From the NCBI RefSeq assembly GCF_900172265.1, contig NZ_FWFK01000001.1, forward strand, positions 930,001 to 994,000: 64,000 nucleotides of DNA. The letters are read 5' to 3'. The notes below the pieces were generated by a model. That model ran no database searches. It was given only the letters and a program-made list of their open reading frames with translations, and had not been told where the DNA came from. This document shows positions 1-64,000 of the stretch, one piece after another. Source of the stretch: Roseivivax jejudonensis. Its GTDB lineage: Bacteria; Pseudomonadota; Alphaproteobacteria; Rhodobacterales; Rhodobacteraceae. Both the position numbers and the translations under genes were made by a program. Numbering within the stretch: the stretch's first letter is position 1; each line of letters starts with the position of its first letter.

Positions 1-190
1 CCACGGGCACTTCCAAAGCCCGATGACAACTAAAATGAACCATCTGACTGCAACGGTGACGTGCCGAAAAAACCTAAGCTCCTGTTGAAAACTAAAATCG
101 CAACGTCAACAGATGTGGACACGAATGTAATGAGCAGTCACCTACCGCTTGGCATCCGACGAGCCACCTTTATAACCTGTTGCACGGTCT
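1..190. other. Unassigned left margin
   Basis: No convincing gene on either strand. The stretch is clearly AT-richer than the chromosome to the right. It holds two imperfect copies of GAxAACTAAAAT (about 25-36 and 87-98). It probably still belongs to the integrated element, whose left boundary is not identifiable here. Confidence 0.4.
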
Positions 191-694
191 TCACTGACAT
201 CTTCCGCTAACACCCGGCGGCGAAGATTGCTCAATCGCCTCAATCTCCTCCTTCGAAAGCTCGCTGCGTTCGCCAGTGATCATTCCGTACTCCATCGAGA
301 CGTTCGCCCCAGCATCGGTAGCATCAGCGACCATCAAAGTATTGATGATCGGCGTGCCGCCGGGATTAAAACGCATCCAGACTGTAGTCGTTAGAGACAT
401 GTGGTCTTCACGGTTCGTCCCGTCTTCGGGACGGGTCAGGAAAACGTCTACATAGTCCAAGGCGTTTGCATCAGCTTGCCTGCGAGCAATACCGGCTGCT
501 TCTGCAACCAGAGCGTCTCTTTCCTTCAGGTCGGAGGTGGCAAATATCTGCGCCCTAGCCTGTCCAGCTGCGCTCGTATCTTCATACGCCCAAACCTCGC
601 AATCAGCAGTGGCGGAACCAACCATTCCGACAATGATAGCTATTGCGAGCATTGCACTTGCTCTTGCGGTCTTCCAGTTTCTACCGGTTTTCAT
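191..694 (-). CDS. Predicted secreted protein, unknown function (167 aa)
   Basis: I do not recognise this protein. It begins MKTGRNWKTARASAM, then a hydrophobic stretch and an ATAD/C junction, which is a good Sec signal peptide, so export is likely. The mature part is hydrophilic with few cysteines and no repeats. I chose the ATG at 692-694 because it overlaps the TGA of the upstream gene (ATGA) and leaves a clean signal peptide; a TTG two codons earlier is possible. The two secreted proteins at this end are translationally coupled and lie in AT-rich DNA unlike the chromosome, which suggests cargo of the integrated element. Confidence 0.6.
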   Translation of the reverse strand: MKTGRNWKTARASAMLAIAIIVGMVGSATADCEVWAYEDTSAAGQARAQIFATSDLKERDALVAEAAGIARRQADANALDYVDVFLTRPEDGTNREDHMSLTTTVWMRFNPGGTPIINTLMVADATDAGANVSMEYGMITGERSELSKEEIEAIEQSSPPGVSGRCQ

Positions 695-1071
695 TGGCAA
701 TACACATAGCTCAAAGTGCCGCGATACTTATTCGAGGACACTGGGTCGGAGCACAACACGCGGCCGCGCGCGTAGATTGACATACCACCCAAAACGCCGT
801 TTGTTTCAATCCAAACCCTTTTTCTACTAGTGGAATTCCAGCGCATGCCATTTGCTACGACCGATGAATCGCACGAAATGTACTTCCCGATGACCAGTGG
901 GTTCCGACAGATGGCTTGACCATTCACTTGGACAATGTAATCGACCAGAATGCCTTCGGCGAAAGCTTGCGAGCCGTCAGTAACTACAGTGTTCACTTGG
1001 GCAGTACTTGGTGTGCTTAAGGCAGCAGCAGCCAAAGTGACAAAAACTATGCTCCTGACTGACGTTTTCGT
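691..1071 (-). CDS. Predicted secreted protein lacking a normal start codon
   Basis: I do not recognise this protein. The frame encodes a good signal peptide (KTSVRSIVFVTLAAAALS, then TPSTAQ), but only an internal TTG at 1033-1035 is a standard start and it cuts the signal in half. In-frame ACG codons sit at 1069-1071 and 1063-1065 directly behind a GGAGA ribosome-binding site, with a stop upstream. A mutated ATG, non-standard initiation or a sequence error are all possible. The mature part has paired cysteines (ICRN, ISCD, VLCS, VYC), consistent with disulfides after export. Its stop overlaps the ATG of the next gene (ATGA). Confidence 0.5.
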   Translation of the reverse strand, partial: TKTSVRSIVFVTLAAAALSTPSTAQVNTVVTDGSQAFAEGILVDYIVQVNGQAICRNPLVIGKYISCDSSVVANGMRWNSTSRKRVWIETNGVLGGMSIYARGRVLCSDPVSSNKYRGTLSYVYCQ

Positions 1072-1346
1072 TTCTCCGACTTATTCCAAACGAGACTTCT
1101 CAAGTGAATTTGCTCATCATGTGGCAGCGCAAGGGTTTTCCAAACGTTCAGATTTTTTACATAGCTTACGGCCAGTTCTCATACAACAGAGCGTTGAAAA
1201 TCTACCGTAAAATGCCCTTTTAAACAGAGCTTCACGCCTTCAACGGGCGTCTTGTTCGTTGTCCTTTTTGCCTGATTGGTTGGTGGTGAAGACGAGACGT
1301 CTTTAACCGACGAACCGGCCGAGGCAACCGAGTAACCAATCCTGGC
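1072..1346. other. Non-coding gap with weak hairpin
   Basis: No gene is supported. The gap separates the secreted-protein pair from the main element operon and probably holds the promoter of the pair. ACGCC (1234-1238) and GGCGT (1246-1250) can form a small hairpin followed on the plus strand by a T-rich tract. It is too weak to call a terminator. Confidence 0.35.
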
Positions 1347-1595
1347 TTAGACTGCGAGCCTCTGCGCAGGGGCCGCAGTCACTTCGCCGTACTCGATCAG
1401 CCGCTGCATCATGGCGACAACCAGCGCGCGCGCTTCTACCGGCGTATGGCGGGACTGCTGGTCGCTAATGCGGACGACTTGGCGTGTAACGTCGGCGAAT
1501 TCTGCGTCCGAGCGGATCTGCGGAAGCCTAGCGAAGTGCCTGGCAGCAATCGCCATGCCGGCTTCGTCGAGTTTGTATAGGCTTGGGTCTGCCAT
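1347..1595 (-). CDS. Small element protein, paralogue of the 1898-2155 gene (82 aa)
   Basis: Function unknown. The sequence aligns with the product at 1898-2155 over most of its length: both share a start like D-x-x-Y, then DEEFA/DAEFA, a central V-R-x-S-x-x-Q segment and PLEARA/PVEARA followed by a hydrophobic helix. This suggests a duplicated small helical protein family inside the element. It has no signal peptide or membrane segment. The gene is the last member of the minus-strand operon and lies 56 bases after the zinc-ribbon-like gene. Confidence 0.65.
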   Translation of the reverse strand: MADPSLYKLDEAGMAIAARHFARLPQIRSDAEFADVTRQVVRISDQQSRHTPVEARALVVAMMQRLIEYGEVTAAPAQRLAV

Positions 1596-1651
1596 GTTGC
1601 GGGCTCCTCCAGCTGCTGGGGGCGTATCTGAGACCAGCGTGGCGAAACGCG

Positions 1652-1891
1652 TTACATTCTAAGACGAGAGTGTGACCATCCGATTTTCGTAACGTCTTGC
1701 GAACGCGAGCGTGCGCCTATCAGAGCGTTGGCGTCGGGCTCCCAGATTATCCGCATATCTTGCGCCGAGCGCGCTCCACAACGCTGGCAACGCGCTCGGG
1801 GAAGTATCTCGGCACGAGATGTTGTCGCTGACATGGGCCACGGCACCTTGCCGTGATGCCCACATGCACACTCTATCCACAGGCACCGCAC
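1652..1891 (-). CDS. Small zinc-ribbon-like protein (79 aa)
   Basis: The protein has an N-terminal C-x-C-G-H cluster (WIECACGHHGK) and a later C-x2-C pair (RCQRCGAR), an arrangement that can bind one zinc ion as in small phage zinc ribbons. The rest, ending RIIWEP and a basic tail, resembles nothing I can name. I use the GTG at 1889-1891, six bases after the upstream stop; an overlapping frame (1659-1886) has no such motif and was rejected. DNA- or protein-binding is plausible but inferred only from the cysteines. Confidence 0.55.
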   Translation of the reverse strand: MRCLWIECACGHHGKVPWPMSATTSRAEILPRARCQRCGARSAQDMRIIWEPDANALIGARSRSQDVTKIGWSHSRLRM

Positions 1892-1897
1892 AGCGCC

Positions 1898-2155
1898 TTA
1901 TATCTCCCCCGCGTCCATCCGGTCGAAAGCCTCTATGAGCCGGTCATAAGCCTGCATCTTGCACAGGATCGCCGCCGTCATGGCTCGCGCCTCCAATGGA
2001 GTTTCCGCCGTTTGCCCTTCTGAGCATCGGACAAGCTCGCGGGCATAGTGAGCAAATTCTTCGTCCGTGCTGATGTCCGGCATCTCCAAGGCATGGTCGA
2101 TCATGCGCGCCGTGCCAGCGCCATTGAAGTTGTAGATATTATCTGCCTCGGTCAT
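1898..2155 (-). CDS. Small element protein, paralogue of the 1347-1595 gene (85 aa)
   Basis: Unknown function. The ATG (2153-2155) overlaps the stop of the large virion-like gene (ATGA), so translation is probably coupled to it. The protein is predicted helical, with conserved-looking segments DEEFAHYARELVR and TPLEARAM that recur in the 82-aa gene at 1347-1595. No signal or membrane segment. Position directly behind two virion-like genes could mean a role in particle assembly or lysis, but nothing in the sequence proves this. Confidence 0.65.
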   Translation of the reverse strand: MTEADNIYNFNGAGTARMIDHALEMPDISTDEEFAHYARELVRCSEGQTAETPLEARAMTAAILCKMQAYDRLIEAFDRMDAGEI

Positions 2156-4725
2156 TGTGCTGCCTCGCGTTCCTCCGGCCGGGTTGCCAGCCCTCCGGTG
2201 AAGTAGGGCACCAGCCGGTTAACCTGCTGAGCCTTCAGCTTGATCTGGCCGGGATCGGTCAGGAGAAGCCGGAACAGTTCCGGATCCTCGATTGCGTCGA
2301 TCAACAACTGCTCGGCCTTGTCGTTCTGCAGGTTGCCGAGAAGCTGCTTCACGCGCCCGGACGCCATCTGCGCGGTCTGGATGGACCCTCCACCGCCTCC
2401 GCCGGCCTTTGCGCCCTGGCGAGCCGCCACAACGCGTGCGACGTATTCAATCAGGCGATTGGGGGAGCGGTTGGACACGGCGCCAATGTCCCGCGTCGGC
2501 TTCCGTGCCGTGTCGGCCTTCACCAGCTCCGTTGCCACCTGATCGAAGCGACGGAGTTCCTCCGGCTTGAACACCTGCGCCAGAGCCGCGCGGTTCTCAG
2601 GGACGCGCAGAAACTCCCGCATCTTCCGGCCGGAAAGCTCGTCACCGCCAGAACGCCGGATCACGTAATCAGCAAGAGAACCCCTAAGACCGTCAAGAGC
2701 CTGCCCAGACGTGTCCTTGCGCGCCGTGGCCGCAAGTCCCCGGGCCTCGACACTTGGCCTGCGCGCCTTGAATACCTGGTCAACGGCGTTCTCCGGTGCT
2801 GCGGTCTCGAATGCCGCTGTTGAGGATCGCGACGGGTTGTCCATGTCGCTCCGGGCGCGATTGCCACGGGCCTGCGCCGATGCTGCGCGACTCTGAGTAC
2901 GCACGGCCTCGTCCAGAGTGTCGCGAAGGTAGGGCACCCGGTCCAGCGTCTCGCGATTGTCCCGCATGAAGTTGCGGGCGCCGGTCTCGCTGAACGCACC
3001 ATCGGACTTGAACGCCGCCCGGTCGAACCGCGAGCGCAGATAGTCCTCGATGCCCTCTTGCGTGGCGTCGGTGTCGGCCGCCCGGGTGATTTCCTCCATG
3101 CCAAGCCGCCCGGACGTGCCGCCACGGCCCACGGATCGCTCCAAGGTCAGATCCGGGTTGATCTGCTCGTCGCCGTCGAGCGTCCGTTTCAGAAGGCGCC
3201 CCACGGTGCCACGGTCGAAAATCTCGTGCTTCGCAGCGCTATACGCACGGGCTTCGTTGATCGCCCGGCCAACCTCACCGCCACCGCCGCGCGCGCCCAG
3301 GTCATCGAGGATCGCATCCGCCACGTTGTTGGCAATCCGGGCCATGTTGCGGTTCTGGTCGTTGCCGGCCATCGCCGAGCGGGCCACGCGGCGTAGCTCG
3401 GAATAGAGCCCGTGCATTTCGCCAACCGTCTCGTTCTCGGCAAAGCCGCTGTTGCTGCCCTCTCCGAGAAGGTCACGCACAACACGCGGAATGTCGTTCT
3501 GCTGCGCTCTCGGCGTCGCCTGGATAAGCTCGTTTGCCACGCGGCGCGCATTGCCGGTCGAGACTTGCACGCCCCGGGGCACGGCGTCCCACAACTGCGC
3601 TTCCTCAGCGTCTGCGCGCTGCTCTGCCGTTCGGATCTGCTCGGATACACGCGCGCTGTTTTCAGCCTCACTCCGCTGCGCCACCGGCCGCACCGCGTCA
3701 TTCGTTGCACGACGCACGAAACCGTCAATCCGGTCTCGGGCCTGCTGGCGACGGGTTGCGAAAAACGCTTGCGCCTCGGTCACGTCGCCGCCCATGTCGC
3801 GAAGGTTGCCCGCAGCCGCCTCGGTGGTGCCGTCCATGCGGGCGTTGAGCCGCTCCCGCAGTTCGGGCGATTGCCGCGCGGCCGTCTGCTCGAGCGCCAA
3901 CAGGTTCGGATCCTGGGTGATCTGCGCCGGGGTCAGCCCGATTTCCGAACCGTTCGCAATCTCGCGCGCCAGTTCTTCGCCCCGGGCAGGACCGCCAGCG
4001 AGTTCCTGAACGCGTGTCCGGGCGACCTCTCGCGCTCCGCTCTCGGTGTAAGGAATGGCTGCGGACCGCACGGCCCGTCCAAGCTGGCGGGCTCCGATAG
4101 CGGATGGCGTCATGCGGGCAGCGTAGGGCACCGCAGCGGCGCCCATGCCCCCGGCAATGGCAGCCGACTGCGAAACCCATTCCGGCGCTCCTGCGGCCTC
4201 TGCGGCGCTCTCCGCAGTCTGTGCACTGCCACCGGCCACCATTTCCGTGAGAAGCCCGCCCGGCGTGTTCAGCGTCGCCGCTGCATCGTCCGCGATGTTG
4301 CCGATCAAACCGCCCGCACCGCTCATCACGCGCACTGTAGCGCCTGCAGGAATAGCCGCGCCGGCTGCCTGCCCGGTCCCACGTCCGAAGCTCTCCACAA
4401 GCGTCTGTGGCGCTCCCTGGGCGCGATTGGTGCCGATAGCGTCCATGCCCCGCTCAATAGCGGTCTGCGCCGATCCTGTGCCGCCTGAGAAGGGGTTGAG
4501 GCCATGCGGCCGGTCAAACGGGTTGATGAAGTCCACCAATCCGCCAACGCTCTCGGCGATGCCCTGGTTGACGTTCGGCATGAAGCCACGGTTTGCCGCG
4601 CTGCCTGCCTTGATCCGAAGCGATTGCGCGATTTCCTCGACGGTGCGCTCCTGCTCTTCCGGGCTGAGGCTCTTGAAGCTGTCGTCTACCTGGACGCGGC
4701 GGCCCTCGATGTTCAGCGTCGTCAT
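2152..4725 (-). CDS. Large phage-type protein, possibly internal virion/ejection protein (857 aa)
   Basis: The N-terminus (LNIEGRRVQVDDSFKSLSPEE) is of a kind I associate with phage proteins of tailed-phage virions. The middle contains Gly/Ala-rich hydrophobic stretches (about residues 110-220) able to associate with membranes, followed by several hundred residues of charged, helix-rich sequence with many Arg, Glu and Gln, then a Gly-rich linker and a helical C-terminus. This architecture resembles internal virion or DNA-ejection proteins of podovirus-like phages, but no catalytic motif is visible. The start at 4723-4725 is chosen from the ATGA overlap with the preceding gene. Identity as a virion protein is an inference. 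Confidence 0.6.
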   Translation of the reverse strand: MTTLNIEGRRVQVDDSFKSLSPEEQERTVEEIAQSLRIKAGSAANRGFMPNVNQGIAESVGGLVDFINPFDRPHGLNPFSGGTGSAQTAIERGMDAIGTNRAQGAPQTLVESFGRGTGQAAGAAIPAGATVRVMSGAGGLIGNIADDAAATLNTPGGLLTEMVAGGSAQTAESAAEAAGAPEWVSQSAAIAGGMGAAAVPYAARMTPSAIGARQLGRAVRSAAIPYTESGAREVARTRVQELAGGPARGEELAREIANGSEIGLTPAQITQDPNLLALEQTAARQSPELRERLNARMDGTTEAAAGNLRDMGGDVTEAQAFFATRRQQARDRIDGFVRRATNDAVRPVAQRSEAENSARVSEQIRTAEQRADAEEAQLWDAVPRGVQVSTGNARRVANELIQATPRAQQNDIPRVVRDLLGEGSNSGFAENETVGEMHGLYSELRRVARSAMAGNDQNRNMARIANNVADAILDDLGARGGGGEVGRAINEARAYSAAKHEIFDRGTVGRLLKRTLDGDEQINPDLTLERSVGRGGTSGRLGMEEITRAADTDATQEGIEDYLRSRFDRAAFKSDGAFSETGARNFMRDNRETLDRVPYLRDTLDEAVRTQSRAASAQARGNRARSDMDNPSRSSTAAFETAAPENAVDQVFKARRPSVEARGLAATARKDTSGQALDGLRGSLADYVIRRSGGDELSGRKMREFLRVPENRAALAQVFKPEELRRFDQVATELVKADTARKPTRDIGAVSNRSPNRLIEYVARVVAARQGAKAGGGGGGSIQTAQMASGRVKQLLGNLQNDKAEQLLIDAIEDPELFRLLLTDPGQIKLKAQQVNRLVPYFTGGLATRPEEREAAQ

Positions 4726-6524
4726 TCCACCACACTCCAAGAAACGCCCGATTGGGTCTCGTTGCTCTCACCTCCTCCGAACCGGCCGAGGTAGCTGTCC
4801 ACCTTCTGGATTGCGGCCTCCAGGCCCGTCTTGCGCGACAGAAGCTTTTGCCGCTCCGCCGGGCTCAATCGGCGTCCAAGCTGCTCGTTGGTTATGTTCA
4901 GTTCATTCTCGAAGTTGCGGCGAAGTGCCCCGAGCTTCGACTGCGCCGAACCTGCACCCTGGAAACCGCCGGCCTGCGGGGTCAGTTCGCGGATGTTCTG
5001 CAATAGCCAGGAGGGCGGTTGCCGTTCGTAGGCGCTCGCCACATCGTTGATGAGGCTTTCGGAAAGCACGTCGAAGTCCGATTGCGTCTCGCGCACGTCC
5101 TCGAAAGGCGCCCCAAGCCCGATGAAGTCCGACACCGCGTTTGCGCTGCCCTTCAACATGCCCTCGAACCCGAAGGCATCGGATGCGTCAGCTCCGGGAC
5201 TGCCGGGGAACGAAAGTTGATTGCCGCCCCCAGGCTCTGCTCGGGGCTGTGTGTCCTGCGCCGGCGGAGCGGTGTCCTCAGGCATCCCCGGCCGGTAGCT
5301 CTCACGCGTCGCAAGGTCAGTCACGATCACGGTGTCATCCACCGGGTCGCGGCTCACGCGCAGCGTGCCGTCCACGATCCCGGTCGCCGTGCGCCGGTCT
5401 ACATCGTAAGCGTCCATGATGCGCCGGATACTGGCCTCTGGCGCGCTCTCGTCGCCCTGGTCCGCTCGTGCAATCTGCGCGTCATACTGCTCTTGCGTGA
5501 TGTAACCCGCGTCCAGATCCGCGCGGAGCTTGGCGGCGTCGGAATATGGCGTCGGGGTGCCAGAGCCACCGCCCTGAAAGTCCTCGAAGCTGCCAGTGTA
5601 GCCCTGGCTTCGCGCGTACTCGTAGTTCTGGATTGCAGACGTTCTGTTGTCCTTCGCCGGCGTCATTGCCAGCTTGATTGCCTCCCCGGCCTCTAGCGCC
5701 CCAGTCGAAACCGCAGCCGCGAGCTGCCGGCCATATTCGCCCTGAGCGTTGAGATACTGGATTGTCCGGTTGGCCTGCTTCCGGGCCTCACGCGCCCGGT
5801 CGCTTTCTCGGCGTGTCTTGCGACGGTCCTCCAACCCATCCGCAGCGGCCATCATCAGCCCCCGATTTGGGTTGAGCGTCATGCCTTCCAGCGCCAGCAC
5901 GGCGCGGTCTCGACGGTCGGGGGTGAGCCAGTTGCCCAGAAGGCCGCCGGCCAGCGGTTTGTTCGTGTCCATGTCGGGGATCTCCAAAAGGGATGCTGGC
6001 GGTGTCGCCGCTGCCAGCGTGTCGCCGCTATCGTTGCCCACGCGGGACGGCCGGTTTTGAGAGGATGCGGGGGCCTGAGGCGTGCCGGCACCGCCGGAAT
6101 ATGCCGTTCGAAGCCAGCCTGGAGCGTTGGCGCCAGAGCCTCCCGCACCCCAAACCGCCTCACTACCGAAACCGATGTGCATCGAGCCCGGCCGCATGTA
6201 GCCTTCACCGGCTCCGAAGCCGGTAACGCCGCGCTGTCGAGCCTGCCTCACGATTTGCTCGAAAACTGGCCGGTCCGCTTCGTTGGCCCAATTCAGACGG
6301 CGACCGTCGCGATAGAAAAACACGTCCGCCGCGTTGCCGTGATCGTGCCGCGTCGAGCCCACACGCTGCCCGCCAGACCCGATGCCCGGCTGTCCGCCCG
6401 AGAACACGCGCATCTGCACGCCAAGCTCAGGAAGGAACGACAGCGCATCTACCAGGCGCGGTGAAAGCGGCTGATTGCGAGTTGCGCCCTGATTTTCATA
6501 TACGAGCCACTCCGCAGGGGTCAT
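4722..6524 (-). CDS. M15-type peptidase domain fused to long helical virion-like tail (600 aa)
   Basis: Residues about 35-120 carry the metal site of M15 (VanY-like) peptidoglycan peptidases: H60-x2-G-x-A-x-D67 in STRHDHGNAADV and H116 in MHIGF. The family cleaves stem peptides of the cell wall. The remaining 480 residues are not enzymatic: a Gly/Ser-rich linker, a basic helical segment near 215-290, acidic regions and a coiled-coil-like C-terminus. Such a fusion suits a virion-associated lysin that opens the wall during DNA entry rather than a free endolysin, though the latter cannot be excluded. It is coupled by ATGA overlaps to genes on both sides. Confidence 0.7.
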   Translation of the reverse strand: MTPAEWLVYENQGATRNQPLSPRLVDALSFLPELGVQMRVFSGGQPGIGSGGQRVGSTRHDHGNAADVFFYRDGRRLNWANEADRPVFEQIVRQARQRGVTGFGAGEGYMRPGSMHIGFGSEAVWGAGGSGANAPGWLRTAYSGGAGTPQAPASSQNRPSRVGNDSGDTLAAATPPASLLEIPDMDTNKPLAGGLLGNWLTPDRRDRAVLALEGMTLNPNRGLMMAAADGLEDRRKTRRESDRAREARKQANRTIQYLNAQGEYGRQLAAAVSTGALEAGEAIKLAMTPAKDNRTSAIQNYEYARSQGYTGSFEDFQGGGSGTPTPYSDAAKLRADLDAGYITQEQYDAQIARADQGDESAPEASIRRIMDAYDVDRRTATGIVDGTLRVSRDPVDDTVIVTDLATRESYRPGMPEDTAPPAQDTQPRAEPGGGNQLSFPGSPGADASDAFGFEGMLKGSANAVSDFIGLGAPFEDVRETQSDFDVLSESLINDVASAYERQPPSWLLQNIRELTPQAGGFQGAGSAQSKLGALRRNFENELNITNEQLGRRLSPAERQKLLSRKTGLEAAIQKVDSYLGRFGGGESNETQSGVSWSVVE

Positions 6525-6802
6525 GCCGCCCTCCGCTCGCCGATGCGACGGCCATGCTTAGCCACGTGATCCAGCACCTCGCCGAAGTCGCCAACGTGAA
6601 GGATCGTGGCCTCGGTGATCGCGGGCCATCTCTGGCCAATTGCCAAGACGTCGATGTCACCCGTGATGCCTCGCGCCCGCGCCAGCCGCTCAACAGCTGC
6701 CTTGCGCTGGCCTTCAGGCCACTGGTCGGGAGCCACACCCACAACCGTCACGGCACCGCGCGTCGTCTCCAGCCTGTCGATGCGTTGGGAAAGCCTGCTC
6801 AT
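6521..6802 (-). CDS. Small element protein with N-terminal coiled coil (93 aa)
   Basis: Function unknown. It begins MSRLSQRIDRLETTRG, a short amphipathic helix almost repeated in the 49-aa gene just upstream (MNRLSKRVEDLERK), so the two may form or compete for coiled coils. The rest is a compact alpha/beta-looking segment with no motif I know. ATGA overlaps at both ends place it firmly in the operon between the DUF5681 gene and the M15 gene. Confidence 0.65.
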   Translation of the reverse strand: MSRLSQRIDRLETTRGAVTVVGVAPDQWPEGQRKAAVERLARARGITGDIDVLAIGQRWPAITEATILHVGDFGEVLDHVAKHGRRIGERRAA

Positions 6803-6948
6803 TTCTCCTGCCCCTCTTCCACGATCCGCTTTTCAATCCACTCGCCGGCTTCGTTTTGCCCGATGATGACGCGCTCGATCCTCGGGGGCTCGACGGTGTC
6901 CGGTGTCTTGCGCTCCAGATCCTCGACGCGTTTGCTCAACCTGTTCAT
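6799..6948 (-). CDS. 49-aa coiled-coil micro-protein
   Basis: A short frame beginning MNRLSKRVEDLERK and ending IVEEGQEK. Support comes from position: its ATG (6946-6948) overlaps the stop of the DUF5681 gene and its TGA overlaps the ATG of the following gene, exactly as at other junctions of this operon. The N-terminus matches that of the 93-aa product downstream, suggesting an interacting pair. The C-terminal half (ERVIIGQNEAGEWIEKR) looks like a small beta hairpin. No function can be assigned. Confidence 0.6.
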   Translation of the reverse strand: MNRLSKRVEDLERKTPDTVEPPRIERVIIGQNEAGEWIEKRIVEEGQEK

Positions 6949-7430
6949 GTCCTGCTCTCCAGTGCCGCCACGCGGCGTTCGAGTTCTTCGGTCTCAAGGG
7001 CCCGCCGGTAGGTCTCAACCAGCGCCATCACGCTTGCCGCTTCGCTTGGGGTCAGCTCGCCCTCGGACACAGCCTTCAGGACCGCTTGCGCCGCCTTGGT
7101 GGCGTCTTCGGCGGTCTTCATGTCGGGTAGGTCAAAGCTGACCGGGGCGTCCTTCTTGGCGGGAGCGATCCGCTCCAGGCAGAGGCGCATGGCTGTCGTG
7201 TCACCCTCCAGCGCCATCTCGACAGCCTTGCGGGTGATGCCCTCGGCTTCGCCCTCCAGCAGTTCCTCGACAGCTCTCGTGATCCGATGCCGTGCGCCGC
7301 GCGGGCGGCCCGGATTGCCGGGAGCGAACTTGCCGTCGGCGTTGCGCGTCGCCGTATTCGCTCCGTTGTTACGGTCGGCCGGCGCCCGGAGAAGCTGGCC
7401 TGACGGGATTCCGTCAACATATGTAAACAT
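6945..7430 (-). CDS. DUF5681 domain protein (161 aa)
   Basis: Residues about 32-50 contain the DUF5681 signature (KFAPGNPGRPRGARHR), followed by a helical region with EGITRKAVEMALEGD and LERIAP typical of this phage-associated family. The family is common beside phage packaging genes, and a terminase-related role is often guessed, but no activity is established to my knowledge. The C-terminus is a coiled coil (ELERRVAALESR). The start ATG overlaps the prim-pol TAA (TAATG), and a strong GGAGGAGG ribosome-binding site lies inside the prim-pol 3' end, indicating coupled high expression. Confidence 0.8.
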   Translation of the reverse strand: MFTYVDGIPSGQLLRAPADRNNGANTATRNADGKFAPGNPGRPRGARHRITRAVEELLEGEAEGITRKAVEMALEGDTTAMRLCLERIAPAKKDAPVSFDLPDMKTAEDATKAAQAVLKAVSEGELTPSEAASVMALVETYRRALETEELERRVAALESRT

Positions 7431-8572
7431 TAAACCTCCTCCCCTTCTTTCCCCGCTCCCCCCGAGGCCAAGCGAAGCCGGGAGACATTGCTCGCGTAAA
7501 ACATTGCGGGGTGGAGCCTGCAGAGCCGGTAGCTTCTAGCGTGATGCCCTGCGCGATGCTTGCAGGCGGTTTCCAGAAGCCCGACACGCGCGAGCGCGGT
7601 TCTCGCTGCGTTGAAGCGCTCGCGAGACAAATCGATATGCCCGGCCGCTCTCATCGCTGCGTGGTTCAATGCGAAGGTCTTGCCGGGCGTATGACCGTGA
7701 ACCGCTTGAAGCGTCACAAAGAGGGCGATTGCGTCCACCGAGTTCGGTAGAACCTGCAATGCATCGAGCGCTTGCCGGTTGATCCTGAATTCGCTGTTTC
7801 GCCCCATGAAGACGTTGCCTTCCAGCCGTTTCGACCATGCCCACTCGGCAATCTTGCGCAGCTCCCTGTCCGGCACCGTCGCCGGATCTTCGCATTCGTC
7901 ATCACGGAGGAACTGCAGGTTGCCGAACAACTCGTCGGTGTCGTCCACGGACTCGACCATCTGGATGGCGGCGAGCGTGAGCGTGTAGTTGCGTCCACCG
8001 GTCTCGATACGTGAGCCGATTGGCTTTGACGGTATGCGCGAGCTAGCGCCCTTCGACGCAGCGCCGCCGGTCGATTGACGCAGCGCAGGCAGATCATCGA
8101 GACCGAGTGCTCCCTTGGCGGGTTCGTATCTCCCACCGTCTGGTCGTACCGAGCCGGGACCCGCCACGTAGCTTGTCGCACCGCGCTTGATATCGACTGG
8201 CAGTCCTTCCTTGCGCAGGTTTGGAAACGCACCACCCTCCGCCCTGTAGTAGAGATGGCGACCGCGTGGCGTTCTGACATGTACGGAAGACGCGCCAAAA
8301 CGCGCCTCCATGGCTTCGACGAGCCCCGGGTCGTCGGTGTCGCAATCGATCACCGCCAGGCCGTCGAGACGGATCCCGAAGCAAGCCGATCCCGTTCGAT
8401 GCATGGGTGCCAGAACCCGCTTTAAAGGAAGCCTGTCGGTCGCGCCGAACTTCACCAACGGGCTCTTGCCGTCGTCACCTGCGCCAAGCGGCAAGAGACT
8501 AAAGCCCGCGCTGTGAAGCCTCGCCATGGCATCCGCTGGCGGACCTGAGAAATGAAGCTTGCGGGCTTCCAT
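7430..8572 (-). CDS. Primase-polymerase (prim-pol domain), element replication protein (380 aa)
   Basis: The N-terminal 200 residues match the archaeo-eukaryotic primase (bifunctional DNA primase/polymerase) fold: the metal-binding D76-x-D78 in LAVIDCDTD, H106 in TPRGRHLYY and D127 in PVDIKRGATSYVAGPGS. Members make primers and extend DNA in plasmids, phages and satellites. No Walker motif for a fused helicase is present. The C-terminal 170 residues resemble a winged-helix region. I chose the ATG at 8570-8572, with GGAGG eight bases upstream and a TGATG overlap with the preceding gene, over longer starts. Two ssDNA-binding-like genes lie directly upstream, so together they form a replication module. 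Confidence 0.85.
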   Translation of the reverse strand: MEARKLHFSGPPADAMARLHSAGFSLLPLGAGDDGKSPLVKFGATDRLPLKRVLAPMHRTGSACFGIRLDGLAVIDCDTDDPGLVEAMEARFGASSVHVRTPRGRHLYYRAEGGAFPNLRKEGLPVDIKRGATSYVAGPGSVRPDGGRYEPAKGALGLDDLPALRQSTGGAASKGASSRIPSKPIGSRIETGGRNYTLTLAAIQMVESVDDTDELFGNLQFLRDDECEDPATVPDRELRKIAEWAWSKRLEGNVFMGRNSEFRINRQALDALQVLPNSVDAIALFVTLQAVHGHTPGKTFALNHAAMRAAGHIDLSRERFNAARTALARVGLLETACKHRAGHHARSYRLCRLHPAMFYASNVSRLRLASGGAGKEGEEV

Positions 8573-8802
8573 CACCATGCCCTCCGCTTCTCGGACAAAG
8601 CATGCAGCGCCTTGTTGAGGCCGGCGCAGAACTCCGGAAGATGCCGCGGACGGATGAAGCACCCCTGCTTGGTCGGGTGCATCTTGCCGTCCTCACCCCG
8701 GAACCAGGTGCGAACGTCGATGCGCTGGCGACCCCGGAATTGCTCCAGGGTCACGCGCACCTCCTCGTCCTTGCCTTTCGAGATGATTGCGAGGGTCGTC
8801 AC
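8572..8802 (-). CDS. PC4/p15-like ssDNA-binding protein, copy 2 (76 aa)
   Basis: The pattern E-x-V-R-V-T-L-x-x-F-x-G, then IDVRTWFRGEDGKMHPTKQG, is the PC4 (transcriptional coactivator p15) core: a four-stranded sheet and C-terminal helix that dimerises and binds single-stranded DNA. I chose the GTG at 8800-8802 since it overlaps the previous stop (GTGA), has GGAGG nine bases upstream and gives the same 76-aa length as the adjacent paralogue. It lies directly before the primase gene and overlaps its start, which fits a replication role (protecting or presenting ssDNA) more than transcription. It has two cysteines (GCFI, EFCAG) absent from copy 1. Confidence 0.8.
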   Translation of the reverse strand: MTTLAIISKGKDEEVRVTLEQFRGRQRIDVRTWFRGEDGKMHPTKQGCFIRPRHLPEFCAGLNKALHALSEKRRAW

Positions 8803-9029
8803 TGCTGCTGCCCTCCGCACTCGGGCGGCATGTTCCGCACTTCGGTGAGGACTTCGAGGAAGTCCGACAGAAGCTCCGCCTTGAACGCGATGCCCTGCTT
8901 GCCAGGCTTCATCTCGCCGCCCGCGTCGTAAAAGACGCGGACGTTGATCATATCGTGACCTTTGAAGTCATTCCGCATGATGCGGATCTCTTCGCGGTCA
9001 TTCTTCCTGATCTTGGTGAACAAGGGCAT
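8799..9029 (-). CDS. PC4/p15-like ssDNA-binding protein, copy 1 (76 aa)
   Basis: The product matches the PC4 core: REEIRIMRNDFKGHDMINVRVFY followed by GEMKPGKQGIAF and a C-terminal amphipathic helix, as in single-stranded-DNA-binding coactivator-type proteins. It pairs with the neighbouring copy at 8572-8802, same length but strongly diverged, so this is an old tandem duplication or a deliberate heterodimer. The start ATG at 9027-9029 overlaps the stop of the 33-aa ORF (TGATG). Placement before a prim-pol gene argues for DNA replication of the element. Confidence 0.8.
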   Translation of the reverse strand: MPLFTKIRKNDREEIRIMRNDFKGHDMINVRVFYDAGGEMKPGKQGIAFKAELLSDFLEVLTEVRNMPPECGGQQQ

Positions 9030-9130
9030 CAGCCACGCCCTCCGAATGCGAGCCCGGCGATGACGCGGGCGGTCGGTTCGGGCAGGCCGTGGCGCTTGCG
9101 GAGGCGGTCAATCTGAAGGCGTCGGGTCAT
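9029..9130 (-). CDS. 33-aa basic micro-ORF
   Basis: A short frame, MTRRLQIDRLRKRHGLPEP and then ARVIAGLAFGGRG. It is supported only by its position: its ATG (9128-9130) overlaps the upstream stop (ATGA) and its TGA overlaps the start of the first PC4 gene (TGATG). Strongly basic N-terminus, no known domain. It may be a real micro-protein or a translational coupling leader. Confidence 0.5.
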   Translation of the reverse strand: MTRRLQIDRLRKRHGLPEPTARVIAGLAFGGRG

Positions 9131-9483
9131 GCTGCCACCTGCTGGCTGGTAACGCGGTGGACCCGCGAAACAAGCGTATAGGTTCCGTATGCACCCGCTC
9201 CGGTGTTGGGATCACCGGCGTAATAATCCGTGTGGATCTCGACGCCGGTTTCGCGCTTCAGCACGTGCACGATGTCCGAAATCCGCACCGGGCTCGCGCA
9301 ATACACCGGAGCATCGATCAACAGATCCATGATCTGGCGCTTGCGCTTGGACAGCAGGCACACGCGCACCGAGCCATCCGTGTTGCGGATCTCGTAAGCC
9401 ACCGGGCGCCGGTCTTTCGGCAAGTCGGCGACACGCCAGATGCGGCGCGCGTTTTTCGGTGGAATTGCAGTTTCAGTCTTCAT
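9127..9483 (-). CDS. Small element protein, possibly winged helix (118 aa)
   Basis: First gene of the long coupled operon. I do not recognise a family. The middle (KRKRQIMDLLIDAPVYCAS and ISDIVHVLKRETG) reads like the helices of a winged-helix DNA-binding fold, followed by a wing-like segment ending GTYTLVSRVHRV, so a regulator or replication-initiation accessory is possible. It starts with the ATG at 9481-9483. The 110-base gap upstream should contain the operon promoter. Its stop overlaps the 33-aa ORF start. Confidence 0.6.
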   Translation of the reverse strand: MKTETAIPPKNARRIWRVADLPKDRRPVAYEIRNTDGSVRVCLLSKRKRQIMDLLIDAPVYCASPVRISDIVHVLKRETGVEIHTDYYAGDPNTGAGAYGTYTLVSRVHRVTSQQVAA

Positions 9484-9486
9484 GGG

Positions 9487-9591
9487 TGGTCCTTTTGAGT
9501 TGAAGGACCGGGCCGCTTACGCTATCTTTCAGTTGTCACGCCGATAAGAAATGCGCCCCCAGCAGGCCCGGAAGGGTTTGCGGGGGTTTTT
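9487..9591. terminator. Two hairpins between regulator and operon; bidirectional terminator
   Basis: CCCCC (9556-9560) and GGGGG (9582-9586) form a stem extended by flanking A-rich and T-rich arms, followed on the plus strand by TTTTT (9587-9591) and on the minus strand by a weaker T-rich tract, so it can end AlpA-gene transcription and also plus-strand transcription. A second hairpin, GGTCCTT (9487-9493) with AAGGACC (9502-9508), lies at the 5' side of the main operon. The plus-strand terminator has no plus-strand gene to serve. Confidence 0.55.
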
Positions 9592-9592
9592 C

Positions 9593-9787
9593 TTATGCGG
9601 CTTCGCGATTAGCGGCGGCGGCGTCGATGACTGCCAGAATCTCGCTTCGCTTCCAGCGGCTCATGCCGCCAATCTTGAGCAGACGAGAGATTGTGCCATC
9701 CTGCACGCGACGCCAAAACGTGGAGACAGAGGCGCCCAACATAGCAGCGGCCTCACGGTCACGGATCAGCTGGTCGATTTGTTGCAT
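9593..9787 (-). CDS. AlpA-family phage/excisionase-type HTH protein (64 aa)
   Basis: The protein fits the AlpA/MerR-like helix-turn-helix family: LIRDREAAAMLGASVSTFWRRVQDG, then a wing and RWKRSEILAVI. Such proteins regulate integrase genes or act as directionality factors for excision in phage-like islands. Length (64 aa) is typical. It stands alone between two hairpin-bounded gaps, next to the integrase transcript and upstream of the replication operon, the usual place for a control switch. Regulation of either flanking transcript is inferred. Confidence 0.85.
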   Translation of the reverse strand: MQQIDQLIRDREAAAMLGASVSTFWRRVQDGTISRLLKIGGMSRWKRSEILAVIDAAAANREAA

Positions 9788-9834
9788 TGCTCAGCCCTCG
9801 GCTTAATTGCGATGGGCTGACAATAATCGGTGAT

Positions 9835-9863
9835 GTGGCGCGCACTCGAACGTGCGCGCGCCA
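9835..9863 (-). terminator. Hairpin directly after the integrase transcript
   Basis: GTGGCGCGCAC (9835-9845) can pair with GTGCGCGCGCCAC (9851-9863) with a two-base bulge. It begins right at the stop of the gene at 9864-10481, so it probably ends or stabilises the integrase transcript. Confidence 0.5.
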
Positions 9864-10481
9864 CTATTTTCTCAAAGCTTTCGCAACCGTTTTCGGATTT
9901 CGCCGAATTCCATGCCGTCGCTGCAGGGCGTTGGCAACCCAAGCAGCTTGCTTGTTGCCGGTCATCTCAGTTTCTTTCGCAATTTCAATGGCTAAAGCCT
10001 GCCATTGCGCTGCTTCCAGCTTGCGCTCCTTGTTGTGCTGATCACGCCCTTCGTTTCGGTACGCCAGAGACTTCTTGGCTTTCCAGCGGTCCAGCACGTC
10101 TTTCTCAAATTGCCACTTCATGTTTGCCTCTGCCCACATGATACCAGCGTGGAAGGCGAAATGAGCTGCGTTATCAGCATCGTTCTCTGAAATGCGGTCA
10201 AATGCATTCCACAGAGCCTCGCAGATTGTTCGTGCGAAGTCCTCTTTCGAATGAGGTGGTTCCGGGCCCGGCTCTGCGTCGGTCAGTATACCGGTGCAAG
10301 TCTCTTTGATTGGATTCACAACTGCGGCGAATGCACCGCCGTGCGTCGCCACCTGCTTCTGCCACTCGAGAAAAGCGGAATGCACTGCTTCGCGGCCTTC
10401 ATCCGTTCCAATGTCGTATAGTATCACCGGTTTAGCCGTGATCCCGGTTCCAAACTCGCCTTTTGAACCGTTTTTGGTCAT
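9864..10481 (-). CDS. Unknown element protein coupled to the integrase (205 aa)
   Basis: I do not recognise this protein. It begins MTKNGSKGEFGTGITAKP and has a mixed N-terminal half with a segment TICEALWNAFDRISEND, then a charged helical half (KWQFEKDVLDRWKAKK) ending RNPKTVAKALRK, which looks like the recognition end of a helix-turn-helix. The start at 10479-10481 overlaps the integrase stop (ATGA), so the two are co-translated. That position suggests a role in integration, excision or control of the integrase, but this is inference from context only. No membrane segment. Confidence 0.6.
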   Translation of the reverse strand: MTKNGSKGEFGTGITAKPVILYDIGTDEGREAVHSAFLEWQKQVATHGGAFAAVVNPIKETCTGILTDAEPGPEPPHSKEDFARTICEALWNAFDRISENDADNAAHFAFHAGIMWAEANMKWQFEKDVLDRWKAKKSLAYRNEGRDQHNKERKLEAAQWQALAIEIAKETEMTGNKQAAWVANALQRRHGIRRNPKTVAKALRK

Positions 10482-11695
10482 CGCCGCTCTCCGTCGCCAA
10501 TGGCTTGACGGCCAAATTCGACAACTTTTCCGGCGCCTTTGCCTGTTACGTGGTCTGCCCACCGCTCCATCAAGACGTGCCGCTGCTCCAGGAAGTCCGT
10601 CCGCCGATATGCACGTTCAACCGCGCTGCCGGTCGTATGCGCCATCACGGTCTCCGCGACCTCGTGCGGTGCGTCGGTCGTCTCGGACAGCCAGGTGCGC
10701 AAGCTGCTACGAAAACCGTGCGGCCGCTCTGCCAATTCGCGGCGCTCCATAAGGCGGGACATGGTTGCGTCCGAGATGACGCCTTTCCGCGCGCTCGGGA
10801 AGAGGTACCCGTCTCGCGTATGCGGTTTTGCCAACTCGATGACGGCCAGAGCTTCAGTGGACAGCGGCACGCGGAAGTCGCCAGTCTTGCCCTCGCGGCC
10901 CTTCATCAGCTCCGCCGGTATCGTCCACACGCTGCCGTCTATCTGGTTGAGGCTCAGAAAACGGATTGGCTTTGACCTCGCGCCGGTCAGGATCAGCAGT
11001 CGAAGCGCCAAGTGCGTTACGGTCGGCTCGTGCAGGGTCTCGTAGAACGCAGGCACCTCGCGCCAGTCCATTGAAGCGATGTTCTGCGGCTTGTGCCGAC
11101 TCTTGCCGAGAAGCGCTTTTGCTTTTTCGGTAGCCTGCAGATCCACGTCGAGCCCGAGCGCGGCGGCGTGTTTCATCACAATGCTCAGCCGGTTCATCGC
11201 TTTTCGGGCCGTGTCAGCCTTGCTGTGCCAGATGGGCGACAGCGCCGACTTGATGTCCTGCTGGCTGATCTCCTCTACAGGCACCCGACCGAGCTTCGGC
11301 AGGACGTGAAGCTCAAGCGGGGAGAACCAACGACCGGCTTTACCGTCCCCGCGCAGTTCCGCCTTGCGCGCCTCAAATGCATCGGTCGCCAGAGTGCGGA
11401 GCGTGTTGTCGGATCGGGCGGCCTTTCGTTTCAGACGGTCTCGCTCCTTGATCGGATCTTTCCCCTCGCGAGCAATCGCCCGCCAGCGCTCAGCTTCCAG
11501 CCGCGCTTCCTTGAGCGAGACGTCGGACAGCCGGCCGAGGCCCATCTCGCGGCGCCGGCCGTGGACGGTAACGCGCAGAAACCACTGTGCGCCGCCATCA
11601 TCACGTTTGTGCAACCAAAGACCACCGCCATCGGCATGCTTTCCTGGCCTAGCGTTCTTTACTTCTGCAGCTGAGAGCCTGTGCAGCGCGCGCAC
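10478..11695 (-). CDS. Tyrosine integrase, P4-like (DUF4102) family
   Basis: The N-terminus (LSAAEVKNARPGKHADGGGLWL) is the DUF4102 arm-binding domain. The C-terminal catalytic domain shows the tyrosine recombinase residues: Arg in LLILTGARSKPIR, H-x-x-R in RPHGFRSSLRTW, His in VMAHTTG and Tyr in ERAYRRTD. Length (about 405 aa) is normal, so it should be active. I use GTG 11693-11695, where family members start; a GTG at 11741-11743 adds 16 atypical residues. This family usually targets a tRNA or other gene end, but no tRNA is visible beside it. It marks the right edge of the element. Confidence 0.9.
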   Translation of the reverse strand: MRALHRLSAAEVKNARPGKHADGGGLWLHKRDDGGAQWFLRVTVHGRRREMGLGRLSDVSLKEARLEAERWRAIAREGKDPIKERDRLKRKAARSDNTLRTLATDAFEARKAELRGDGKAGRWFSPLELHVLPKLGRVPVEEISQQDIKSALSPIWHSKADTARKAMNRLSIVMKHAAALGLDVDLQATEKAKALLGKSRHKPQNIASMDWREVPAFYETLHEPTVTHLALRLLILTGARSKPIRFLSLNQIDGSVWTIPAELMKGREGKTGDFRVPLSTEALAVIELAKPHTRDGYLFPSARKGVISDATMSRLMERRELAERPHGFRSSLRTWLSETTDAPHEVAETVMAHTTGSAVERAYRRTDFLEQRHVLMERWADHVTGKGAGKVVEFGRQAIGDGERR

Positions 11696-12372
11696 GTTCC
11701 GCCCACCCTTCAATCCACCCCAACATATGCCACAGCATGACACGGATTGAGGCCGAACGAAAGGGGTACACGCCGCCGTATCAGGATGTTGCGAGAAGCG
11801 CGAGACTGGATGAGGCTACACGATATTGATGTTCAATGCCTCTCCTGGGCACCATAGCGACCCCGAGAGTCCAAGTATGCTTGGCTATCTGAGGTGGCTG
11901 GCGTTTTTCCAGAACTTCCCCGTGAGACGACCCACTTGATCGCCCGGAGCATATCCGAGCGGAGTATCACATGGTGCGCGAGGCTCCCGCGAGACCGGTC
12001 ATACAGTCGCTGTACCAGCGCAACCCTGCATCCACATCGTCGCGGCGAGGGCGATCCACTGCGAGATGCGGCATGAGCTGCGAGGGAACGGTCGGAGGCG
12101 CGTCAGGCGCCGCATCGACTCGGGTGAAGTCCGCGCTCGGCGACATGGCTCCGACAGCCGGTGCCGCCAAGGTCACCGTAATCGACGATCCGCTTCGCGC
12201 ATTGAAACACAGCGCGGGTCGCGCCTCACTGCACCGATGCACCGCGCCGGCGCATCCGCCGCGGTCCAGCCTCGGTTGAATGAAGATCCCTGACCAGGGC
12301 GGCCTTTTGCCAAGAGCGGACGTGCGCGATGCTCGATAGGTTTTTTCGAGAATTTCGGCAATAATAGAGGCT
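11696..12372. other. Junction between element and chemotaxis operon, probable att region
   Basis: No gene is supported in this 677-base stretch. Open frames on both strands (for example 11971-12279 plus and 11967-12428 minus) have no family signature and no ribosome-binding site. No tRNA or tmRNA remnant was recognised. A palindrome CCAAG-TATG-CTTGG (11871-11884) lies about 175 bases from the integrase start and could be an integrase or regulator site. One end of the element must lie in or near this stretch if the integrase is adjacent to its att site. Confidence 0.45.
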
Positions 12373-12388
12373 TTGTGGTCTCTCCATT

Positions 12389-12403
12389 TTAATCCGCCAT
12401 TAG
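12389..12403 (+). promoter_or_regulatory. CtrA-like box before the chemotaxis operon
   Basis: TTAATCCGCCATTAG is TTAA-N7-TTAG, one base from the CtrA consensus TTAA-N7-TTAA. CtrA controls motility and chemotaxis genes in many Rhodobacterales. It lies 39 bases before the GTG at 12442 and inside the longest reading of that gene, so it is functional only if the start is downstream. Confidence 0.35.
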
Positions 12404-12441
12404 AAGGATCGCAGTACGTCTCCGGCAATGAAATTCGTGTA

Positions 12442-12705
12442 GTGGAGTTCGGAGACGTGTCTGACGATCAAGCTTTGACCGGCCTTGTCATTGGAGAGGC
12501 GGGATCCCTCAAGCGCGCGCTTCAGAGCCAAACTCATGAATTTCCCGATCCGTTGCCGGTCGACACGGCGGGCGTTCAGCTCGTTGCCGCTGCATTCCGC
12601 TCTGGCGTCGATGTTCCCGAAGAAATCTTGAGTGCGCCCGGGGTTCAGCGCCTGTGGCGCGCCCTCGCGTTCGACGAGGTCATTCCGCTGCCCGATCGGT
12701 CGTGA
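12442..12705 (+). CDS. STAS-domain-like protein at the head of the che operon
   Basis: The product resembles a divergent STAS domain: LTGLVIGEAGSLKRALQ matches the first strand and helix, and PVDTAGVQLVAAAFRSG matches the central strand and helix, with a C-terminal GVQRLWRALAFDEV helix. Small STAS proteins occur at the start of alphaproteobacterial chemotaxis operons. The start is uncertain: GTG 12442 is used here, TTG 12373 (poorly spaced AGAGG) and GTG 12457 are alternatives. It ends 19 bases before cheY. The conserved phosphorylatable Ser/Thr of anti-sigma antagonists is not obvious. Confidence 0.5.
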   Translation: MEFGDVSDDQALTGLVIGEAGSLKRALQSQTHEFPDPLPVDTAGVQLVAAAFRSGVDVPEEILSAPGVQRLWRALAFDEVIPLPDRS

Positions 12706-12724
12706 CGCAAAAAGGATCCGGAAC

Positions 12725-13093
12725 ATGATGCGCCCAATTTTGGTGGTGGATGACTCGCCTTCTGTTCGAAACATGATTGCAAGCACGCTCAAAACCGCCG
12801 GCTACGCGGTGGAGACCGCGCAGGATGGGCAGGAGGCGCTCGAGGCGACGCGCCGAACCTCCTTTCGAGCCGTGATCACGGATCAGAACATGCCGCGCCT
12901 GGACGGCGTTTCCTTTTGCGAGGCCTTTCGCTCACGTCCGGAGAACCGCGGCATACCCGTGGTGTTTCTGTCCACCGAAAGCGAGGACAGCATCAAGCAG
13001 CGCGCCCGCGCCGCAGGGGCCATCGGCTGGATGACCAAGCCATTCGACCAGGCCCAACTGCTCAGCGTCGTCGGAAAGGTGGTCGGCGCATGA
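12725..13093 (+). CDS. cheY: CheY response regulator
   Basis: A single receiver domain of 122 aa. The acidic pair D9-D10 (VVDDSPSV), phosphoacceptor D53 (ITDQNMP), the hydroxyl residue in FLSTESE and K105 (WMTKPF) are all present. Phosphorylated by CheA, such CheY proteins bind the flagellar motor or act as phosphate sinks. Two ATGs stand in tandem; the first is used, and longer upstream readings run into the preceding gene. Its TGA overlaps the cheA start (ATGA). Confidence 0.95.
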   Translation: MMRPILVVDDSPSVRNMIASTLKTAGYAVETAQDGQEALEATRRTSFRAVITDQNMPRLDGVSFCEAFRSRPENRGIPVVFLSTESEDSIKQRARAAGAIGWMTKPFDQAQLLSVVGKVVGA

Positions 13094-15006
13094 TGGACGA
13101 CGAGTCGCTCAAGATGTTCCGCGCCGAGGCCGACAGTCTCGTCGAGGCGCTCGAAGAAAAGCTGCTTGCGCTGCAAGAGGCGCCCGCGAACCGTGACCTG
13201 ATCGACGGCGTCTTCCGTGACCTGCACACGCTGAAGGGTACAGGTTCCATGTTCGGGCGCGAGGATATCGCCAGCTTCCTGCATGATTTCGAGACCGCGT
13301 TCGAAAGTGTGCGGTCCGGCGAAACGGCGATCGACCCCGGTCTCGTGAAGATCAGCCTTGCGGCCAGTGATCACGTCGCATCGCTGCTCGTCGGTGGCGA
13401 CATTGCCGAAGGCCGCGCCATCCTCGAGCGCCTCTCCGGACACCTTCAACAAGCTGCAGATTCAAGGACTTCGCCCTGGACCGTCCGGTTCTATCTGCCG
13501 CCGGACACTCTCTTGCTCGGAGGGCGACCGGACCTCGTGCTGAACGAACTACGGGACATGGGGGCCACGAATATCCGTCCCTTGTTCGACAACCTCCCGG
13601 ATTTCGCCACGCTGGACCCTGCTCAACTTTATGTCGGCTGGGAAATGTCGATCGACGCGTCCGTCGCCGAGGACGATATCCGCGGCGCTTTCCTCTTTCA
13701 TGAGGACGGGCTCGTTCTGGACATCTCGAGAGACGAAACCGAGCCGGTCACTGCGCCGCCGGAGGCCGGCGCCGCGGGAACGCCCCGGCCCGCACAGGCC
13801 GCGCGTCCCGATCTCAAGACATCCGCAAAACCGGGGGGCCTGATGCGTGTGCCCTCCGAACGCTTGGACGACATGATGGACCGCGTGGGCGAACTTGTCA
13901 TCGCCGAGGCCCGGCTGGTGGAACTGGCCTCCCGCTCGGGCGAGCCGAACCTCGTTTCTGTGGCAGAGGATATCCAGCGCCTGACCACCGCAATGCGCGA
14001 CACAACAATGTCGATCCGCATGACCCAGATTGGCTCGATCACTGGCCGGTTCCGGCGGCTGATCCATGACCTGACCGCCAAGACCGGCAAATCGATCCGG
14101 TTCAAGACCTCGGGCGAGGAAACCGAACTCGACAAGACCGTCGTCGAACGCCTGACCGAACCCCTGATGCACATTATTCGCAACGCGGTCGATCATGGCC
14201 TCGAAATGCCCGCACAACGCAAGGCGATGGGCAAACCCGAGGCCGGAACAGTCACTCTGACGGCCCGGCACGCCGGTGCCGAAGTGCTGATCTCTCTGAC
14301 CGATGACGGTCGCGGCCTCGACCGCCAGGCCATTCGGAACCGCGCACTCGAACGTGGCTTGGTGCAGGACATCGCCGACCTGCCGGACCACGCGATCCCC
14401 GGCCTGATCTTCGCCCCGGGCTTTTCCACCGCCGACGAGGTAACGGAGCTTTCCGGCCGCGGTGTCGGAATGGACGTCGTGCGCGAAACCATCGACGCGC
14501 TGCGCGGTTCTATCGAGGTCGAGAGCGAGCCCGGCCACGGCACATCGATCACACTCCGCCTGCCCCTGACGCTGGCGATCATCGATGGACTGTTGATCGA
14601 GGTTTCCGGCGAACGGTTCGTCATCCCGCTCGCGGCGGTCGACGAGATCGTCGAGCTTCCCGACGCTCTCTGCCGCGACGAAACCGGCAACGCTTTTCTC
14701 GATATTCGCGACAGCCTCGTACCGTTCCTGCGCCTGCGCCAACTGCTGGACAGTGATGGTCCCCCGGATCGGCATCAGAAAGTCGTCATCGCCACAAGCA
14801 GCGAGAGCCGGGTCGGCCTCGTCGTCGATCGCATCATCGGCTCGAACCAGACCGTCATCAAGCAACTGTCTCCGCTTCACGCCGCGCTCAAGATGTTCTC
14901 GGGCGCCACGATCCTCGGCGATGGCAACGTCGCCCTCATTCTCGATGTGCCGCAGCTCGTCGCTCGTGGCCGGATCGAAGCTGACACCGGCAAGGACGCG
15001 GCATGA
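13090..15006 (+). CDS. cheA: CheA chemotaxis histidine kinase
   Basis: 638 aa. Domains in order: HPt with phosphorylated H46 (FRDLHTLKGTGSMFG), a linker region with a weak P2-like part, the dimerisation helices (SERLDDMMDRVGELV), the GHKL ATPase with N box (LMHIIRNAVDHGLE) and glycine-rich G box (LSGRGVGMDVVRE), and a C-terminal CheW-like domain. It autophosphorylates under receptor control and passes phosphate to CheY and CheB. Start chosen from the ATGA overlap with cheY. cheW follows with an overlap as well. Confidence 0.96.
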   Translation: MMDDESLKMFRAEADSLVEALEEKLLALQEAPANRDLIDGVFRDLHTLKGTGSMFGREDIASFLHDFETAFESVRSGETAIDPGLVKISLAASDHVASLLVGGDIAEGRAILERLSGHLQQAADSRTSPWTVRFYLPPDTLLLGGRPDLVLNELRDMGATNIRPLFDNLPDFATLDPAQLYVGWEMSIDASVAEDDIRGAFLFHEDGLVLDISRDETEPVTAPPEAGAAGTPRPAQAARPDLKTSAKPGGLMRVPSERLDDMMDRVGELVIAEARLVELASRSGEPNLVSVAEDIQRLTTAMRDTTMSIRMTQIGSITGRFRRLIHDLTAKTGKSIRFKTSGEETELDKTVVERLTEPLMHIIRNAVDHGLEMPAQRKAMGKPEAGTVTLTARHAGAEVLISLTDDGRGLDRQAIRNRALERGLVQDIADLPDHAIPGLIFAPGFSTADEVTELSGRGVGMDVVRETIDALRGSIEVESEPGHGTSITLRLPLTLAIIDGLLIEVSGERFVIPLAAVDEIVELPDALCRDETGNAFLDIRDSLVPFLRLRQLLDSDGPPDRHQKVVIATSSESRVGLVVDRIIGSNQTVIKQLSPLHAALKMFSGATILGDGNVALILDVPQLVARGRIEADTGKDAA

Positions 15007-15563
15007 CATCACGCCAAGAAAAGAACGGCATATCCAATACCGATGTCGTGACCTTCCAGGTCAGCGGTGAGGTCCTCGCTGTACCCGCCGCTCAGTTGCG
15101 AGAGGTGCTCGAACCCGCAAGCATAACCCGCGTTCCGGGTGCCGATGAATTCGTGGGTAGCATCCTGAATGTGCGCGGATCGGTCGTGCCTCTCGCGGAT
15201 CTGCGCGTGCCTTTGCGCATGCCTCGGACGCACGAACAGAAAGACCGCCGCATCCTCGTGCTCGAACTGCCGCTCGAAGAGGGTGAAATCGTCGTCGGCA
15301 TCATCGCCGACAGCGTTCACGACGTCACGCGGATCGAAGCTGACGAGTTGGAGGATATCCCCCCAGTCGGAACACGCTGGCCACCCCGCTACGTCGCGGC
15401 CGTGGGGCTGTCCAACGGCGACTTCGTGACGATCCCCAACCTCGCTACGATTTTCCATGGGTTCCTGTTGGCCCAGAACGGTCGGCCGAACATGCACGCC
15501 GCGCCCGGCGCGGTCCCAGCCACCGAACCGGAGCAAGCCCAATGCGTTTCACGTTTAAGTTGA
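15003..15563 (+). CDS. cheW: CheW coupling protein, first copy
   Basis: 186 aa CheW domain: [24 protein letters not shown] at the start, [17 protein letters not shown] in the middle and [22 protein letters not shown] towards the end. It links receptors to CheA. It carries about 25 extra C-terminal residues compared with the second copy. The ATG overlaps the cheA stop, and the mcp gene begins 22 bases before this gene ends in another frame. Confidence 0.94.
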
Positions 15564-17185
15564 AACTTGCCGCGACCTTCATCGTCCTTATCGCCCTTGC
15601 CGCGATCGGCATGATTTCCAGCCTCAATTCCCTCGGGCGGATGAGCGCCAATCTCACCGAGATCACGAAAGTCGAGGCCGAGAAGGTCCGCCTGGCCGAG
15701 CATTTCACCGCCGGGCAGCTGAGGATCCAGCGTGACGTGCGCGAACTCGTACTCGCCGACAGCCCCGCGCTGAAGGCCGAGGTCCGATCGCGCATGAATG
15801 ATGCCCGCTCGCGCGCCGAGCAGACATTTGCCGACCTCAATGCGCTGTCGACCGAGGAAGGGCGCGCGCTGCTGACTGCCGGGCAGGCGGCCTGGCAGGA
15901 TCTGATCGAGATCAACGAACGCGCGCTCTCGCTCGCGGACAGCGGAAATACCACAGGCGCGTTTCGGCTGCTCAGCGGACAGGGCCAGGACTTGTGGGAA
16001 ACGATGGAGGAAAACCTCGATGCGATCATCGCGCTCAACCGCGAAGGCCTGGCGGCGGCGGATGCCCGGTCGAATGCGAATTACGCCAGTTCGCGCCTGC
16101 TCGCGATCGTGCTGACGGTCGCGATGGTCGCCATCGGCGCGGTGGCCGCGCTCTGGATCATCATGACGATCTCACGCGGCCTGCAGCGCGGCATCGCGCT
16201 GGCCCAGAAGGTCGCATCGGGCGATCTGACGGAAACCGCTACGTTGCGTGGCAATGACGAGGTGACCGACCTCATCCGAACCCTGAACGGCATGGTCGAG
16301 AAACTGCGCGGAACCGTCGGCGAGGTGTCGATCGGATCGACGAACGTGGCCTCCGGTGCCGGGGAAATGGCCTCGACCTCCGAACAGCTTAGCCAGGGCG
16401 CCACCGAGCAGGCCTCGTCGACCGAAGAAGCATCGAGCTCGATGGAGCAGATGACCGCCAACATCAAGCAGACAGCGGAAAACGCCAGCACGACGGAGAG
16501 CATGGCCCTCAAATCGGCGGCCGATGCGCGCGAAAGCGGCCGTGCTGTCGCCGAAGCCGTGGACGCGATGAAGACGATCGCCGAACGCATCCTCGTCGTG
16601 CAGGAAATCGCCCGCCAGACCGATCTGCTGGCCCTCAACGCAGCCGTCGAGGCCGCCCGCGCGGGAGAGCATGGGCGCGGGTTCGCCGTGGTCGCCTCGG
16701 AAGTACGCAAGCTGGCCGAGCGCAGCCAGACCGCGGCGGGCGAGATCAGCGGTCTGTCTTCGGACACGGTCAAGGCCGCTGAGGAAGCGGGTCAGATGCT
16801 CGAAGGGCTCGTCCCCGACATCGAGAAAACCGCCGAACTGGTCAGCCAGATCAGCGGTGCCAGCCAGGAACTCGCCACGGGCGCCAATCAGGTCAACTCC
16901 GCGATCCAGCAGCTCGACAAGGTCACCCAGGAAAACACCTCGGCCGCCGAACAGATGTCGTCGACCGCGGAAGAACTCTCGGCTCAGGCCGAAACGCTGC
17001 GCGGGGCGATGTCCTTTTTCCGCTTGGCTGCGGGCGGGGTAGCAAGCCCCGTGAATACCTCGGCGCGTGTGGCTGCGCCGAACGTGCGTGCGGCCAAACA
17101 GACCGCCGGGTTCAATTTCGACATGTCCGTGGACGAGGACGAGCTCGACGCGCAATTCGTCCGCAAGACCGGTGCCGCGGCCTGA
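15542..17185 (+). CDS. Methyl-accepting chemotaxis protein
   Basis: 547 aa membrane receptor. Transmembrane segment 1 (about 7-26) is followed by a four-helix-type sensor region (about 30-180), transmembrane segment 2 (about 183-207, [20 protein letters not shown]), a HAMP domain (to about 260) and a long signalling coiled coil whose tip reads [36 protein letters not shown]. The C-terminus has no NWETF-type CheR tether. Ligand unknown. The start lies inside cheW, which implies translational coupling, so receptor and coupler are made together. Confidence 0.95.
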
Positions 17186-17220
17186 GCGGCCCCGCGCCGC
17201 GGGATCTGAAGGGGTTACGC

Positions 17221-17700
17221 ATGCAAGCCGAAGAGACCGTCGTGACATTCGAGATTGGCAAGGCACGCTTCGCTCTGCCCGTGAGCCCCGTCGTTGAGAT
17301 CCTCGATGCCCGCAATATCTCGCCGTTGCCGCGCACACCGAAGCATCTTCTCGGTCTGATCGACCGGCGCGGCTGCTCCGTGCCGGTGGTCGATCTGCGT
17401 CGCCTGCTGGGCCAGGCGGATGCAGAGGACACCGACCGCACGCGGATCATTGTCCTCCGGATAGACCGGCCCGAACAGCAGCGGCAGAATGTCGGATTGC
17501 GTGTCGACCACGTCACCGAGGTCACCCAACTGGACGATGCCGGAAGCGCCCCGCTGACCGAGGCCGAACTGCTGCGCTGGCATGAAAGAATGGTTGCCGG
17601 GATCGGGCGTCGTGGCGACGCCTTCGTGACCGTGCTCGATGTCGAGGGTCTATTCGCCGGCGAATTCGCGCATTTCGCGGCTGCTGGTCAGACTTGCTGA
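17221..17700 (+). CDS. cheW: CheW coupling protein, second copy
   Basis: 159 aa CheW domain protein: VVTFEIGKARFALPVSPVVEIL, then LLGLIDRRGCSVPVVDLRRLL and VGLRVDHVTEVTQLDDA. It diverges clearly from the first copy in the operon. Two CheW proteins in one operon often differ in receptor choice; here one may serve the membrane receptor and the other a soluble signalling protein, but this is speculation. cheR starts one base after its stop. Confidence 0.92.
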   Translation: MQAEETVVTFEIGKARFALPVSPVVEILDARNISPLPRTPKHLLGLIDRRGCSVPVVDLRRLLGQADAEDTDRTRIIVLRIDRPEQQRQNVGLRVDHVTEVTQLDDAGSAPLTEAELLRWHERMVAGIGRRGDAFVTVLDVEGLFAGEFAHFAAAGQTC

Positions 17701-17701
17701 C

Positions 17702-18559
17702 ATGAACAAACCGCTCACGTCCTCCGGCAAACTGCATCTCGAGCAGTTCCGCAAGCTCGTGCACAACGCCACCGGGATCAAGCTGCCCGTGTCGAAAGAC
17801 CTGATGATCGAGTCGCGCCTGCGGCGGCGCCTCGTGACCCTCAACATGCCCGACCTCGACACTTATCTGGGCAACCTGTTCAGCGCACCGGATGCACTGA
17901 AGGCGGAACTGCCCGAGATCATCGATCTCATGACGACGAACAAGACAGATTTCTTCCGAGAGCAGGCGCACTATCGCATTGTTGCGGAACGCCTTGTCCC
18001 GGAGGCCCTTAACCGCGCCGCGCCTGGTCAGTCCGTGCGTTACAAGGTCTGGAGTGCCGCCTCCTCTACCGGGGCCGAGGCGTGGTCGGCCGCCATGGTG
18101 CTTGCCGAATACGCCCGCAAGGACCCACGACTCGACTGGGCCATCATGGGCACGGACATCTCGCGGCGCGTGATCGATACGGCCAGAAAGGCGATCTATT
18201 GCTCGTCCGAGCTTGCCCCGGTTCCCCGACAGATGCGTGATGCCTACCTGATGTCCGGTCGCGAGAGCGTCTCCGAGCGGGCCCGGATCGTGCCCGAGTT
18301 GCGCGCCCGCGTGCGGTTCGCCGAGCTCAATCTCATGGACGACCACTACGATATCGACCGCGGGCTCGATCTCATCTTCCTTCGCAACGTTCTGATCTAT
18401 TTCGAACCCGAGGTCCAGGCGCGCGTCATCAGACGCATTTCCACCCATTTGCGCAGGCACGGCTATCTCATTGTCGGCCATTCGGAGTCGATGATGGTCC
18501 GGCAACCAGGCCTTCTTCAGGTGGCCCCTGGCGTCTTCCGAAACGACGGAGGCGACTGA
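17702..18559 (+). CDS. cheR: CheR receptor methyltransferase
   Basis: 285 aa. The N-terminal helical domain (FRKLVHNATGIKLPVSKDLMIESRL) is followed by the SAM-binding domain with VWSAASSTGAEAWSAAMV, the substrate-contact MGTDISRRVIDTA and LDLIFLRNVLIYFEPE. It methylates glutamates of the receptor. A longer reading from 17639 extends into cheW and was rejected. TGATG overlap with cheB. Confidence 0.95.
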   Translation: MNKPLTSSGKLHLEQFRKLVHNATGIKLPVSKDLMIESRLRRRLVTLNMPDLDTYLGNLFSAPDALKAELPEIIDLMTTNKTDFFREQAHYRIVAERLVPEALNRAAPGQSVRYKVWSAASSTGAEAWSAAMVLAEYARKDPRLDWAIMGTDISRRVIDTARKAIYCSSELAPVPRQMRDAYLMSGRESVSERARIVPELRARVRFAELNLMDDHYDIDRGLDLIFLRNVLIYFEPEVQARVIRRISTHLRRHGYLIVGHSESMMVRQPGLLQVAPGVFRNDGGD

Positions 18560-19674
18560 TGCGCAGAATAGATGTCATCATTGTCGACGACAGCGCGGCG
18601 GCGCGACGGGCGCTCTCATCACTGCTGTCCGACGATCCCGGCATCAACGTGCGCGCGACGGCTGCCGATCCGTTCGAGGCTGCCGAACTCCTCCGCAGGG
18701 GGGTTCCAGATGTCATCATCCTCGATCTGGAATTGCCGCGCATGAGCGGGCTGACCTTCCTGTCCAAGATCATGAAACAGCATCCGATACCCGTACTGAT
18801 CTGCTCCAGCCACACCGACGCCAATTCCAAGGCGGCCATGCGCGCGCTGGAACTCGGGGCCTGCGATGTGATCGGCAAACCTCGAATGGGAACGGCGGCC
18901 TTGCGCCACGAGGCGCAGATCCGCTTGACCGACGCCGTGCGCGCCGCCGCGCAGACCGGGCGGGTAGCCACGCCAAGCCGCACTGAAAAACCGGGCCACC
19001 CGCCAGGACCCGCGCTGTTGAAGCCAGATGCGAAACTGACGGCTGACGCGATCTTGCCCGGCCCGCGCGCGAACGCGCCGTATCCTCGCAACCTGCCGGC
19101 CTTGGTCGCGATCGGCGCCTCCACGGGAGGCACCGAAGCACTGTCGTCCCTGCTTCCAGAATTGCCCGCATCGACGCCGCCGATCCTGATCGTCCTGCAC
19201 ATGCCGGAAAAGTTCACCGCAGCCTTCGCGAAACGGCTGAACGGGCTCTGCAGGGTCGAAGTCCGCGAGGCCGTGCACGGCGAGCGCGTCCTGCCCGGCA
19301 CCGTGCTGATCGCACCGGGGGACCAGCATCTGCTGGTGAAACGGCAAGGACAGGGGTACCGGGTCGAGCTCGTGAGCGGCCCTTACGTCTGCCGTCACCG
19401 CCCGTCGGTCGATGTCCTCTTTCGCTCGACGGCAATCTCCGCTGGCTATGCTGCCCTCGGCGTCCTCCTCACCGGCATGGGAGACGACGGCGCGCGGGGC
19501 CTGCTGGAAATGCGAAACGCCGGCGCCGACACCATCGCCCAGGATGAAGCCACCTCGGTGGTTTGGGGCATGCCCGGAGAGGCCGCGAACCTGGGCGCCG
19601 CTAGACGGATAAGGCCGCTAAGTTCCATGGCGGCGGAAATCGCCGCGCATCGCCCTGCAGAGGCGTTGCCATGA
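18559..19674 (+). CDS. cheB: CheB receptor methylesterase/deamidase
   Basis: 371 aa. N-terminal receiver with D10-D11 and phosphoacceptor D56 (IILDLELPRMSG), a Pro-rich linker and a C-terminal methylesterase domain with catalytic Ser near 188 (AIGASTGGTEAL), His in VLHMPEKFT and Asp in GMGDDGARGL. It removes receptor methyl groups for adaptation. Overlaps the next gene by ATGA, tying that unusual protein to the pathway. Confidence 0.95.
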   Translation: MRRIDVIIVDDSAAARRALSSLLSDDPGINVRATAADPFEAAELLRRGVPDVIILDLELPRMSGLTFLSKIMKQHPIPVLICSSHTDANSKAAMRALELGACDVIGKPRMGTAALRHEAQIRLTDAVRAAAQTGRVATPSRTEKPGHPPGPALLKPDAKLTADAILPGPRANAPYPRNLPALVAIGASTGGTEALSSLLPELPASTPPILIVLHMPEKFTAAFAKRLNGLCRVEVREAVHGERVLPGTVLIAPGDQHLLVKRQGQGYRVELVSGPYVCRHRPSVDVLFRSTAISAGYAALGVLLTGMGDDGARGLLEMRNAGADTIAQDEATSVVWGMPGEAANLGAARRIRPLSSMAAEIAAHRPAEALP

Positions 19675-21374
19675 ACGATATCGAACGCGCATGTGCTTCG
19701 TTGCAAAGAACCGTCGCCGACATCACCGGTTCGATTGAGGAGGTCTTCGAAACCACATCGATGTCGGTGTTCGATCAACTGTCCGAGATACAAGCCATTG
19801 CTCAAGCCATAACGCAGATCCGGGAAGTGGCGGCGCCGGACGGGCTGGAAGAGCTGTGCACTGCGGTCAGCGACGCGGTCAGCTACCTGGATCGCATCGG
19901 GGCGCAATACGATTTTCTCGAAAAGGTCGCAGACAAATTGAAGGAGCAAGCCAAGGAGATTGGCGAGTCCCTGAACGCGCAGGATAGAAACATGCGTCTG
20001 GCTTCGATGATCGCCATGAACGCACAGGTCATCAGCAAGAGCGTCAAGGGCGCGGACGTATCACTGGCGAGCTTCGCGGAACAGGTGAGACCAATCGTGG
20101 ATCGCGCCGACGCGGCCGCTAGAGCGGTCGAGAACGGGTTGCACCAGGCAGACGCCCAGCTTTCAGGCGTTCGGACCCAGATCGACGAGTTGTGCGCCAC
20201 GGTCCGCGCGCTTACCGCCTGCCGGCACGAGGTTCAGAAATTGGTCACTGCCTTTTCCGATCGCTCCGGGATAGAGACCGCCCTGGACTCCGTTCTCGAA
20301 ACCAGCAGGCATCTTCGCAACGATCTCAACGCCGTCGTCGGCCACCTGCAATGCGGCGACGCCTCGCGTCAGCGTCTCGAGCACATAAACGTCATGCTCG
20401 ACACGGCAATTTCGTCCGACAGGACCACACAGGCAGTGATTTTCAAGATCGCATCTGCACAGTTCGCCGCAACGACGAGCGAGCTTCGATCTGCCGTCGG
20501 GGATGCCTTGCCCAAGCTGACAAGCATTTCATCGCTGATCGACCGCGCCCATGACAGCGTTTCCGCGCTTGCAGATGCCAAGCTGGTCGCCAGTCTCGAG
20601 GTCGCCGCTGAGAATATACGCTTCATTGCGAACGGTGTCGGTCAGGTAGCCGAACAAAAAGATCATCTGGCGCCGCAAATGGAGAGACTCACAGCGCTTT
20701 ACAGAACCGGTGCGTCGTCGACCGAACAAATGTCGAGTCTGAACGAAGCCATGCTGCATCTGGGCATCAATGCGACCTTGGTATCCAGCAAGCTGGGTAG
20801 CGAAGGCCGGGCGATGGTCGAGGTGTCTCAGCAACTTCACCACTGCACACTCGAAGTCAGTCAATCCAACATGCAGGTCGTGCATTCCGCGAAACTGCAA
20901 GAGCTCAACGCCATACTTTTCGCCGCCATTGCCGGTGTCGATGATCACACCGATGCGGCAGAAATGGTCGACACATTGGCAAATGCGCATCGGACCATTG
21001 GCAATGGCATCTCGAGCCTGGAAAGATGCGTCTCAAAAGACTCGAAGAAGAGCTTTCGTGCGGCCTACGACCGGCTTTCCCGATTCTCCCGCAAACGCGC
21101 TCTGTCAGTCGAATGTCCCTCGTATCCAGTTGAAACGCTTGCGCCAGCCGATGATCTGGCGGCGAAAATCGACGGCATACGTGAATCTTATACAATGCAG
21201 AGCGAGCGCGAAGTACACGACGCAATCGTCAGGCAAGTATGCTTGGAAAGGCCCGATCTCGAAACTGGATCGCCGCATGAGGTGCGCCAAAGCAGAGATG
21301 AACAGATCTTTGCACGGCGACGGATGACCCACCCGGAGCCTGCGCTCCAGAGAGGCGTAGGGCCTCGTCCATGA
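19671..21374 (+). CDS. Soluble coiled-coil protein with two degenerate receptor-tip-like segments (567 aa)
   Basis: I know no characterised homologue. There is no signal peptide, membrane segment or HAMP domain. Most of the chain is long helix. Residues 106-141 (LASMIAMNAQVISKSV then GADVSLASFAEQVR) and 356-391 (LGINATLVSSKLGSEGR then MVEVSQQLH) align with the receptor signalling tip ([27 protein letters not shown]), keeping the Asn-Ala, the Gly positions and the final Val/Leu-Arg/His helix but losing the acidic and Arg contacts. It is coupled by ATGA to cheB, so it likely acts with this Che system, for example as a cytoplasmic receptor or a decoy that binds CheA/CheW. The C-terminal 70 residues are polar and probably disordered. 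Confidence 0.7.
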   Translation: MNDIERACASLQRTVADITGSIEEVFETTSMSVFDQLSEIQAIAQAITQIREVAAPDGLEELCTAVSDAVSYLDRIGAQYDFLEKVADKLKEQAKEIGESLNAQDRNMRLASMIAMNAQVISKSVKGADVSLASFAEQVRPIVDRADAAARAVENGLHQADAQLSGVRTQIDELCATVRALTACRHEVQKLVTAFSDRSGIETALDSVLETSRHLRNDLNAVVGHLQCGDASRQRLEHINVMLDTAISSDRTTQAVIFKIASAQFAATTSELRSAVGDALPKLTSISSLIDRAHDSVSALADAKLVASLEVAAENIRFIANGVGQVAEQKDHLAPQMERLTALYRTGASSTEQMSSLNEAMLHLGINATLVSSKLGSEGRAMVEVSQQLHHCTLEVSQSNMQVVHSAKLQELNAILFAAIAGVDDHTDAAEMVDTLANAHRTIGNGISSLERCVSKDSKKSFRAAYDRLSRFSRKRALSVECPSYPVETLAPADDLAAKIDGIRESYTMQSEREVHDAIVRQVCLERPDLETGSPHEVRQSRDEQIFARRRMTHPEPALQRGVGPRP

Positions 21375-21395
21375 CCCGGCCCAAACATGGCCGGG
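21375..21395. terminator. Terminator hairpin between convergent genes
   Basis: CCCGGCC (21375-21381) pairs perfectly with GGCCGGG (21389-21395) around a 7-base loop, just after the stop of the che operon and downstream of the aminotransferase on the other strand. No strong T tract, so it may need Rho or act in both directions. Confidence 0.55.
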
Positions 21396-21426
21396 CCTCA
21401 GTCGTTCCAGCGCCGGGCGCGCGCCG

Positions 21427-22353
21427 TCACGCGGTCGTTTCGCGCTGCACGAGGTCGGCGTAGAGCGATTGCAGGCGGGTCATGATCGGCCTGTCGCCAG
21501 AACCGATCGCGCGGCCGTCGATCTCGGCCACCGGGGTCAGGCCGCCGAAGCTTCCGGTGAGGAAGGCCTCGTCGGCGCCGTAGGTCTCGACCAGCGCGTA
21601 GTTCCGCTCGAGGACCGGGATTCCGGCGTCGCGGCACAGATCGATCACCTTGGCGCGTGTCACGCCGTTCATGCAGTAATCCCCCGTCGACGTCCAAACC
21701 GCGCCTCGGCGGACGATGAAGAAGTTGCACGCGTTCGTGGTGTTCACGAAGCCATGCGGGTCGAGCATCAGCGCCTCGTCGGCGCCCGCCTGCTCGGCCT
21801 GCAGGCACGCGATGATGCAGTTGAGCTTGGAATGGCTGTTCAGCTTCGGATCCTGGCTCGTCGGTAGGCCCCGCACCTGCGGCACCGTGGCGAGCCGGAT
21901 CCCGGCGGCCTGCAGCGCCTCGGCCGGGCGCGAATGCTCGAGGATGATGACGAGCGTCGGGCCCGTCCGCGACAGCTTGGGATGCTGGAATGGCTTCGAC
22001 TTGACCCCGCGGGTCAGCATCAACCTGCAATGCACGTCGGTCGTCATTCCATTCGCCTCGGCCGTGCGGGTGAGCGCTTCGAGCAGATCGTGGCGATCCA
22101 TGCCGGGATCGAGTTCGATCGCCCGGCAGCCTTCGAAGAATCGGTCCATGTGATCGTCGAAGAACGCCCAGCGCCCGTGATGCAGGCGCATGCCCTCCCA
22201 GATGCCGTCCCCGAGCATGAAGCCCGAATCATAGACCGACACCTTCGCGTCGTCGCGGTGCACGATCTCGCCGTTCACATAGATCCGGATGTCGCGGTTG
22301 CGCGGATCCTCCGAGGCGTCATGCGTCGATGGACGGTCTCCGGGGTCTGTCAT
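21427..22353 (-). CDS. PLP class IV aminotransferase (BCAT/D-amino-acid transaminase type)
   Basis: 308 aa. Features of fold-type IV transaminases: YDSGFMLGDGIWEGMR near the start, RLMLTRG, the PLP-lysine region DPKLNSHSKLNCI, then EALMLDPHGFVNTTNACNFF and TRAKVIDL. This group includes branched-chain aminotransferase, D-alanine transaminase and aminodeoxychorismate lyase; the sequence alone does not settle which. The start at 22351-22353 has GAAGGA seven bases upstream; the longer upstream frame lacks family similarity. Monocistronic, convergent with the chemotaxis operon. Confidence 0.85.
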   Translation of the reverse strand: MTDPGDRPSTHDASEDPRNRDIRIYVNGEIVHRDDAKVSVYDSGFMLGDGIWEGMRLHHGRWAFFDDHMDRFFEGCRAIELDPGMDRHDLLEALTRTAEANGMTTDVHCRLMLTRGVKSKPFQHPKLSRTGPTLVIILEHSRPAEALQAAGIRLATVPQVRGLPTSQDPKLNSHSKLNCIIACLQAEQAGADEALMLDPHGFVNTTNACNFFIVRRGAVWTSTGDYCMNGVTRAKVIDLCRDAGIPVLERNYALVETYGADEAFLTGSFGGLTPVAEIDGRAIGSGDRPIMTRLQSLYADLVQRETTA

Positions 22354-22597
22354 GTCGTGTCCTTCATCGTGGGTTCCCAGATGCTTGCGCCGCCCATGCC
22401 GGAACGCAAGACACGCCGGGGAGCGCCGGTTCCGCCGCGCATACGCCGAATATTCCGCCGCGCAACCATTTGTTAAGTCTATCGCTGCAGCGTGAGCGCG
22501 ATCGTCGGGGTGGCGTGTCGCGCTGAACGGGTCCGACCCCGAGGCTGCGGCCGCCCTGCGAGAACGCGACATCACGTCAACCGCGAGGGACCGGGCC

Positions 22598-23311
22598 GTG
22601 ACAGCACAAGCCGCGATTTCGTTCGAAACGGCTCAGGCCGCCAGCGCTGGCCACGACCCGGCCCCGGCGATCCGGGCCGGCCTTCGGCGATCGGCGCGGG
22701 GCGCCTATGCGCGATACGGCAAGCGCGCCGCGGACATCGCGCTCGCGCTCCTGCTCCTGCCGATCGTCCTGCCGATCATCGGCGCGCTCTGGGTGATGAC
22801 GCGGGCGGATGGCGGCCCTGGATTCTTCGGGCATCGCCGCATCGGGCGGCGGGGCCGCACCTTTCGCTGCTGGAAGATCCGCACGATGGTCGTGGACGCC
22901 GAGGCCCGGTTGTCCGCGCATCTTGCCGCAAACCCGGCGGCAGCGCTGGAATGGGCACGCGACTTCAAGCTCGAGCGCGACCCGCGCGTCACACGCCTCG
23001 GGGCCGTGCTGCGCGCCACCAGTCTCGACGAACTGCCGCAGATCTGGAACGTGCTGCGGGGCGAGATGAGCTTTGTCGGGCCACGACCCGTGGTGCGTGC
23101 GGAACTCTGCCGGTACGGCCGCAACCGGACGGCCTACCTCGCGCTCAAACCCGGAATCACAGGGCTATGGCAAGTGTCGGGCCGCAACGACGTGAGCTAC
23201 GAGTCGCGCGTTCGGATGGATGTCGACTACCTGTCCCGCATCTCCCTCGGCACGGATCTGCGACTCGTGGCCCGCACGATCGGCGCCGTCCTCGGCCGAA
23301 CCGGGCGCTGA
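22598..23311 (+). CDS. ExoY-like undecaprenyl-phosphate sugar phosphotransferase
   Basis: 237 aa with GTG start behind GAGGGA. One N-terminal membrane helix (ADIALALLLLPIVLPIIGALWV) is followed by the catalytic bacterial sugar transferase domain: GFFGHRRIGRRGRTFRCWKIRTM, SLDELPQIWNVLRGEMSFVGPRP and LKPGITGLWQVSGR. It transfers a sugar-1-phosphate to the lipid carrier, the first step of exopolysaccharide or capsule assembly. It is the short single-helix type. No other polysaccharide genes are nearby, so its partner pathway is not visible. Confidence 0.9.
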   Translation: MTAQAAISFETAQAASAGHDPAPAIRAGLRRSARGAYARYGKRAADIALALLLLPIVLPIIGALWVMTRADGGPGFFGHRRIGRRGRTFRCWKIRTMVVDAEARLSAHLAANPAAALEWARDFKLERDPRVTRLGAVLRATSLDELPQIWNVLRGEMSFVGPRPVVRAELCRYGRNRTAYLALKPGITGLWQVSGRNDVSYESRVRMDVDYLSRISLGTDLRLVARTIGAVLGRTGR

Positions 23312-23436
23312 TCGCGCCACGCGACCGCCCCTCCGGCGATCCTTCGGCAGGACTGGCCCGCAGCGCGGATGCGCGGGCGGCCGCCGGTGGCGCCGGCCGC
23401 CTCCACAACAGTTGCGGGTCCGTCAGAATCACCGTA

Positions 23437-23467
23437 GCTTAAAACCACTAAGCGGAATTATGTTCTG
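23437..23467 (+). promoter_or_regulatory. Candidate operator before the TRAP operon
   Basis: A perfect inverted repeat GCTTA-AAACCAC-TAAGC (23437-23453) is followed by CGGAATTATGTTCTG, a partly palindromic GGAA-N5-TTC element of the kind bound by IclR regulators. Both lie within 55 bases of the dctP-type start. An IclR gene closes this transport operon, making it the natural candidate regulator. Confidence 0.4.
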
Positions 23468-23490
23468 CATAGTGAAATTGGGAGGAGATC

Positions 23491-24531
23491 ATGAAACGTA
23501 TTCTGCTCGGGGCCGCAGCGGCCCTCGCGCTCACCACCGCCGCCCCGGCGCAGTCGCTCTTCGTCGGCGAAGCCGGCCCGAACCGCGGCGCACGCGCCGA
23601 GGCGCTGCAATGGTTCGTAGACACGGCCGAAGAGCTCTCGGGTGGCGATTTGAGCCTCGACATCCAGTGGGGTGGCGCGCTGTTCAAGGCGAACGCGGCC
23701 CTCTCGGGCATCGCCGACGGCGTCGCCGACCTCGGCACGATCATCGCGGTCTACTTCCCGCAGGAGATGGTCGCCTACAACATCGCCGACCTGCCCTTGC
23801 GCAACCCCGATGCGTGGGTCGGCATGAAAGCGACCGACGAGCTGATCCGGAACTCCGAGGCGATCCGGGAGAACTTCGCACAGCAGAACCTCGTGTACCT
23901 GGGGACGTTCACCACGTCCGCCGTGCATATCGGCTGCTCGGGCGCGACAATCCGCACCACTGACGACATCGCCGGGCTGAAGGTCCGCGGCGTCGGCGCC
24001 TACGGCGACACGTTCCGCGAATTCGGTGCCAACATGGTGCCGATGTCGATCTACGACGCCTACCAGGGCCTCGACACCGGCCTGATCGACTGCTCTCAGG
24101 GCTACAGCTACGCGATGGCGGCGCTGAAACAGCAAGAGGTCATCGACAGCTACACACTGATGAACTGGGGCCAGGTCGGCGCGCTCGGCGTGTTCATGAA
24201 CAAGGACGTCTATGACGGCCTCGACGCAAGCGTTCAGGACGCGCTGCAACAGGCCGGCGAAGGCATGGCGGACGAGCTTGGACGACTCATCACCGCCGAC
24301 AACGAGGCCGCGATCGAGACCATGCGCGAGGCCGGCGTCGAGGTCGTCGAGCTTCCCGAAGAGGAGCGCGCCAAGCTCGTCGAGACCTCCGAACAGTTCA
24401 TCGACGAATGGAAGGAGCGCGCCGCCGCGGCTGGGCTCGACGGTGACGCGCTGCTCGAGGAGTATCGCGGGCTCATCGACAAGTATACGCAGATCCGCGA
24501 CGAACAGGGCTATCCCTGGGAGAACAGCTGA
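23491..24531 (+). CDS. TRAP transporter solute-binding protein (DctP family)
   Basis: 346 aa with signal peptide (MKRILLGAAAALALTTAAPA). The body is a DctP-type periplasmic receptor: GVADLGTIIAVYFPQEMVAYN, DIAGLKVRGVGAYGDTFRE and AYQGLDTGLIDCSQG. It captures an organic acid for the DctQM membrane unit encoded downstream. GGGAGGAG lies at normal spacing before the ATG. Linked downstream to an IclR regulator and dicarboxyl-type beta-oxidation genes, so a medium-chain dicarboxylate is my inferred ligand; the sequence itself does not prove it. Confidence 0.9.
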   Translation: MKRILLGAAAALALTTAAPAQSLFVGEAGPNRGARAEALQWFVDTAEELSGGDLSLDIQWGGALFKANAALSGIADGVADLGTIIAVYFPQEMVAYNIADLPLRNPDAWVGMKATDELIRNSEAIRENFAQQNLVYLGTFTTSAVHIGCSGATIRTTDDIAGLKVRGVGAYGDTFREFGANMVPMSIYDAYQGLDTGLIDCSQGYSYAMAALKQQEVIDSYTLMNWGQVGALGVFMNKDVYDGLDASVQDALQQAGEGMADELGRLITADNEAAIETMREAGVEVVELPEEERAKLVETSEQFIDEWKERAAAAGLDGDALLEEYRGLIDKYTQIRDEQGYPWENS

Positions 24532-24538
24532 TCCGCAT

Positions 24539-24568
24539 CCGGCCCGCCGAGGGATGACGGCGGGCCGG
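24539..24568 (+). terminator. Intercistronic hairpin after the binding-protein gene
   Basis: CCGGCCCGCCG (24539-24549) pairs perfectly with CGGCGGGCCGG (24558-24568), followed by CCCTTTT. Within the dctP-dctQ gap, it probably attenuates or protects the mRNA so the binding protein is made in excess. Confidence 0.75.
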
Positions 24569-24582
24569 CCCTTTTCCTTCGA

Positions 24583-25116
24583 ATGAACGGATGCGCGATG
24601 CTTCATCGCCTCGAAAAGCTGTTGCTCGATCTCGCGGCGGTCGCGGTGATCGGCCTGGGTCTCCTGATTACCGCGCAGGTGGGTCTGCGGACCTTCGCCA
24701 ACAGCAGCATTCCCGACGCCATCGTCATGGTGCGCGAGCTGATGGTCGCGGCGATCGTGCTGCCGGCCGCCGCGGTGACGGCGAACCGCGCTCACATCGC
24801 GGTCGAGGTCGTGTCGAACAGGCTTCCGAGCCGCGCGCAGGACGCCCTTTTGATCTTCGGCACGATCGTCGGGCTGCTCGGGCTCCTGCCTTTGATCTAC
24901 GCGGGCTGGCGCGAGGCCTACGGGGCGATCGCCGAGGGCGGTTATTTCTTCGGCGACCTGAACCTGCCGCGCTGGCCCGGGCGGGTGATCTTCCTGTTCG
25001 GGATCACGCTGTGCTGGGTGCGGCTGGCGCTGATGCTGGCCACCGACCTGGGCCACTGGCGGCGGGGCGAGCCGATCCCTGCGGCCGAGCCCGTTCACCG
25101 CGTCGAGGAGGTCTGA
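24583..25116 (+). CDS. TRAP transporter small permease (DctQ family)
   Basis: 177 aa with four predicted membrane helices: about 18-38, 53-72, 93-113 and 138-158. The fold is that of the small DctQ subunit that joins DctM. A second ATG at 24598 (MLHRLEKLLLD) is the more likely start by similarity, since family members begin this way; the listed start adds five residues. dctM begins one base after the stop. Confidence 0.88.
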   Translation: MNGCAMLHRLEKLLLDLAAVAVIGLGLLITAQVGLRTFANSSIPDAIVMVRELMVAAIVLPAAAVTANRAHIAVEVVSNRLPSRAQDALLIFGTIVGLLGLLPLIYAGWREAYGAIAEGGYFFGDLNLPRWPGRVIFLFGITLCWVRLALMLATDLGHWRRGEPIPAAEPVHRVEEV

Positions 25117-25117
25117 G

Positions 25118-26455
25118 ATGGATCCCGCCGTCATCGGCTACGGCGCCTTCGCCGCCGTCATCGTGCTTCTGGCGCTGCGCGTGCCCATCGCCTTCGCGCT
25201 GGCCGGCGTGGCCAGCCTCGGGACGCTGCTCATCTTCGCCACGCGCACCGGCGACCTGATGCTCGAGCGGGCGATCCGGCCGACCACGAGCCTCGTCTTC
25301 TCCAACTCGTTCGACCTGATCCACAGCTACGACCTGTCGATGATCCCGCTCTTCGTTGCGCTCGGGCACATCGCCTACCGGGCCGAGATCACGACGCGCA
25401 TCTACCACGCCGCGCGGGTCTGGCTGGCGCCGGTGCCCGGCGGCGTCGCGATGGCGTCGGTTGTGGGCTGCGGAGGCTTTTCCGCGATCACCGGCTCATC
25501 CATCGCCTGTGCCTCGACCATGGGCCGGATCTGCGCGCCCGAAATGCTGCGCATGGGGTACGACAAGCGGCTGGCGACCGCCTCGGTCGCAGCGGGCGGC
25601 ACGCTCGGGTCGCTGATCCCGCCGTCGGTCCTCTTCATCATCTACGGCATCTTCACCGAGACCTCGATCTCGGCGCTCTTTCTCGCCGGCATCCTGCCCG
25701 GGATCCTGTCGCTCGCCGGGTTCCTGCTCGTGATCTTCGTCTGGGTCTCGCGCGATCCCGCCGCGGCGCCGCGCTACACCGACGCGATCAGCTTCGCGGA
25801 AAAGCGCGAGGCCGCGCTCGGCGCATGGCCGGCGGTGCTGCTCTTCGTGATCATCGTCGGCGGCATCTATGGCGGGATCTTCACCGCGACCGAGGCCGCC
25901 GCCATCTGCGTGAGCGCGGCCGTCCTGATCGGCTTCCTTCAGCGGCGGCTGAGCCTGCGCGGGCTCTGGGCCGCGGTGCGCGAAACCTGCCTGCAGACGA
26001 CCGCGATCTTTCTCATTGCCGCGGCGGCCAAGATCTTCGTGGCGTTCATCGCGCTCACCGGCGTCGCGGGCGACATCGTCGGCGCGGTGCAGGCGGCGGA
26101 GCTGTCCCCGGTGCTCCTGCTGACGGCCATTGCCCTCATCTACCTCGTGCTGGGGATGTTCCTCGATCCGATCGGGATCATGGTGCTGACGCTGCCGCTG
26201 ATGGTGCCGCTGGTCGAGACCTACGGCTTCGATCTGATCTGGTTCGGCGTCGTGGTCATCAAGCTTCTCGAGATCGGCCTCATCACCCCGCCGGTCGGGC
26301 TCAACGTCTTCGTCATCGCAGGCGTCGTGGGCCGGGAGGTCGGGATCGACCGGATCTTCTCGGGCATCCTGCGCTTTCTTTCGGTGGACGTGATCGTCCT
26401 GATCCTGATCATGGCGTTCCCGATCCTGTCGCTGCTCATTCCGGGGTCGATGTGA
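25118..26455 (+). CDS. TRAP transporter large permease (DctM family)
   Basis: 445 aa, 12 or so hydrophobic helices. Family landmarks: LRVPIAFALAGVASLG, GCGGFSAITGSSIACASTMGRI, GGTLGSLIPPSVLFIIYGIFTE, FTATEAAAICV and ITPPVGLNVFVIAGV. This is the ion-coupled transport channel that accepts solute from the binding protein. TGA overlaps the IclR gene's ATG by one base, so regulator and transporter are expressed together. Confidence 0.93.
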   Translation: MDPAVIGYGAFAAVIVLLALRVPIAFALAGVASLGTLLIFATRTGDLMLERAIRPTTSLVFSNSFDLIHSYDLSMIPLFVALGHIAYRAEITTRIYHAARVWLAPVPGGVAMASVVGCGGFSAITGSSIACASTMGRICAPEMLRMGYDKRLATASVAAGGTLGSLIPPSVLFIIYGIFTETSISALFLAGILPGILSLAGFLLVIFVWVSRDPAAAPRYTDAISFAEKREAALGAWPAVLLFVIIVGGIYGGIFTATEAAAICVSAAVLIGFLQRRLSLRGLWAAVRETCLQTTAIFLIAAAAKIFVAFIALTGVAGDIVGAVQAAELSPVLLLTAIALIYLVLGMFLDPIGIMVLTLPLMVPLVETYGFDLIWFGVVVIKLLEIGLITPPVGLNVFVIAGVVGREVGIDRIFSGILRFLSVDVIVLILIMAFPILSLLIPGSM

Positions 26456-27252
26456 TGACCGACGCGCCCGAAACCGATCGCCGCTTTGCCACCACGCTCG
26501 CGCGCGGGCTCGCCGTGCTGCGCGCGTTCCGGCCCTCGGACGACGGGCTGGGCAACGCGGAGATCGCGGCCCGGACCGGCCTGCCGAAATCCACGGTCTC
26601 GCGGCTGACCTTCACGCTGCAATCGCTGGGCTACCTTTCGCACACGCGGCGCGGCGACCGCTATCGGCCCGGGCCCGCGCTGATGGCGCTCGGCAACGTC
26701 GCGGCGTCGTCGCTGTCGTTCATGGAACTGGCCGGCGGCCCGATGCAGCGGCTCGCCGACGAAACCGGCACTCTGTCCCTGATCCTCGTGCGCGACGGCG
26801 CGAAGCTTCTGATCGTGAAGACGTGGCGCCCGCGCGACGTCGCCTCCCTCTGGCTCGAGGTGGGGCACCGTCTGCCGCTCGGCGGCACGTCATCGGGGCA
26901 CGCAATGCTCGCCGCGCTGCCCGACGACGCCTTCGACGAGGTCGTCGCCGCCGACGAGCGGCTCGCAGAGGGCCGCGGCGCGGAGATCCGCAAGACAGCC
27001 TACGCGCAGCTGGTGACGGGCGGATTCGTCGTCGCGCCGCCCGAGGCGTACTACACTCCGAACATCGCGGCGGTGTCCAAGCCGTTTCACGCCCACGACC
27101 TGAACGAGCCCGTGGTCTTTTCCTGCGGCGCGATGCCGAAGGACCTGAGCCAGGAGCGGATCCGCACCGAGGTCGGACCGAAGCTCGCTCACACGGTGCA
27201 GGGGCTGGAACGGATGCTGGGCCAGAGCTCGGCCATCGCCATGCGCGGATGA
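26455..27252 (+). CDS. IclR-family transcription regulator
   Basis: 265 aa. N-terminal winged helix (TLARGLAVLRAF, then GNAEIAARTGLPKSTVSRLTFTL) and a C-terminal ligand-binding domain with LPLGGTSSGHAMLAALP. IclR proteins control catabolic operons for aromatic or dicarboxylic compounds. Start chosen at the ATG overlapping the dctM stop. It sits between transport and beta-oxidation genes, so it is the likely controller of the whole cluster, possibly through the palindromes near 23437-23467. Confidence 0.92.
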   Translation: MTDAPETDRRFATTLARGLAVLRAFRPSDDGLGNAEIAARTGLPKSTVSRLTFTLQSLGYLSHTRRGDRYRPGPALMALGNVAASSLSFMELAGGPMQRLADETGTLSLILVRDGAKLLIVKTWRPRDVASLWLEVGHRLPLGGTSSGHAMLAALPDDAFDEVVAADERLAEGRGAEIRKTAYAQLVTGGFVVAPPEAYYTPNIAAVSKPFHAHDLNEPVVFSCGAMPKDLSQERIRTEVGPKLAHTVQGLERMLGQSSAIAMRG

Positions 27253-27295
27253 GGAACAGACACGACATGACGAAACCAACCCAAGCGGAGATCCG

Positions 27296-29389
27296 ATGAC
27301 CGAACCCGTCCGCTACGAAACGGAGGGCGAGATCGCCCTCATCACCATCGACAACCCGCCGGTGAACGCGCTCGGCCATGCCGTGCGGCAGGGCCTCGTC
27401 GCCGCGATCGAGCGGTTCGAGGAAGACGACGCGCGCATCGCGGTCCTGCTCGGCGCCGGCCGGCTGTTTCTCGGGGGCGCCGATATCTCCGAGTTCGGCA
27501 AGCCGCCGCAGGATCCGTGGTTGCCAGAGGTGGTGAACCGGATCGAGGACTGCACCAAACCGGTGGTCGCCGCGATCCACGGCGCCGCGCTCGGCGGCGG
27601 TCTGGAGGTCGCGCTCGGATGCCACTACCGCGTTGCGCTGCCGGGAACGAAGCTCGGCCTGCCGGAAGTCACGCTGGGCATCCTGCCCGGGGCCGGCGGC
27701 ACGCAGCGGACGCCGCGCCTGACCGGCATGGCGAAGGCGCTCGAGATGATCACCAGCGGCGTGCCAATCGGCCCCGACGACGCGCTGGCCTCCGGGCTGA
27801 TCGATCGGATCGGTGACGGCGACGCGCCCTCGGCCGGCATTGCCTTCGCGACCGACCTGCTTTCCGACGGGGCCGAGCGACGCCCGGTCGGCGCGTTGCC
27901 GCGCCCGACGGCGGACGCCGAGGCAGTGGCGGCGACCGAAGCCACGCTCGAGAAACGGGCCCGCGGTCTCGTCGCACCACAACACGCGATGCGCGCGGTA
28001 ATCGCAGCGTCGGAACATGATCTCGAGGCCGGGCTGGCCGAAGAGCGCCGGCTCTTCAACGAACTGATGGAGACACCGCAGCGCGAGGGGCTGATCCATG
28101 CCTTCTTCCTCGAGCGCAAGGTGTCGCAGCTGCCCGAGATCGACGGTGTGTCGCCGCGCGAGGTCGGTCATGTCGGCGTGATCGGCGGCGGCACGATGGG
28201 CGCGGGCATCGCGACCGCGGCGTTGCTGTCGGGCCTGCGCGTGACGCTGATCGAGCGCGACACGGCCGCCGCCGACAAAGCCCGTGCGACGATCGAGAAG
28301 AACCTCGCCGGCGCCGTCAAGCGCGGCAAGCTCGCCGAGGACAAGCGCGACGAGATCCTCTCGGACGCCTTCGCGACAGGCACCGATCACGCGGCCCTGT
28401 CGGACGCCGACCTCGCCATCGAGGCGGTGTTCGAGTCGATGGAGGTGAAGCGCGAGGTCTTCGAAGCGCTCGACGCGGTGATGAAACCGGGCGCGATTCT
28501 CGCGACGAACACCTCCTACCTCGACGTGAACGAGATCGCGGCGGCCACGAAACGGCCCGCCGATGTGATCGGGCTTCACTTCTTCTCGCCCGCGCACGTG
28601 ATGAAGCTCCTGGAGGTCGTCGTCGCCGACCAAACCGCGGCAGACGTCACCGCCACGGCCTTCGCGCTGGCCAAGCGCCTGCGCAAGATCGCCGTGCGGG
28701 CCGGCGTCTGCGACGGCTTCATCGGCAACCGGATGCTGTCGCACTATCGGGGCGCGGCAGACCGTCTGGTCCTGATGGGCGCGTCGCCGTTTCAGATCGA
28801 CCGCGCACTGACCGAGTTCGGCTTCGCCATGGGGCCCTTCGCGGTGGCGGACCTCGCCGGCCTCGACATCGGCTTCATGACGCGCGAGCGGAAGGCCGCG
28901 ACCCGCGATCGGCGCGATGTCGTTCCGACATGGGCGGATGAGCTCTATCACCTCGGCCGGCTCGGCCAGAAAACCGGGCGCGGCTACTACATTTACGAGG
29001 ACGGCGCGCGCGGCGGCACACCGGACCCAGAGGTCGAGACGCTGATCGCCAAGGCCCGTGAGGACGCCGGCATCACCCCGCGCGAGGTCACCGACGACGA
29101 GATCGTGCGGCGGTACATGGCCGCGATGGTCAACGAGGGCGCCCGCGTCGTGGGGGAGGGCATCGCCCGACGGCCGCTGGACGTGGATGCGGTCAAGCTC
29201 TTCGGATACGGCTTTCCGCGCTATCGCGGCGGACCGATGAAATGGGCCGACATGCAGGGCCTCGACGGCCTGCTCGGCGACATCCGTGCCTGGGAGGCGA
29301 ACGATCCGTTCTTCTGGGCGCCGGCCCCGCTTCTCGAGACGCTGGTCTCGGACAACCGCAATTTCGACAGCCTGAACGACCGGGCCTGA
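27296..29389 (+). CDS. Bifunctional enoyl-CoA hydratase / 3-hydroxyacyl-CoA dehydrogenase (FadJ/PimF type)
   Basis: 697 aa. Residues 1-190: crotonase domain with [17 protein letters not shown] and [16 protein letters not shown]. From about 295: NAD-binding [13 protein letters not shown], then [11 protein letters not shown] and [18 protein letters not shown], and a C-terminal dehydrogenase domain with [10 protein letters not shown] and [13 protein letters not shown]. It hydrates enoyl-CoA and oxidises the 3-hydroxyacyl-CoA. The first gene of an enzyme run matching the R. palustris pim set. The family usually has about 700 residues. Eleven bases to the thiolase gene. Confidence 0.93.
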
Positions 29390-29399
29390 GGAGACCGCC

Positions 29400-30578
29400 A
29401 TGAAAGACGCCGTCCTCGTCTCCGTCGCCCGCACCGCCATCGGCAAGGCGGCGCGCGGCACCTTCAACATCACCCACGGCACCGATCTCGTCGGTCACAC
29501 CGCCGCCGCCGCGGTCGAGCGTGCGGGGCTGGACCCCGCGCTGATCGAGGATTCGATCTGGGGCTGCGGCTATCCGCAGGGCGTGACGGGCCGCAACATC
29601 GCCCGGCAGGCGGTGATCCGCGCCGGGCTTCCCGTCACCGTGGCGGGAACCACGGTCAATCGCTTCTGCGCCTCGGGCCTGCAGGCCATCGCGATGGGCG
29701 GGCACATGATCGGCGCCGAGGGTGCACGCGCGGTGCTTGTCGGCGGCGTCGAATCCATCTCGGGCGTGCAGCCGCCACCCGACGAGTCGCCGAGCGACTG
29801 GATCATGGAGCACAAGCCGGACCTTTACCTGCCGATGATCGACACCGCCGACATCGTCGCCGAACGCTACGGGATCTCTCGGCAGGCGCAGGACGAACTG
29901 GGCTACCAGTCCCAGATGCGGACCGCCGCCGCGCAGGAGGCCGGACGCTTCGACGACGAGATCGTGCCGATGACCGTGACAAAGGCGGTCAAGAACAAGG
30001 AAACCGGAGAGGTGACCCACGAGGAGGTCACCATCGCGCAGGACGAGTGCAACCGCCCGTCGACCACGCTCGACGGCCTGCAAAAGCTCCAGCCCGTGCG
30101 CGGCGAAGGCAAGTACATCACCGCCGGCAACGCCTCGCAGCTATCCGACGGCGCCGCCGCGCTCGTGATGATGGACGCCGACGAGGCTGCGCGCGCGGGC
30201 CTGGCGCCGCTCGGCCGCTTCGCCGGCTTTGCCGTCGCCGGCTGCGAGCCCGACGAGATGGGCATCGGCCCCGTCTACGCCGTGCCGCGCCTGCTGGAGC
30301 GCGCCGGGCTGAAGGTCTCCGACATCGACCTGTGGGAGCTGAACGAGGCCTTCGCGAGCCAGGCGCTCTATTGCCGTGACGCGCTCGGCATCGACAACGA
30401 CATCCTGAACGTCGACGGCGGCTCCATCGCCGTGGGTCACCCCTTCGGCATGACCGGTGCGCGGATGACCGGCCACCTGATGATGGAGGGCCGCCGCCGC
30501 GGCGCGAAGTGGGGCGTCGTGACCATGTGCGTGGGCGGCGGCCAGGGGGCCGCGGGCCTGTTCGAGATCTACAGCTGA
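29400..30578 (+). CDS. Acyl-CoA thiolase (acetyl-CoA C-acyltransferase)
   Basis: 392 aa thiolase. Nucleophilic C90 in [15 protein letters not shown]; His in [16 protein letters not shown]; second Cys in [11 protein letters not shown]. It cleaves 3-ketoacyl-CoA with CoA to release acetyl-CoA, the last step of each beta-oxidation round. Ribosome-binding site GAGGAGA just before the ATG. Its position in the cluster matches PimB. Confidence 0.94.
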
Positions 30579-30614
30579 TCGCGCCAGCGACGGCACACAA
30601 GAGAGGAGCAAGCG

Positions 30615-31811
30615 ATGGACCTCGCCTACACCGATGATCAGAAGGCGTTTCGCGACGAGGTGCGGAGCTTTCTCGACGAGAAACTCCCCAAGCGTCTGTC
30701 CGACAAGGTCGCTTCCGGCAAGCGCCTGACCAAGGCCGACTACGAGGAATGGCACGCCATCCTTCATGACAAGGGCTGGCTTGGCGTGACCTGGCCCAAG
30801 GAGCACGGCGGCACCGGGTGGGACGCCGTCGAGCGCCACATCTTCGAGATGGAAACCACGCGGGCGAACGCCCCGCGGATCGTTCCCTTCGGCATCAACA
30901 TGCTCGGCCCGGTGCTGATGAAGTTCGGCTCCGACGAGCAGAAGGCGCATTACCTGCCGCGCATCCTCGACGGGTCGGACTGGTGGTGCCAGGGCTATTC
31001 CGAGCCCGGGGCCGGATCGGACCTCGCGTCACTCAAATGCAGCGCGGAGCGGGACGGCGACCACTACATCGTCAACGGCCAGAAGACGTGGACCACGCTC
31101 GGCCAGCACGCCAACATGATCTTCTGCCTCGTGCGCACCTCGAAGGAGGGCAAGCCGCAGGAGGGAATCTCGTTCCTGCTGATCGACATGGACAGCCCCG
31201 GCGTGTCGGTCCGGCCGATCGTGCTGATCGACGGCGAAGCCGAGGTGAACGAGGTCTGGTTCGACAACGTGAAGGTCCCCGCCGAGAACCTCGTCGGTGA
31301 GGAGAACAAGGGCTGGACCTACGCCAAGTACCTGCTGACCCACGAGCGCACCAACATCGCCGGCGTCGGCTTCTCGACCGCCGCGCTGGCCTCGCTCAAG
31401 CGGATCGCCGGGCTCGAGATGCAGGACGGCAAGCCGCTGATCGAGAACCCGCTCTTCGCCGCCAAGGTCGCGCAGGTCGAGATCGACCTGATGGCGATGG
31501 CCACCACCAACCTGCGGGTCGTCGCCGCAGCGGCCGCCGGCCAGGCGCCCGGGCCCGAAAGCTCCATGCTCAAGATCAAGGGCACGGTGATCCGCCAGGA
31601 GATCAATCACCTGACCCGCCGCGCCGTGGGCCCCTACGCCCTTCCCTTCGTGTCCGAAGCGCTCGAGGACGGCTCCAACGTCGAACCCGTCGGGCCGGAC
31701 TACGCGCTGCCGGCGGTGCAGAGCTACTTCAACAACCGCAAACTCTCGATCTACGGCGGGTCGAACGAGGTCCAGCGCGGCATCATCACCAAGGCCATCC
31801 TCGAGCTGTGA
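30615..31811 (+). CDS. Acyl-CoA dehydrogenase, large subunit type (PimC-like)
   Basis: 398 aa acyl-CoA dehydrogenase: GYSEPGAGSDLASLKC and NGQKTWTTLGQHANMIF are FAD-binding landmarks, and YGGSNEVQRGI closes the chain. The usual C-terminal catalytic Glu (YEG) is Gly here. E244 in LLTHERTNIAG sits where isovaleryl- and long-chain-type enzymes keep their base, so it is probably catalytic. With the next gene it forms the pair annotated elsewhere as pimeloyl-CoA dehydrogenase large and small subunits. GAGGAG precedes the start. Confidence 0.9.
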   Translation: MDLAYTDDQKAFRDEVRSFLDEKLPKRLSDKVASGKRLTKADYEEWHAILHDKGWLGVTWPKEHGGTGWDAVERHIFEMETTRANAPRIVPFGINMLGPVLMKFGSDEQKAHYLPRILDGSDWWCQGYSEPGAGSDLASLKCSAERDGDHYIVNGQKTWTTLGQHANMIFCLVRTSKEGKPQEGISFLLIDMDSPGVSVRPIVLIDGEAEVNEVWFDNVKVPAENLVGEENKGWTYAKYLLTHERTNIAGVGFSTAALASLKRIAGLEMQDGKPLIENPLFAAKVAQVEIDLMAMATTNLRVVAAAAAGQAPGPESSMLKIKGTVIRQEINHLTRRAVGPYALPFVSEALEDGSNVEPVGPDYALPAVQSYFNNRKLSIYGGSNEVQRGIITKAILEL

Positions 31812-31836
31812 TCCCGCGATACCCGGAGAATACCGA

Positions 31837-32970
31837 ATGAATTTCGAATTGACCGACGAGAGGCAGATGCTGCAGGACAGCCTGCGGCGCTACCTCTCCG
31901 ACACCGTCACGCCCGAGCTTCTGCACAAGGCGACCGAGGCCGGATCCGGGCACAGCGACACGCTGTGGCAGGGCCTGTCCGAGATGGGCGTATCCGGCGC
32001 GCTGTTTTCCGAAGACGACGGCGGGTTCGGCGGCACCGGCTTCGACCTGAGCGTCGTGTTCGAGGAAATGGGCCGCGTCGGCGCGTTCGAGCCGCTGATC
32101 GAAAGCGGGATCCTCGCCGGCGGCCTGATCGCCGCGCTCGGCTCCGACGCGCAGAAGGCGCTGATCGAGGAGATCGTCGCCGGCGGGACGATCCTGACCC
32201 TCGCCCACGGCGAGCCCGGCAGCCGCTACGACCTCGCCCATGTCGAGACGCAGGCAACCGCGACCGACGACGGCTACACGCTGTCTGGTCGCAAGAGTCT
32301 CGTGATGGCCGCCTCCGCCGCCTCGCACGCGGTGGTCAGCGCGCGCACCTCCGGCGACCGGCGCGACGCGGCCGGCATCTCGCTGTTTCTCGTGCCCCTC
32401 GACGCCGACGGGCTCGAGATCCGCGACTACCCGATGAATGGTGGGGGCCGCGCGGCGGAACTCGCACTGACCGACGTGACGCTGCCCGCCGATGCCCGCA
32501 TCGGACCGGAGGGCGATGCCCACGCAGCGCTCGAAACCGCGCAGGCCCGCGCCATCTGTGCGCAATGCGCCGAGGCGGTCGGTCTTATGGACGCGATCAA
32601 GGACCTGACCGTCGGCTACCTGCAGCAGCGGCGGCAGTTCGGGCAGCCCATCGGCAAGTTCCAGGCGCTCCAGCACCGCATGGCGGACCTCTTGATCGAG
32701 ATCGAGCAGGCGCGCTCGGCTGTGATCAATCTCGCCGGTCATCTCGAGGCACCGCGCACCGACCGCGAGCGCCATGTCAGCGCCGCCAAGAATCTCGTCG
32801 GCCGCACCGCGAAGCTCGTGGTCGAGGAGTCGATCCAGATGCACGGCGGTATCGGCATGACGATGGAATATGCGCTCGGTCACCTCGCCAAGCGCCTGAC
32901 GATGATCGATCACCGCTTCGGCGACGCCGACTGGCATCTCGAGCGCTTCATCCGCCTCGCCGCGGCATGA
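31837..32970 (+). CDS. Acyl-CoA dehydrogenase, small subunit type (PimD-like)
   Basis: 377 aa, dehydrogenase fold but diverged: MNFELTDERQMLQDSLRRYL at the start, LQQRRQFGQPIGKFQALQH in the middle and QMHGGIGMTMEYALG at the end. The C-terminal YEG glutamate is absent and no substitute is obvious, so it may be a structural partner of the preceding subunit in a heteromer. Pairing of two such genes is typical of dicarboxyl-CoA and sterol-side-chain dehydrogenases. Overlaps the thioesterase start (ATGA). Confidence 0.88.
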   Translation: MNFELTDERQMLQDSLRRYLSDTVTPELLHKATEAGSGHSDTLWQGLSEMGVSGALFSEDDGGFGGTGFDLSVVFEEMGRVGAFEPLIESGILAGGLIAALGSDAQKALIEEIVAGGTILTLAHGEPGSRYDLAHVETQATATDDGYTLSGRKSLVMAASAASHAVVSARTSGDRRDAAGISLFLVPLDADGLEIRDYPMNGGGRAAELALTDVTLPADARIGPEGDAHAALETAQARAICAQCAEAVGLMDAIKDLTVGYLQQRRQFGQPIGKFQALQHRMADLLIEIEQARSAVINLAGHLEAPRTDRERHVSAAKNLVGRTAKLVVEESIQMHGGIGMTMEYALGHLAKRLTMIDHRFGDADWHLERFIRLAAA

Positions 32971-33371
32971 GCGTGATCGCCGACGAGACCGGCGCACAAC
33001 GCGCGCTCGGCTACGTCATCGACGTGGGCGACCCCGAGAGCGCGCGCTGCTGGCTCGACGTGACCGAGGCGCACACCAACCGCCACGATGTCCTGCACGG
33101 CGGCATCGCCTCGCTTCTGCTCGACAGCGCCATGGGCGCCACCGGATCGCTCACGGTCGATCCCGCCGGGCGCGCGCCGTTTCTCACGGTCTCGCTCACG
33201 ACCCAGTTCCTCACGCCGGCCCGCGCGGGTGAACGGGTGACCGCCGTGGGCCGGATCACCGGCGGCGGGCGGTCGCTGCTCTTCATCGCGGGCGAGCTTC
33301 GCGCGGACACCGGCACGCTGGTCGCCAGCGCCACTGGCGTTTTCAAGCGCGTGCCCGACCGGACTGGCTGA
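32967..33371 (+). CDS. PaaI-type hotdog thioesterase
   Basis: 134 aa hotdog-fold protein. The segment TNRHDVLHGGIASLLLDSAMG is the PaaI/thioesterase 4 signature, with the catalytic Asp in LLLDSAMG; later LTTQFLTPARAGERVTAVGRI is family-like. It hydrolyses acyl-CoA, probably dead-end intermediates, to free CoA. ATG overlaps the stop of the preceding dehydrogenase gene; a longer reading from 31965 is a shadow frame. Co-transcribed with the beta-oxidation genes. Confidence 0.9.
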   Translation: MSVIADETGAQRALGYVIDVGDPESARCWLDVTEAHTNRHDVLHGGIASLLLDSAMGATGSLTVDPAGRAPFLTVSLTTQFLTPARAGERVTAVGRITGGGRSLLFIAGELRADTGTLVASATGVFKRVPDRTG

Positions 33372-33406
33372 GACGACCGACGTCGAAGCATCGGAGGATC
33401 AAAAAC

Positions 33407-34909
33407 GTGAATACCGAACGCATACACGAGATGCTCGACAGAAATGCAGCGTCGCGGCCTGAGGCGGCGGCCATCGTCGATACCGACGGCCGGGTCGTAT
33501 CCTGGGCGACGTATGCCGCTCTCTCGCACGAGATGGCGGAGCACATGCAGGCCGCCGGTCTCGCCGCCACCGACCGCGTCCTGATCGTTGCCGAGAACTG
33601 CCTCGCCGCCGCCGCCGCGATCTTCGGCGCGAGCCGCATCGGCGCCATCGCGGTGCCCGTCAACGCGCGCATGACCAGCCCGGAACTCGACCGCATCAGC
33701 GCACATGCCGATCCCGCGCTCGTCCTCTACACGAGCCACGTCTCCCCGGAGGCAGCCGCCCACGCCGCCGCCGCGCGTGCGGCGTCCCATCCCACCGGTG
33801 CCGGCGCGCTTCACGCAATGGCCCGCGGCGGCAGCGCGGAGCCGGGGGCCGAGGACGTCGCGGTCCTGCTCTACACCACGGGCACCACGGGCGACCCGAA
33901 GGGCGTCATGCTGACCCACGCCAATCTCGGATTCGCCGCCCGCGCCTCGGCCGAGCTGCGCGCGATGACCCCGGCCGACAGGATCTATGGCGCCTTGCCG
34001 ATCACCCACGTCTTCGGCCTCGCCTCTATGCTCATGGCCGGGGCCCATGCCGGCACGGCGATCGAGCTTGCCGCGCGCTTCCGGCCTGCCGCGCTCCACG
34101 ACGCGCTGCGCGCCGGCATCACCGTCCTGCCGGCCGTACCGCAGATGCACGCGCTGCTGATGGCCCATGCCGCCGAACACGGGCACGCCCGGCTCGAAGA
34201 CGCGGCGTTGCGCTACGTCTCCTCCGGCGCGGCGCCGCTCGATCCGGCGTGGAAGCGCAAGGCCGAGGCGTTCTACGGCCTTCCGCTGCAGAACGGCTAC
34301 GGCATGACCGAGAGCACCGCCGGATCCTCGGGCACCCGCAACCCGATCGGCTCGCCCGACACCAGCGTCGGCCCGCCGCTGCCGGGCGTGGAGGTCGCCA
34401 TCGATGACAGCCTGGGCGCCGAGCCCGGCACCGGCGAGGTCCTGACCCGGGGACCGCACGTGATGAAGGGATATTTCCGCAATCCCGACGCCACAGCCGC
34501 GGCGCTCCGCGACGGCTGGCTGCACACAGGGGACCTCGGCCGGATCGATGCCGAGGGTCGGCTGCACATCGTCGGCCGCGCGAAGGAGCTCATCATTCGC
34601 GGCGGCTTCAACGTCTACCCGCCCGAGGTCGAGGCCGCGCTCAACGACCATCCCCAAGTGGTGCAATCCGCCGTGATCGGCCGCCCGCGCGCCGGCTCCG
34701 AGGACATTCTCGCCTTCGTGCAATGCGCCGCGCCGGCCCCGGACCCCGAGGAACTGCGCAGCTTCGCGTCCGCGCGCCTCTCGGCCTACAAGCGCCCCAC
34801 GCACATCCTCGTCGTGGACACCCTGCCTGCCGCACCCTCGGGCAAGGTGCTCAAGCACAAGCTCTTGGCACACTTCGCGGACCGCCTCGACCACGGCGCG
34901 CCGGGCTGA
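33407..34909 (+). CDS. Acyl-CoA synthetase, AMP-binding family (PimA-like)
   Basis: 500 aa starting at GTG behind GGAGGA. Adenylate-forming motifs: LLYTTGTTGDPKGVMLTH (P loop), QNGYGMTEST, DGWLHTGDLGRID and C-terminal APSGKVLKHKL with the catalytic Lys. It activates a carboxylic acid with ATP and CoA. As last gene of the cluster it would feed the imported acid into beta-oxidation. Chain length preference cannot be read from the sequence. Convergent with trpS, separated by a hairpin repeat. Confidence 0.92.
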   Translation: MNTERIHEMLDRNAASRPEAAAIVDTDGRVVSWATYAALSHEMAEHMQAAGLAATDRVLIVAENCLAAAAAIFGASRIGAIAVPVNARMTSPELDRISAHADPALVLYTSHVSPEAAAHAAAARAASHPTGAGALHAMARGGSAEPGAEDVAVLLYTTGTTGDPKGVMLTHANLGFAARASAELRAMTPADRIYGALPITHVFGLASMLMAGAHAGTAIELAARFRPAALHDALRAGITVLPAVPQMHALLMAHAAEHGHARLEDAALRYVSSGAAPLDPAWKRKAEAFYGLPLQNGYGMTESTAGSSGTRNPIGSPDTSVGPPLPGVEVAIDDSLGAEPGTGEVLTRGPHVMKGYFRNPDATAAALRDGWLHTGDLGRIDAEGRLHIVGRAKELIIRGGFNVYPPEVEAALNDHPQVVQSAVIGRPRAGSEDILAFVQCAAPAPDPEELRSFASARLSAYKRPTHILVVDTLPAAPSGKVLKHKLLAHFADRLDHGAPG

Positions 34910-34920
34910 CCGCACCCCCT

Positions 34921-34969
34921 TCTTCTTGGTGAAATACTCCGGAGAGCGCGAGAGGCAGAGCCTCTCGCA
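34921..34969 (-). repeat. Hairpin-plus-core intergenic repeat, copy 1
   Basis: Read on the minus strand: a perfect 9-bp hairpin GCGAGAGGC-loop-GCCTCTCGC (34949-34969), a 5-base spacer, then the core CCGGAGTATTT followed by CACCAAGAAGAA. The same layout with a near-identical core is found on the plus strand at 46271-46313. Lying between convergent genes, it can serve as a terminator for both. Confidence 0.75.
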
Positions 34970-34990
34970 CGCGCCAAGCAGGCGCGTCGC

Positions 34991-36001
34991 TCAAGTTCCG
35001 ACGATCTCGCGCAGGCCGGCAATCTTGGCGGCGGCCTTCTCCTTGGCACCGCGCGCCGCCTCGGCCATCATCGCCTCCAGCGCACCGGGATCGGCCATGT
35101 ACTCGGCAAAGCGCGCGGCGGGCACCTCGAACAGTTCGTCGAGCTTGTCGGCAAGGATGCGCTTGGCGTCGCCGTAGCCCATGCCGCACTCTTCGAAGCG
35201 CGCGCGCAGATGCGCGACCTCCGCCGGCTCGGCCAGCGCGGCGTAGAGTTCGTAGACCGTGTTCCCGTCGGGCTCCTTCGGCTCTTCGGGCAGCTTGCTG
35301 TCGGTGACGATCTTGTTGATCATCTTGCGACGCGTTTTGGGATCGATGAAGAGCGGAATGGTGTTGCCGTAGCTCTTGGACATCTTCCGACCGTCGAGGC
35401 CGACGATCGCCTCGAGGTTCTCCTGCACGGAGTGTTCCGGCAAGGTGAAGAACTCGGTGTCGTAGCGGCGGTTGAAGTAGCCCGCGATGTCGCGCGCGAA
35501 CTCCACGTGCTGGATCTGGTCGCGGCCCACCGGGACGATCCCGCCATCGAAGAGCAGGATGTCGGCCGACATCAGGATCGGGTAGGTATAGAGTCCCATG
35601 TTCACGCCGTCGTCCGGCTGGGCCGACGGCTTTTCGGCGTTGGCGTCGACCGCCGCCTTGTAGGCATGTGCGCGGTTCATCAGGCCCTTCGGCGTCACCG
35701 AAGACAGAACCTGCGTCAGCTCAAACACCTCCGGCACATCGGATTGCCGGTAGAAGTTCGTGTGCTCGAGATCGAGCCCGAGCGACAGGAAACAGGCCGC
35801 GATCTCATGCGTATAGCGCCGGATTTCATCGGCGTTCCCGATCGAGTTCAGTGCGTGGTAGTTGGCGATGAACAGAAAGTTCTCGCCGCCCGCGTTCGAG
35901 GCCATGAGGTCGAGCGTCGGGCGGATCATGCCGGCGTAGTTGCCGATATGGACCTGCCCGGTCGGCTTGATCCCCGTCAGGATCGACTTCTGTGCGCTCA
36001 T
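34991..36001 (-). CDS. trpS: Tryptophanyl-tRNA synthetase
   Basis: 336 aa class I synthetase. ATP-site HIGH-type motif in GIKPTGQVHIGNYAGM and the second motif KMSKSYGN are intact; also the tryptophan-family GVNMGLYTYPILMSADILLFD and VGRDQIQHVEFARDIA. It charges tRNA-Trp. Length is standard. Single-gene transcript on the minus strand, downstream of and possibly read through from the peptide transporter operon 76 bases away. Confidence 0.97.
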   Translation of the reverse strand: MSAQKSILTGIKPTGQVHIGNYAGMIRPTLDLMASNAGGENFLFIANYHALNSIGNADEIRRYTHEIAACFLSLGLDLEHTNFYRQSDVPEVFELTQVLSSVTPKGLMNRAHAYKAAVDANAEKPSAQPDDGVNMGLYTYPILMSADILLFDGGIVPVGRDQIQHVEFARDIAGYFNRRYDTEFFTLPEHSVQENLEAIVGLDGRKMSKSYGNTIPLFIDPKTRRKMINKIVTDSKLPEEPKEPDGNTVYELYAALAEPAEVAHLRARFEECGMGYGDAKRILADKLDELFEVPAARFAEYMADPGALEAMMAEAARGAKEKAAAKIAGLREIVGT

Positions 36002-36077
36002 CGCGGATCCCCTTCTTCGATCGGGGCCGAGATGTGGGCCGAACGCGGGTCGGTTGCAAGCCCGAAACCGGGCGGCC

Positions 36078-37046
36078 CTAGTCCTCGATCGGGTGGTAGC
36101 AGGCGAAACGGTGCCGCGCTCCCTCGTACGGCGGAAAGCTTTCGCGGCAGGTCTCGCTCGCGCGCCAGCAGCGTGGATTGAACGGACAGCCCGGCGGCAC
36201 GTTCATCGGCGACGGCAATTCGCCCTCGAGCTTGATGCGGTTCTTCTCGTGCCGCGGGTCGGCCACAGGGGTCGCCGACAGGAGCGCGCGTGTATAGGGA
36301 TGGCGCGGATGGGCGAAGACATCGTCCTTCGGCCCCATTTCCACCGGGCGGCCCAGATACATCACCATCACCTCGTCGGCGAGGTGGCGCACCACCGACA
36401 GGTCATGGCTGATGAAGAGATAGGCGAGCTGGAACTTCTCCTGCAGGTCGATCAAGAGGTTCAGCACCTGGCTCTGGATCGAGAGGTCGAGCGCCGAGAC
36501 CGGCTCGTCGAGAACGAGGATCTTGGGCTCGAGCATCAGGGCGCGGCCGACCGCGACGCGCTGGCGCTGGCCGCCCGAGAACATGTGCGGGTAGCGGTCG
36601 AAATGCTCGTCGCGCAGGCCGACCATCCGCAGCATGTCGCGCGCGCGCCGCTCGCGCTCCTCGGCGGACACCTCGGGGCGGTTCAGCTTCAGCGGCTCCA
36701 TCAGCGTCTGGCCGATGGTCTGACGCGGGTTGAGCGAGCCATAGGGATCCTGGAACACGATCTGGACCATGGCGCGCAGGTCGCGGTCGGACGCGGCGCC
36801 GCCCGGCCCGACCTCGCGGCCCTCGATCGCCAGCGTGCCGCCCGAGGGCGGCTCGATCATCGTCACCACGCGGGCGAGCGTGGACTTGCCGCAGCCGGAT
36901 TCGCCCACGACGGCCAGCGTCTTGCCGGGCGTCAGCGCGAAGGACGCGCCGTCCAGCGCGCGAACGGTCGCTGGGCTCGAGAACATGCCGCCGCCGACCT
37001 CGTAGTGTCGCTGCAGCGCCTCGGCGGTGAGGATGGCCTCGCTCAT
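36078..37046 (-). CDS. Peptide ABC transporter ATPase (DppF/OppF type)
   Basis: 322 aa. Walker A GESGCGKSTLARV, signature MFSGGQRQRVAVGRAL, Walker B KILVLDEPVSALD, and the oligopeptide-type C-terminal extension with CPFNPRCWRASETCRE, whose cysteines bind an Fe-S or metal centre in relatives. It powers import with the preceding ATPase. Start chosen at the ATGA overlap with the dppD-type gene. Last gene of the peptide operon. Confidence 0.93.
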   Translation of the reverse strand: MSEAILTAEALQRHYEVGGGMFSSPATVRALDGASFALTPGKTLAVVGESGCGKSTLARVVTMIEPPSGGTLAIEGREVGPGGAASDRDLRAMVQIVFQDPYGSLNPRQTIGQTLMEPLKLNRPEVSAEERERRARDMLRMVGLRDEHFDRYPHMFSGGQRQRVAVGRALMLEPKILVLDEPVSALDLSIQSQVLNLLIDLQEKFQLAYLFISHDLSVVRHLADEVMVMYLGRPVEMGPKDDVFAHPRHPYTRALLSATPVADPRHEKNRIKLEGELPSPMNVPPGCPFNPRCWRASETCRESFPPYEGARHRFACYHPIED

Positions 37047-38032
37047 GACGCCTTCTCCCGGTTGGTCGGCTCTCCGTGCGAGAGCGGGTAGTGACAGAGC
37101 GCGAGGCCCATCTCGCGGCTGGCCTGGACCGGCTCCACCGCCTTGCAGCGCGCGTCGGCGAAGCGGCAGCGCGGCGAGAACAGGCATCCCTCCGGCCGGT
37201 CGAACTGTCCCGGTACGACGCCCGGGATCGTCGGCAGGCGCCGTTCGGTCGCGCGTTCAGGCAGCGCCGCCAGGAGCGCGGCGGTGTAGGGATGGTGCGG
37301 ATCGTCGAAAAGCGCGCCGACCTCCTGCTCCTCGACCTTCTGGCCGGCGTACTGGACCTGCACGCGGTTCACGGTCTCGGCGACCACGCCCATGTCGTGG
37401 GTGATGAGGATGAGCGCCATGCCCGTCCGCTCCTGCAGGCCGGTCAGCAGCTCCAGGATCTGCGCCTGGATCGTCACGTCGAGCGCGGTGGTCGGCTCGT
37501 CCGCGATCAGCAGCTTCGGTTCGCAGGCAAGCGCCATGGCGATCATCGCCCGCTGGCTCATCCCCCCGGACAGCTGGTGCGGAAACGCGGTCAGGCGCTT
37601 TTCGGGCGCCGGGATGCCGACGAGCTGCATCAGCTCGATCGCGCGCCGTTGGCGACCGGCGCGGTCGAGGTCGGTGTGTTTCTTCAGGCTTTCCTTGATC
37701 TGGAAGCCGACGGTGAAACACGGGTTGAGCGACGACATCGGCTCCTGAAAGATCATCGACATGTCGCGGCCGATGATGCGGCGACGCTGCTTGGGGGTCA
37801 TGCCGCGCAGATCATGGCCGTTGAACGCCATGCGGTCGGCGGTCACCGTCGCCGTCCACGGCAGCAGGCCCATGACCGCGAGCATCGACACCGACTTGCC
37901 CGATCCGCTTTCGCCGACGATCGCCATGAGGTCGCCGGGCTCAACGGTGATATCGACTCCGTCGACGGCGCGAAAGCTGCCGGAGGTGGTCGAGAAATCG
38001 ACGGACAGGTTGCGGATTTCGAGAAGAGGCAT
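37043..38032 (-). CDS. Peptide ABC transporter ATPase (DppD/OppD type)
   Basis: 329 aa. Walker A GESGSGKSVSMLA, signature LSGGMSQRAMIAMAL, Walker B KLLIADEPTTALD and the C-terminal CLFSPRCRFADARCK cluster. It forms the ATPase heterodimer with the following gene product. Four bases downstream of the dppC-type gene; ATGA overlap at its own end. Confidence 0.93.
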   Translation of the reverse strand: MPLLEIRNLSVDFSTTSGSFRAVDGVDITVEPGDLMAIVGESGSGKSVSMLAVMGLLPWTATVTADRMAFNGHDLRGMTPKQRRRIIGRDMSMIFQEPMSSLNPCFTVGFQIKESLKKHTDLDRAGRQRRAIELMQLVGIPAPEKRLTAFPHQLSGGMSQRAMIAMALACEPKLLIADEPTTALDVTIQAQILELLTGLQERTGMALILITHDMGVVAETVNRVQVQYAGQKVEEQEVGALFDDPHHPYTAALLAALPERATERRLPTIPGVVPGQFDRPEGCLFSPRCRFADARCKAVEPVQASREMGLALCHYPLSHGEPTNREKAS

Positions 38033-38036
38033 CGTC

Positions 38037-38945
38037 TCAGCTCCGCTTCAGTTTCGGATCGAGCGCGTCACGCAGACCGTCGCCCATCAGGTTGATCGCC
38101 AAGACCGTGACGAGGATGCACAGGCCCGGGAACGTCACCACCCACCATGCCCGCAGGATGAACTCGCGCGCCTCGGCCAGCATGGTGCCCCATTCCGGCG
38201 TCGGCGGCTGCGCCCCCATCCCGAGGAAGCCCAGCGCCGCCGCGTCGAGGATCGCGGTGGAGAACGACAGCGCCGCCTGCACGATGATCGGCGCGAGGCA
38301 GTTGGGCAGCACGGTGCGGAACATGATCCGCAGCTTGCCGGCCCCGGCCACGCGCGCGGCCGTGACGTAATCGCGTGTGCGCTCGGAGATCACGGCGGCG
38401 CGCGTCAGGCGCACGAAGTGCGGCTGTAGTACGATCGCGATCGCCACCATCGCGTTGAGGAGCGACGGCCCGAGGATCGCCACCAGCACCAGCGCCATCA
38501 GCAGCGACGGAAAGGACAGCACGATGTCCATGATCCGCATGATGATCGTGTCGAGCCAGCGCGGCGAAAAGCCGGCGATGACGCCGATCACCACGCCGAA
38601 GAACGTGGCCACCGTGACGACGACCAGGCCGATGAAGAACGAGAACCGGGCGCCATGGATGAGCCGCGAGAGCATGTCGCGCCCCAGCGGGTCCGTGCCG
38701 AGCGGGAACTGCCACTCCCCGCCCTCGGCCCAGACCGGCGGCACGAGAAGCGAGTTCCGGAACTGCGCGTCCGGCGGGTAGGGCGAGATGATCGGCGCGA
38801 AAATGGCGATCAGCAGAAAGAGCAGGAACACCAAGAGGCCGGCCACTGCGCCGCGGTTCTCGCGGAACGCGTTCCAGAAGTCGCGGAAGGGGCTTGGCGG
38901 GGCCTGGGCGATGGTGCGCGCCGTGGCGGAGCTGGCATCGGACAT
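38037..38945 (-). CDS. Peptide ABC transporter permease (DppC type)
   Basis: 302 aa with about six membrane helices, an N-terminal cytoplasmic leader and OppC-type N domain (NRGAVAGLLVFLLFLLIAIFA), LGTDPLGRDMLSRLIHGARFS, and the permease coupling loop AARVAGAGKLRIMFRTVLPN. It forms the translocation pore with the DppB-type protein. Three bases separate it from dppB. Confidence 0.93.
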   Translation of the reverse strand: MSDASSATARTIAQAPPSPFRDFWNAFRENRGAVAGLLVFLLFLLIAIFAPIISPYPPDAQFRNSLLVPPVWAEGGEWQFPLGTDPLGRDMLSRLIHGARFSFFIGLVVVTVATFFGVVIGVIAGFSPRWLDTIIMRIMDIVLSFPSLLMALVLVAILGPSLLNAMVAIAIVLQPHFVRLTRAAVISERTRDYVTAARVAGAGKLRIMFRTVLPNCLAPIIVQAALSFSTAILDAAALGFLGMGAQPPTPEWGTMLAEAREFILRAWWVVTFPGLCILVTVLAINLMGDGLRDALDPKLKRS

Positions 38946-38948
38946 GGA

Positions 38949-39956
38949 TCAGCGATTCCGGATCTTTGGGTTGATGGCGCCGTAGAGGATGTCGACCGTC
39001 AGGTTCACGATCATCACGATCACCGCGATGATGAGCAGGCCGCCCTGCACCGCCTGGTAGTCGCGGCGGAAGATCGAATCGACCATCCACTTGCCGATCC
39101 CGGGCCAGGAGAAGATCGTCTCGGTCAGGATCGCGCCGGCCAGCAGCGTGCCGACCGACAGACCGATCACCGTGACCACCGGGATCATCGCGTTCCGCAG
39201 CGCGTGCAGACCGTTGACCCGGAGCGGGGCGAGACCCTTGGCGCGGGCGGTGCGCACGTAATCCTCGCCCAGGACCTCGAGCATGGCCGAGCGCGTCTGC
39301 CGCGCGATCACCGCAAGCGGGATCGTCGCGAGAACGATCGTCGGCAGGATCAGGTGCGCGAGCGCCGAACGGAAGGCCCCTTCCTGCCCCGACAGAAGCG
39401 AGTCGATGAGCATGAAACCGGTCGGCCCCTCGATGAAATACATCAGCGACATTCGGCCCGACACCGGCGTCCAGCCGAGCCCGGAGGAAAACACGATGAT
39501 GAGCAGCAGGGCCCACCAGAAGATCGGCATCGAGTATCCGACGAGCGCCGTCGTCATCAGCGCCTGATCGAAGAACTTCCCGCGATTGACCGCGGCGATC
39601 ACGCCCGCCGGGATCCCGAGGAGGACCGCGAGGAGGATCGCGCAGATCGACAGCTCCAGCGTCGCCGGAAACAGCGCGAGGAACTCGTCGAGGACCGGGC
39701 GCTTGGTCACGAAGGACGTGCCCAGATCCCCCTGGAAGATCCCGAACAGGTAGTCGAGATACTGCCGCCACATCGGCTGGTCGAAGCCGAACTGGGCGGC
39801 GAGTTCGTTGTAGCGTTCCTCGCCGATCCCGCGCTCGCCCGCAAGGAGCGTGATCGGGTCGCCGGGCAGGAGCCGGATGAAGGCAAACGACACGATCGTG
39901 ACACCGATGAAGGTCGGCACGAAGGTCAGCAGCCGGGAGAGGACGAAGCGCAGCAT
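38949..39956 (-). CDS. Peptide ABC transporter permease (DppB type)
   Basis: 335 aa, six or so membrane helices. Starts MLRFVLSRLLTFVPTFIGVT with the classic FIRLLPGDP, and has the coupling motif VRTARAKGLAPLRVNGLHALRNA. The ATG at 39954-39956 overlaps the stop of the peptidase gene by one base; the longer open frame to 40373 is a shadow of that peptidase gene. Confidence 0.93.
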   Translation of the reverse strand: MLRFVLSRLLTFVPTFIGVTIVSFAFIRLLPGDPITLLAGERGIGEERYNELAAQFGFDQPMWRQYLDYLFGIFQGDLGTSFVTKRPVLDEFLALFPATLELSICAILLAVLLGIPAGVIAAVNRGKFFDQALMTTALVGYSMPIFWWALLLIIVFSSGLGWTPVSGRMSLMYFIEGPTGFMLIDSLLSGQEGAFRSALAHLILPTIVLATIPLAVIARQTRSAMLEVLGEDYVRTARAKGLAPLRVNGLHALRNAMIPVVTVIGLSVGTLLAGAILTETIFSWPGIGKWMVDSIFRRDYQAVQGGLLIIAVIVMIVNLTVDILYGAINPKIRNR

Positions 39957-41047
39957 CAGCCGAGGATCCTCAATTCGCGTGGAAAGGTGGTGAGCGAGCG
40001 GTTCCCGGTCTCGGTCACGAGAATGTCGTCCTCGATCCTGACACCGAAACGCCCCGCCGCATACAGGCCGGGCTCGTTGGTGAAGACGGCGCCGGCCGGC
40101 ACGGCGGCGTGGTTGCCGCGCATGATGTAGGGCGCCTCGTGCACCTCCCGGCCGAGCCCGTGGCCGGTCTTGGTGCGGATCCGGTCGGCGAAGCGGGACG
40201 CTTCGAGAACACCGATCACGGCATCGTCGATCTCGTGCGCGGTCACGCCGGCGCGGGCGACCTCGTGACCCCGCGCATTGGCGGCACGCACCGTCTCGTA
40301 AACCTCGTGCGCCTCGTCGGAGGCGGACCCGACGAAAAAGGTGCGCGTGATGTCGGCCGCGAAGCCGCCCCAACGCGCGCCGAAATCGATCAGGAGCGCG
40401 TCACCGTCCTCGATCGCCTCGTCGCGGGCGATGGCGTGGGCGTTTGCCGAGTGCGCGCCGGACGCGACGAGCGGGCCGAACGCGCTGCCTTCCGCGCCGT
40501 GCGCAAAGAGCGCGGCCACCAGCCGGCGCTCCACGTCCTTTTCGGTGGTGCCGACACGCACAGTCTCCAGAACCTCGCCCAGCGCGGTCTCCGAGATCCG
40601 GATCGCCTCTTCGAGGGCGGCGATCTCGGCATCCGTCTTGACGAGGCGCAGACCGCTGATCGCACTCTCGGCATCGTGGACGGCAAGGCCCGGATACGCC
40701 GCGACGAGCGCGTGATGCACGAACACGCGCATCACCTGCCCTTCGACCGCGAGGCTGGCCATCGGCAGGTGGCGGGCCAGTGCCGCGAAGGCGTCGGCAT
40801 AGCCGTCCTGATCGCGCCAGTCGAAGACCTCGCCCTCGAACTCCAGCGCGGCCCAGGAACTCAGCTCCAGGTTCGGCACGATGGCGGCAGGCGCGCCCTC
40901 GGTCGGGATCACCACGAGCGTCGGGCGTTCGGATGTGGAGAAATGCGCGTCGTAGAGCCGCTCGAAGTTCGGGCCGGGCACGAGCGCGAGCGCCTCGACG
41001 CCGAGGTCGCGCGCCAGTGCGCGATGCTCTGAATAGCGATCTGTCAT
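39956..41047 (-). CDS. M24B-family Xaa-Pro-type peptidase within peptide operon
   Basis: 363 aa, creatinase N-terminal domain plus pita-bread catalytic domain. Metal ligands: Asp in LLIDFGARW and DITRTFF, His in TKTGHGLGREVHEAP, Glu in TNEPGLY and RIEDDILV. Full ligand set suggests an active dinuclear aminopeptidase of the Xaa-Pro (PepQ/PepP-like) group. It lies between the binding protein and dppB and overlaps dppB by one base, so imported peptides, probably proline-containing, may be cut by the same operon's product. No signal peptide, so it is cytoplasmic. Confidence 0.88.
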   Translation of the reverse strand: MTDRYSEHRALARDLGVEALALVPGPNFERLYDAHFSTSERPTLVVIPTEGAPAAIVPNLELSSWAALEFEGEVFDWRDQDGYADAFAALARHLPMASLAVEGQVMRVFVHHALVAAYPGLAVHDAESAISGLRLVKTDAEIAALEEAIRISETALGEVLETVRVGTTEKDVERRLVAALFAHGAEGSAFGPLVASGAHSANAHAIARDEAIEDGDALLIDFGARWGGFAADITRTFFVGSASDEAHEVYETVRAANARGHEVARAGVTAHEIDDAVIGVLEASRFADRIRTKTGHGLGREVHEAPYIMRGNHAAVPAGAVFTNEPGLYAAGRFGVRIEDDILVTETGNRSLTTFPRELRILG

Positions 41048-41114
41048 GGGCGCGGTCCCTTAGCGGCGGCTCGGGCAGGCGGCAAGGCGATGCGCGCCGG
41101 TCCGCCGAAACGAC

Positions 41115-41147
41115 GAGCGGCCGGGGCGTCGCGCACCCCGGCCGCTC
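41115..41147 (-). terminator. Strong hairpin after the peptide-binding protein gene
   Basis: GAGCGGCCGGGG (41115-41126) pairs perfectly with CCCCGGCCGCTC (41136-41147) around a 9-base loop, 15 bases beyond the stop of the binding-protein gene. The rest of the operon continues, so it likely stabilises the 5' message and lowers distal expression. Confidence 0.75.
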
Positions 41148-41162
41148 TGTTGTGTCAGCCGA

Positions 41163-42755
41163 TCACTCGGCGAGGCTCACGCCGTAGAAGATGTGACCGC
41201 CGAACGGGTCGATCTTGTAGTCCTGGACTTCGGGCCGGATCGGCTCGAACACCACGGAGTGCGCGATGGTCGCCCACGGCGCCTGCTCCTTGAAGACGAC
41301 CTGCGCCTCCCGGTAGAGCTCGGCACGTTCGGATTGCTCGGAGGTCACCTTGGCTTCCTCGATCAGCTCCTGGAACGGCTCGTGGCACCACTGCGCGCGG
41401 TTCGATCCGCCGACCGAATCACATCCCAGCAGCACGGCGAGGAAGTTGTCCGGGTCGCCGTTGTCGCCGGTCCAGCCGAGCAGCACGGCGCCTTCGCGGT
41501 CCTCGGCCTTCGAGCGCTCGAGATACTCGCCCCACTCGTAGGACACGATCTCAACGTCGACGCCGACCTGGCTGAAGTCTTCCTGCAGCAGTTCGGCCAT
41601 GCGGCGCGCGTTCGGGTTGTAGGGACGCTGCACCGGCATCGCCCAGATCTCCATCGACAGGTCGGTCACGCCGGCCTCTTCGAGCATCTGGCGCGCGGCC
41701 TCGGGGTCGTAGGGATCGTCCTCGACCTCGTCGTTGTAGGACCAGATCGTCGGCGGGATCGGGTTCTTGGCCGCGGTACCCGCGCCCTGGAACACCACGT
41801 CGATGATCGCCTGCTTGTCGATGGCCATGTTGAGGGCCTTGCGCACCTCGACCTGGTCGAACGGCTCAACCTGCGTGTTGTATGCGAGATAGCCGACGTT
41901 CAGGCCTTCCTGGCTCATCAGGTTGACGTTCTCGTCCGACTCCATCGCGTCGAGGTCCGCCGGGTTCGGATACGGCATGACGTGGCACTCGCCCGCCTGC
42001 AGCTTCTGGTAGCGGACGCTCGCGTCGGGCGTGATGGCGAAGACGAGGTTGTCGATCGGCGCGGCGCCCTTCCAGTAGTCCTGGTTGGCGCTGTAGCGGA
42101 TCACCGCATCCTTCTGGTAGCCGACGAAGGAGAACGGACCGGTGCCGATCGGTGCCTGGTTCAGCATCTCTGGCGTGCCGGCTTCCTGCAGCTGGTCGGC
42201 GTATTCCTTCGAAAGGATCGACGCGAAATCCATCGCCATGTTGGCGATGAACGGCGCTTCGGGCCGGGTCAGGTTGAAGCGCACGGTGTAGTCGTCGACC
42301 TTCTCGATGCTCTCGATCAGGTCGGGCATCGACATGGCGTTGAAGTACTCCCAGGTGCCGCCCGAGTACCCGTTGTAGGGGTTCTCTTCGTTGCCCTGGC
42401 GATCGAACGAGAAGATCACGTCGTCCGCGTTGAACTCGCGGCTGGGCGTGAACTGGTCGTTCGAGTGAAACTGCACGCCCTGGCGGAGCGTGAAGGTGTA
42501 GGAGGTGCCGTCCTCGGACACTTCCCAGCTTTCGGCGAGGCCGGGCACGATGTCGGTGGTGCCGCGCTCGAACTCCACGAGCTTGTTGTAGATCTGGCGC
42601 GACGAGGCGTCGAAGGTCGTGCCGGCCGTGTAGAGCGCAGGGTCGAACCCCTCGGGCGAGCCTTCGGAGCAATAGATTAGCGTCTGCGCCGAAGCCGCCG
42701 CGCTCAGCGCGAGCACGGCTGCGCCGGCCGCCAGCGTGGTGCGGATAAGTGTCAT
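41163..42755 (-). CDS. Peptide-binding protein (DppA/OppA family)
   Basis: 530 aa, signal peptide MTLIRTTLAAGAAVLALSAAASA. SBP family 5 landmarks: LIYCSEGSPEGFDPALYTAG, LVEFERGTTDIVPGLAESW, SFVGYQKDAVIRY, VRKALNMAIDKQAIIDVVF and GWTGDNGDPDNFLAVLLGCD. The latter segment is typical of dipeptide (DppA) receptors. First gene of the operon; GGGAGGTCACTCG precedes the ATG. Dipeptide is the best guess for its ligand; other short peptides are possible. Confidence 0.93.
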   Translation of the reverse strand: MTLIRTTLAAGAAVLALSAAASAQTLIYCSEGSPEGFDPALYTAGTTFDASSRQIYNKLVEFERGTTDIVPGLAESWEVSEDGTSYTFTLRQGVQFHSNDQFTPSREFNADDVIFSFDRQGNEENPYNGYSGGTWEYFNAMSMPDLIESIEKVDDYTVRFNLTRPEAPFIANMAMDFASILSKEYADQLQEAGTPEMLNQAPIGTGPFSFVGYQKDAVIRYSANQDYWKGAAPIDNLVFAITPDASVRYQKLQAGECHVMPYPNPADLDAMESDENVNLMSQEGLNVGYLAYNTQVEPFDQVEVRKALNMAIDKQAIIDVVFQGAGTAAKNPIPPTIWSYNDEVEDDPYDPEAARQMLEEAGVTDLSMEIWAMPVQRPYNPNARRMAELLQEDFSQVGVDVEIVSYEWGEYLERSKAEDREGAVLLGWTGDNGDPDNFLAVLLGCDSVGGSNRAQWCHEPFQELIEEAKVTSEQSERAELYREAQVVFKEQAPWATIAHSVVFEPIRPEVQDYKIDPFGGHIFYGVSLAE

Positions 42756-43006
42756 CGAGTGACCTCCCGTGATGCGTTGTTGTCCGGCGCTCTTGTTCGG
42801 CGCCGACATGTCGAAACCGTGACCCCGGGCGGCAAGCGATGCAAACCGGTATCTCCATGCATTTTTGCAAGAGCGGATTTGCGCGCATTTCCGGCGCAAC
42901 TTTCGGACCGGGAGCGGAGTCCAATCGCAAGATCCGGGAGGTGACGCAGGGTCGCATACGGACGTCGCGATCGGCGCGCGGGCCCGGCGCGCACCGTTGC
43001 GTCGGC

Positions 43007-43372
43007 TCAGCGGTCGGACGTGACCGGGAAGGCGATCGCCTCCTCGTTCCAGCCATGAACGGTGCACCGGGCCCGCACGAAGATCTCGCGCGCGCCATCG
43101 GGCACCATGACCGACCCGAGCGAGCGGGTGAACGGCTGCTCGGTCTCGTGCGGATGCAAAAGCTCCCGCGTGCCTAGGACGGTGCCGTCGGCCGTCTCGA
43201 CGCGCCAGGCGTCGGCATAGTGATCCCAGCCGGTATCGGGGTGTGCCAGCGTCACCGACACACGCCACGACATCCCGGTCTTCTCCATGGTCATGTCACG
43301 GACCTCGGGGCTGTCCGCCGCGAGCGTCGTGGCCGTCGCGGCCCATGCGACCGCTGCAAGCATCGCTTTCAT
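43007..43372 (-). CDS. Small periplasmic protein of unknown function (121 aa)
   Basis: Signal peptide MKAMLAAVAWAATATTLA, then a compact domain with WRVSVTLAHPDTGWDHYADAW and EIFVRARCTVHGW, which reads like an all-beta, immunoglobulin-like fold. I can recall similar uncharacterised proteins of Rhodobacterales but no function. Lies upstream of the peptide operon on the same strand with a 251-base gap, so it is probably a separate transcript. Confidence 0.7.
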   Translation of the reverse strand: MKAMLAAVAWAATATTLAADSPEVRDMTMEKTGMSWRVSVTLAHPDTGWDHYADAWRVETADGTVLGTRELLHPHETEQPFTRSLGSVMVPDGAREIFVRARCTVHGWNEEAIAFPVTSDR

Positions 43373-43439
43373 CACGTTCCCCCTGCTGTCCCGAGCACGT
43401 TTCACGGAAGCGGGCGGCGCGGCAACCGTTGGCCTTGGG

Positions 43440-44189
43440 TCAGCGACCGCGCGGGCCGTCACCTTTGCGTGTCGCATCCGGCGTGGCCGGCCCCGCCGGC
43501 GACCGCAGCAGCACCTCGCGCGACGCCGACACGAATTCGCGCCGCAGGATGACGATGACCGTGATCGCCGTCGCGGCCAGAAGTGCCGACGCCCCCAGGA
43601 GCCACGCCGACGCCGCGATGCCAAGATAGACCGAGCGGAGGCCGCGATTGTAGCTGCGAGCGGCGGTCACGTTGATCTCGCCCGCCTGCGCAGCGCGCGG
43701 AAAGGCCAGCGGATCGGCCGGGTCGTTCGGCACCGCCGCCATCAGCACCGAGCAGTACCCGAACAGGCGATGCGACCAGACGAACTTCAGGAACGCGTTG
43801 GCCGCGAAGAGCACCATCAGCAGGATCTTGATCTCCCACACCGCCGTCGGCGCGTCGTCGGCGGTGATGTCCTGCACGACCCCCGACAGCAGTTCGGCAT
43901 TGCCGATCAGGGCGAAACCGCCACCGATGGCGATCATCGCTGCCGAGGCGAAGAATGCCGTGCCCTGCCGGAGATTGGCGACGATCTGGCTGTCGAAGAT
44001 ACGCGGATCGCGGGTCACGAACTGCCGCATCCATTCGCGCCGGAACTCCGCCATCAGGACCGAAACCGACGGGCGCGACGCCGGCGGATGCTCCACCACG
44101 ACGGTAAGCGCGATCCAGACGGCGAAGAGCAGCGCCACCGCCACGAGGTCCAGTGTCGAGAACAGCGCAATGCGATCCAGAAGGGTCAT
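43440..44189 (-). CDS. DUF599 family membrane protein
   Basis: 249 aa with about four membrane helices (about 10-30, 75-97, 115-135, 205-228). Conserved DUF599 segments: REWMRQFVTRDPRIFDSQIVANLRQGTAFFASA, WSHRLFGYCSVLMAAVPN and YNRGLRSVYLGIAASAWLLG. Role unknown in the family. Ten bases after the small CopD/HemJ-like gene, so a two-gene operon. Confidence 0.85.
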   Translation of the reverse strand: MTLLDRIALFSTLDLVAVALLFAVWIALTVVVEHPPASRPSVSVLMAEFRREWMRQFVTRDPRIFDSQIVANLRQGTAFFASAAMIAIGGGFALIGNAELLSGVVQDITADDAPTAVWEIKILLMVLFAANAFLKFVWSHRLFGYCSVLMAAVPNDPADPLAFPRAAQAGEINVTAARSYNRGLRSVYLGIAASAWLLGASALLAATAITVIVILRREFVSASREVLLRSPAGPATPDATRKGDGPRGR

Positions 44190-44198
44190 CGCCGCGCC

Positions 44199-44609
44199 TC
44201 AGAACGGCTTGGCCACGACGACCCAGAGCACCGCCAGCACGCCCAGAACGCTGATCTCGTTGAAGATGCGAAGGAAGCGGTCGCTTTCGTCGAACCGGCC
44301 GCGACGCGCGCGCAGCACCATCAGCCCGGTCCAGCCGTAATGCGCCACGAGCGCGAGGACGAGCCCGAGCTTGAGCCAGACCCAGCCGGGCATCGCCAGA
44401 AGCCCCCCGAGCCACAGCCCCGTGAGGATCGCGATCACGCCGAGGCCCGCGGAGAACCGGTAGAGCCGGATGGTCAGATCCCCGAGCGGCCCGAACTCAC
44501 CCAGTCGCGCATGCTCGCGCTTCCAGTAGATGAGGGCGCGCGGCACCGCGAAAATGGAGGTCATCCACCCCATCACGCACAGAAGATGCACGATCTTGAT
44601 CCATGTCAT
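44199..44609 (-). CDS. CopD/HemJ-like small membrane protein
   Basis: 136 aa, four predicted helices. It starts WIKIVHLLCVMGWMTSIFAVPRALIYW, close to the start of the HemJ/UPF0093 group in which an N-terminal His binds heme (here H8). HemJ is protoporphyrinogen oxidase, but paralogues annotated as CopD family also exist, and this one is not near heme genes. I therefore give no symbol. Start chosen at the ATG giving the family-like N-terminus. Confidence 0.7.
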   Translation of the reverse strand: MTWIKIVHLLCVMGWMTSIFAVPRALIYWKREHARLGEFGPLGDLTIRLYRFSAGLGVIAILTGLWLGGLLAMPGWVWLKLGLVLALVAHYGWTGLMVLRARRGRFDESDRFLRIFNEISVLGVLAVLWVVVAKPF

Positions 44610-44819
44610 GTCGGCATAGCTGCGCCAAAGGCAGGATGCGCGCAAGAGGCAGGGGTGCGCCTCTTGGGACGGGCGAGCGCGTCGTGCGTGACGTATGCGG
44701 CGACGTTCGCCCGTTTCGGCCCCCGCCTGGGCCGGCCGCGCGCGCCGACGCCGCATGTGCCGCACCTAGTCAAGCCCGACCGGAGCGCCTACCATCCGGG
44801 CAACCGGAGGAGACGACCC

Positions 44820-46268
44820 ATGCAGATGCCGGACCCTGACGCCGTCCTGATCGGCCGAAAAGCGGACATCGTGTCCAAGCTCGAGCGCCTGTTGCCCGCC
44901 GATGCCGTGATCTCGGACATCGCCGAGACGCGCGCCTACGAATGCGACGCGCTGACCGCGTACCGGTGTCCGCCGCTCGCCGTCGTCCTGCCCGGCTCGA
45001 CCGAGGAGGTCGCCGCCGTGCTGCGGCTCTGCCATGCAGAGGGCGTCCCGGTCGTGCCGCGCGGCGCGGGCACCTCGCTGGCGGGCGGCGCCCTGCCGAC
45101 GGCCGACAGCGTGATCCTTGGCGTCGCGCGCATGACCGAGGTGCTGGAGACCGACTACAACAACCGGGTCATCCGGGTCGAAACCGGCCGCACCAACCTG
45201 TCGGTCACCGGTGCCGTCGAAGAGGACGGCTTCTTTTACGCGCCCGATCCGTCGTCGCAGCTGGCCTGCGCCATCGCCGGCAACATCGCGATGAACTCGG
45301 GCGGCGCGCATTGCCTGAAATACGGCGTGACGACCAACAACCTGCTCGGTGTCACCATGGTCACCATGGACGGCACCGTGCTCGAGCTGGGCGGCGCGCA
45401 TCTCGACGCGGCCGGCTACGATCTGCTGGGTCTCGTCTGCGGCTCCGAGGGCCAGCTCGGCATCGTGACGGAGGCGACGCTTCGCATCCTGCCCAAACCC
45501 GAGGGCGCCCGTCCGGTGCTCATGGGCTTTTCCTCCAACGAGGTTGCCGGCGCCTGCGTGTCCGACATCATCAAGGCGGGCGTCCTGCCCGTGGCGATCG
45601 AGTTCATGGACCGCCCGTGCATCCGTGCCTGCGAGGCCTTCGCCAAGGCCGGCTATCCTGATTGCGAGGCGCTCCTGATCGTGGAGGTCGAGGGCTCGGA
45701 CGCGGAGATCGACCATCAGCTCGGGCTGATCAAGCAGATCGCCCGCGGCCACGACCCGGTGGAGCTTCGCGAGGCGGCCGACGCCGACGAGGCGGGCCGC
45801 ATCTGGCTCGGCCGCAAATCGGCGTTCGGCGCGATGGGCCAGATCAACGACTACATCTGCCTCGACGGGACGATCCCGGTGTCGGAACTGCCCAGGGTAC
45901 TGACGCGGATCGGCTCGCTGGCCGCCGAGTACGGGCTCGAGGTCGCCAATGTCTTTCACGCGGGCGACGGCAACATGCACCCGCTGATCCTGTTCAACGC
46001 CAACACGCCCGGCGAGCTCGAGAAGGCCGAGGGCCTTGGCGCCGACATCCTGCGGCTCTGCGTCGAGGTCGGCGGCTGCCTGACCGGCGAACACGGCGTC
46101 GGCGTCGAGAAGCGCGACCTGATGGCCGACCAGTACGCGCCCGCCGATCTCGAGGCGCAGATGGCGGTGAAAGACGTCTTCGACCCGGCGTGGCTGCTGA
46201 ACCCGGCGAAGGTGTTTCCGCTGCAGGTCTCGGAGGCCCGGCGGACGGCCCGGCTGGCGGCGGAGTGA
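44820..46268 (+). CDS. glcD: Glycolate oxidase FAD subunit GlcD
   Basis: 482 aa flavoprotein of the FAD-linked oxidase family. FAD-binding PPLAVVLPGSTEEVAAVLRL, VPRGAGTSLAGGALP, DPSSQLACAIAGNIAMNSGGAH and the C-terminal VFHAGDGNMHPLILF and GEHGVGVEKRDLM. With GlcE and GlcF it oxidises glycolate to glyoxylate at the membrane. The long upstream frame is a shadow; this ATG has GGAGACG before it. A hairpin repeat separates it from glcE. Confidence 0.94.
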   Translation: MQMPDPDAVLIGRKADIVSKLERLLPADAVISDIAETRAYECDALTAYRCPPLAVVLPGSTEEVAAVLRLCHAEGVPVVPRGAGTSLAGGALPTADSVILGVARMTEVLETDYNNRVIRVETGRTNLSVTGAVEEDGFFYAPDPSSQLACAIAGNIAMNSGGAHCLKYGVTTNNLLGVTMVTMDGTVLELGGAHLDAAGYDLLGLVCGSEGQLGIVTEATLRILPKPEGARPVLMGFSSNEVAGACVSDIIKAGVLPVAIEFMDRPCIRACEAFAKAGYPDCEALLIVEVEGSDAEIDHQLGLIKQIARGHDPVELREAADADEAGRIWLGRKSAFGAMGQINDYICLDGTIPVSELPRVLTRIGSLAAEYGLEVANVFHAGDGNMHPLILFNANTPGELEKAEGLGADILRLCVEVGGCLTGEHGVGVEKRDLMADQYAPADLEAQMAVKDVFDPAWLLNPAKVFPLQVSEARRTARLAAE

Positions 46269-46270
46269 CC

Positions 46271-46313
46271 GGGGCTCCGCCCCGGACCCCGGAGTATTTT
46301 CGCCAAGAAGAAG
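46271..46313 (+). repeat. Hairpin-plus-core intergenic repeat, copy 2
   Basis: GGGGC-TCC-GCCCC hairpin (46271-46283), 5-base spacer, then CCGGAGTATTTT followed by CGCCAAGAAGAAG. Same design as the copy at 34921-34969. It fills the glcD-glcE gap starting two bases after the glcD stop, and its purine tail runs into the glcE ribosome-binding region (AGCAGGAAG). Confidence 0.75.
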
Positions 46314-46324
46314 CAGGAAGCGGC

Positions 46325-47452
46325 ATGCGACCGACGAGCGAAGAGGAACTGAGCGCGCTGGTGGCGGAGGCCAGCGGGCCGCTGGTCATCCGGGGCGGCG
46401 GCACCCGCGGCATCGGGCGCCCTGTGACCGGCGAGGTGCTCGAAACCGGCGCGCTCACGGGGATCGCGCTCTACGAACCGGGCGCGCTGACCCTGGTCGC
46501 CAAGGCCGGCACACCGGTTGCGGAGATCGAGGCGGCGCTCTCCGCCGAGGGACAGCGGCTCGCCTTCGAGCCGATCGACTGCCGCGGACTGCTCGGACGC
46601 GAGGGCACGCCGACCATCGGCGGTGTCGTGGCGGCGAACGCCTCGGGACCCCGCCGCATCCAGGCCGGCGCGTGCCGCGATCACATGCTGGGGGTGCGGT
46701 TCGTCGACGGCACCGGCGCGGTGGTCAAGAATGGCGGGCGAGTGATGAAGAACGTGACCGGCTACGACCTCGTGAAGCTGATGGCCGGAAGCCACGGGAC
46801 GCTCGGCGTTCTGACCGAGGTCGCGCTCAAGGTTCTTCCGGCGCCGGAAATGTCGGCGACGTTGAGTTTTGCGGGTCTCTCGACCGAGCGGGCGGTCGCG
46901 GCGATGTCCGCGGCGCTGGGCTCGCCGTTCGAGGTCACGGGGGCCGCACACCTGCCGGACGGGTCCGACGGCACCGCCGAGACGCTCCTGCGGATCGAGG
47001 GGTTCGACGACTCGGTCGCGTATCGCGCAGAGCGTCTTCGCGCGCTTCTCGAGGCGTTCGGCACCGCCCGGATCGACCGCCACGAGGGCCGGGAGGCCGG
47101 GCCCTGGGCGGCGGTGCGCGATGTCGCGGCGTTCCACGACGCGCCCGGCGATGTCTGGCGCATCTCCGTCAAACCGTCGGACGCGCCGGCGATCGCACGG
47201 GCGGCGGACGCCGAGGGCCTCGTCTTCGATTGGGGTGGCGGGCTGATCTGGGCGCGCGTGCCCGCGGGCACCGACCTGCGTGCGCGGATCGGCCCCTTCG
47301 CCGGTCATGCCACTCTTATGCGCGGCGACGAGGCCACGCGCGCCGCGCTGCCGGTCTTCCAGCCGGAGCCTGCGCCGGTCGCGGCCCTGTCCGACGGGCT
47401 GCGGCAGCGCTTCGACCCGCGGGGCGTCCTCAATCCCGGGCTCATGGCCTGA
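46325..47452 (+). CDS. glcE: Glycolate oxidase FAD-binding subunit GlcE
   Basis: 375 aa: FAD-binding fold LVIRGGGTRGIGRP, TPTIGGVVAANASGPRRIQAGACRD and VMKNVTGYDLVKLMAGSHGTLGVLTE, typical of GlcE. It is the smaller flavin subunit of the glycolate oxidase complex. Start after the repeat tail with AGGAAG. 44 bases to glcF. Confidence 0.93.
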   Translation: MRPTSEEELSALVAEASGPLVIRGGGTRGIGRPVTGEVLETGALTGIALYEPGALTLVAKAGTPVAEIEAALSAEGQRLAFEPIDCRGLLGREGTPTIGGVVAANASGPRRIQAGACRDHMLGVRFVDGTGAVVKNGGRVMKNVTGYDLVKLMAGSHGTLGVLTEVALKVLPAPEMSATLSFAGLSTERAVAAMSAALGSPFEVTGAAHLPDGSDGTAETLLRIEGFDDSVAYRAERLRALLEAFGTARIDRHEGREAGPWAAVRDVAAFHDAPGDVWRISVKPSDAPAIARAADAEGLVFDWGGGLIWARVPAGTDLRARIGPFAGHATLMRGDEATRAALPVFQPEPAPVAALSDGLRQRFDPRGVLNPGLMA

Positions 47453-47496
47453 TCACGGCCCGAGCCTTCCGAAACACCGACCACCGCCAGGACCCG

Positions 47497-48873
47497 ATGC
47501 AGACCACATTCACCGACGCCCAGCTTCGCGATCCCGATACCGCGCGGTCCAACGAGATCCTGCGCGCCTGCGTGCATTGCGGCTTCTGCACCGCCACCTG
47601 CCCGACCTACCAGGTGCTGGGCGACGAGCTCGATTCGCCGCGCGGGCGCATCTACCTCATCAAGGACATGCTCGAGAACGAGCGCGTGCCGGACGAGAAG
47701 ACCGTCCGCCACATCGACCGCTGCCTGTCCTGCCTCGCCTGCATGACGACCTGCCCGTCCGGGGTGCATTACATGCACCTCGTCGATCATGCCCGCACCT
47801 ATATCGAGGAGCATTACGAACGGCCGTGGCAGGACCGCGCGCTGCGCTGGGTGCTGGCGCGGATCCTGCCCTATCCCGGCCGGTTCCGGGTCGCGCTTCT
47901 GGGCGCGAAGATCGGCCGTCCGTTCCGCGCCCTGGTGCCCGACAGGCGCCTGCGCGCGATGCTCGACATGGCGCCCGCGACGATCCCGCCGGTCAGCCGC
48001 AACGACGACCCGCAGACCTTTCCGGCCGAGGGCCGGCGCCGCCGGCGCGTCGCGCTGATGACCGGCTGCGCGCAGCGCGCGCTCAACACCGACATCAACG
48101 ACGCGACGATCCGGCTTCTGACCCGGCTCGGCTGCGAGGTGGTCGTGGCCGACGGGCAAGGCTGCTGCGGGGCGCTGACCCATCACATGGGCAAGACCGA
48201 CGAAGCCCACGGCACGGCCGCACGCAACATCCGCGCCTGGACCCGCGAGATGGACGGCGACGGGCTCGACGCGATCGTCATCAACACCTCGGGCTGCGGC
48301 ACGACGGTCAAGGACTACGGACACATGTTCCGCACGGAACCGCTTGCCGCGGACGCCGCGCGGGTGTCCGGCATCGCCGTGGACGTGAGCGAGCTTCTGG
48401 CCGAACTGGTTCGCGAGGCCGAGACCGAGACCGGCAACGAGGCGGCGGAGGGGATCGCCGGCACCGACGCGCCGGCCGGGCACGGCGTCTTCGCGCCGCC
48501 GCGGCCCGAGGGGCACGGCCTGCGTGTGGCCTACCACGCCGCCTGCTCGCTGCAGCACGGCCAACAGATCAAGAGCCACCCCAAGGACCTGCTGAAGCGC
48601 GCGGGCTTCGAGGTGGTCGAGCCGGCCGACAGCCACCTGTGCTGCGGCTCCGCGGGCACCTACAACCTGATGCAGCCGGAGATCTCGGCCCAGCTGAAGG
48701 ACCGCAAGGTCCGCACCCTCGAAGCCAAGCGCCCCGAGATCATCGCCGCGGGCAATATCGGCTGCATGATGCAGATCGGCGCCGGCACCGAGGTGCCGGT
48801 CGTGCACACCGTGGAGCTTCTCGACTGGGCCTGGGGAGGGCCGCGGCCGCCGGCGCTTCCGGCCCCCGACTGA
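47497..48873 (+). CDS. glcF: Glycolate oxidase iron-sulfur subunit GlcF
   Basis: 458 aa. Two ferredoxin-type 4Fe-4S motifs near the N-terminus, CVHCGFCTATCPTYQ and CLSCLACMTTCPSG, and two CCG domains (GQGCCGALTHHMG; LCCGSAGTYNLMQ) that bind further Fe-S or link to electron acceptors. It passes electrons from the flavin subunits to the quinone pool. About 30 residues longer than usual in the middle (near ETETGNEAAEGIAG), perhaps a loop insertion. Confidence 0.93.
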   Translation: MQTTFTDAQLRDPDTARSNEILRACVHCGFCTATCPTYQVLGDELDSPRGRIYLIKDMLENERVPDEKTVRHIDRCLSCLACMTTCPSGVHYMHLVDHARTYIEEHYERPWQDRALRWVLARILPYPGRFRVALLGAKIGRPFRALVPDRRLRAMLDMAPATIPPVSRNDDPQTFPAEGRRRRRVALMTGCAQRALNTDINDATIRLLTRLGCEVVVADGQGCCGALTHHMGKTDEAHGTAARNIRAWTREMDGDGLDAIVINTSGCGTTVKDYGHMFRTEPLAADAARVSGIAVDVSELLAELVREAETETGNEAAEGIAGTDAPAGHGVFAPPRPEGHGLRVAYHAACSLQHGQQIKSHPKDLLKRAGFEVVEPADSHLCCGSAGTYNLMQPEISAQLKDRKVRTLEAKRPEIIAAGNIGCMMQIGAGTEVPVVHTVELLDWAWGGPRPPALPAPD

Positions 48874-48954
48874 GCACCGAGGCTCCCTCTGCGCGCCGCA
48901 TTTTCGCCCCAGACCGAAGCTACTTCTGTGGGCCAAGCCAACAGGAGTTTCGAC

Positions 48955-49755
48955 TTGCGCGCAGGACTACTCGCCCTCTGCCTCAGCCTTCTCTTGCCAG
49001 CGGGCGCCAGCGCCGCGGGCCTTTTGTCTCTCGGTTCGTCGGAAGAGGGCGGCGACTGGGACGCGGTCGGCCGAATCGAGATCGAGGGCCGCGCCTTCTG
49101 CACCGGCGCGCTGGTGGCGCCGCATCTCGTCCTGACGGCCGCTCACTGCCTTTACGATTCCGACACCGGGGCGCGCGTCCCGGCCGAGCGGATGCAGTTC
49201 CGCGCCGGCTGGCGCAACGGCCGCGCCGCCGCCTACCGCTGGGTGCGTCGCGCCGTGCACCTGCCGGATTTCGTCTACGCCGCGCCGGCGAATTCCGAAC
49301 GGGTGCGCCACGACGTGGCGCTGCTCGAGCTGCAGCACCCGATCAACAACACCACGATCATTCCGTTCGAGACCGACCGCCGGCCCGACGCGGGGGACCA
49401 GATCGGCGTCGTCTCCTATGCCCATGACCGGTCGGAGGCGCCCAGCCTGCAGGAAATGTGCGAGGTGATCTCGCGGCAGGATGGCGTCGTGGTCATGTCA
49501 TGCAGCGTCGACTTCGGCTCGTCCGGGTCGCCCGTCTTCTCCTTTGCCTCCGGCACGCCACGCATCGTGTCGGTGGTGTCGGCCAAGGCCGAGGCACAGG
49601 GCGACGCGGTGTCGCTCGGCATCGGCCTCGACGGCCCGGTGGAGCGTTTGCGCAGCGAGCTCGACCGGGTGCGTGCCGAGGCCGCCCTGCCCGGAACCCG
49701 GTCGGTGCAGGCGGGTGCGCGGGTCGAGACCGGCGCGAAGTTCGTCCGCCCGTGA
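48955..49755 (+). CDS. Secreted trypsin-like serine protease, first of pair
   Basis: 266 aa from a TTG start with AGGAG seven bases upstream; that start gives a clean signal peptide (RAGLLALCLSLLLPAGASA). A GTG at 48928 would spoil it. Chymotrypsin triad: H64 (LTAAHC), D120 (VRHDVALLEL) and S190 in FGSSGSPV. Cysteines C49/C65 and C169/C183 could form the usual disulfides. An S1 protease acting in the periplasm or outside; substrate unknown. Its stop overlaps the GTG of the second protease (GTGA). Confidence 0.88.
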   Translation: MRAGLLALCLSLLLPAGASAAGLLSLGSSEEGGDWDAVGRIEIEGRAFCTGALVAPHLVLTAAHCLYDSDTGARVPAERMQFRAGWRNGRAAAYRWVRRAVHLPDFVYAAPANSERVRHDVALLELQHPINNTTIIPFETDRRPDAGDQIGVVSYAHDRSEAPSLQEMCEVISRQDGVVVMSCSVDFGSSGSPVFSFASGTPRIVSVVSAKAEAQGDAVSLGIGLDGPVERLRSELDRVRAEAALPGTRSVQAGARVETGAKFVRP

Positions 49756-50552
49756 TCCGCGCCCTGGCGCTCGCCGTCGCGCTGGCCTGTCCCGGCACGG
49801 CACTGGCCCAGGCCGGGCTCGACGCACTCGACCGCCGGTCGGAGCTTTTGGGGTGGGAGGCAGTCGGCCGGCTCGACATGCCGCACGGAACATGCACCGC
49901 GACGCTGATCGCGGCCGATGTCGTGCTGACGGCGGCTCATTGCCTGCACGGTCTTGATGCCGACGCCCCGGTCCGGTTCCGCGCCGGGCTCAGCCACGGG
50001 CGCGCCGTTTCCGAACGGCAGCTCGCGGGCTGGGTCATGCCCGAACGCTACCGGACCGACCGCGGCGCGCTGGAGCGGACCGAGAGCGTCGGCCTCGATG
50101 TCGCGCTCGGCCGACTCGACGCGCCGATCTCGACCACGGATGCCGATCCGTTCCTCGTCCTCACGGACGAGGCGCGCGGCGACGCGCTGAGCGTGGTGTC
50201 CTACGGGCGCGGACGGCTCGACGCGCCGTCGCGGCAGGGCACGTGCCGGATCCGGCAACGTTTTACACACGAAGTCCTCGGTTTCGATTGCGACGTGACC
50301 TTCGGCTCCTCGGGCGCCCCGGTCTTCGCCCGTCAGGGCCGGCGCATGCGCATCCTGTCGGTGGTGTCGGCCGGCGACGGCGTGCGCGCGTTCGGTCCGC
50401 GCGTGGCCGGCCGGATCGCGCCTTTGCAGGCCGCGCTCGACCGCGACGTGCCCGCGCCCGCGAGCACGACGGGCATCAAGCGACTGCGCGTGGGCGAAGG
50501 GCGCGCCGGTGCCTCCGGCGCCCGCTTCGTGCGCCCCGAGCGGAGCCCTTGA
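49752..50552 (+). CDS. Secreted trypsin-like serine protease, second of pair
   Basis: 266 aa, GTG start overlapping the preceding stop. Signal peptide (IRALALAVALACPGTALA). Triad H63 (LTAAHC), D116 (GLDVALGRL), S187 (FGSSGAPV). The layout mirrors the first protease (WEAVGRLD vs WDAVGRIE; RFRAGLSHGRA vs QFRAGWRNGRA), so they are tandem duplicates of equal length that have diverged. The C-terminal tail ends GARFVRPE, similar to GAKFVRP of copy 1. Confidence 0.88.
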   Translation: MIRALALAVALACPGTALAQAGLDALDRRSELLGWEAVGRLDMPHGTCTATLIAADVVLTAAHCLHGLDADAPVRFRAGLSHGRAVSERQLAGWVMPERYRTDRGALERTESVGLDVALGRLDAPISTTDADPFLVLTDEARGDALSVVSYGRGRLDAPSRQGTCRIRQRFTHEVLGFDCDVTFGSSGAPVFARQGRRMRILSVVSAGDGVRAFGPRVAGRIAPLQAALDRDVPAPASTTGIKRLRVGEGRAGASGARFVRPERSP

Positions 50553-50677
50553 CAGCGGCCGGGCCGCTTCCCAAATTCTCCGATGCGGAACGCCGCGATC
50601 GGGTTCCGTGATTCCAAGCGCCTGTTTCCGAACGGAAAAGGCGTTCACATATGGTATCGCTCAACGGAGGATAACCC

Positions 50678-51151
50678 ATGCGTAGCTTCGACTTCGCACC
50701 GCTCTATCGGGCCACGGTCGGCTTCGATCAGATCGCCGACATGATGGACCGCGTGCTGGCCAGTGACGTGAGCCAGCCGACCTACCCGCCCTACAATATC
50801 GAAAAGACCGCGGACGACGCGTATCGCATCTCGATCGCCGTCGCCGGCTTCTCCGAGTCCGACCTCTCGGTCGAGGTGAAGGACCATGCCCTCGTCGTCT
50901 CCGCGCAGAAGGCCGAGGAAGACGGCGATCGCCGGTATCTCCACCGCGGGATCGCCACGCGCGCGTTCGAGCGCCGCTTCCATCTGGCCGATCACGTGCG
51001 GGTCGTCGGTGCCAGCCATGCGGACGGCATGCTGCACATCGACCTCGTGCGCGAGATCCCCGAGGCTCTGAAGCCCCGCCGGATCGCGATCGAGAAGGCT
51101 GATGGAAACGGCACCGCCAAGGACGTGGTCGACGCCAAGAGCGTCAACTGA
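50678..51151 (+). CDS. Hsp20-family small heat-shock protein
   Basis: 157 aa alpha-crystallin domain protein of the IbpA class: FDFAPLYRATVGFDQIADMMD, NIEKTADDAYRISIAVAGFSESDLSVEVKD, RYLHRGIATRAFERRFHLADHV and GMLHIDLVREIPE. It binds unfolding proteins and prevents aggregation. Good GGAGGA at the start. The 5' region (50553-50677) contains TTCTCCG that could pair with the CGGAGGA ribosome-binding site, so thermal control is possible but unproven. Confidence 0.93.
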   Translation: MRSFDFAPLYRATVGFDQIADMMDRVLASDVSQPTYPPYNIEKTADDAYRISIAVAGFSESDLSVEVKDHALVVSAQKAEEDGDRRYLHRGIATRAFERRFHLADHVRVVGASHADGMLHIDLVREIPEALKPRRIAIEKADGNGTAKDVVDAKSVN

Positions 51152-51174
51152 TCGTCAGCTTGAAGACATTGTCG

Positions 51175-51203
51175 AACGCCCCGGCCATCGCCGGGGCGTT
51201 TTC
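51175..51203 (+). terminator. Intrinsic terminator after hsp20
   Basis: AACGCCCCGG (51175-51184) and CCGGGGCGTT (51191-51200) form a perfect 10-bp stem with a 6-base loop, followed by T-rich sequence (TTTTC). It ends the small heat-shock gene and may also serve the convergent gene. Confidence 0.9.
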
Positions 51204-51238
51204 GCAGGTCGCAGCCCGATCCGCCTTGCGCCCGCTAC

Positions 51239-52309
51239 TCAGCCAAGCGTCCAGATGTCACCAATGATCGTTTCCGGTGCAGGTAGCCGCTCCTTCGCGG
51301 GTGCGTCGTAGAGAACGAGAACGCCGCCGTCGACCTCGGGCCACATCACGAGGCCCTCCGGATGGTCGACCGGTCCGCGATACGGCATCTCGGTCACCTG
51401 CTCTACCTGCTCTGGCGGCACCATGCCGGACCGGCGCGCGCCCATGAACCCGCGCCAGCGCAGAATGTCCGCGCGCCCGTCGCCGGCCGTTACCGGGCCG
51501 GTCAGAATCAGCAGGTCGTCGCCCCACACCTCAAGATCGCGGATGCCCTCGCCGCCTGCGGGAACGAGGTGCTTGCGATAGCGGCGCCCGTTCTCGATCT
51601 TGCGCGGTTTCAGGTGGCCGTCTTTCCCGACCTTCATCTCGAATTCGAGGATGACCGCCTGGTCCCGCAGAACCGGCCCGCGCAGGCCGAGCCAGACGCG
51701 ATTGCCGCGGCCGACCATGCCTTCGATGTCGAAGCCGTTCTCCTTGGACGGCACCGAAAGTGTGGGCCCCAGATGGGGGTCGTCTTCCAGCCAGCCAAGA
51801 AGCTTCGACGATTTCTTGCGAAGCTCGATCCATGCCGCGCGCCGGTCGCCGTCGCGCCCCACCGGCGCCATGCCGTCAGGGCGCTTGGCCAGCGGCACCC
51901 GCGCGAGGAAATACCGGTTCGGATCGCGCTTGATCTTCGCCATCTTGGCGAGCCCGGTTTCGGGGTCGTGCTTTTCGGGCTTGTACTTGCCGCGCTTCAG
52001 CGAATGCGAGCCGGTGATCCACAGCCACGCGCCGTCGCAGTCGAGCCCCTCGATGTCCATCTCGCCGTCCGGCCCGTCCGGAAGGTCGATGAAATCGCCG
52101 AGGTTGAAATGCGCGTGGTTGCCCCAGTTCCCGTCATCCGTCGGCGTCAGCCGATCGACCCCCGCGGTCTCGTCGCAGCAGACGAACAGGCTCGAACCGC
52201 AGCGCGCGGCCGACGAGATATCCTCGTGGATCGCGGCCGAGACGTTCTCGATGTCGTCGAAATGGCGAAAGGACAAGGTGATGGTGGAGTGCGGGGTGAA
52301 CTCTGTCAT
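51239..52309 (-). CDS. DUF3616 protein (356 aa)
   Basis: The sequence matches the DUF3616 group: SGSSLFVCCDETAGVDRL-like start, then DIEGLDCDGAWLWITGSHSLKRGK, IEGMVGRGNRVWLGLRGPVL and EILEFEMK-like strands, consistent with a beta-propeller of unknown function. No signal peptide, so cytoplasmic. The ATG at 52307-52309 is preceded by AGGAGG; the longer open frame to 52402 lacks support. It is downstream of the semialdehyde dehydrogenase with a 176-base gap. Confidence 0.85.
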   Translation of the reverse strand: MTEFTPHSTITLSFRHFDDIENVSAAIHEDISSAARCGSSLFVCCDETAGVDRLTPTDDGNWGNHAHFNLGDFIDLPDGPDGEMDIEGLDCDGAWLWITGSHSLKRGKYKPEKHDPETGLAKMAKIKRDPNRYFLARVPLAKRPDGMAPVGRDGDRRAAWIELRKKSSKLLGWLEDDPHLGPTLSVPSKENGFDIEGMVGRGNRVWLGLRGPVLRDQAVILEFEMKVGKDGHLKPRKIENGRRYRKHLVPAGGEGIRDLEVWGDDLLILTGPVTAGDGRADILRWRGFMGARRSGMVPPEQVEQVTEMPYRGPVDHPEGLVMWPEVDGGVLVLYDAPAKERLPAPETIIGDIWTLG

Positions 52310-52485
52310 CAGCGGGCCTCCTGACATCCGAGAAGGCCAACGCGGCGCGGCGAGGTGCCGTTCCGAAAGGCCGTGCGCGAGACACCGTCGCGGACAAGCC
52401 ACGGACTGCTATGCCGCGCGGTTTACCGCGTCGCACACATCGTGCCGGCCGGGCGGGCACGATCCTGTCCGGCCGAAGATCGGGT

Positions 52486-53964
52486 TCAGAGCGTCAGGCA
52501 GACGTATTTCATCTCTAAGTACTCGTCGATGCCGTGGTGGCTGCCTTCGCGGCCGAGGCCGGATTGCTTGACCCCGCCGAACGGCGCGACCTCGGTCGAG
52601 ATGAGGCCGGTGTTCACGCCGACGATGCCGTATTCCAGCGCCTCGGCGACGTGCCAGACGCGGCTCAGATCCTTGGCGTAGAAATACGACGCGAGGCCGA
52701 AGATCGTGTCGTTCGCCATCTCGACGACCTCGTCCTCGTCCGTGAACCGGAAGAGCGGGGCAAGCGGGCCGAACGTCTCTTCGGTGGCGAACGCCATGTC
52801 CTGCGTCGCGCCCGTCACGATGGCCGGCTTGAAGAAGTTGCCTTCGGCATCGTGCTGGTCGGAGCCTAGGATCACCTTGCCGCCCTTCGACTTGGCGTCG
52901 CGGATATGCTCCTGCACCTTGTCGATGGCGTCGCGCGTGATCATCGGGCCGAGATCCACGTCATCCTCGGCGAGACCGTCACCGAGCTTCAGCTTTTCGA
53001 CTGCCGCCTTCAGCTTCTCCGCGAACTCGTCGTAGATGCCGTCCTGGATATACAGGCGGTTGGCGCAAACGCAGGTCTGACCGTTGTTGCGGAACTTGCA
53101 GGCGATGGCGCCCTCGACGGCGGCGTCCACGTCGGCGTCATCGAACACGATAAAGGGCGCGTTGCCGCCCAGCTCCATCGAGCATTTTTTGACCTGGTCC
53201 GCCGCCTGCCGCAGCAGGATACGGCCGACCTCGGTCGACCCGGTGAACGTGATCTTCGCGACCTTCGGGTTCTCGCAGAACTCCTTGCCGACCTCGGAGG
53301 AGGACGACGACGTAACGACGTTGAACACGCCCGAGGGGATGCCCGCGCGCTCGGCCAGAACGGCGATCGCGGTCGCCGACAGCGGCGTCTCCTTCGCCGG
53401 GCGCGCAACGAACGAACAGCCGGCCGCCAGCGCCGGCCCGGCCTTGCGGGTGATCATCGCGTTCGGGAAGTTCCATGGCGTGATCGACGCGGCGACGCCG
53501 ATCGGCTGCTTCATGACGAGGATCCGCTTGTCGCGCGCGTGTCCGGGGATCTGCTCGCCCAGAACGCGCTTGGCCTCCTCGGCGTAGAACTCGACGAAGG
53601 ACGCGCCGTAGGCGACCTCGCCCATCGCTTCCTTCAGCGGTTTGCCCTGCTCGGCGGTCATGATCTTTCCGAGGTCGCGCTGGTGCGCCATCATCAGGTC
53701 GAACCACTTGCGCAGGACCTGCGCGCGCTCCTTGCCGGTCCAGCGGGCCCAGTCCTTCTGCGCCTGGTGGGCCTGGTCGATCGCGTCGGCGATCTGCGGC
53801 CGGCTGAGATCCGACATCTCGGCGATCACGTCGCCGCGCGCCGGGTTGGTCACGTCGAAGGTGCCGTCGTCGCCGCGGATCCACTGTCCGCCAACGAAGG
53901 CGCGAGGCTCGAGAAGGCTCGGGTCGTCGAGCATTTCGGCCAGGTCGGTGGTCTTGTCGAGCAT
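52486..53964 (-). CDS. gabD: NAD(P)-dependent succinate-semialdehyde dehydrogenase
   Basis: 492 aa aldehyde dehydrogenase. SSADH features: ITPWNFPNAMITRKAGPALAAGC, catalytic Glu in SMELGGNAPFIVFDDADVD and catalytic Cys in FRNNGQTCVCANR, and the C-terminal GVKQSGLGREGSHHGIDEYLE. It oxidises succinate semialdehyde to succinate, joining GABA or 4-hydroxybutyrate breakdown to the TCA cycle. No GABA transaminase lies next to it. Confidence 0.92.
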   Translation of the reverse strand: MLDKTTDLAEMLDDPSLLEPRAFVGGQWIRGDDGTFDVTNPARGDVIAEMSDLSRPQIADAIDQAHQAQKDWARWTGKERAQVLRKWFDLMMAHQRDLGKIMTAEQGKPLKEAMGEVAYGASFVEFYAEEAKRVLGEQIPGHARDKRILVMKQPIGVAASITPWNFPNAMITRKAGPALAAGCSFVARPAKETPLSATAIAVLAERAGIPSGVFNVVTSSSSSEVGKEFCENPKVAKITFTGSTEVGRILLRQAADQVKKCSMELGGNAPFIVFDDADVDAAVEGAIACKFRNNGQTCVCANRLYIQDGIYDEFAEKLKAAVEKLKLGDGLAEDDVDLGPMITRDAIDKVQEHIRDAKSKGGKVILGSDQHDAEGNFFKPAIVTGATQDMAFATEETFGPLAPLFRFTDEDEVVEMANDTIFGLASYFYAKDLSRVWHVAEALEYGIVGVNTGLISTEVAPFGGVKQSGLGREGSHHGIDEYLEMKYVCLTL

Positions 53965-54057
53965 GTCACAAACCTTTCAAAAATTGGGATGCCGCGCGCC
54001 GTGCATCTGGTAACTCTGACCTCACTCCGTACTGTTCGCCCCGACAAGAGGAAAGCG

Positions 54058-54849
54058 ATGACATTGGACGACGCCTACGACAACGCCGGTCACATTCCCG
54101 GAGCGGCCGATTATCCGCCCCGCTGGGCCGCCGAAGCGGAATCGTTCCGCAAGAGAATGGGCGCCGCCAATCGTGCACGGCTCGGTCTCATGTACGGTCA
54201 TGGAACGCGGCAGGTGCTGGATTTGTTCACGCCGGTCGGACGCCGCGACGGTCTTCTGATCTTCGTGCATGGCGGTTACTGGCGGCGCTTCGGGCGGGGC
54301 GATTTCTCGCACCTGGCCGAGGGTGCGGTGCAGCGGCATTGGGCCGTGGCGATGCCGTCCTACGATCTGTGCCCGCGCGCGCGGATCTCCGACATCACCC
54401 GACAGGTGGCGAGCGCCATAGCCGCCGCCGCCCGAGAGCTTCCCGACCTGCCGATCCGGCTGGCCGGACATTCCGCCGGCGGCCACCTCGTCGCCCGGAT
54501 GCTGGCGCCCGGCGTCCTGCCCGAAGACGTGGCCGCACGGATCGAACACGTCATGCCGATCTCGCCCCTGTCCGATCTTCGGCCTCTCATGGACACGTCG
54601 ATGAACGCGGATCTCGGACTGGAGCCGGACGAGGCGGAGGCCGAGAGCCCGCTGTTCATGGACCCGCCCAAGACACCGGTCACCGTCTGGGTCGGGGGTG
54701 ACGAACGCCCGGCCTTCCTCGACCAGGCCCGCTGGCTCGCCGAGGCGTGGAGCTGCGGTCACGTCGTCGACGAGGGCCGGCACCATTTCGACGTGATCGA
54801 GGGGCTGACCGATCCCGACAGCCGGATGATCGCCACCCTGCTCGACTGA
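54058..54849 (+). CDS. Alpha/beta hydrolase, kynurenine-formamidase-like
   Basis: 263 aa. HGGYWRR oxyanion motif and nucleophile Ser in RLAGHSAGGHLVAR, with Asp and His later (ERPAFL region; GRHHFDVIEGL). The HGGxW motif and size fit the alpha/beta-hydrolase kind of arylformamidase (N-formylkynurenine to kynurenine), or a related esterase. ATG behind GAGGAAAGCG. It lies divergent to gabD and close to the creatinase gene, but no kynurenine gene is near. Confidence 0.8.
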   Translation: MTLDDAYDNAGHIPGAADYPPRWAAEAESFRKRMGAANRARLGLMYGHGTRQVLDLFTPVGRRDGLLIFVHGGYWRRFGRGDFSHLAEGAVQRHWAVAMPSYDLCPRARISDITRQVASAIAAAARELPDLPIRLAGHSAGGHLVARMLAPGVLPEDVAARIEHVMPISPLSDLRPLMDTSMNADLGLEPDEAEAESPLFMDPPKTPVTVWVGGDERPAFLDQARWLAEAWSCGHVVDEGRHHFDVIEGLTDPDSRMIATLLD

Positions 54850-54913
54850 ACCCGCAGCATCGCGCGACGCGGCTTGCCAAGGCTGCCGCGCTCCGCCTAG
54901 ATCGGCATGGGCC

Positions 54914-54935
54914 GGAGCGATGGCGTCGCTCCTTT
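54914..54935 (+). terminator. Weak hairpin after the hydrolase gene
   Basis: GGAGCGA (54914-54920) pairs with TCGCTCC (54926-54932), followed by TTTCC. It is short and could end the hydrolase transcript before the creatinase gene. Confidence 0.45.
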
Positions 54936-55039
54936 CCTGCCCCTGCCCGTCCTGCACGCCCGGACGCATCCTTGCCGCGGGCCGCGCGGGGGAGGCAGGT
55001 GCCGGCCCCGCATGTTCCCGGCGACTCTGAGGGACATGC

Positions 55040-56245
55040 ATGAACCGCCCCGACGCCTACCGCCTCCACAATGGCGCCAAGGCGCCGCTCCCGTTCGCTC
55101 CGGACGAATACGATGCACGATTGGCCGGCCTGCGCCGCATCATGGACGACCGCGGCATCGACGCCTGCCTGCTGACATCCATGGCCGCCGTCGCCTACTA
55201 CTCCGGCTTTCTCTACTGCGCCTTCGGCCGGTCCTACGGCGTCGTCGTCACGCCGGGCGACTGCGTCACAATCGGCGCCGGCATCGACGCCGGCCAGCCC
55301 TGGCGCCGCTGCCACGGCGACGCGATCACCTACACCGACTGGCAGCGTGGGAATTTCTGGCGTGTCGCGGCGCGCATCGCCGGGCGCGGATGCACCCTCG
55401 GAATCGAAGGGGATCACGTGACGCTCGAGGCGCGGCGCGCCATCGCGGATGCCTTCGCCCCGGCGGAGATGATCGAGATCCACGACGCGACGATGCGTCA
55501 GCGGATGATCAAGTCGCCGGCCGAGATCGCGTTGATCCGCGCCGGCGCCGCCGTCGCGGACCTGGGCGGGGAGGCCATCCGCGACGCGATCGCGCCCGGC
55601 GCGCGCGAGATCGACATCGCCATGGCCGGGCGCGACGCGATGGAGATCGCGATTGCCGACCGTTTTCCGGACGCCGAGTATCGCGACACGTGGGTGTGGT
55701 TCCAGTCCGGCCTGAACACCGACGGGGCGCACAACCCGGTCACGGCACGGTGTCTAGAGACGGGAGACATCCTCAGCCTCAACACCTTTCCGATGATCTC
55801 GGGCTACTACACCGCCCTGGAACGCACCCTGTTCGTCGGCTCCGTCGACGACGCGTCCCGCGCGGTGTGGGAGGCGAATGTCGCCACGCACGAATACGGC
55901 ATGTCGCTCTTGAGGCCCGGCGCAACCTGCGCCGGTGTGACGGAGGCGCTCAACGCGTTCCTCGAAGACCGGAATCTCCTGCGCTACCGCACCTTCGGCT
56001 ACGGCCACAGCTTTGGCATCCTGTCGCACTATTACGGGCGCGAGGCCGGGCTTGAACTGCGAGAGGACGTGGACACGACGCTGGCGCCCGGAATGGTCGT
56101 GTCGATGGAGCCGATGCTGACGATCCCGCACGGCGAGCCCGGCGCGGGCGGCTATCGCGAGCACGATATCCTGGTCATCACCGAGGACGGCGCGGAGAAC
56201 ATCACCGGGTTCCCCTACGGACCGGCGCACAACGTCGTGCCGTGA
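55040..56245 (+). CDS. Creatinase (creatine amidinohydrolase)
   Basis: 401 aa, matching the Pseudomonas creatinase sequence I remember along the whole length: YYSGFLYCAFGRSYGVVVT, IDAGQPWRRC, YTDWQRGNFW, WFQSGLNTDGAHNPVT, YYTALERTLFVG, FGYGHSFGILSHYYGREAGL and GYREHDILVI. Creatinase uses the M24 fold without metal, converting creatine to sarcosine and urea; the catalytic His lies in FGYGHSFG. Sarcosine oxidase, creatininase and urease are not in the window. It is distinct from the metallopeptidase at 39956-41047. Confidence 0.93.
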   Translation: MNRPDAYRLHNGAKAPLPFAPDEYDARLAGLRRIMDDRGIDACLLTSMAAVAYYSGFLYCAFGRSYGVVVTPGDCVTIGAGIDAGQPWRRCHGDAITYTDWQRGNFWRVAARIAGRGCTLGIEGDHVTLEARRAIADAFAPAEMIEIHDATMRQRMIKSPAEIALIRAGAAVADLGGEAIRDAIAPGAREIDIAMAGRDAMEIAIADRFPDAEYRDTWVWFQSGLNTDGAHNPVTARCLETGDILSLNTFPMISGYYTALERTLFVGSVDDASRAVWEANVATHEYGMSLLRPGATCAGVTEALNAFLEDRNLLRYRTFGYGHSFGILSHYYGREAGLELREDVDTTLAPGMVVSMEPMLTIPHGEPGAGGYREHDILVITEDGAENITGFPYGPAHNVVP

Positions 56246-56386
56246 CCGGCATCGCGCATGGCTGGACAAAGTCTGACTGAAAAACTCGGATTGACTTGTC
56301 CGACGGATTTGGTCAGCTTTAGCCCAGCCACCCCGGGCGACAGGCCAGTGGGGAAGCCTCGCATCGACCCAACAGGAGGACGGCCC

Positions 56387-56548
56387 ATGACCCGTGCCCT
56401 TTCGCCTGACCTGCCGCGCGATATCGCGGTGGCCCGCACCGAACGGCCCGGTTTCGTCACGGATGCCGAGCCGCTCGGCGTGTTCGGCCTCGAATCGCTC
56501 ATCGACCGCCTTGTCTGGCGCGCCGCAATCGGAGACCGCGCATGCTGA
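56387..56548 (+). CDS. 53-aa protein upstream of hemP
   Basis: MTRALSPDLPRDIAVARTE is the start, with RPGFVTDAEPLGVFGLESL following and a short Cys end. AGGAGG lies at ideal spacing before the ATG, and its stop lies inside the hemP start region (overlap of 7 bases), so it is translated and coupled to hemP. I do not recognise it. It may simply be an accessory of heme uptake. Confidence 0.6.
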   Translation: MTRALSPDLPRDIAVARTERPGFVTDAEPLGVFGLESLIDRLVWRAAIGDRAC

Positions 56549-56700
56549 CCCGCCGCATCGATACCGAAACCGCCAGCGAAGTGCCCCAGCACGACGCGGA
56601 GATCCTGACCGGCGGCGGCGCTCTCGCGCAGATCCGCCTCGGCGCGCAGATCTACACCCTGCGCATCACCCGACAGGGCAAGTTGATCCTGACGAAATGA
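56542..56700 (+). CDS. hemP: Hemin uptake protein HemP
   Basis: 52 aa, with the HemP signature in its second half: AEILTGGGALAQIRLGAQIY followed by TLRITRQGKLILTK. HemP proteins promote heme uptake gene expression or heme transport in alpha- and betaproteobacteria and are normally iron-regulated. Its upstream region (56270-56330) contains TTGACT and GGTCAG half sites but no clear Irr box. No heme transporter gene follows in the window. Confidence 0.85.
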   Translation: MLTRRIDTETASEVPQHDAEILTGGGALAQIRLGAQIYTLRITRQGKLILTK

Positions 56701-56896
56701 CAGGCGCCGGCCGGTGGCGGATGACGTCGCCAGCGGACCACCATGTCGAGCAGTGCGCCGCTCCTCGCCGGCCAACCGTGCAACGCCGGGTGCGTCGAGG
56801 GGCGGCATCGACACGTTGCGCGGGGTTCCGCATCCGAACGATCAGCGCGACCCACCGCCCACTCCATTCCCACCGACACGACCAGGCAGGACAGGC

Positions 56897-57145
56897 ATGA
56901 CCAAGAAACTTCCGAGCCCGTGCATCGACGTTTGCAAGTTTCGCCGCGAAGGGCATTGCATCGGGTGCTCGATGACCAAGACCCAGAAAAAGATCCTCAA
57001 GAAAACGAAAAGCCCCGCGGAACGCGAGGCTTTCGTGACGCTGCTGGTTCATCAGCAGAACGACATGGGCAAATACGCCCATTGGCGCGCGGCCTACCTG
57101 AAGAAGTGCGCGAAGAAAGGCGTAAAGCCCCCCTTCGCTGCGTAA
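56897..57145 (+). CDS. DUF1289 protein with Cys cluster
   Basis: 82 aa. The N-terminal Cys cluster (C-x3-C-x7-C-x2-C in PCIDVCKFRREGHCIGCSM) is the DUF1289 signature and may bind a metal or Fe-S centre. The rest is very basic (KTQKKILKKTKS). The family is widespread and not characterised to my knowledge. It ends two bases before the stop of the convergent dps gene. Its neighbours are iron genes, which fits a metal link but does not prove it. Confidence 0.85.
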   Translation: MTKKLPSPCIDVCKFRREGHCIGCSMTKTQKKILKKTKSPAEREAFVTLLVHQQNDMGKYAHWRAAYLKKCAKKGVKPPFAA

Positions 57146-57146
57146 A

Positions 57147-57617
57147 TCACTGCAGGTGGGCGCGGAGCATCCAGGCGAACTTCTCGTGCACGCGGCCCCG
57201 CTCGATCGCAAGATCCTCGGTCAGCGTATCGCCGTTGTCGCCGGACACTGCCTCGAGACCCGACAGGGTGGCGGCGATCTGCTCCTCGGCTTCCATCAGG
57301 AGCCGGATCATATCCTTGTCGGACTGCGTGCCGTCCTGTTCACCGACCTTGGAGCGCTGCAGCATCTTGGCCAGCTGCCCTTCGGCGTGCATGTCGAGCG
57401 CGCGGATGCGCTCGGCCAGGTCGTCCTGCCCTTCGAAATGATCCTCGTAGATCTTCTGGAACAGGTCGTGCAGCGGCCCGAACGCCATGCCTTTGACGTT
57501 CCAGTGGAAATTCTGCGCCAGCATCGTGGTCACCACCGTTTCGGCGACCGCCTGGTTGAGCGCATCGGCAATCGCTTCGCGCGCCGTCGGGCTCAAATTC
57601 ATTGCAGTCTCGGGCAT
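57147..57617 (-). CDS. dps: Dps-family ferritin-like protein
   Basis: 156 aa. Ferroxidase ligands fit the Dps spacing: H38 (NFHWN), H50 (PLHDLF), D65 and E69 (DDLAER). Dps dodecamers oxidise and store Fe(II) and protect DNA from peroxide. I chose the ATG at 57615-57617 with AGGAG six bases upstream over a longer reading. A perfect Irr box lies 36 bases before the ATG, so expression is probably repressed by Irr in low iron. Confidence 0.93.
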   Translation of the reverse strand: MPETAMNLSPTAREAIADALNQAVAETVVTTMLAQNFHWNVKGMAFGPLHDLFQKIYEDHFEGQDDLAERIRALDMHAEGQLAKMLQRSKVGEQDGTQSDKDMIRLLMEAEEQIAATLSGLEAVSGDNGDTLTEDLAIERGRVHEKFAWMLRAHLQ

Positions 57618-57652
57618 GACACTCTCCTTTGTTCCGCCGGACACGGCTGTAA

Positions 57653-57669
57653 TTTAGAATAGTTCTAAA
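57653..57669. promoter_or_regulatory. Irr iron-control box upstream of dps
   Basis: TTTAGAATAGTTCTAAA is a perfect 7-3-7 palindrome matching the alphaproteobacterial Irr (ICE) motif TTTAGAA-N3-TTCTAAA. It overlaps the stop codon of the upstream gene (57665) and lies just before dps, in the place expected for repression of an iron-storage gene. Confidence 0.85.
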
Positions 57670-58096
57670 CTGAATCAAGCCCTCGCGCCAGCCCTCTCGC
57701 GAGGAAGCCGATCGACCGGCGCGACGCCTTCGCCAAACGCCGCTCGGTGAGGAAAGTTGCACTGGCCTCGTCGCCGCGGCGGAACGCTGATATCAGCGCG
57801 ATCAGCCACCGCTCGTCGAAGCTCAGGCCGGGGCATCCCGGCTTGAAGATGTTGGCAGGACGGTCAATTCCCTGGTCGAGCGTCCGGAACAGCGCCTCGG
57901 CATAGGTCGGGGCCGACGAGGACGGGTCGGCCCCGAGCAGCGCGCAGGCGCGAAAGAGATCCTCGCGCGGCGCGGCGCGGCAGCGCGCGGCGGTCCGGCG
58001 CAGCATGTCCAGCAGACCGCGGTCGGCCTCCGGCAGGTATTCGGTCTCGGGGCGCTGGCGGGACGGAACGGGCAGAAGTGCGGGTGTAGCGGTCAT
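57665..58096 (-). CDS. Unknown protein upstream of dps (143 aa)
   Basis: I do not recognise it. Predicted mainly helical, cytoplasmic: REDLFRACALLGADP, YAEALFRTLDQGIDRP, CPGLSFDERWLIALISAFRRGDEASATF and a basic C-terminus (RRLAKASRRSIGFLARGLARG). It reads towards dps and its last codons contain the Irr box, so an Irr repressor bound there would block readthrough as well as the dps promoter. A co-regulated partner of dps is possible. Confidence 0.65.
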   Translation of the reverse strand: MTATPALLPVPSRQRPETEYLPEADRGLLDMLRRTAARCRAAPREDLFRACALLGADPSSSAPTYAEALFRTLDQGIDRPANIFKPGCPGLSFDERWLIALISAFRRGDEASATFLTERRLAKASRRSIGFLARGLARGLDSV

Positions 58097-58362
58097 CTTT
58101 CGGGCCTTTCACGTCGGACCCCGCGGGGTCCCGCCGCACGGCGTCGGTCCGAGCGGCTCTAGTTCCCTAGTATATTTGTCGGCATTTTGGAAGTGCAATC
58201 TCTGCACGGTTTTTCGGCGCTGTCGGACATCGCCCAAAGCGAGCGTGGGCCAGCGGGACCGGCCCATTCGGCGGGCAGCGCCGACAAATCGTCGGACCCG
58301 GAGAGAGAACCGGCGCGGGGCCTCTCGCGTCCGGCGCAGGTGCACTCTAACGTCGGCGCAGC

Positions 58363-59400
58363 ATGCGACTCGCCCCCATCACTTACGGCACCGCGCTCGC
58401 CATCATGCTCGGTTGGCTCTTCTGGATGGGCAAACCGATCCTCCTGCCCGTTCTCGTGGCGATCGTGTCGCTCTATGTGCTGTCGGCGGCGGCGAGCGCG
58501 CTCAAGCGCGTGCCGGTCATCAAGGTCCTGCCGCTCTGGGCGCTGCGGGTGATCGTGCTGGTCGCGTTCACCGCCGGGATCGTGGCGCTCTTCGCCATGC
58601 TGGTCGTCAATTTCGGGCGCGTCGCCGAGGCCATCCCCGGCTACGAGGAGAACCTCGACAGGCTCGTCGCGCGAGGGGCCACGCTCGTCGGTGTCGAGGA
58701 CGAACCGAACTGGGCGATCCTGCGCGACAACACGCTGGGCCGGATCGACGTGGCCAGCTACCTCGGCCAGCTGGCCAACCAGATCCGCGGCATCGGAACG
58801 ACACTGTTCCTCGTCGTGCTCTATGCGGCCTTCTTCTTTGCCGAACGCGTTCTCTTTGCCGACAAGGTCTCGATCGCGCTCGGCGGGTTCGATCGCGGAC
58901 GCAAGGCGGTGGAACTCGTTGATCGGATCAATTCGCGGATCAGCGACTACCTTCTGGTGAAGACCTTCGTGAACGTCGTTCTTGCTGTCGTGTCCTACGG
59001 CATCATGTGGGTGATCGGGATCGAGTTCGCCGTGTTCTGGGCGGTCCTGATCGGCTTTCTCAACTACGTCCCGTACTTCGGCTCGCTGATCGGCGTGCTG
59101 TTCCCTGTGCTCCTGAGTCTCGTGCAGTCGGCCTCGTTCGGCTTTGCCGCGCTGGCGCTCGCCACGCTGACGATCGCGCAGGTCTACGTGGGCGCGGTGC
59201 TGGAGCCGCGGCTGATGGGCCGCACGTTCAACCTGTCGCCGGCCGTCGTTCTCCTCGCCCTCGCGTTCTGGGGCGCGCTCTGGGGCATCGCGGGCGCGAT
59301 CCTCGCGGTCCCGCTGACCGCCAGCCTGGTGATCGTCCTGGCCGAGATCGAGATGACCCGCCCGATCGCCGTCATGCTCTCCGCGCGGGGCCGCATTTGA
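58363..59400 (+). CDS. AI-2E family transporter-type membrane protein
   Basis: 345 aa, about eight hydrophobic segments in the pattern of the AI-2E/PerM (DUF20) family: an N-terminal pair of helices, a cytoplasmic loop, VNVVLAVVSYGIMWVIG, GFLNYVPYFGSLIGVLFP and VYVGAVLEPRLMGRTFNLSPAVVLLALAFWGALWGIAGA. Family members include a putative AI-2 exporter and Na+/H+ antiporters. Substrate cannot be read. Its stop overlaps the TTG start of the next gene. Confidence 0.9.
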   Translation: MRLAPITYGTALAIMLGWLFWMGKPILLPVLVAIVSLYVLSAAASALKRVPVIKVLPLWALRVIVLVAFTAGIVALFAMLVVNFGRVAEAIPGYEENLDRLVARGATLVGVEDEPNWAILRDNTLGRIDVASYLGQLANQIRGIGTTLFLVVLYAAFFFAERVLFADKVSIALGGFDRGRKAVELVDRINSRISDYLLVKTFVNVVLAVVSYGIMWVIGIEFAVFWAVLIGFLNYVPYFGSLIGVLFPVLLSLVQSASFGFAALALATLTIAQVYVGAVLEPRLMGRTFNLSPAVVLLALAFWGALWGIAGAILAVPLTASLVIVLAEIEMTRPIAVMLSARGRI

Positions 59401-60503
59401 GCCTCAAGATCTTTCTCGTCTGCGCCCCGGGTCTCGAATCGCTCCTCGCGGACGAGGCGCGCGCGGCCGGGTTCACGGATGCCGCGCCCGGCGCCGGGGG
59501 CGTCACCGTCACGGGCGGCTGGCCCGACGTCTGGCGCGCCAACCTCGATCTGCGGGGCGCGGCCCGGGTTCTGGTGCGGATCGGCGGGTTCCCGGCGCCG
59601 CATCTCGCCCAGCTCGACAAGCGGGCGCGGAAGTTTCCGTGGACCGACACGCTGATCCCCGGCACCCCCGTCCGCGTCGAGGCGACCTGCAAGCGCTCCA
59701 GGATCTATCACGCCGGCGCCGCACAGCAGCGCATCGAGGGCGCCCTGGAGGCCGCGGGACTCCCTGTGGATCGGGACGCGCACACAGTGCTCAAGACCCG
59801 GATCGAGGACGACCTTGTAACCTTCAGTCTCGATTCCAGCGGCGAGCCCCTGCACAAGCGCGGCTTCAAGCAGGCCGTCGGCAAGGCGCCCATGCGCGAG
59901 ACGCTGGCGGCGCTGTTCCTGCGCGCCTGCGGCTACGACGGATCCGAACCGGTCGTGGATCCGATGTGCGGCTCGGGCACTTTCCTTCTGGAAGCCGCGG
60001 AGATCGCGGCGGGTCTCAGCCCCGGACGATCGCGCCGGTTTGCCTTCGAAAATCTCGCCAGCTTCGATGCGGATGCCTTTGCCGCGATGAAATCCGGAAC
60101 GGATATCGATACCCTGCCCGCCGGCCCGCGCTGTTTCGGGTCCGACCGCGACCAAGGCGCGGTCCGCGCCGCCGCGGCCAACGCGGAACGCGCCGGCGTT
60201 GCGTCGCTCTGCACCCTCGACTGTCACGCGGTCAGCGACGCAGCGCCCCCCGACGGGCCGCCCGGGCTGGTCATCGTCAATCCGCCCTACGGCGCGCGGA
60301 TCGGCAACAAGAAGCTCCTGTTCGGCATCTACGGCGCCTTGGGCGAAACGCTGCGCACCCGCTTCCGCGGCTGGCGCGTCGGCCTCGTGACCTCGGAAAA
60401 GGCGCTCGTCACGGCGACGAAACTGCCCTTCGCCCGGCCAGGCCCCCCGGTGCCGCATGGCGGGCTGAAGGTGCAGCTCTGGCAGACCGGTCCGCTGAAG
60501 TAG
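59397..60503 (+). CDS. THUMP-type RNA m2G methyltransferase (RlmL/TrmN-like)
   Basis: 368 aa from TTG overlapping the preceding stop (TTGA); no better start exists without reading deep into the previous gene. N-terminal THUMP-like RNA-binding half (VEATCKRSRIYHAGAAQQRI), then a Rossmann methyltransferase with DPMCGSGTFLLEAAEIA, and catalytic NPPYGARIGNKK. The group methylates guanine N2 in 23S rRNA (RlmL) or tRNA; the precise target is uncertain. Confidence 0.9.
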   Translation: MSLKIFLVCAPGLESLLADEARAAGFTDAAPGAGGVTVTGGWPDVWRANLDLRGAARVLVRIGGFPAPHLAQLDKRARKFPWTDTLIPGTPVRVEATCKRSRIYHAGAAQQRIEGALEAAGLPVDRDAHTVLKTRIEDDLVTFSLDSSGEPLHKRGFKQAVGKAPMRETLAALFLRACGYDGSEPVVDPMCGSGTFLLEAAEIAAGLSPGRSRRFAFENLASFDADAFAAMKSGTDIDTLPAGPRCFGSDRDQGAVRAAAANAERAGVASLCTLDCHAVSDAAPPDGPPGLVIVNPPYGARIGNKKLLFGIYGALGETLRTRFRGWRVGLVTSEKALVTATKLPFARPGPPVPHGGLKVQLWQTGPLK

Positions 60504-60540
60504 CATCTGACGGATCATCCGCGCGCCTTGCACTCTCGAA

Positions 60541-60569
60541 CGAAAAAGGGCTCCACCGCGGCGGAGCCC
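60541..60569 (-). terminator. Intrinsic terminator of the second TRAP operon
   Basis: On the minus strand a 10-bp stem GGGCTCCGCC...GGTGGAGCCC (60548-60569) with one G-T pair is followed by TTTTTC (60542-60547). It lies 24 bases beyond the stop of the binding-protein gene. Confidence 0.9.
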
Positions 60570-60592
60570 CCTGTCGCATCAGGTCGGTCGGA

Positions 60593-61690
60593 TCACTCCG
60601 CCGGCGCGCACTCGCGGATCGCCTCGATGTCCGGCCCGTTCGGCGTCCGGCCGAGGTTGAACGGCGCCGACGCATCGCGCCAGCGCGCGTAGTCCTCGAG
60701 ATATGTCAGCATCGACAGATAGACCTTGGCCGAGTTCTCGTTCTCGCACGCAGTCGTGGTGATGACCTCGTTGGCCATCTCCTGCACCTCGTTGAGCGTC
60801 TCGTCGTCGTAGCGCGTGATCTCGATGCCCGCGTCCTGGAACTTCTGGTAGGCCTCGGTCGCGCGCTTCTCGGTGAAGGCAAGCGACCACAGAAGCGTCG
60901 CATCAGCGGCGATCTGCAGTTTCTCCTGCGTCTCCGCCGACAGCGCGTCCCAGGATTGCTGGTTGATCATCACGCCGAAAACCGACGCGGACTGGTGCCA
61001 GCCCGGGGTCGCCCAGGCGCTGGTGACCTGCTGGAAGCCGCCCGACCAGTCGACGTTCGGGGTCGAGAACTCGGCCCCGTCGATCACCCCGCGCTCGAGC
61101 GCCTGGTAGATCTCGCCGCCGGCCATCGACACCTGGTTCCCGCCGAGCTGCTCCAGCAGGCGCCCCTGCTCGAGGCCCGACAGGCGCAGGCGCTTGCCCT
61201 GCAGATCGTCGAGCGACACGATCGGCTCGTTGGTGCGGAAGCCGGACTCGTTGTTGGTCACGCCGTAGGGCAGGTAGACCATGCCGAACTGGCCGTAGAT
61301 CTCGTTGTAGATCTCGGCGCCGCCCCATTCCTGGATCCAGTTCACGTAGTCGACCGCGTTGAACAGCGACGCGGTGGTCGCCAGCGGCGAGAACGCGGCG
61401 TCGCGTCCGGCCCAGTAGCCCGGCCAGTCGGCGCCGGCCTGCACGGTGCCGCTCTCGACGGCGCCGAACACCTCGCCCGAGGGAACGAGCGACCCGCCCT
61501 CGTAGAACTCGATCTGAAGCTCGTCACCGGCAAGCTTGTTGACGAGGTCGACGAAGTGCCGGTCCGTCTCGATCAGTTCCAGCGACGACGGCCAGGTGGT
61601 GGTCATCGTCCACTGTTCCTGCGCGAGCGCGGCCGAGCCGAAGCTCGCCACGACCGCGGCGCCGAGCGCCATTGATTTCAGTTGCGTCAT
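60593..61690 (-). CDS. TRAP transporter solute-binding protein, 2-oxoacid (TakP-like) type
   Basis: 365 aa with signal peptide (MTQLKSMALGAAVVASFGSAALA). Features resembling TakP/lactate-type receptors: TWPSSLELIETDRHFVDLV, SGTVQAGADWPGYWAGRD, GGEIYQALERGVIDGAEFSTP and VTSAWATPGWHQSASVF. This group binds 2-oxo acids or lactate, often as a dimer with a Na+ ion. Last gene of the operon dctQ-dctM-dctP. Start at 61688-61690 preceded by GGGAGGAAGACC. Confidence 0.9.
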   Translation of the reverse strand: MTQLKSMALGAAVVASFGSAALAQEQWTMTTTWPSSLELIETDRHFVDLVNKLAGDELQIEFYEGGSLVPSGEVFGAVESGTVQAGADWPGYWAGRDAAFSPLATTASLFNAVDYVNWIQEWGGAEIYNEIYGQFGMVYLPYGVTNNESGFRTNEPIVSLDDLQGKRLRLSGLEQGRLLEQLGGNQVSMAGGEIYQALERGVIDGAEFSTPNVDWSGGFQQVTSAWATPGWHQSASVFGVMINQQSWDALSAETQEKLQIAADATLLWSLAFTEKRATEAYQKFQDAGIEITRYDDETLNEVQEMANEVITTTACENENSAKVYLSMLTYLEDYARWRDASAPFNLGRTPNGPDIEAIRECAPAE

Positions 61691-61701
61691 GGTCTTCCTC
61701 C

Positions 61702-63039
61702 CTAACTGGATGCGGATGACGGGTAGATCGTTGCGGGAAGCCAGGTCACGAGACCCGGGAACGCCGCCATGAGCAGCGCCATACCCACGATGAGCGCGAT
61801 GAACGGCAGCACACCGACGATGATGTTGCCGGTCTTGACCTCGCGCGGGGCGATCGCGCGCAGATAGAACAGCGCGTAACCGAACGGTGGTGTCAGGAAC
61901 GACGTCTGCAGCACCACCGCCATCAGGCACACGAACCACAGCAGGCTGATCCCCTCGATCTCCTGCACGATCGGCAGGAAGATCGGGAAAGACAGCAGCA
62001 CGATGCCGGTCCAATCGAGAAACGCGCCGAGTATGAAGACGATGAACATCATCACCGCGATCAGGAGCCACGGCTCGAACTCGAGCGCGCGGATCAGCTC
62101 CTGCGTGGCACGCAGGCCGCCGGTGATGTTGAACACGCCGGTGAACGCGGTCGCGCCCACCACGATGAACAGGATCATCGCCGACGTCTTCCCGGTGTCG
62201 AGCAGCGCCTGGTAGAACGACGGCAGTGTGAACCTCCCGCGCACGATCACGATCAGGAGCGCGAGGATCGCGCCGATCGCCGACGCCTCGGTCGCCGTCG
62301 CGATCCCGGCAAGAAGCGACCCCAGGATGCCGAGGATCAGCACCAGCGGCGGCACCGCCTCGATCGCCAGCATGCGCAGGAGCTGGCCGCGCGGGATCTG
62401 CTCGTCCGCCTCGACCAGCGGCGCCATGTCGGGCCGGAGCCGCGAGATCAGCGCCACGTAGCCGGCATAAAGCAGGCCCAGCAGGACGCCGGGGATCATC
62501 GAGCCGGCGAACAGCTCGCCCACCGACAGCGGCGAGTACGAGGCCATCAGGATCAGCATGATCGACGGCGGGATCAGGATCCCGAGACAGCCCGACGCGG
62601 CGATCACCCCCGCCGTCAGCGACTGGGCGTAGCCGTAGCGCAGCATCGGCTGCAGCGCCATCACGCCCATCACCGTGATCGACGCGCCGATGATGCCGGT
62701 CGTCGCCGCCAGCAGGATCGAGATGAACACCACCGCGAGCGCGAGGCCACCGCGCACGTTCGACATCAGAAGACGCAGGCTTTCGAACATCTTGTCGGTC
62801 ACGCCCGAGTTCGACAGGAACTGCGCCATCAGCACGAAAAGCGGAATGGCGATCAGCGTGTAATTGTCGAGAACGTCGCCGAAGATCCGGTTCACCACGA
62901 TCCCGAGGACCATCGGCTTGCCCGCGATCAGCGCCCCAAGCACGGCCGTCCCGCCCAGCACGAAGGCCAGCGGGTGCCCCATGAACAGCCCGACGAGCAG
63001 GAGCCCGAACATCACCAGTGCGATCAGTTCAGGACCCAT
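61702..63039 (-). CDS. TRAP transporter large permease (DctM family), second system
   Basis: 445 aa, about 12 helices: HPLAFVLGGTAVLGALI, TTGIIGASITVMGVMALQPML, GCLGILIPPSIMLILMASYSPLS, GIATATEASAIGAI and a C-terminal FLTPPFGYALFYLRA. It forms the channel of the second TRAP system. Its start overlaps the dctQ stop, and 11 bases separate it from the binding-protein gene. Confidence 0.93.
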   Translation of the reverse strand: MGPELIALVMFGLLLVGLFMGHPLAFVLGGTAVLGALIAGKPMVLGIVVNRIFGDVLDNYTLIAIPLFVLMAQFLSNSGVTDKMFESLRLLMSNVRGGLALAVVFISILLAATTGIIGASITVMGVMALQPMLRYGYAQSLTAGVIAASGCLGILIPPSIMLILMASYSPLSVGELFAGSMIPGVLLGLLYAGYVALISRLRPDMAPLVEADEQIPRGQLLRMLAIEAVPPLVLILGILGSLLAGIATATEASAIGAILALLIVIVRGRFTLPSFYQALLDTGKTSAMILFIVVGATAFTGVFNITGGLRATQELIRALEFEPWLLIAVMMFIVFILGAFLDWTGIVLLSFPIFLPIVQEIEGISLLWFVCLMAVVLQTSFLTPPFGYALFYLRAIAPREVKTGNIIVGVLPFIALIVGMALLMAAFPGLVTWLPATIYPSSASS

Positions 63040-63562
63040 GATGCGACTCCTCCACGAGGTCTGCGTCCCGCCAGTAGTAGGTCCCCGCCAGGAGCTTCAG
63101 AACCTCGACCACGCCCTGCCACAGCAGCAGCGCCGCCGCGACGGTCATCGCGATCTTGAGCGGATAGACGGGAAGCTGCACCGCCCCGTAGGTCGTCTCG
63201 CCCTGTGCGACGCTGCGCGCGGCGAACTCCCACGAGCGCGTGAAGAAGACCCACGCGAAGGGAAAGAAGAAGATCACGTAGCCCGCGATCTCCACCACCC
63301 GGCGCAGCCCCTCGCCGAAGCGCTCCGTCACCAGGTCCACGCGCACGTGGCTCTGGTGGCGGAGCGCATAACCGCCGAGCAGGATGAAGTAGAACCCGTA
63401 AAGCTGCTTGGAGACGTCGAAGGCCCAGCGCGTGGGCGCGTTGAACCCGTAGCGCATGATGACGTCGTAGACGGTGATGGCGGCGAAGACGATGGCGAGA
63501 CACGCCACGACACGCCCCACGACCTCGTTGACCGAGTCGAGTATCCTGATCGTCCCGTGCAC
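63029..63562 (-). CDS. TRAP transporter small permease (DctQ family), second system
   Basis: 177 aa with GTG start behind GGGAGAG. Four helices: about 12-32, 48-66, 89-110 and 130-150 (IAGYVIFFFPFAWVFF is the third). First gene of the operon. The C-terminus, EVLKLLAGTYYWRDADL and on, is longer than in the first system. Divergent from the ktrA-like gene. Confidence 0.88.
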   Translation of the reverse strand: MHGTIRILDSVNEVVGRVVACLAIVFAAITVYDVIMRYGFNAPTRWAFDVSKQLYGFYFILLGGYALRHQSHVRVDLVTERFGEGLRRVVEIAGYVIFFFPFAWVFFTRSWEFAARSVAQGETTYGAVQLPVYPLKIAMTVAAALLLWQGVVEVLKLLAGTYYWRDADLVEESHHGS

Positions 63563-63741
63563 GTCTCTCCCCCCTCCCGCGCCGTGTCGGCGGCGCCGTC
63601 TGCGCCGGGCGACGGCGCAACAATCTTGCAAACGTGAAACACGAAAGCGCGGAGCTCTGCAACAGCAAGCTCCGCATGCCCGCGCTTGCCGCCGCGGCCC
63701 GCCGGATTACCTCCCCGTCGTCTGAACGAGAGGACACCGCC

Positions 63742-64000
63742 ATGGCGGAGAAGGCACGCACCTTCGGGGTGATCGGGCTTGGAAACTTCGGCTCCACCGT
63801 CGCCCGCGAGCTCACCCGCTTCGGCAACGAGGTCGTCGGAATCGATATCAACAAGGACCGGGTCACCGCCCACGCGGACGAGATCGCGGAGGCGATGATC
63901 GTCGATGCGCGCGACGACAAGGCGGTCAAGGAGGCCGGCCTCGGCGACTGCGACGTCGCGCTGATCGCCATGGGCTCCGACCTCGAGGCCTCGATCCTTG
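63742..64000 (+). CDS. TrkA/KtrA-type potassium channel regulator, 5' part
   Basis: The first 86 residues, cut by the window end. TFGVIGLGNFGSTVARELTRFGNEVVGIDIN is an RCK/TrkA-N Rossmann fold with GxGxxG nucleotide-binding loop and an acidic residue at the end of strand 2; then DARDDKAVKEAG. It gates a KtrB/TrkH-type K+ channel in response to nucleotides. The continuing gene and the channel subunit should lie beyond 64000. Confidence 0.88.
   Translation, partial: MAEKARTFGVIGLGNFGSTVARELTRFGNEVVGIDINKDRVTAHADEIAEAMIVDARDDKAVKEAGLGDCDVALIAMGSDLEASIL

Follow-up and report, generated by a model that had tools for sequence, protein, structure and literature searches.

Rhodobacter (Cereibacter) sphaeroides serves as a model organism for multi-pathway chemotaxis. 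The published gene order of its operon cheOp2 is cheY3 cheA2 cheW2 cheW3 cheR2 cheB1 tlpC, and the product of the last gene, TlpC, is given as 580 amino acids long. TlpC is reported to reside in the cytoplasmic cluster, and strains lacking it show a diffuse one; in two-hybrid assays the protein binds itself, CheW4 and CheA3 but not CheA4 or TlpT. It is described as having neither a glycine turn nor obvious adaptation sites. A 2010 paper reports that R. sphaeroides has no CheZ homologue and that no phosphatase was then known for regulators other than CheY6. CheY6-P is dephosphorylated by CheA3, an instance of CheZ-less signal termination in the same bacteria, and cheX is listed in cheOp1. Two receptor signalling segments on one chain are found in soluble single-chain methyl-accepting chemotaxis proteins (MCPs), both in natural examples, which have no membrane part, and in the engineered Tsr~Tsr.

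The DNA analysed here, referred to as the window, is a stretch of 64,000 nucleotides from Roseivivax jejudonensis. It carries a che operon on the forward strand with cheY (receiver domain, 12725-13093), cheA (Hpt, dimerisation, ATPase and CheW-like domains, 13090-15006), a first cheW (15003-15563), a transmembrane chemoreceptor (4HB, HAMP and MCPsignal domains, 15542-17185), a second cheW (17221-17700), cheR (17639-18559) and cheB (18559-19674). It continues with a gene at 19671-21374 encoding a soluble single-chain protein of 567 amino acids with two receptor-like segments. The start codon of this gene and the stop codon of cheB share four bases (ATGA, 19671-19674), the coupling from which the first-pass annotation had placed the gene in the Che pathway. 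The chemoreceptor gene between the cheW genes has no counterpart in cheOp2.

The conservation of the gene downstream of cheB, which that annotation had proposed as a check, was found in the relatives. Among 80 named loci from alphaproteobacterial che operons, cheB lies directly upstream in 76, and 45 of these 76 show the four-base overlap. One of them, in Cereibacter johrii (locus L092), reads cheA-cheW-cheW-cheR-cheB-gene and its product is 580 amino acids long. The Roseivivax and C. johrii proteins are 17% identical in the family alignment and belong to a shared profile family (E 2.9e-161). The gene is very likely a member of the TlpC family, an assignment made by synteny and length, the sequence comparison being with the C. 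johrii protein; place after cheB, length class, solubility and absence of a HAMP or sensor part are common to both. The assignment is weakened by a discrepancy: TlpC is printed as having no glycine turn, whereas the C. johrii protein, like the Roseivivax protein, keeps both glycines of its second tip. The first-pass statement that no protein of this design had been characterised is thus probably wrong. Within the genus, three of nine genomes have the cheB of this operon, and the same three have the TlpC-family gene. A member in Sphingomonas is named "hypothetical protein" by PGAP. A plasmid search returned no record with the C. johrii protein as query and one with the Roseivivax protein. Member counts are lower bounds, as three to four candidates were scored per genome. 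Many hits of the genome survey cover about residues 270-520 alone and look like ordinary chemoreceptors.

The description of the protein as soluble, with no membrane, HAMP or sensor part, was borne out. A Kyte-Doolittle scan of the Roseivivax protein gave no window above 1.6, compared with 29 in the MCP of the operon, and Pfam and NCBIfam models gave no HAMP or sensory domain match; a Kyte-Doolittle window above 1.6 is present in 12 of 81 family members. No MCP model of Pfam or NCBIfam, MCPsignal (PF00015) included, exceeded its cut-off in the Roseivivax protein, while PF00015 was matched at E up to 0.01 by 41 of the 81 members, so the MCPsignal half of the proposed HMM search was negative for the protein itself and positive for many relatives; the CheZ half was negative. 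No unrelated family exceeded its curated cut-off in the Roseivivax protein, and the idea of a chemoreceptor-like protein survives in this respect. Coiled-coil models were matched by some of the 81 relatives (SMC_prok_B by 20, best E 1.2e-10; DUF948 by 17, best E 2.6e-8), which is read as an effect of composition.

Two chemoreceptor-tip segments had been proposed from the sequence, and profile comparison confirmed them. Tip 1 (residues 106-141, 19986-20093) is degenerate, strongly eroded and without a glycine turn. Tip 2 (residues 356-391, 20736-20843) is MCP-like and keeps N367, G376 and G379. Residues 90-160 and 340-410 align without gaps at an offset of exactly 250 (hhalign probability 94.3, E 1e-7), and the N- and C-terminal halves match with a profile score of 52.0 (E 3e-7), compared with 30.1 (E 0.00079) when the N half is reversed. 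Tip 2 clearly derives from a chemoreceptor, judged from profile similarity: the C half matches the chemoreceptors of the operons (probability 95.6, E 1.3e-8, against E 0.017 for the reversed control), and over its positions 276-528 the profile of 81 sequences matches solved MCPs in the PDB (best 2ch7, E 8e-20). Residues 106-141 alone match MCPs weakly (probability 29-32; reversed control 4.6), so the identification of tip 1 comes mostly from its homology with tip 2. The two segments almost certainly arose by internal duplication, as their alignment suggests.

The claim that key Glu and Arg contacts have been lost also held: in tip 2 the positions of Tsr E385 and R388 are occupied by V and K, and the N381 position is kept (N367). 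In Tsr, E385 and R388 are trimer contacts. A protein with such tips could act as a decoy and titrate CheA or CheW, and retention of N367 in a tip 2 stripped of trimer contacts would suit it. This reading is very unlikely, as tip 1 is strongly eroded, the strictest conservation lies elsewhere and the conserved Asp/Gln/Arg site described below would be superfluous for a pure decoy.

The AlphaFold2 model of the Roseivivax protein is all-helical and has a break at residues 125-129 in tip 1, but helix breaks at the tips are not specific to hairpins, least so at tip 2. Because such breaks alone prove no hairpin, the putative hairpins rest on receptor homology plus, for tip 2, one covarying pair. This pair, 371-384, ranks fourth of 109,748 pairs and first of 461 at its own spacing, a signal that two subfamilies alone could produce. 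A covariation scan for hairpin centres over 105 sequences gave z-scores of -1.2 to 0.7 at 375-376, 2.4 at 377.5, 0.7 at 127 and 3.4 at 130, with the unrelated centres 415 and 431 ranking above the tip centres. Of 912 Foldseek matches in the PDB, none reached E 1e-3; a McpB-McpC model came fifth (E 0.011) amid long helical proteins in the best 50 of the 912. Compared with soluble single-chain MCPs, the natural ones by description only, the Roseivivax protein differs in its degenerate tips, an extra conserved site and a C-terminal motif.

The strongest conservation in the family is away from the tips, in the motif LQxxDxxxQR about 100 residues from tip 1. In the Roseivivax protein this site occupies residues 226-237 (LQCGDASRQRLE, 20346-20381), with a CheZ-like D230-xxx-Q234-R235 whose D-xxx-Q sits in a helix of the AlphaFold2 model. 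All 36 rows keep L226, Q227, D230, Q234 and R235, and G229 (33) and R233 (32) vary within the site; a divergent Sphingomonas member reads IQIGDSVRQR. These rows include the Roseivivax protein and were found without the motif pattern, by that protein or by family profiles, which themselves contain the motif. They come from 134 members with a full open reading frame and a score above 100, of which 105 were left once entries with identical ends had been removed; hits that were broken or short had been excluded. The 80 named loci were retrieved with the pattern LQxGD[SAT][ATS]RQR, and the complete conservation of the motif among them is partly by construction. Two further patches are conserved. 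Helix A (residues 23-33, 19737-19769) has E23 in 34 of the 36 rows, F26 in 33 and L at position 33 in 34 (V in the Roseivivax protein), and by residue counting on the model its distance along the chain to tip 1 is about equal to that of the site at 226-238. The second patch is a C-terminal motif, YTMxxERxIH (residues 507-516, 21189-21218; YTMQSEREVH here). The chain ends in F in 28 of the 36 rows and has F last but one in three more, and the Roseivivax protein does neither. Its tail (residues 540-567, 21288-21371; pLDDT below 50 from 550 on) replaces the acidic DDIFF-type end of the family, the FF-type C-terminus being present in the C. johrii protein. None of these three motifs, at 226-238, at YTMxxERxIH or at the C-terminus, appears in the first-pass annotation.

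It is possible, and must be weighed seriously, that the protein is a soluble chemoreceptor or array scaffold that organises CheA and CheW and relays a cytoplasmic signal, as TlpC is described in the literature, with a conserved site that serves, without catalysis, to bind a metabolite or some other Che protein. The published cluster phenotype of TlpC, its binding of CheW4 and CheA3 and the MCP-derived C half favour this, but the Roseivivax protein showed no sensor domain in Pfam or NCBIfam, TlpC is reported without obvious adaptation sites, and conservation peaks at an Asp/Gln/Arg site distant from the tips. Another reading has the site standing where receptors have their methylation sites and binding or regulating the translational neighbours CheB and CheR. 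The order cheR-cheB-gene, the coupling to cheB in the named loci and the roughly 100 residues from tip 1 to the site are consistent with this, and D230 would fall near Tsr 494 if the numbering is carried over from the tip. We consider it improbable, since LQxxDxxxQR is unlike the receptor methylation consensus, and operon coupling alone is no evidence of contact.

CheZ promotes the hydrolysis of CheY-P with an Asp and a Gln separated by one helical turn. Like CheZ (PF04344), the family has, in a helix, a Gln four residues after an Asp and, like alphaproteobacterial CheZ, also the following Arg and hydrophobic residue; the active site of the latter reads FQDITGQRI. Most family members also have an acidic-hydrophobic C-terminus that resembles those of CheZ, whose alphaproteobacterial tails include QDDIDDIL, and of the chemoreceptors in the same operons. 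A strict acidic-tail pattern was found in 49 of 95 MCP ORFs from the same operons, 16 of 26 CheZ sequences and 14 of 81 family members, and is missing from the Roseivivax protein. The 26 CheZ sequences remain from 30 loci after the loss of two in which no ORF matched the search pattern and two that gave a wrong ORF; all 26 carry FQD..GQR, an agreement that is partly selected. In contrast to CheZ, a dimer of hairpins, the family chain is single, long and MCP-derived, and the Roseivivax protein has no match to PF04344.

When the motif blocks of the family and CheZ were compared, Asp-on-Asp was the best register (6.8 bits, next 5.3), a score that 29 pattern-keeping and 22 free shuffles attained, out of 2000 each; with the CheZ block slid along the whole family profile it ranked fourth of 531. 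Homology to CheZ by full profile is unproven, as the hhalign score of 21.5 is below those of reversed-profile controls (28.0 and 26.9) and close to the 21.2 that ordinary chemoreceptors score against CheZ; it was attained by 4 of 100 heptad shuffles and 0 of 100 column shuffles. CheZ HMMs fail to single out the family: members make up 10 of the top 81 hits of one built on the active site, and 34 of the 59 members that had any hit align in register. The similarity to CheZ, as far as sequence comparison goes, is motif-level only. The CheA3 phosphatase region does not appear to share the motif: LQxxDxxxQR is absent from two CheA3-like Cereibacter proteins (frames of 1041 and 1072 amino acids, identified by position and end domains), and neither is among the family-profile matches. 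Genomes sampled from the host family gave no CheZ in 100 and no CheC or CheX in 61 each; CheZ co-occurs with the gene in some genomes (G442, G450 and G757).

Our tentative best explanation is a signal terminator docked to the array, with a CheZ-like site acting on CheY-P. One chemoreceptor hairpin would have been duplicated head to tail, giving a soluble, all-helical, receptor-derived protein. The glycine turn and Asn of tip 2, a receptor contact to CheW and CheA, suggest that the protein docks to the CheA/CheW complex, and docking through tip 2 is rather more probable than its absence; the lost Glu and Arg contacts would exclude it from ordinary trimers of dimers. The likely functional centre is D230-xxx-Q234-R235, shortly before the junction of the halves, and residue counting puts E23 and F26 similarly far from the tip, with the YTMxxERxIH helix probably near the site. 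D230 and Q234 may act on phosphorylated CheY as in CheZ, a suggestion that we put forward with reserve, and the acidic-hydrophobic C-terminus of most members would tether CheY. Such a protein would terminate the signal in operons whose host family yielded no CheZ, CheC or CheX in the sampled genomes. Several observations count against this reading: a CheZ similarity confined to the motif, an acidic tail that chemoreceptors also have and that the Roseivivax protein lacks, genomes in which CheZ accompanies the gene, the cheX listed in cheOp1, the published place of TlpC in the cytoplasmic cluster, and the glycine discrepancy. Of the functions offered by the first-pass annotation (decoy or scaffold, soluble receptor, phosphatase-like accessory), the last is now preferred, at the tentative level given above, and the decoy has lost nearly all its appeal.

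The kind of protein is probably already known as TlpC, and what is new here is the anatomy of its family, especially the D-xxx-Q-R site. Should catalysis occur at this site, TlpC would become a candidate phosphatase of the regulators other than CheY6, and a receptor turned enzyme. It is rather doubtful, as a complete proposal, that the TlpC family comprises CheY-P phosphatases made from a duplicated chemoreceptor, docked by one tip and bearing at the opposite end an Asp/Gln site of CheZ type that arose by convergence, and so provides Rhodobacteraceae and related che operons with their missing phosphatase. Even if the site is non-catalytic, a family whose Roseivivax member has no Pfam or NCBIfam hit over cut-off gains a map of its parts, an operon setting and a target for mutagenesis.

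The gene at 19671-21374 (+ strand) encodes a protein of 567 residues and closes an operon with the order cheY-cheA-cheW-mcp-cheW-cheR-cheB, in which each of the seven preceding genes was confirmed by Pfam. Its ATG lies within the cheB stop codon (ATGA, 19671-19674). Searched alone, the protein has no match over the curated cut-offs in Pfam, NCBIfam or PDB sequences and gives only weak, mostly coiled-coil matches. A hydropathy scan found no membrane helix in it; 12 of the 81 relatives in the family alignment exceed the 1.6 limit in some hydropathy window. The che operon is directly preceded by a prophage-like or integrative stretch (2152-11743), which carries a tyrosine integrase (10478-11743, - strand) and a primase-polymerase (7430-8662, - strand), both assigned by Pfam; an ARAGORN scan of the window turned up no tRNA. 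Immediately 5' of cheY is a 110-residue ORF (12373-12705) with no Pfam match.

Relatives are present in 4 of 61 near genomes and in at least 17 of 394 genomes of the taxonomic family, own genome included in both counts, and by profile search at least 24 of 295 genomes of that family contain a match with E no higher than 1e-24. A scan of named genomes yielded 127 loci, of which 80 were kept, among them loci from Rhodobacteraceae, Devosia, Bradyrhizobium and Rhodopseudomonas. The coupling to cheB by which the first-pass annotation assigned the gene to the Che pathway is conserved: 76 of the 80 loci have a cheB upstream in the same orientation (the others being L099, L119, L149 and L154), with a four-base overlap in 45 of the 76 and a distance within 22 bases either way in 74, as measured from script-chosen start codons. 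Within the genus, three of nine genomes have the operon cheB and the identical three carry the gene. A Sphingomonas plasmid (NZ_CP155752.1, 228745-230493) has a che operon in equal gene order with a member annotated as a hypothetical protein, which matches the family profile at E 2.4e-70. One further member looks broken, matching in two separate short frames (profile positions 214-294 and 333-419; G249:C1:761934-762501, locus L019).

Segments 106-141 and 356-391, noticed earlier as two degenerate chemoreceptor tips, indeed form an internal duplication. Without a gap, the N and C halves align 250 residues apart (score 52.0, E 3e-7, against 30.1 for the reversed control). The C half matches the operon chemoreceptors with a probability of 95.6, PDB chemoreceptors match family profile positions 276-528 (best E 8e-20), and PF00015 matches 41 of 81 relatives. 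Judged from its sequence, the C half is chemoreceptor-derived. Tip 1 by itself has a weak chemoreceptor likeness (probability 29-32; reversed control 4.6). In tip 2, three positions are the equivalents of Tsr N381, E385 and R388. The Asn is kept in 80 of 81 rows and the two glycines in 77 and 79; among the 36 aligned members found without the motif pattern LQxGD[SAT][ATS]RQR, the window protein included, the counts are 35, 27 and 26. The proposed loss of key Glu/Arg contacts holds, the E385 position now being K, I, R, V, A or M, and the R388 position K, Q, R or H in 78 of 81 rows with R itself in only 19. Positions 371 and 384 are strongly coupled: rows carry a positive residue at one or a negative residue at the other, and none of the 105, one of which is gapped, combines the two. 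This would fit a hairpin at tip 2, and the presence of two subfamilies could alternatively be its source.

AlphaFold2, run with 81 sequences, predicted an all-helical protein (pLDDT 89.4, pTM 0.74). Its helices are interrupted for 3 to 5 residues where homology predicts turns, in tip 1 (125-129) and between the halves (248-250). Further breaks, 3 or 4 residues long, occur at 195-198, 422-425 and 454-456, and in tip 2 residue 375 alone is non-helical. The model of the 580-residue Cereibacter johrii member (pLDDT 89.9) has breaks at 130-133, 257-260 and also 314-317, and its tip 2 is helical throughout. These predicted breaks do not by themselves prove turns; four-helix packing is suggested by receptor homology. 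A Foldseek search against PDB was uninformative.

Near the connection of the halves, by residue counting about 100 residues from tip 1, lies a strictly kept site. L226, Q227, D230, Q234 and R235 are each present in all of the 36 rows, followed by G229 (33), R233 (32), H238 (30) and E237 (29). Also conserved are E23 (34 of 36) and F26 (33 of 36), similarly distant from tip 1, and a C-terminal YTMxxERxIH segment (Y507, E512 and R513 each 35 of 36; H516 34 of 36), which comes after the last long helix at the conserved-site end. We infer that the three elements meet as one site. Divergent members read LQIHDITRQRLEHV (L026, matching the first 360 profile positions only), LQFPDAFSQRREHV (L074) and LQVVDRTNQRAGHV (L068). 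The Sphingomonas member has the site as IQIGDSVRQRAEHA, with YTMASERLIH and a DDDDDGLF end. All four have Q-xx-D-xxx-Q-R in common.

According to PMC7750401, CheZ works through a DXXXQ motif, in which the Gln stands four residues after the Asp. Alphaproteobacterial CheZ sequences that we fetched read FQD[IVL][TS]GQR[IV] and have tails such as QDDIDDIL or SQDEIDALL. Between the CheZ and family blocks the Asp-on-Asp register was best at 6.8 bits (next 5.3), a value reached by 29 of 2000 shuffles that preserve hydrophobicity along the block and by 22 of 2000 free ones. That register was also the best local match of the whole family to CheZ in hhalign (score 21.5, P 0.052), reached in 4 of 100 heptad shuffles and 0 of 100 column shuffles, and similar to chemoreceptors against CheZ (21.2). 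Of the 59 members hit at all by a CheZ HMM, 34 aligned in register. Evidence of homology to CheZ is nonetheless absent, since the hhalign score is below its reversed-profile controls (28.0 and 26.9), the HMMs did not set the family apart (it supplies 10 among the top 81 active-site HMM hits) and the register ranks 4th of 531 on the full family profile. The family may have converged on a CheZ-type site.

Members commonly end in F (28 of the 36 rows, with F last but one in 3 more; 67 of 81 in the family alignment, with FG in 3). Most stop after a DDIFF-type end; the window protein continues from DEQIFARRR (tail, 21288-21371), and the F-type end is absent from it and from its closest named relative, L081. 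Many operon chemoreceptors (15542-17185 in the window; loci L081-L160) have a tail like GGFDFDLxxxEDDLDAxFxR, a strict acidic-hydrophobic pattern being found in 49 of 95 of them versus 72 of 3673 ends of ORFs longer than 150 aa. As these tails are similar and the F-type end is missing, a CheY tether formed by the C-terminal tail of the window protein is uncertain.

The original TlpC paper is reportedly that of Wadhams in 2002. In Cereibacter johrii the 580-residue member follows cheA-cheW-cheW-cheR-cheB, and from this gene order and length the window protein is probably a member of the TlpC family, which is known but poorly understood. PMC6829392 describes Rhodobacter sphaeroides TlpC as having no transmembrane or sensory domain, no glycine turn motif and no obvious adaptation sites, as interacting with itself, CheW4 and CheA3, and as giving a diffuse cytoplasmic cluster when deleted. 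However, both tip 2 glycines are kept in the C. johrii member, a mismatch with that paper's statement on the glycine turn. A later review guesses that TlpC controls CheA4 (PMC10924463), contrary to the two-hybrid result. All three Cereibacter-type genomes searched (G781-G783) have a second member, perhaps TlpS, which in L149 and L154 adjoins chemoreceptor genes and a cheOp1-like cheY-cheA-cheW-cheR-cheY cluster.

CheZ (PF04344) was found neither in the own genome nor in any of 100 genomes of the taxonomic family; across the class, 141 of 372 genomes have it. CheC and CheX were each found in 0 of 61 taxonomic-family genomes. Since a published gene list for R. sphaeroides cheOp1 includes a cheX, further phosphatases may have escaped these searches or lie beyond the genomes sampled. 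PMC2924250, from 2010, gives R. sphaeroides no CheZ homologue, has CheA3 serve CheY6-P, states that the other regulators had no identified phosphatase and proposes CheY6 as their phosphate sink. With such a sink, an additional phosphatase might not be needed. Three genomes (G442, G450 and G757) have a family member together with CheZ, which counts against simple replacement of CheZ. The LQxxDxxxQR motif was absent from two CheA3-like Cereibacter proteins. Among the open-licence papers listed in searches on TlpC, on CheZ-like or remote phosphatases and on single-chain or fused receptors, no title or opening abstract ascribes a CheZ-like site or a duplicated receptor hairpin to TlpC. What the first-pass annotation observed in this gene is right, and the duplication anatomy with the strictly kept D-xxx-Q-R site is what is new here. 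Our preferred candidate mechanism, a tentative one that may well prove wrong, is that the window protein would act as a CheY-P phosphatase.
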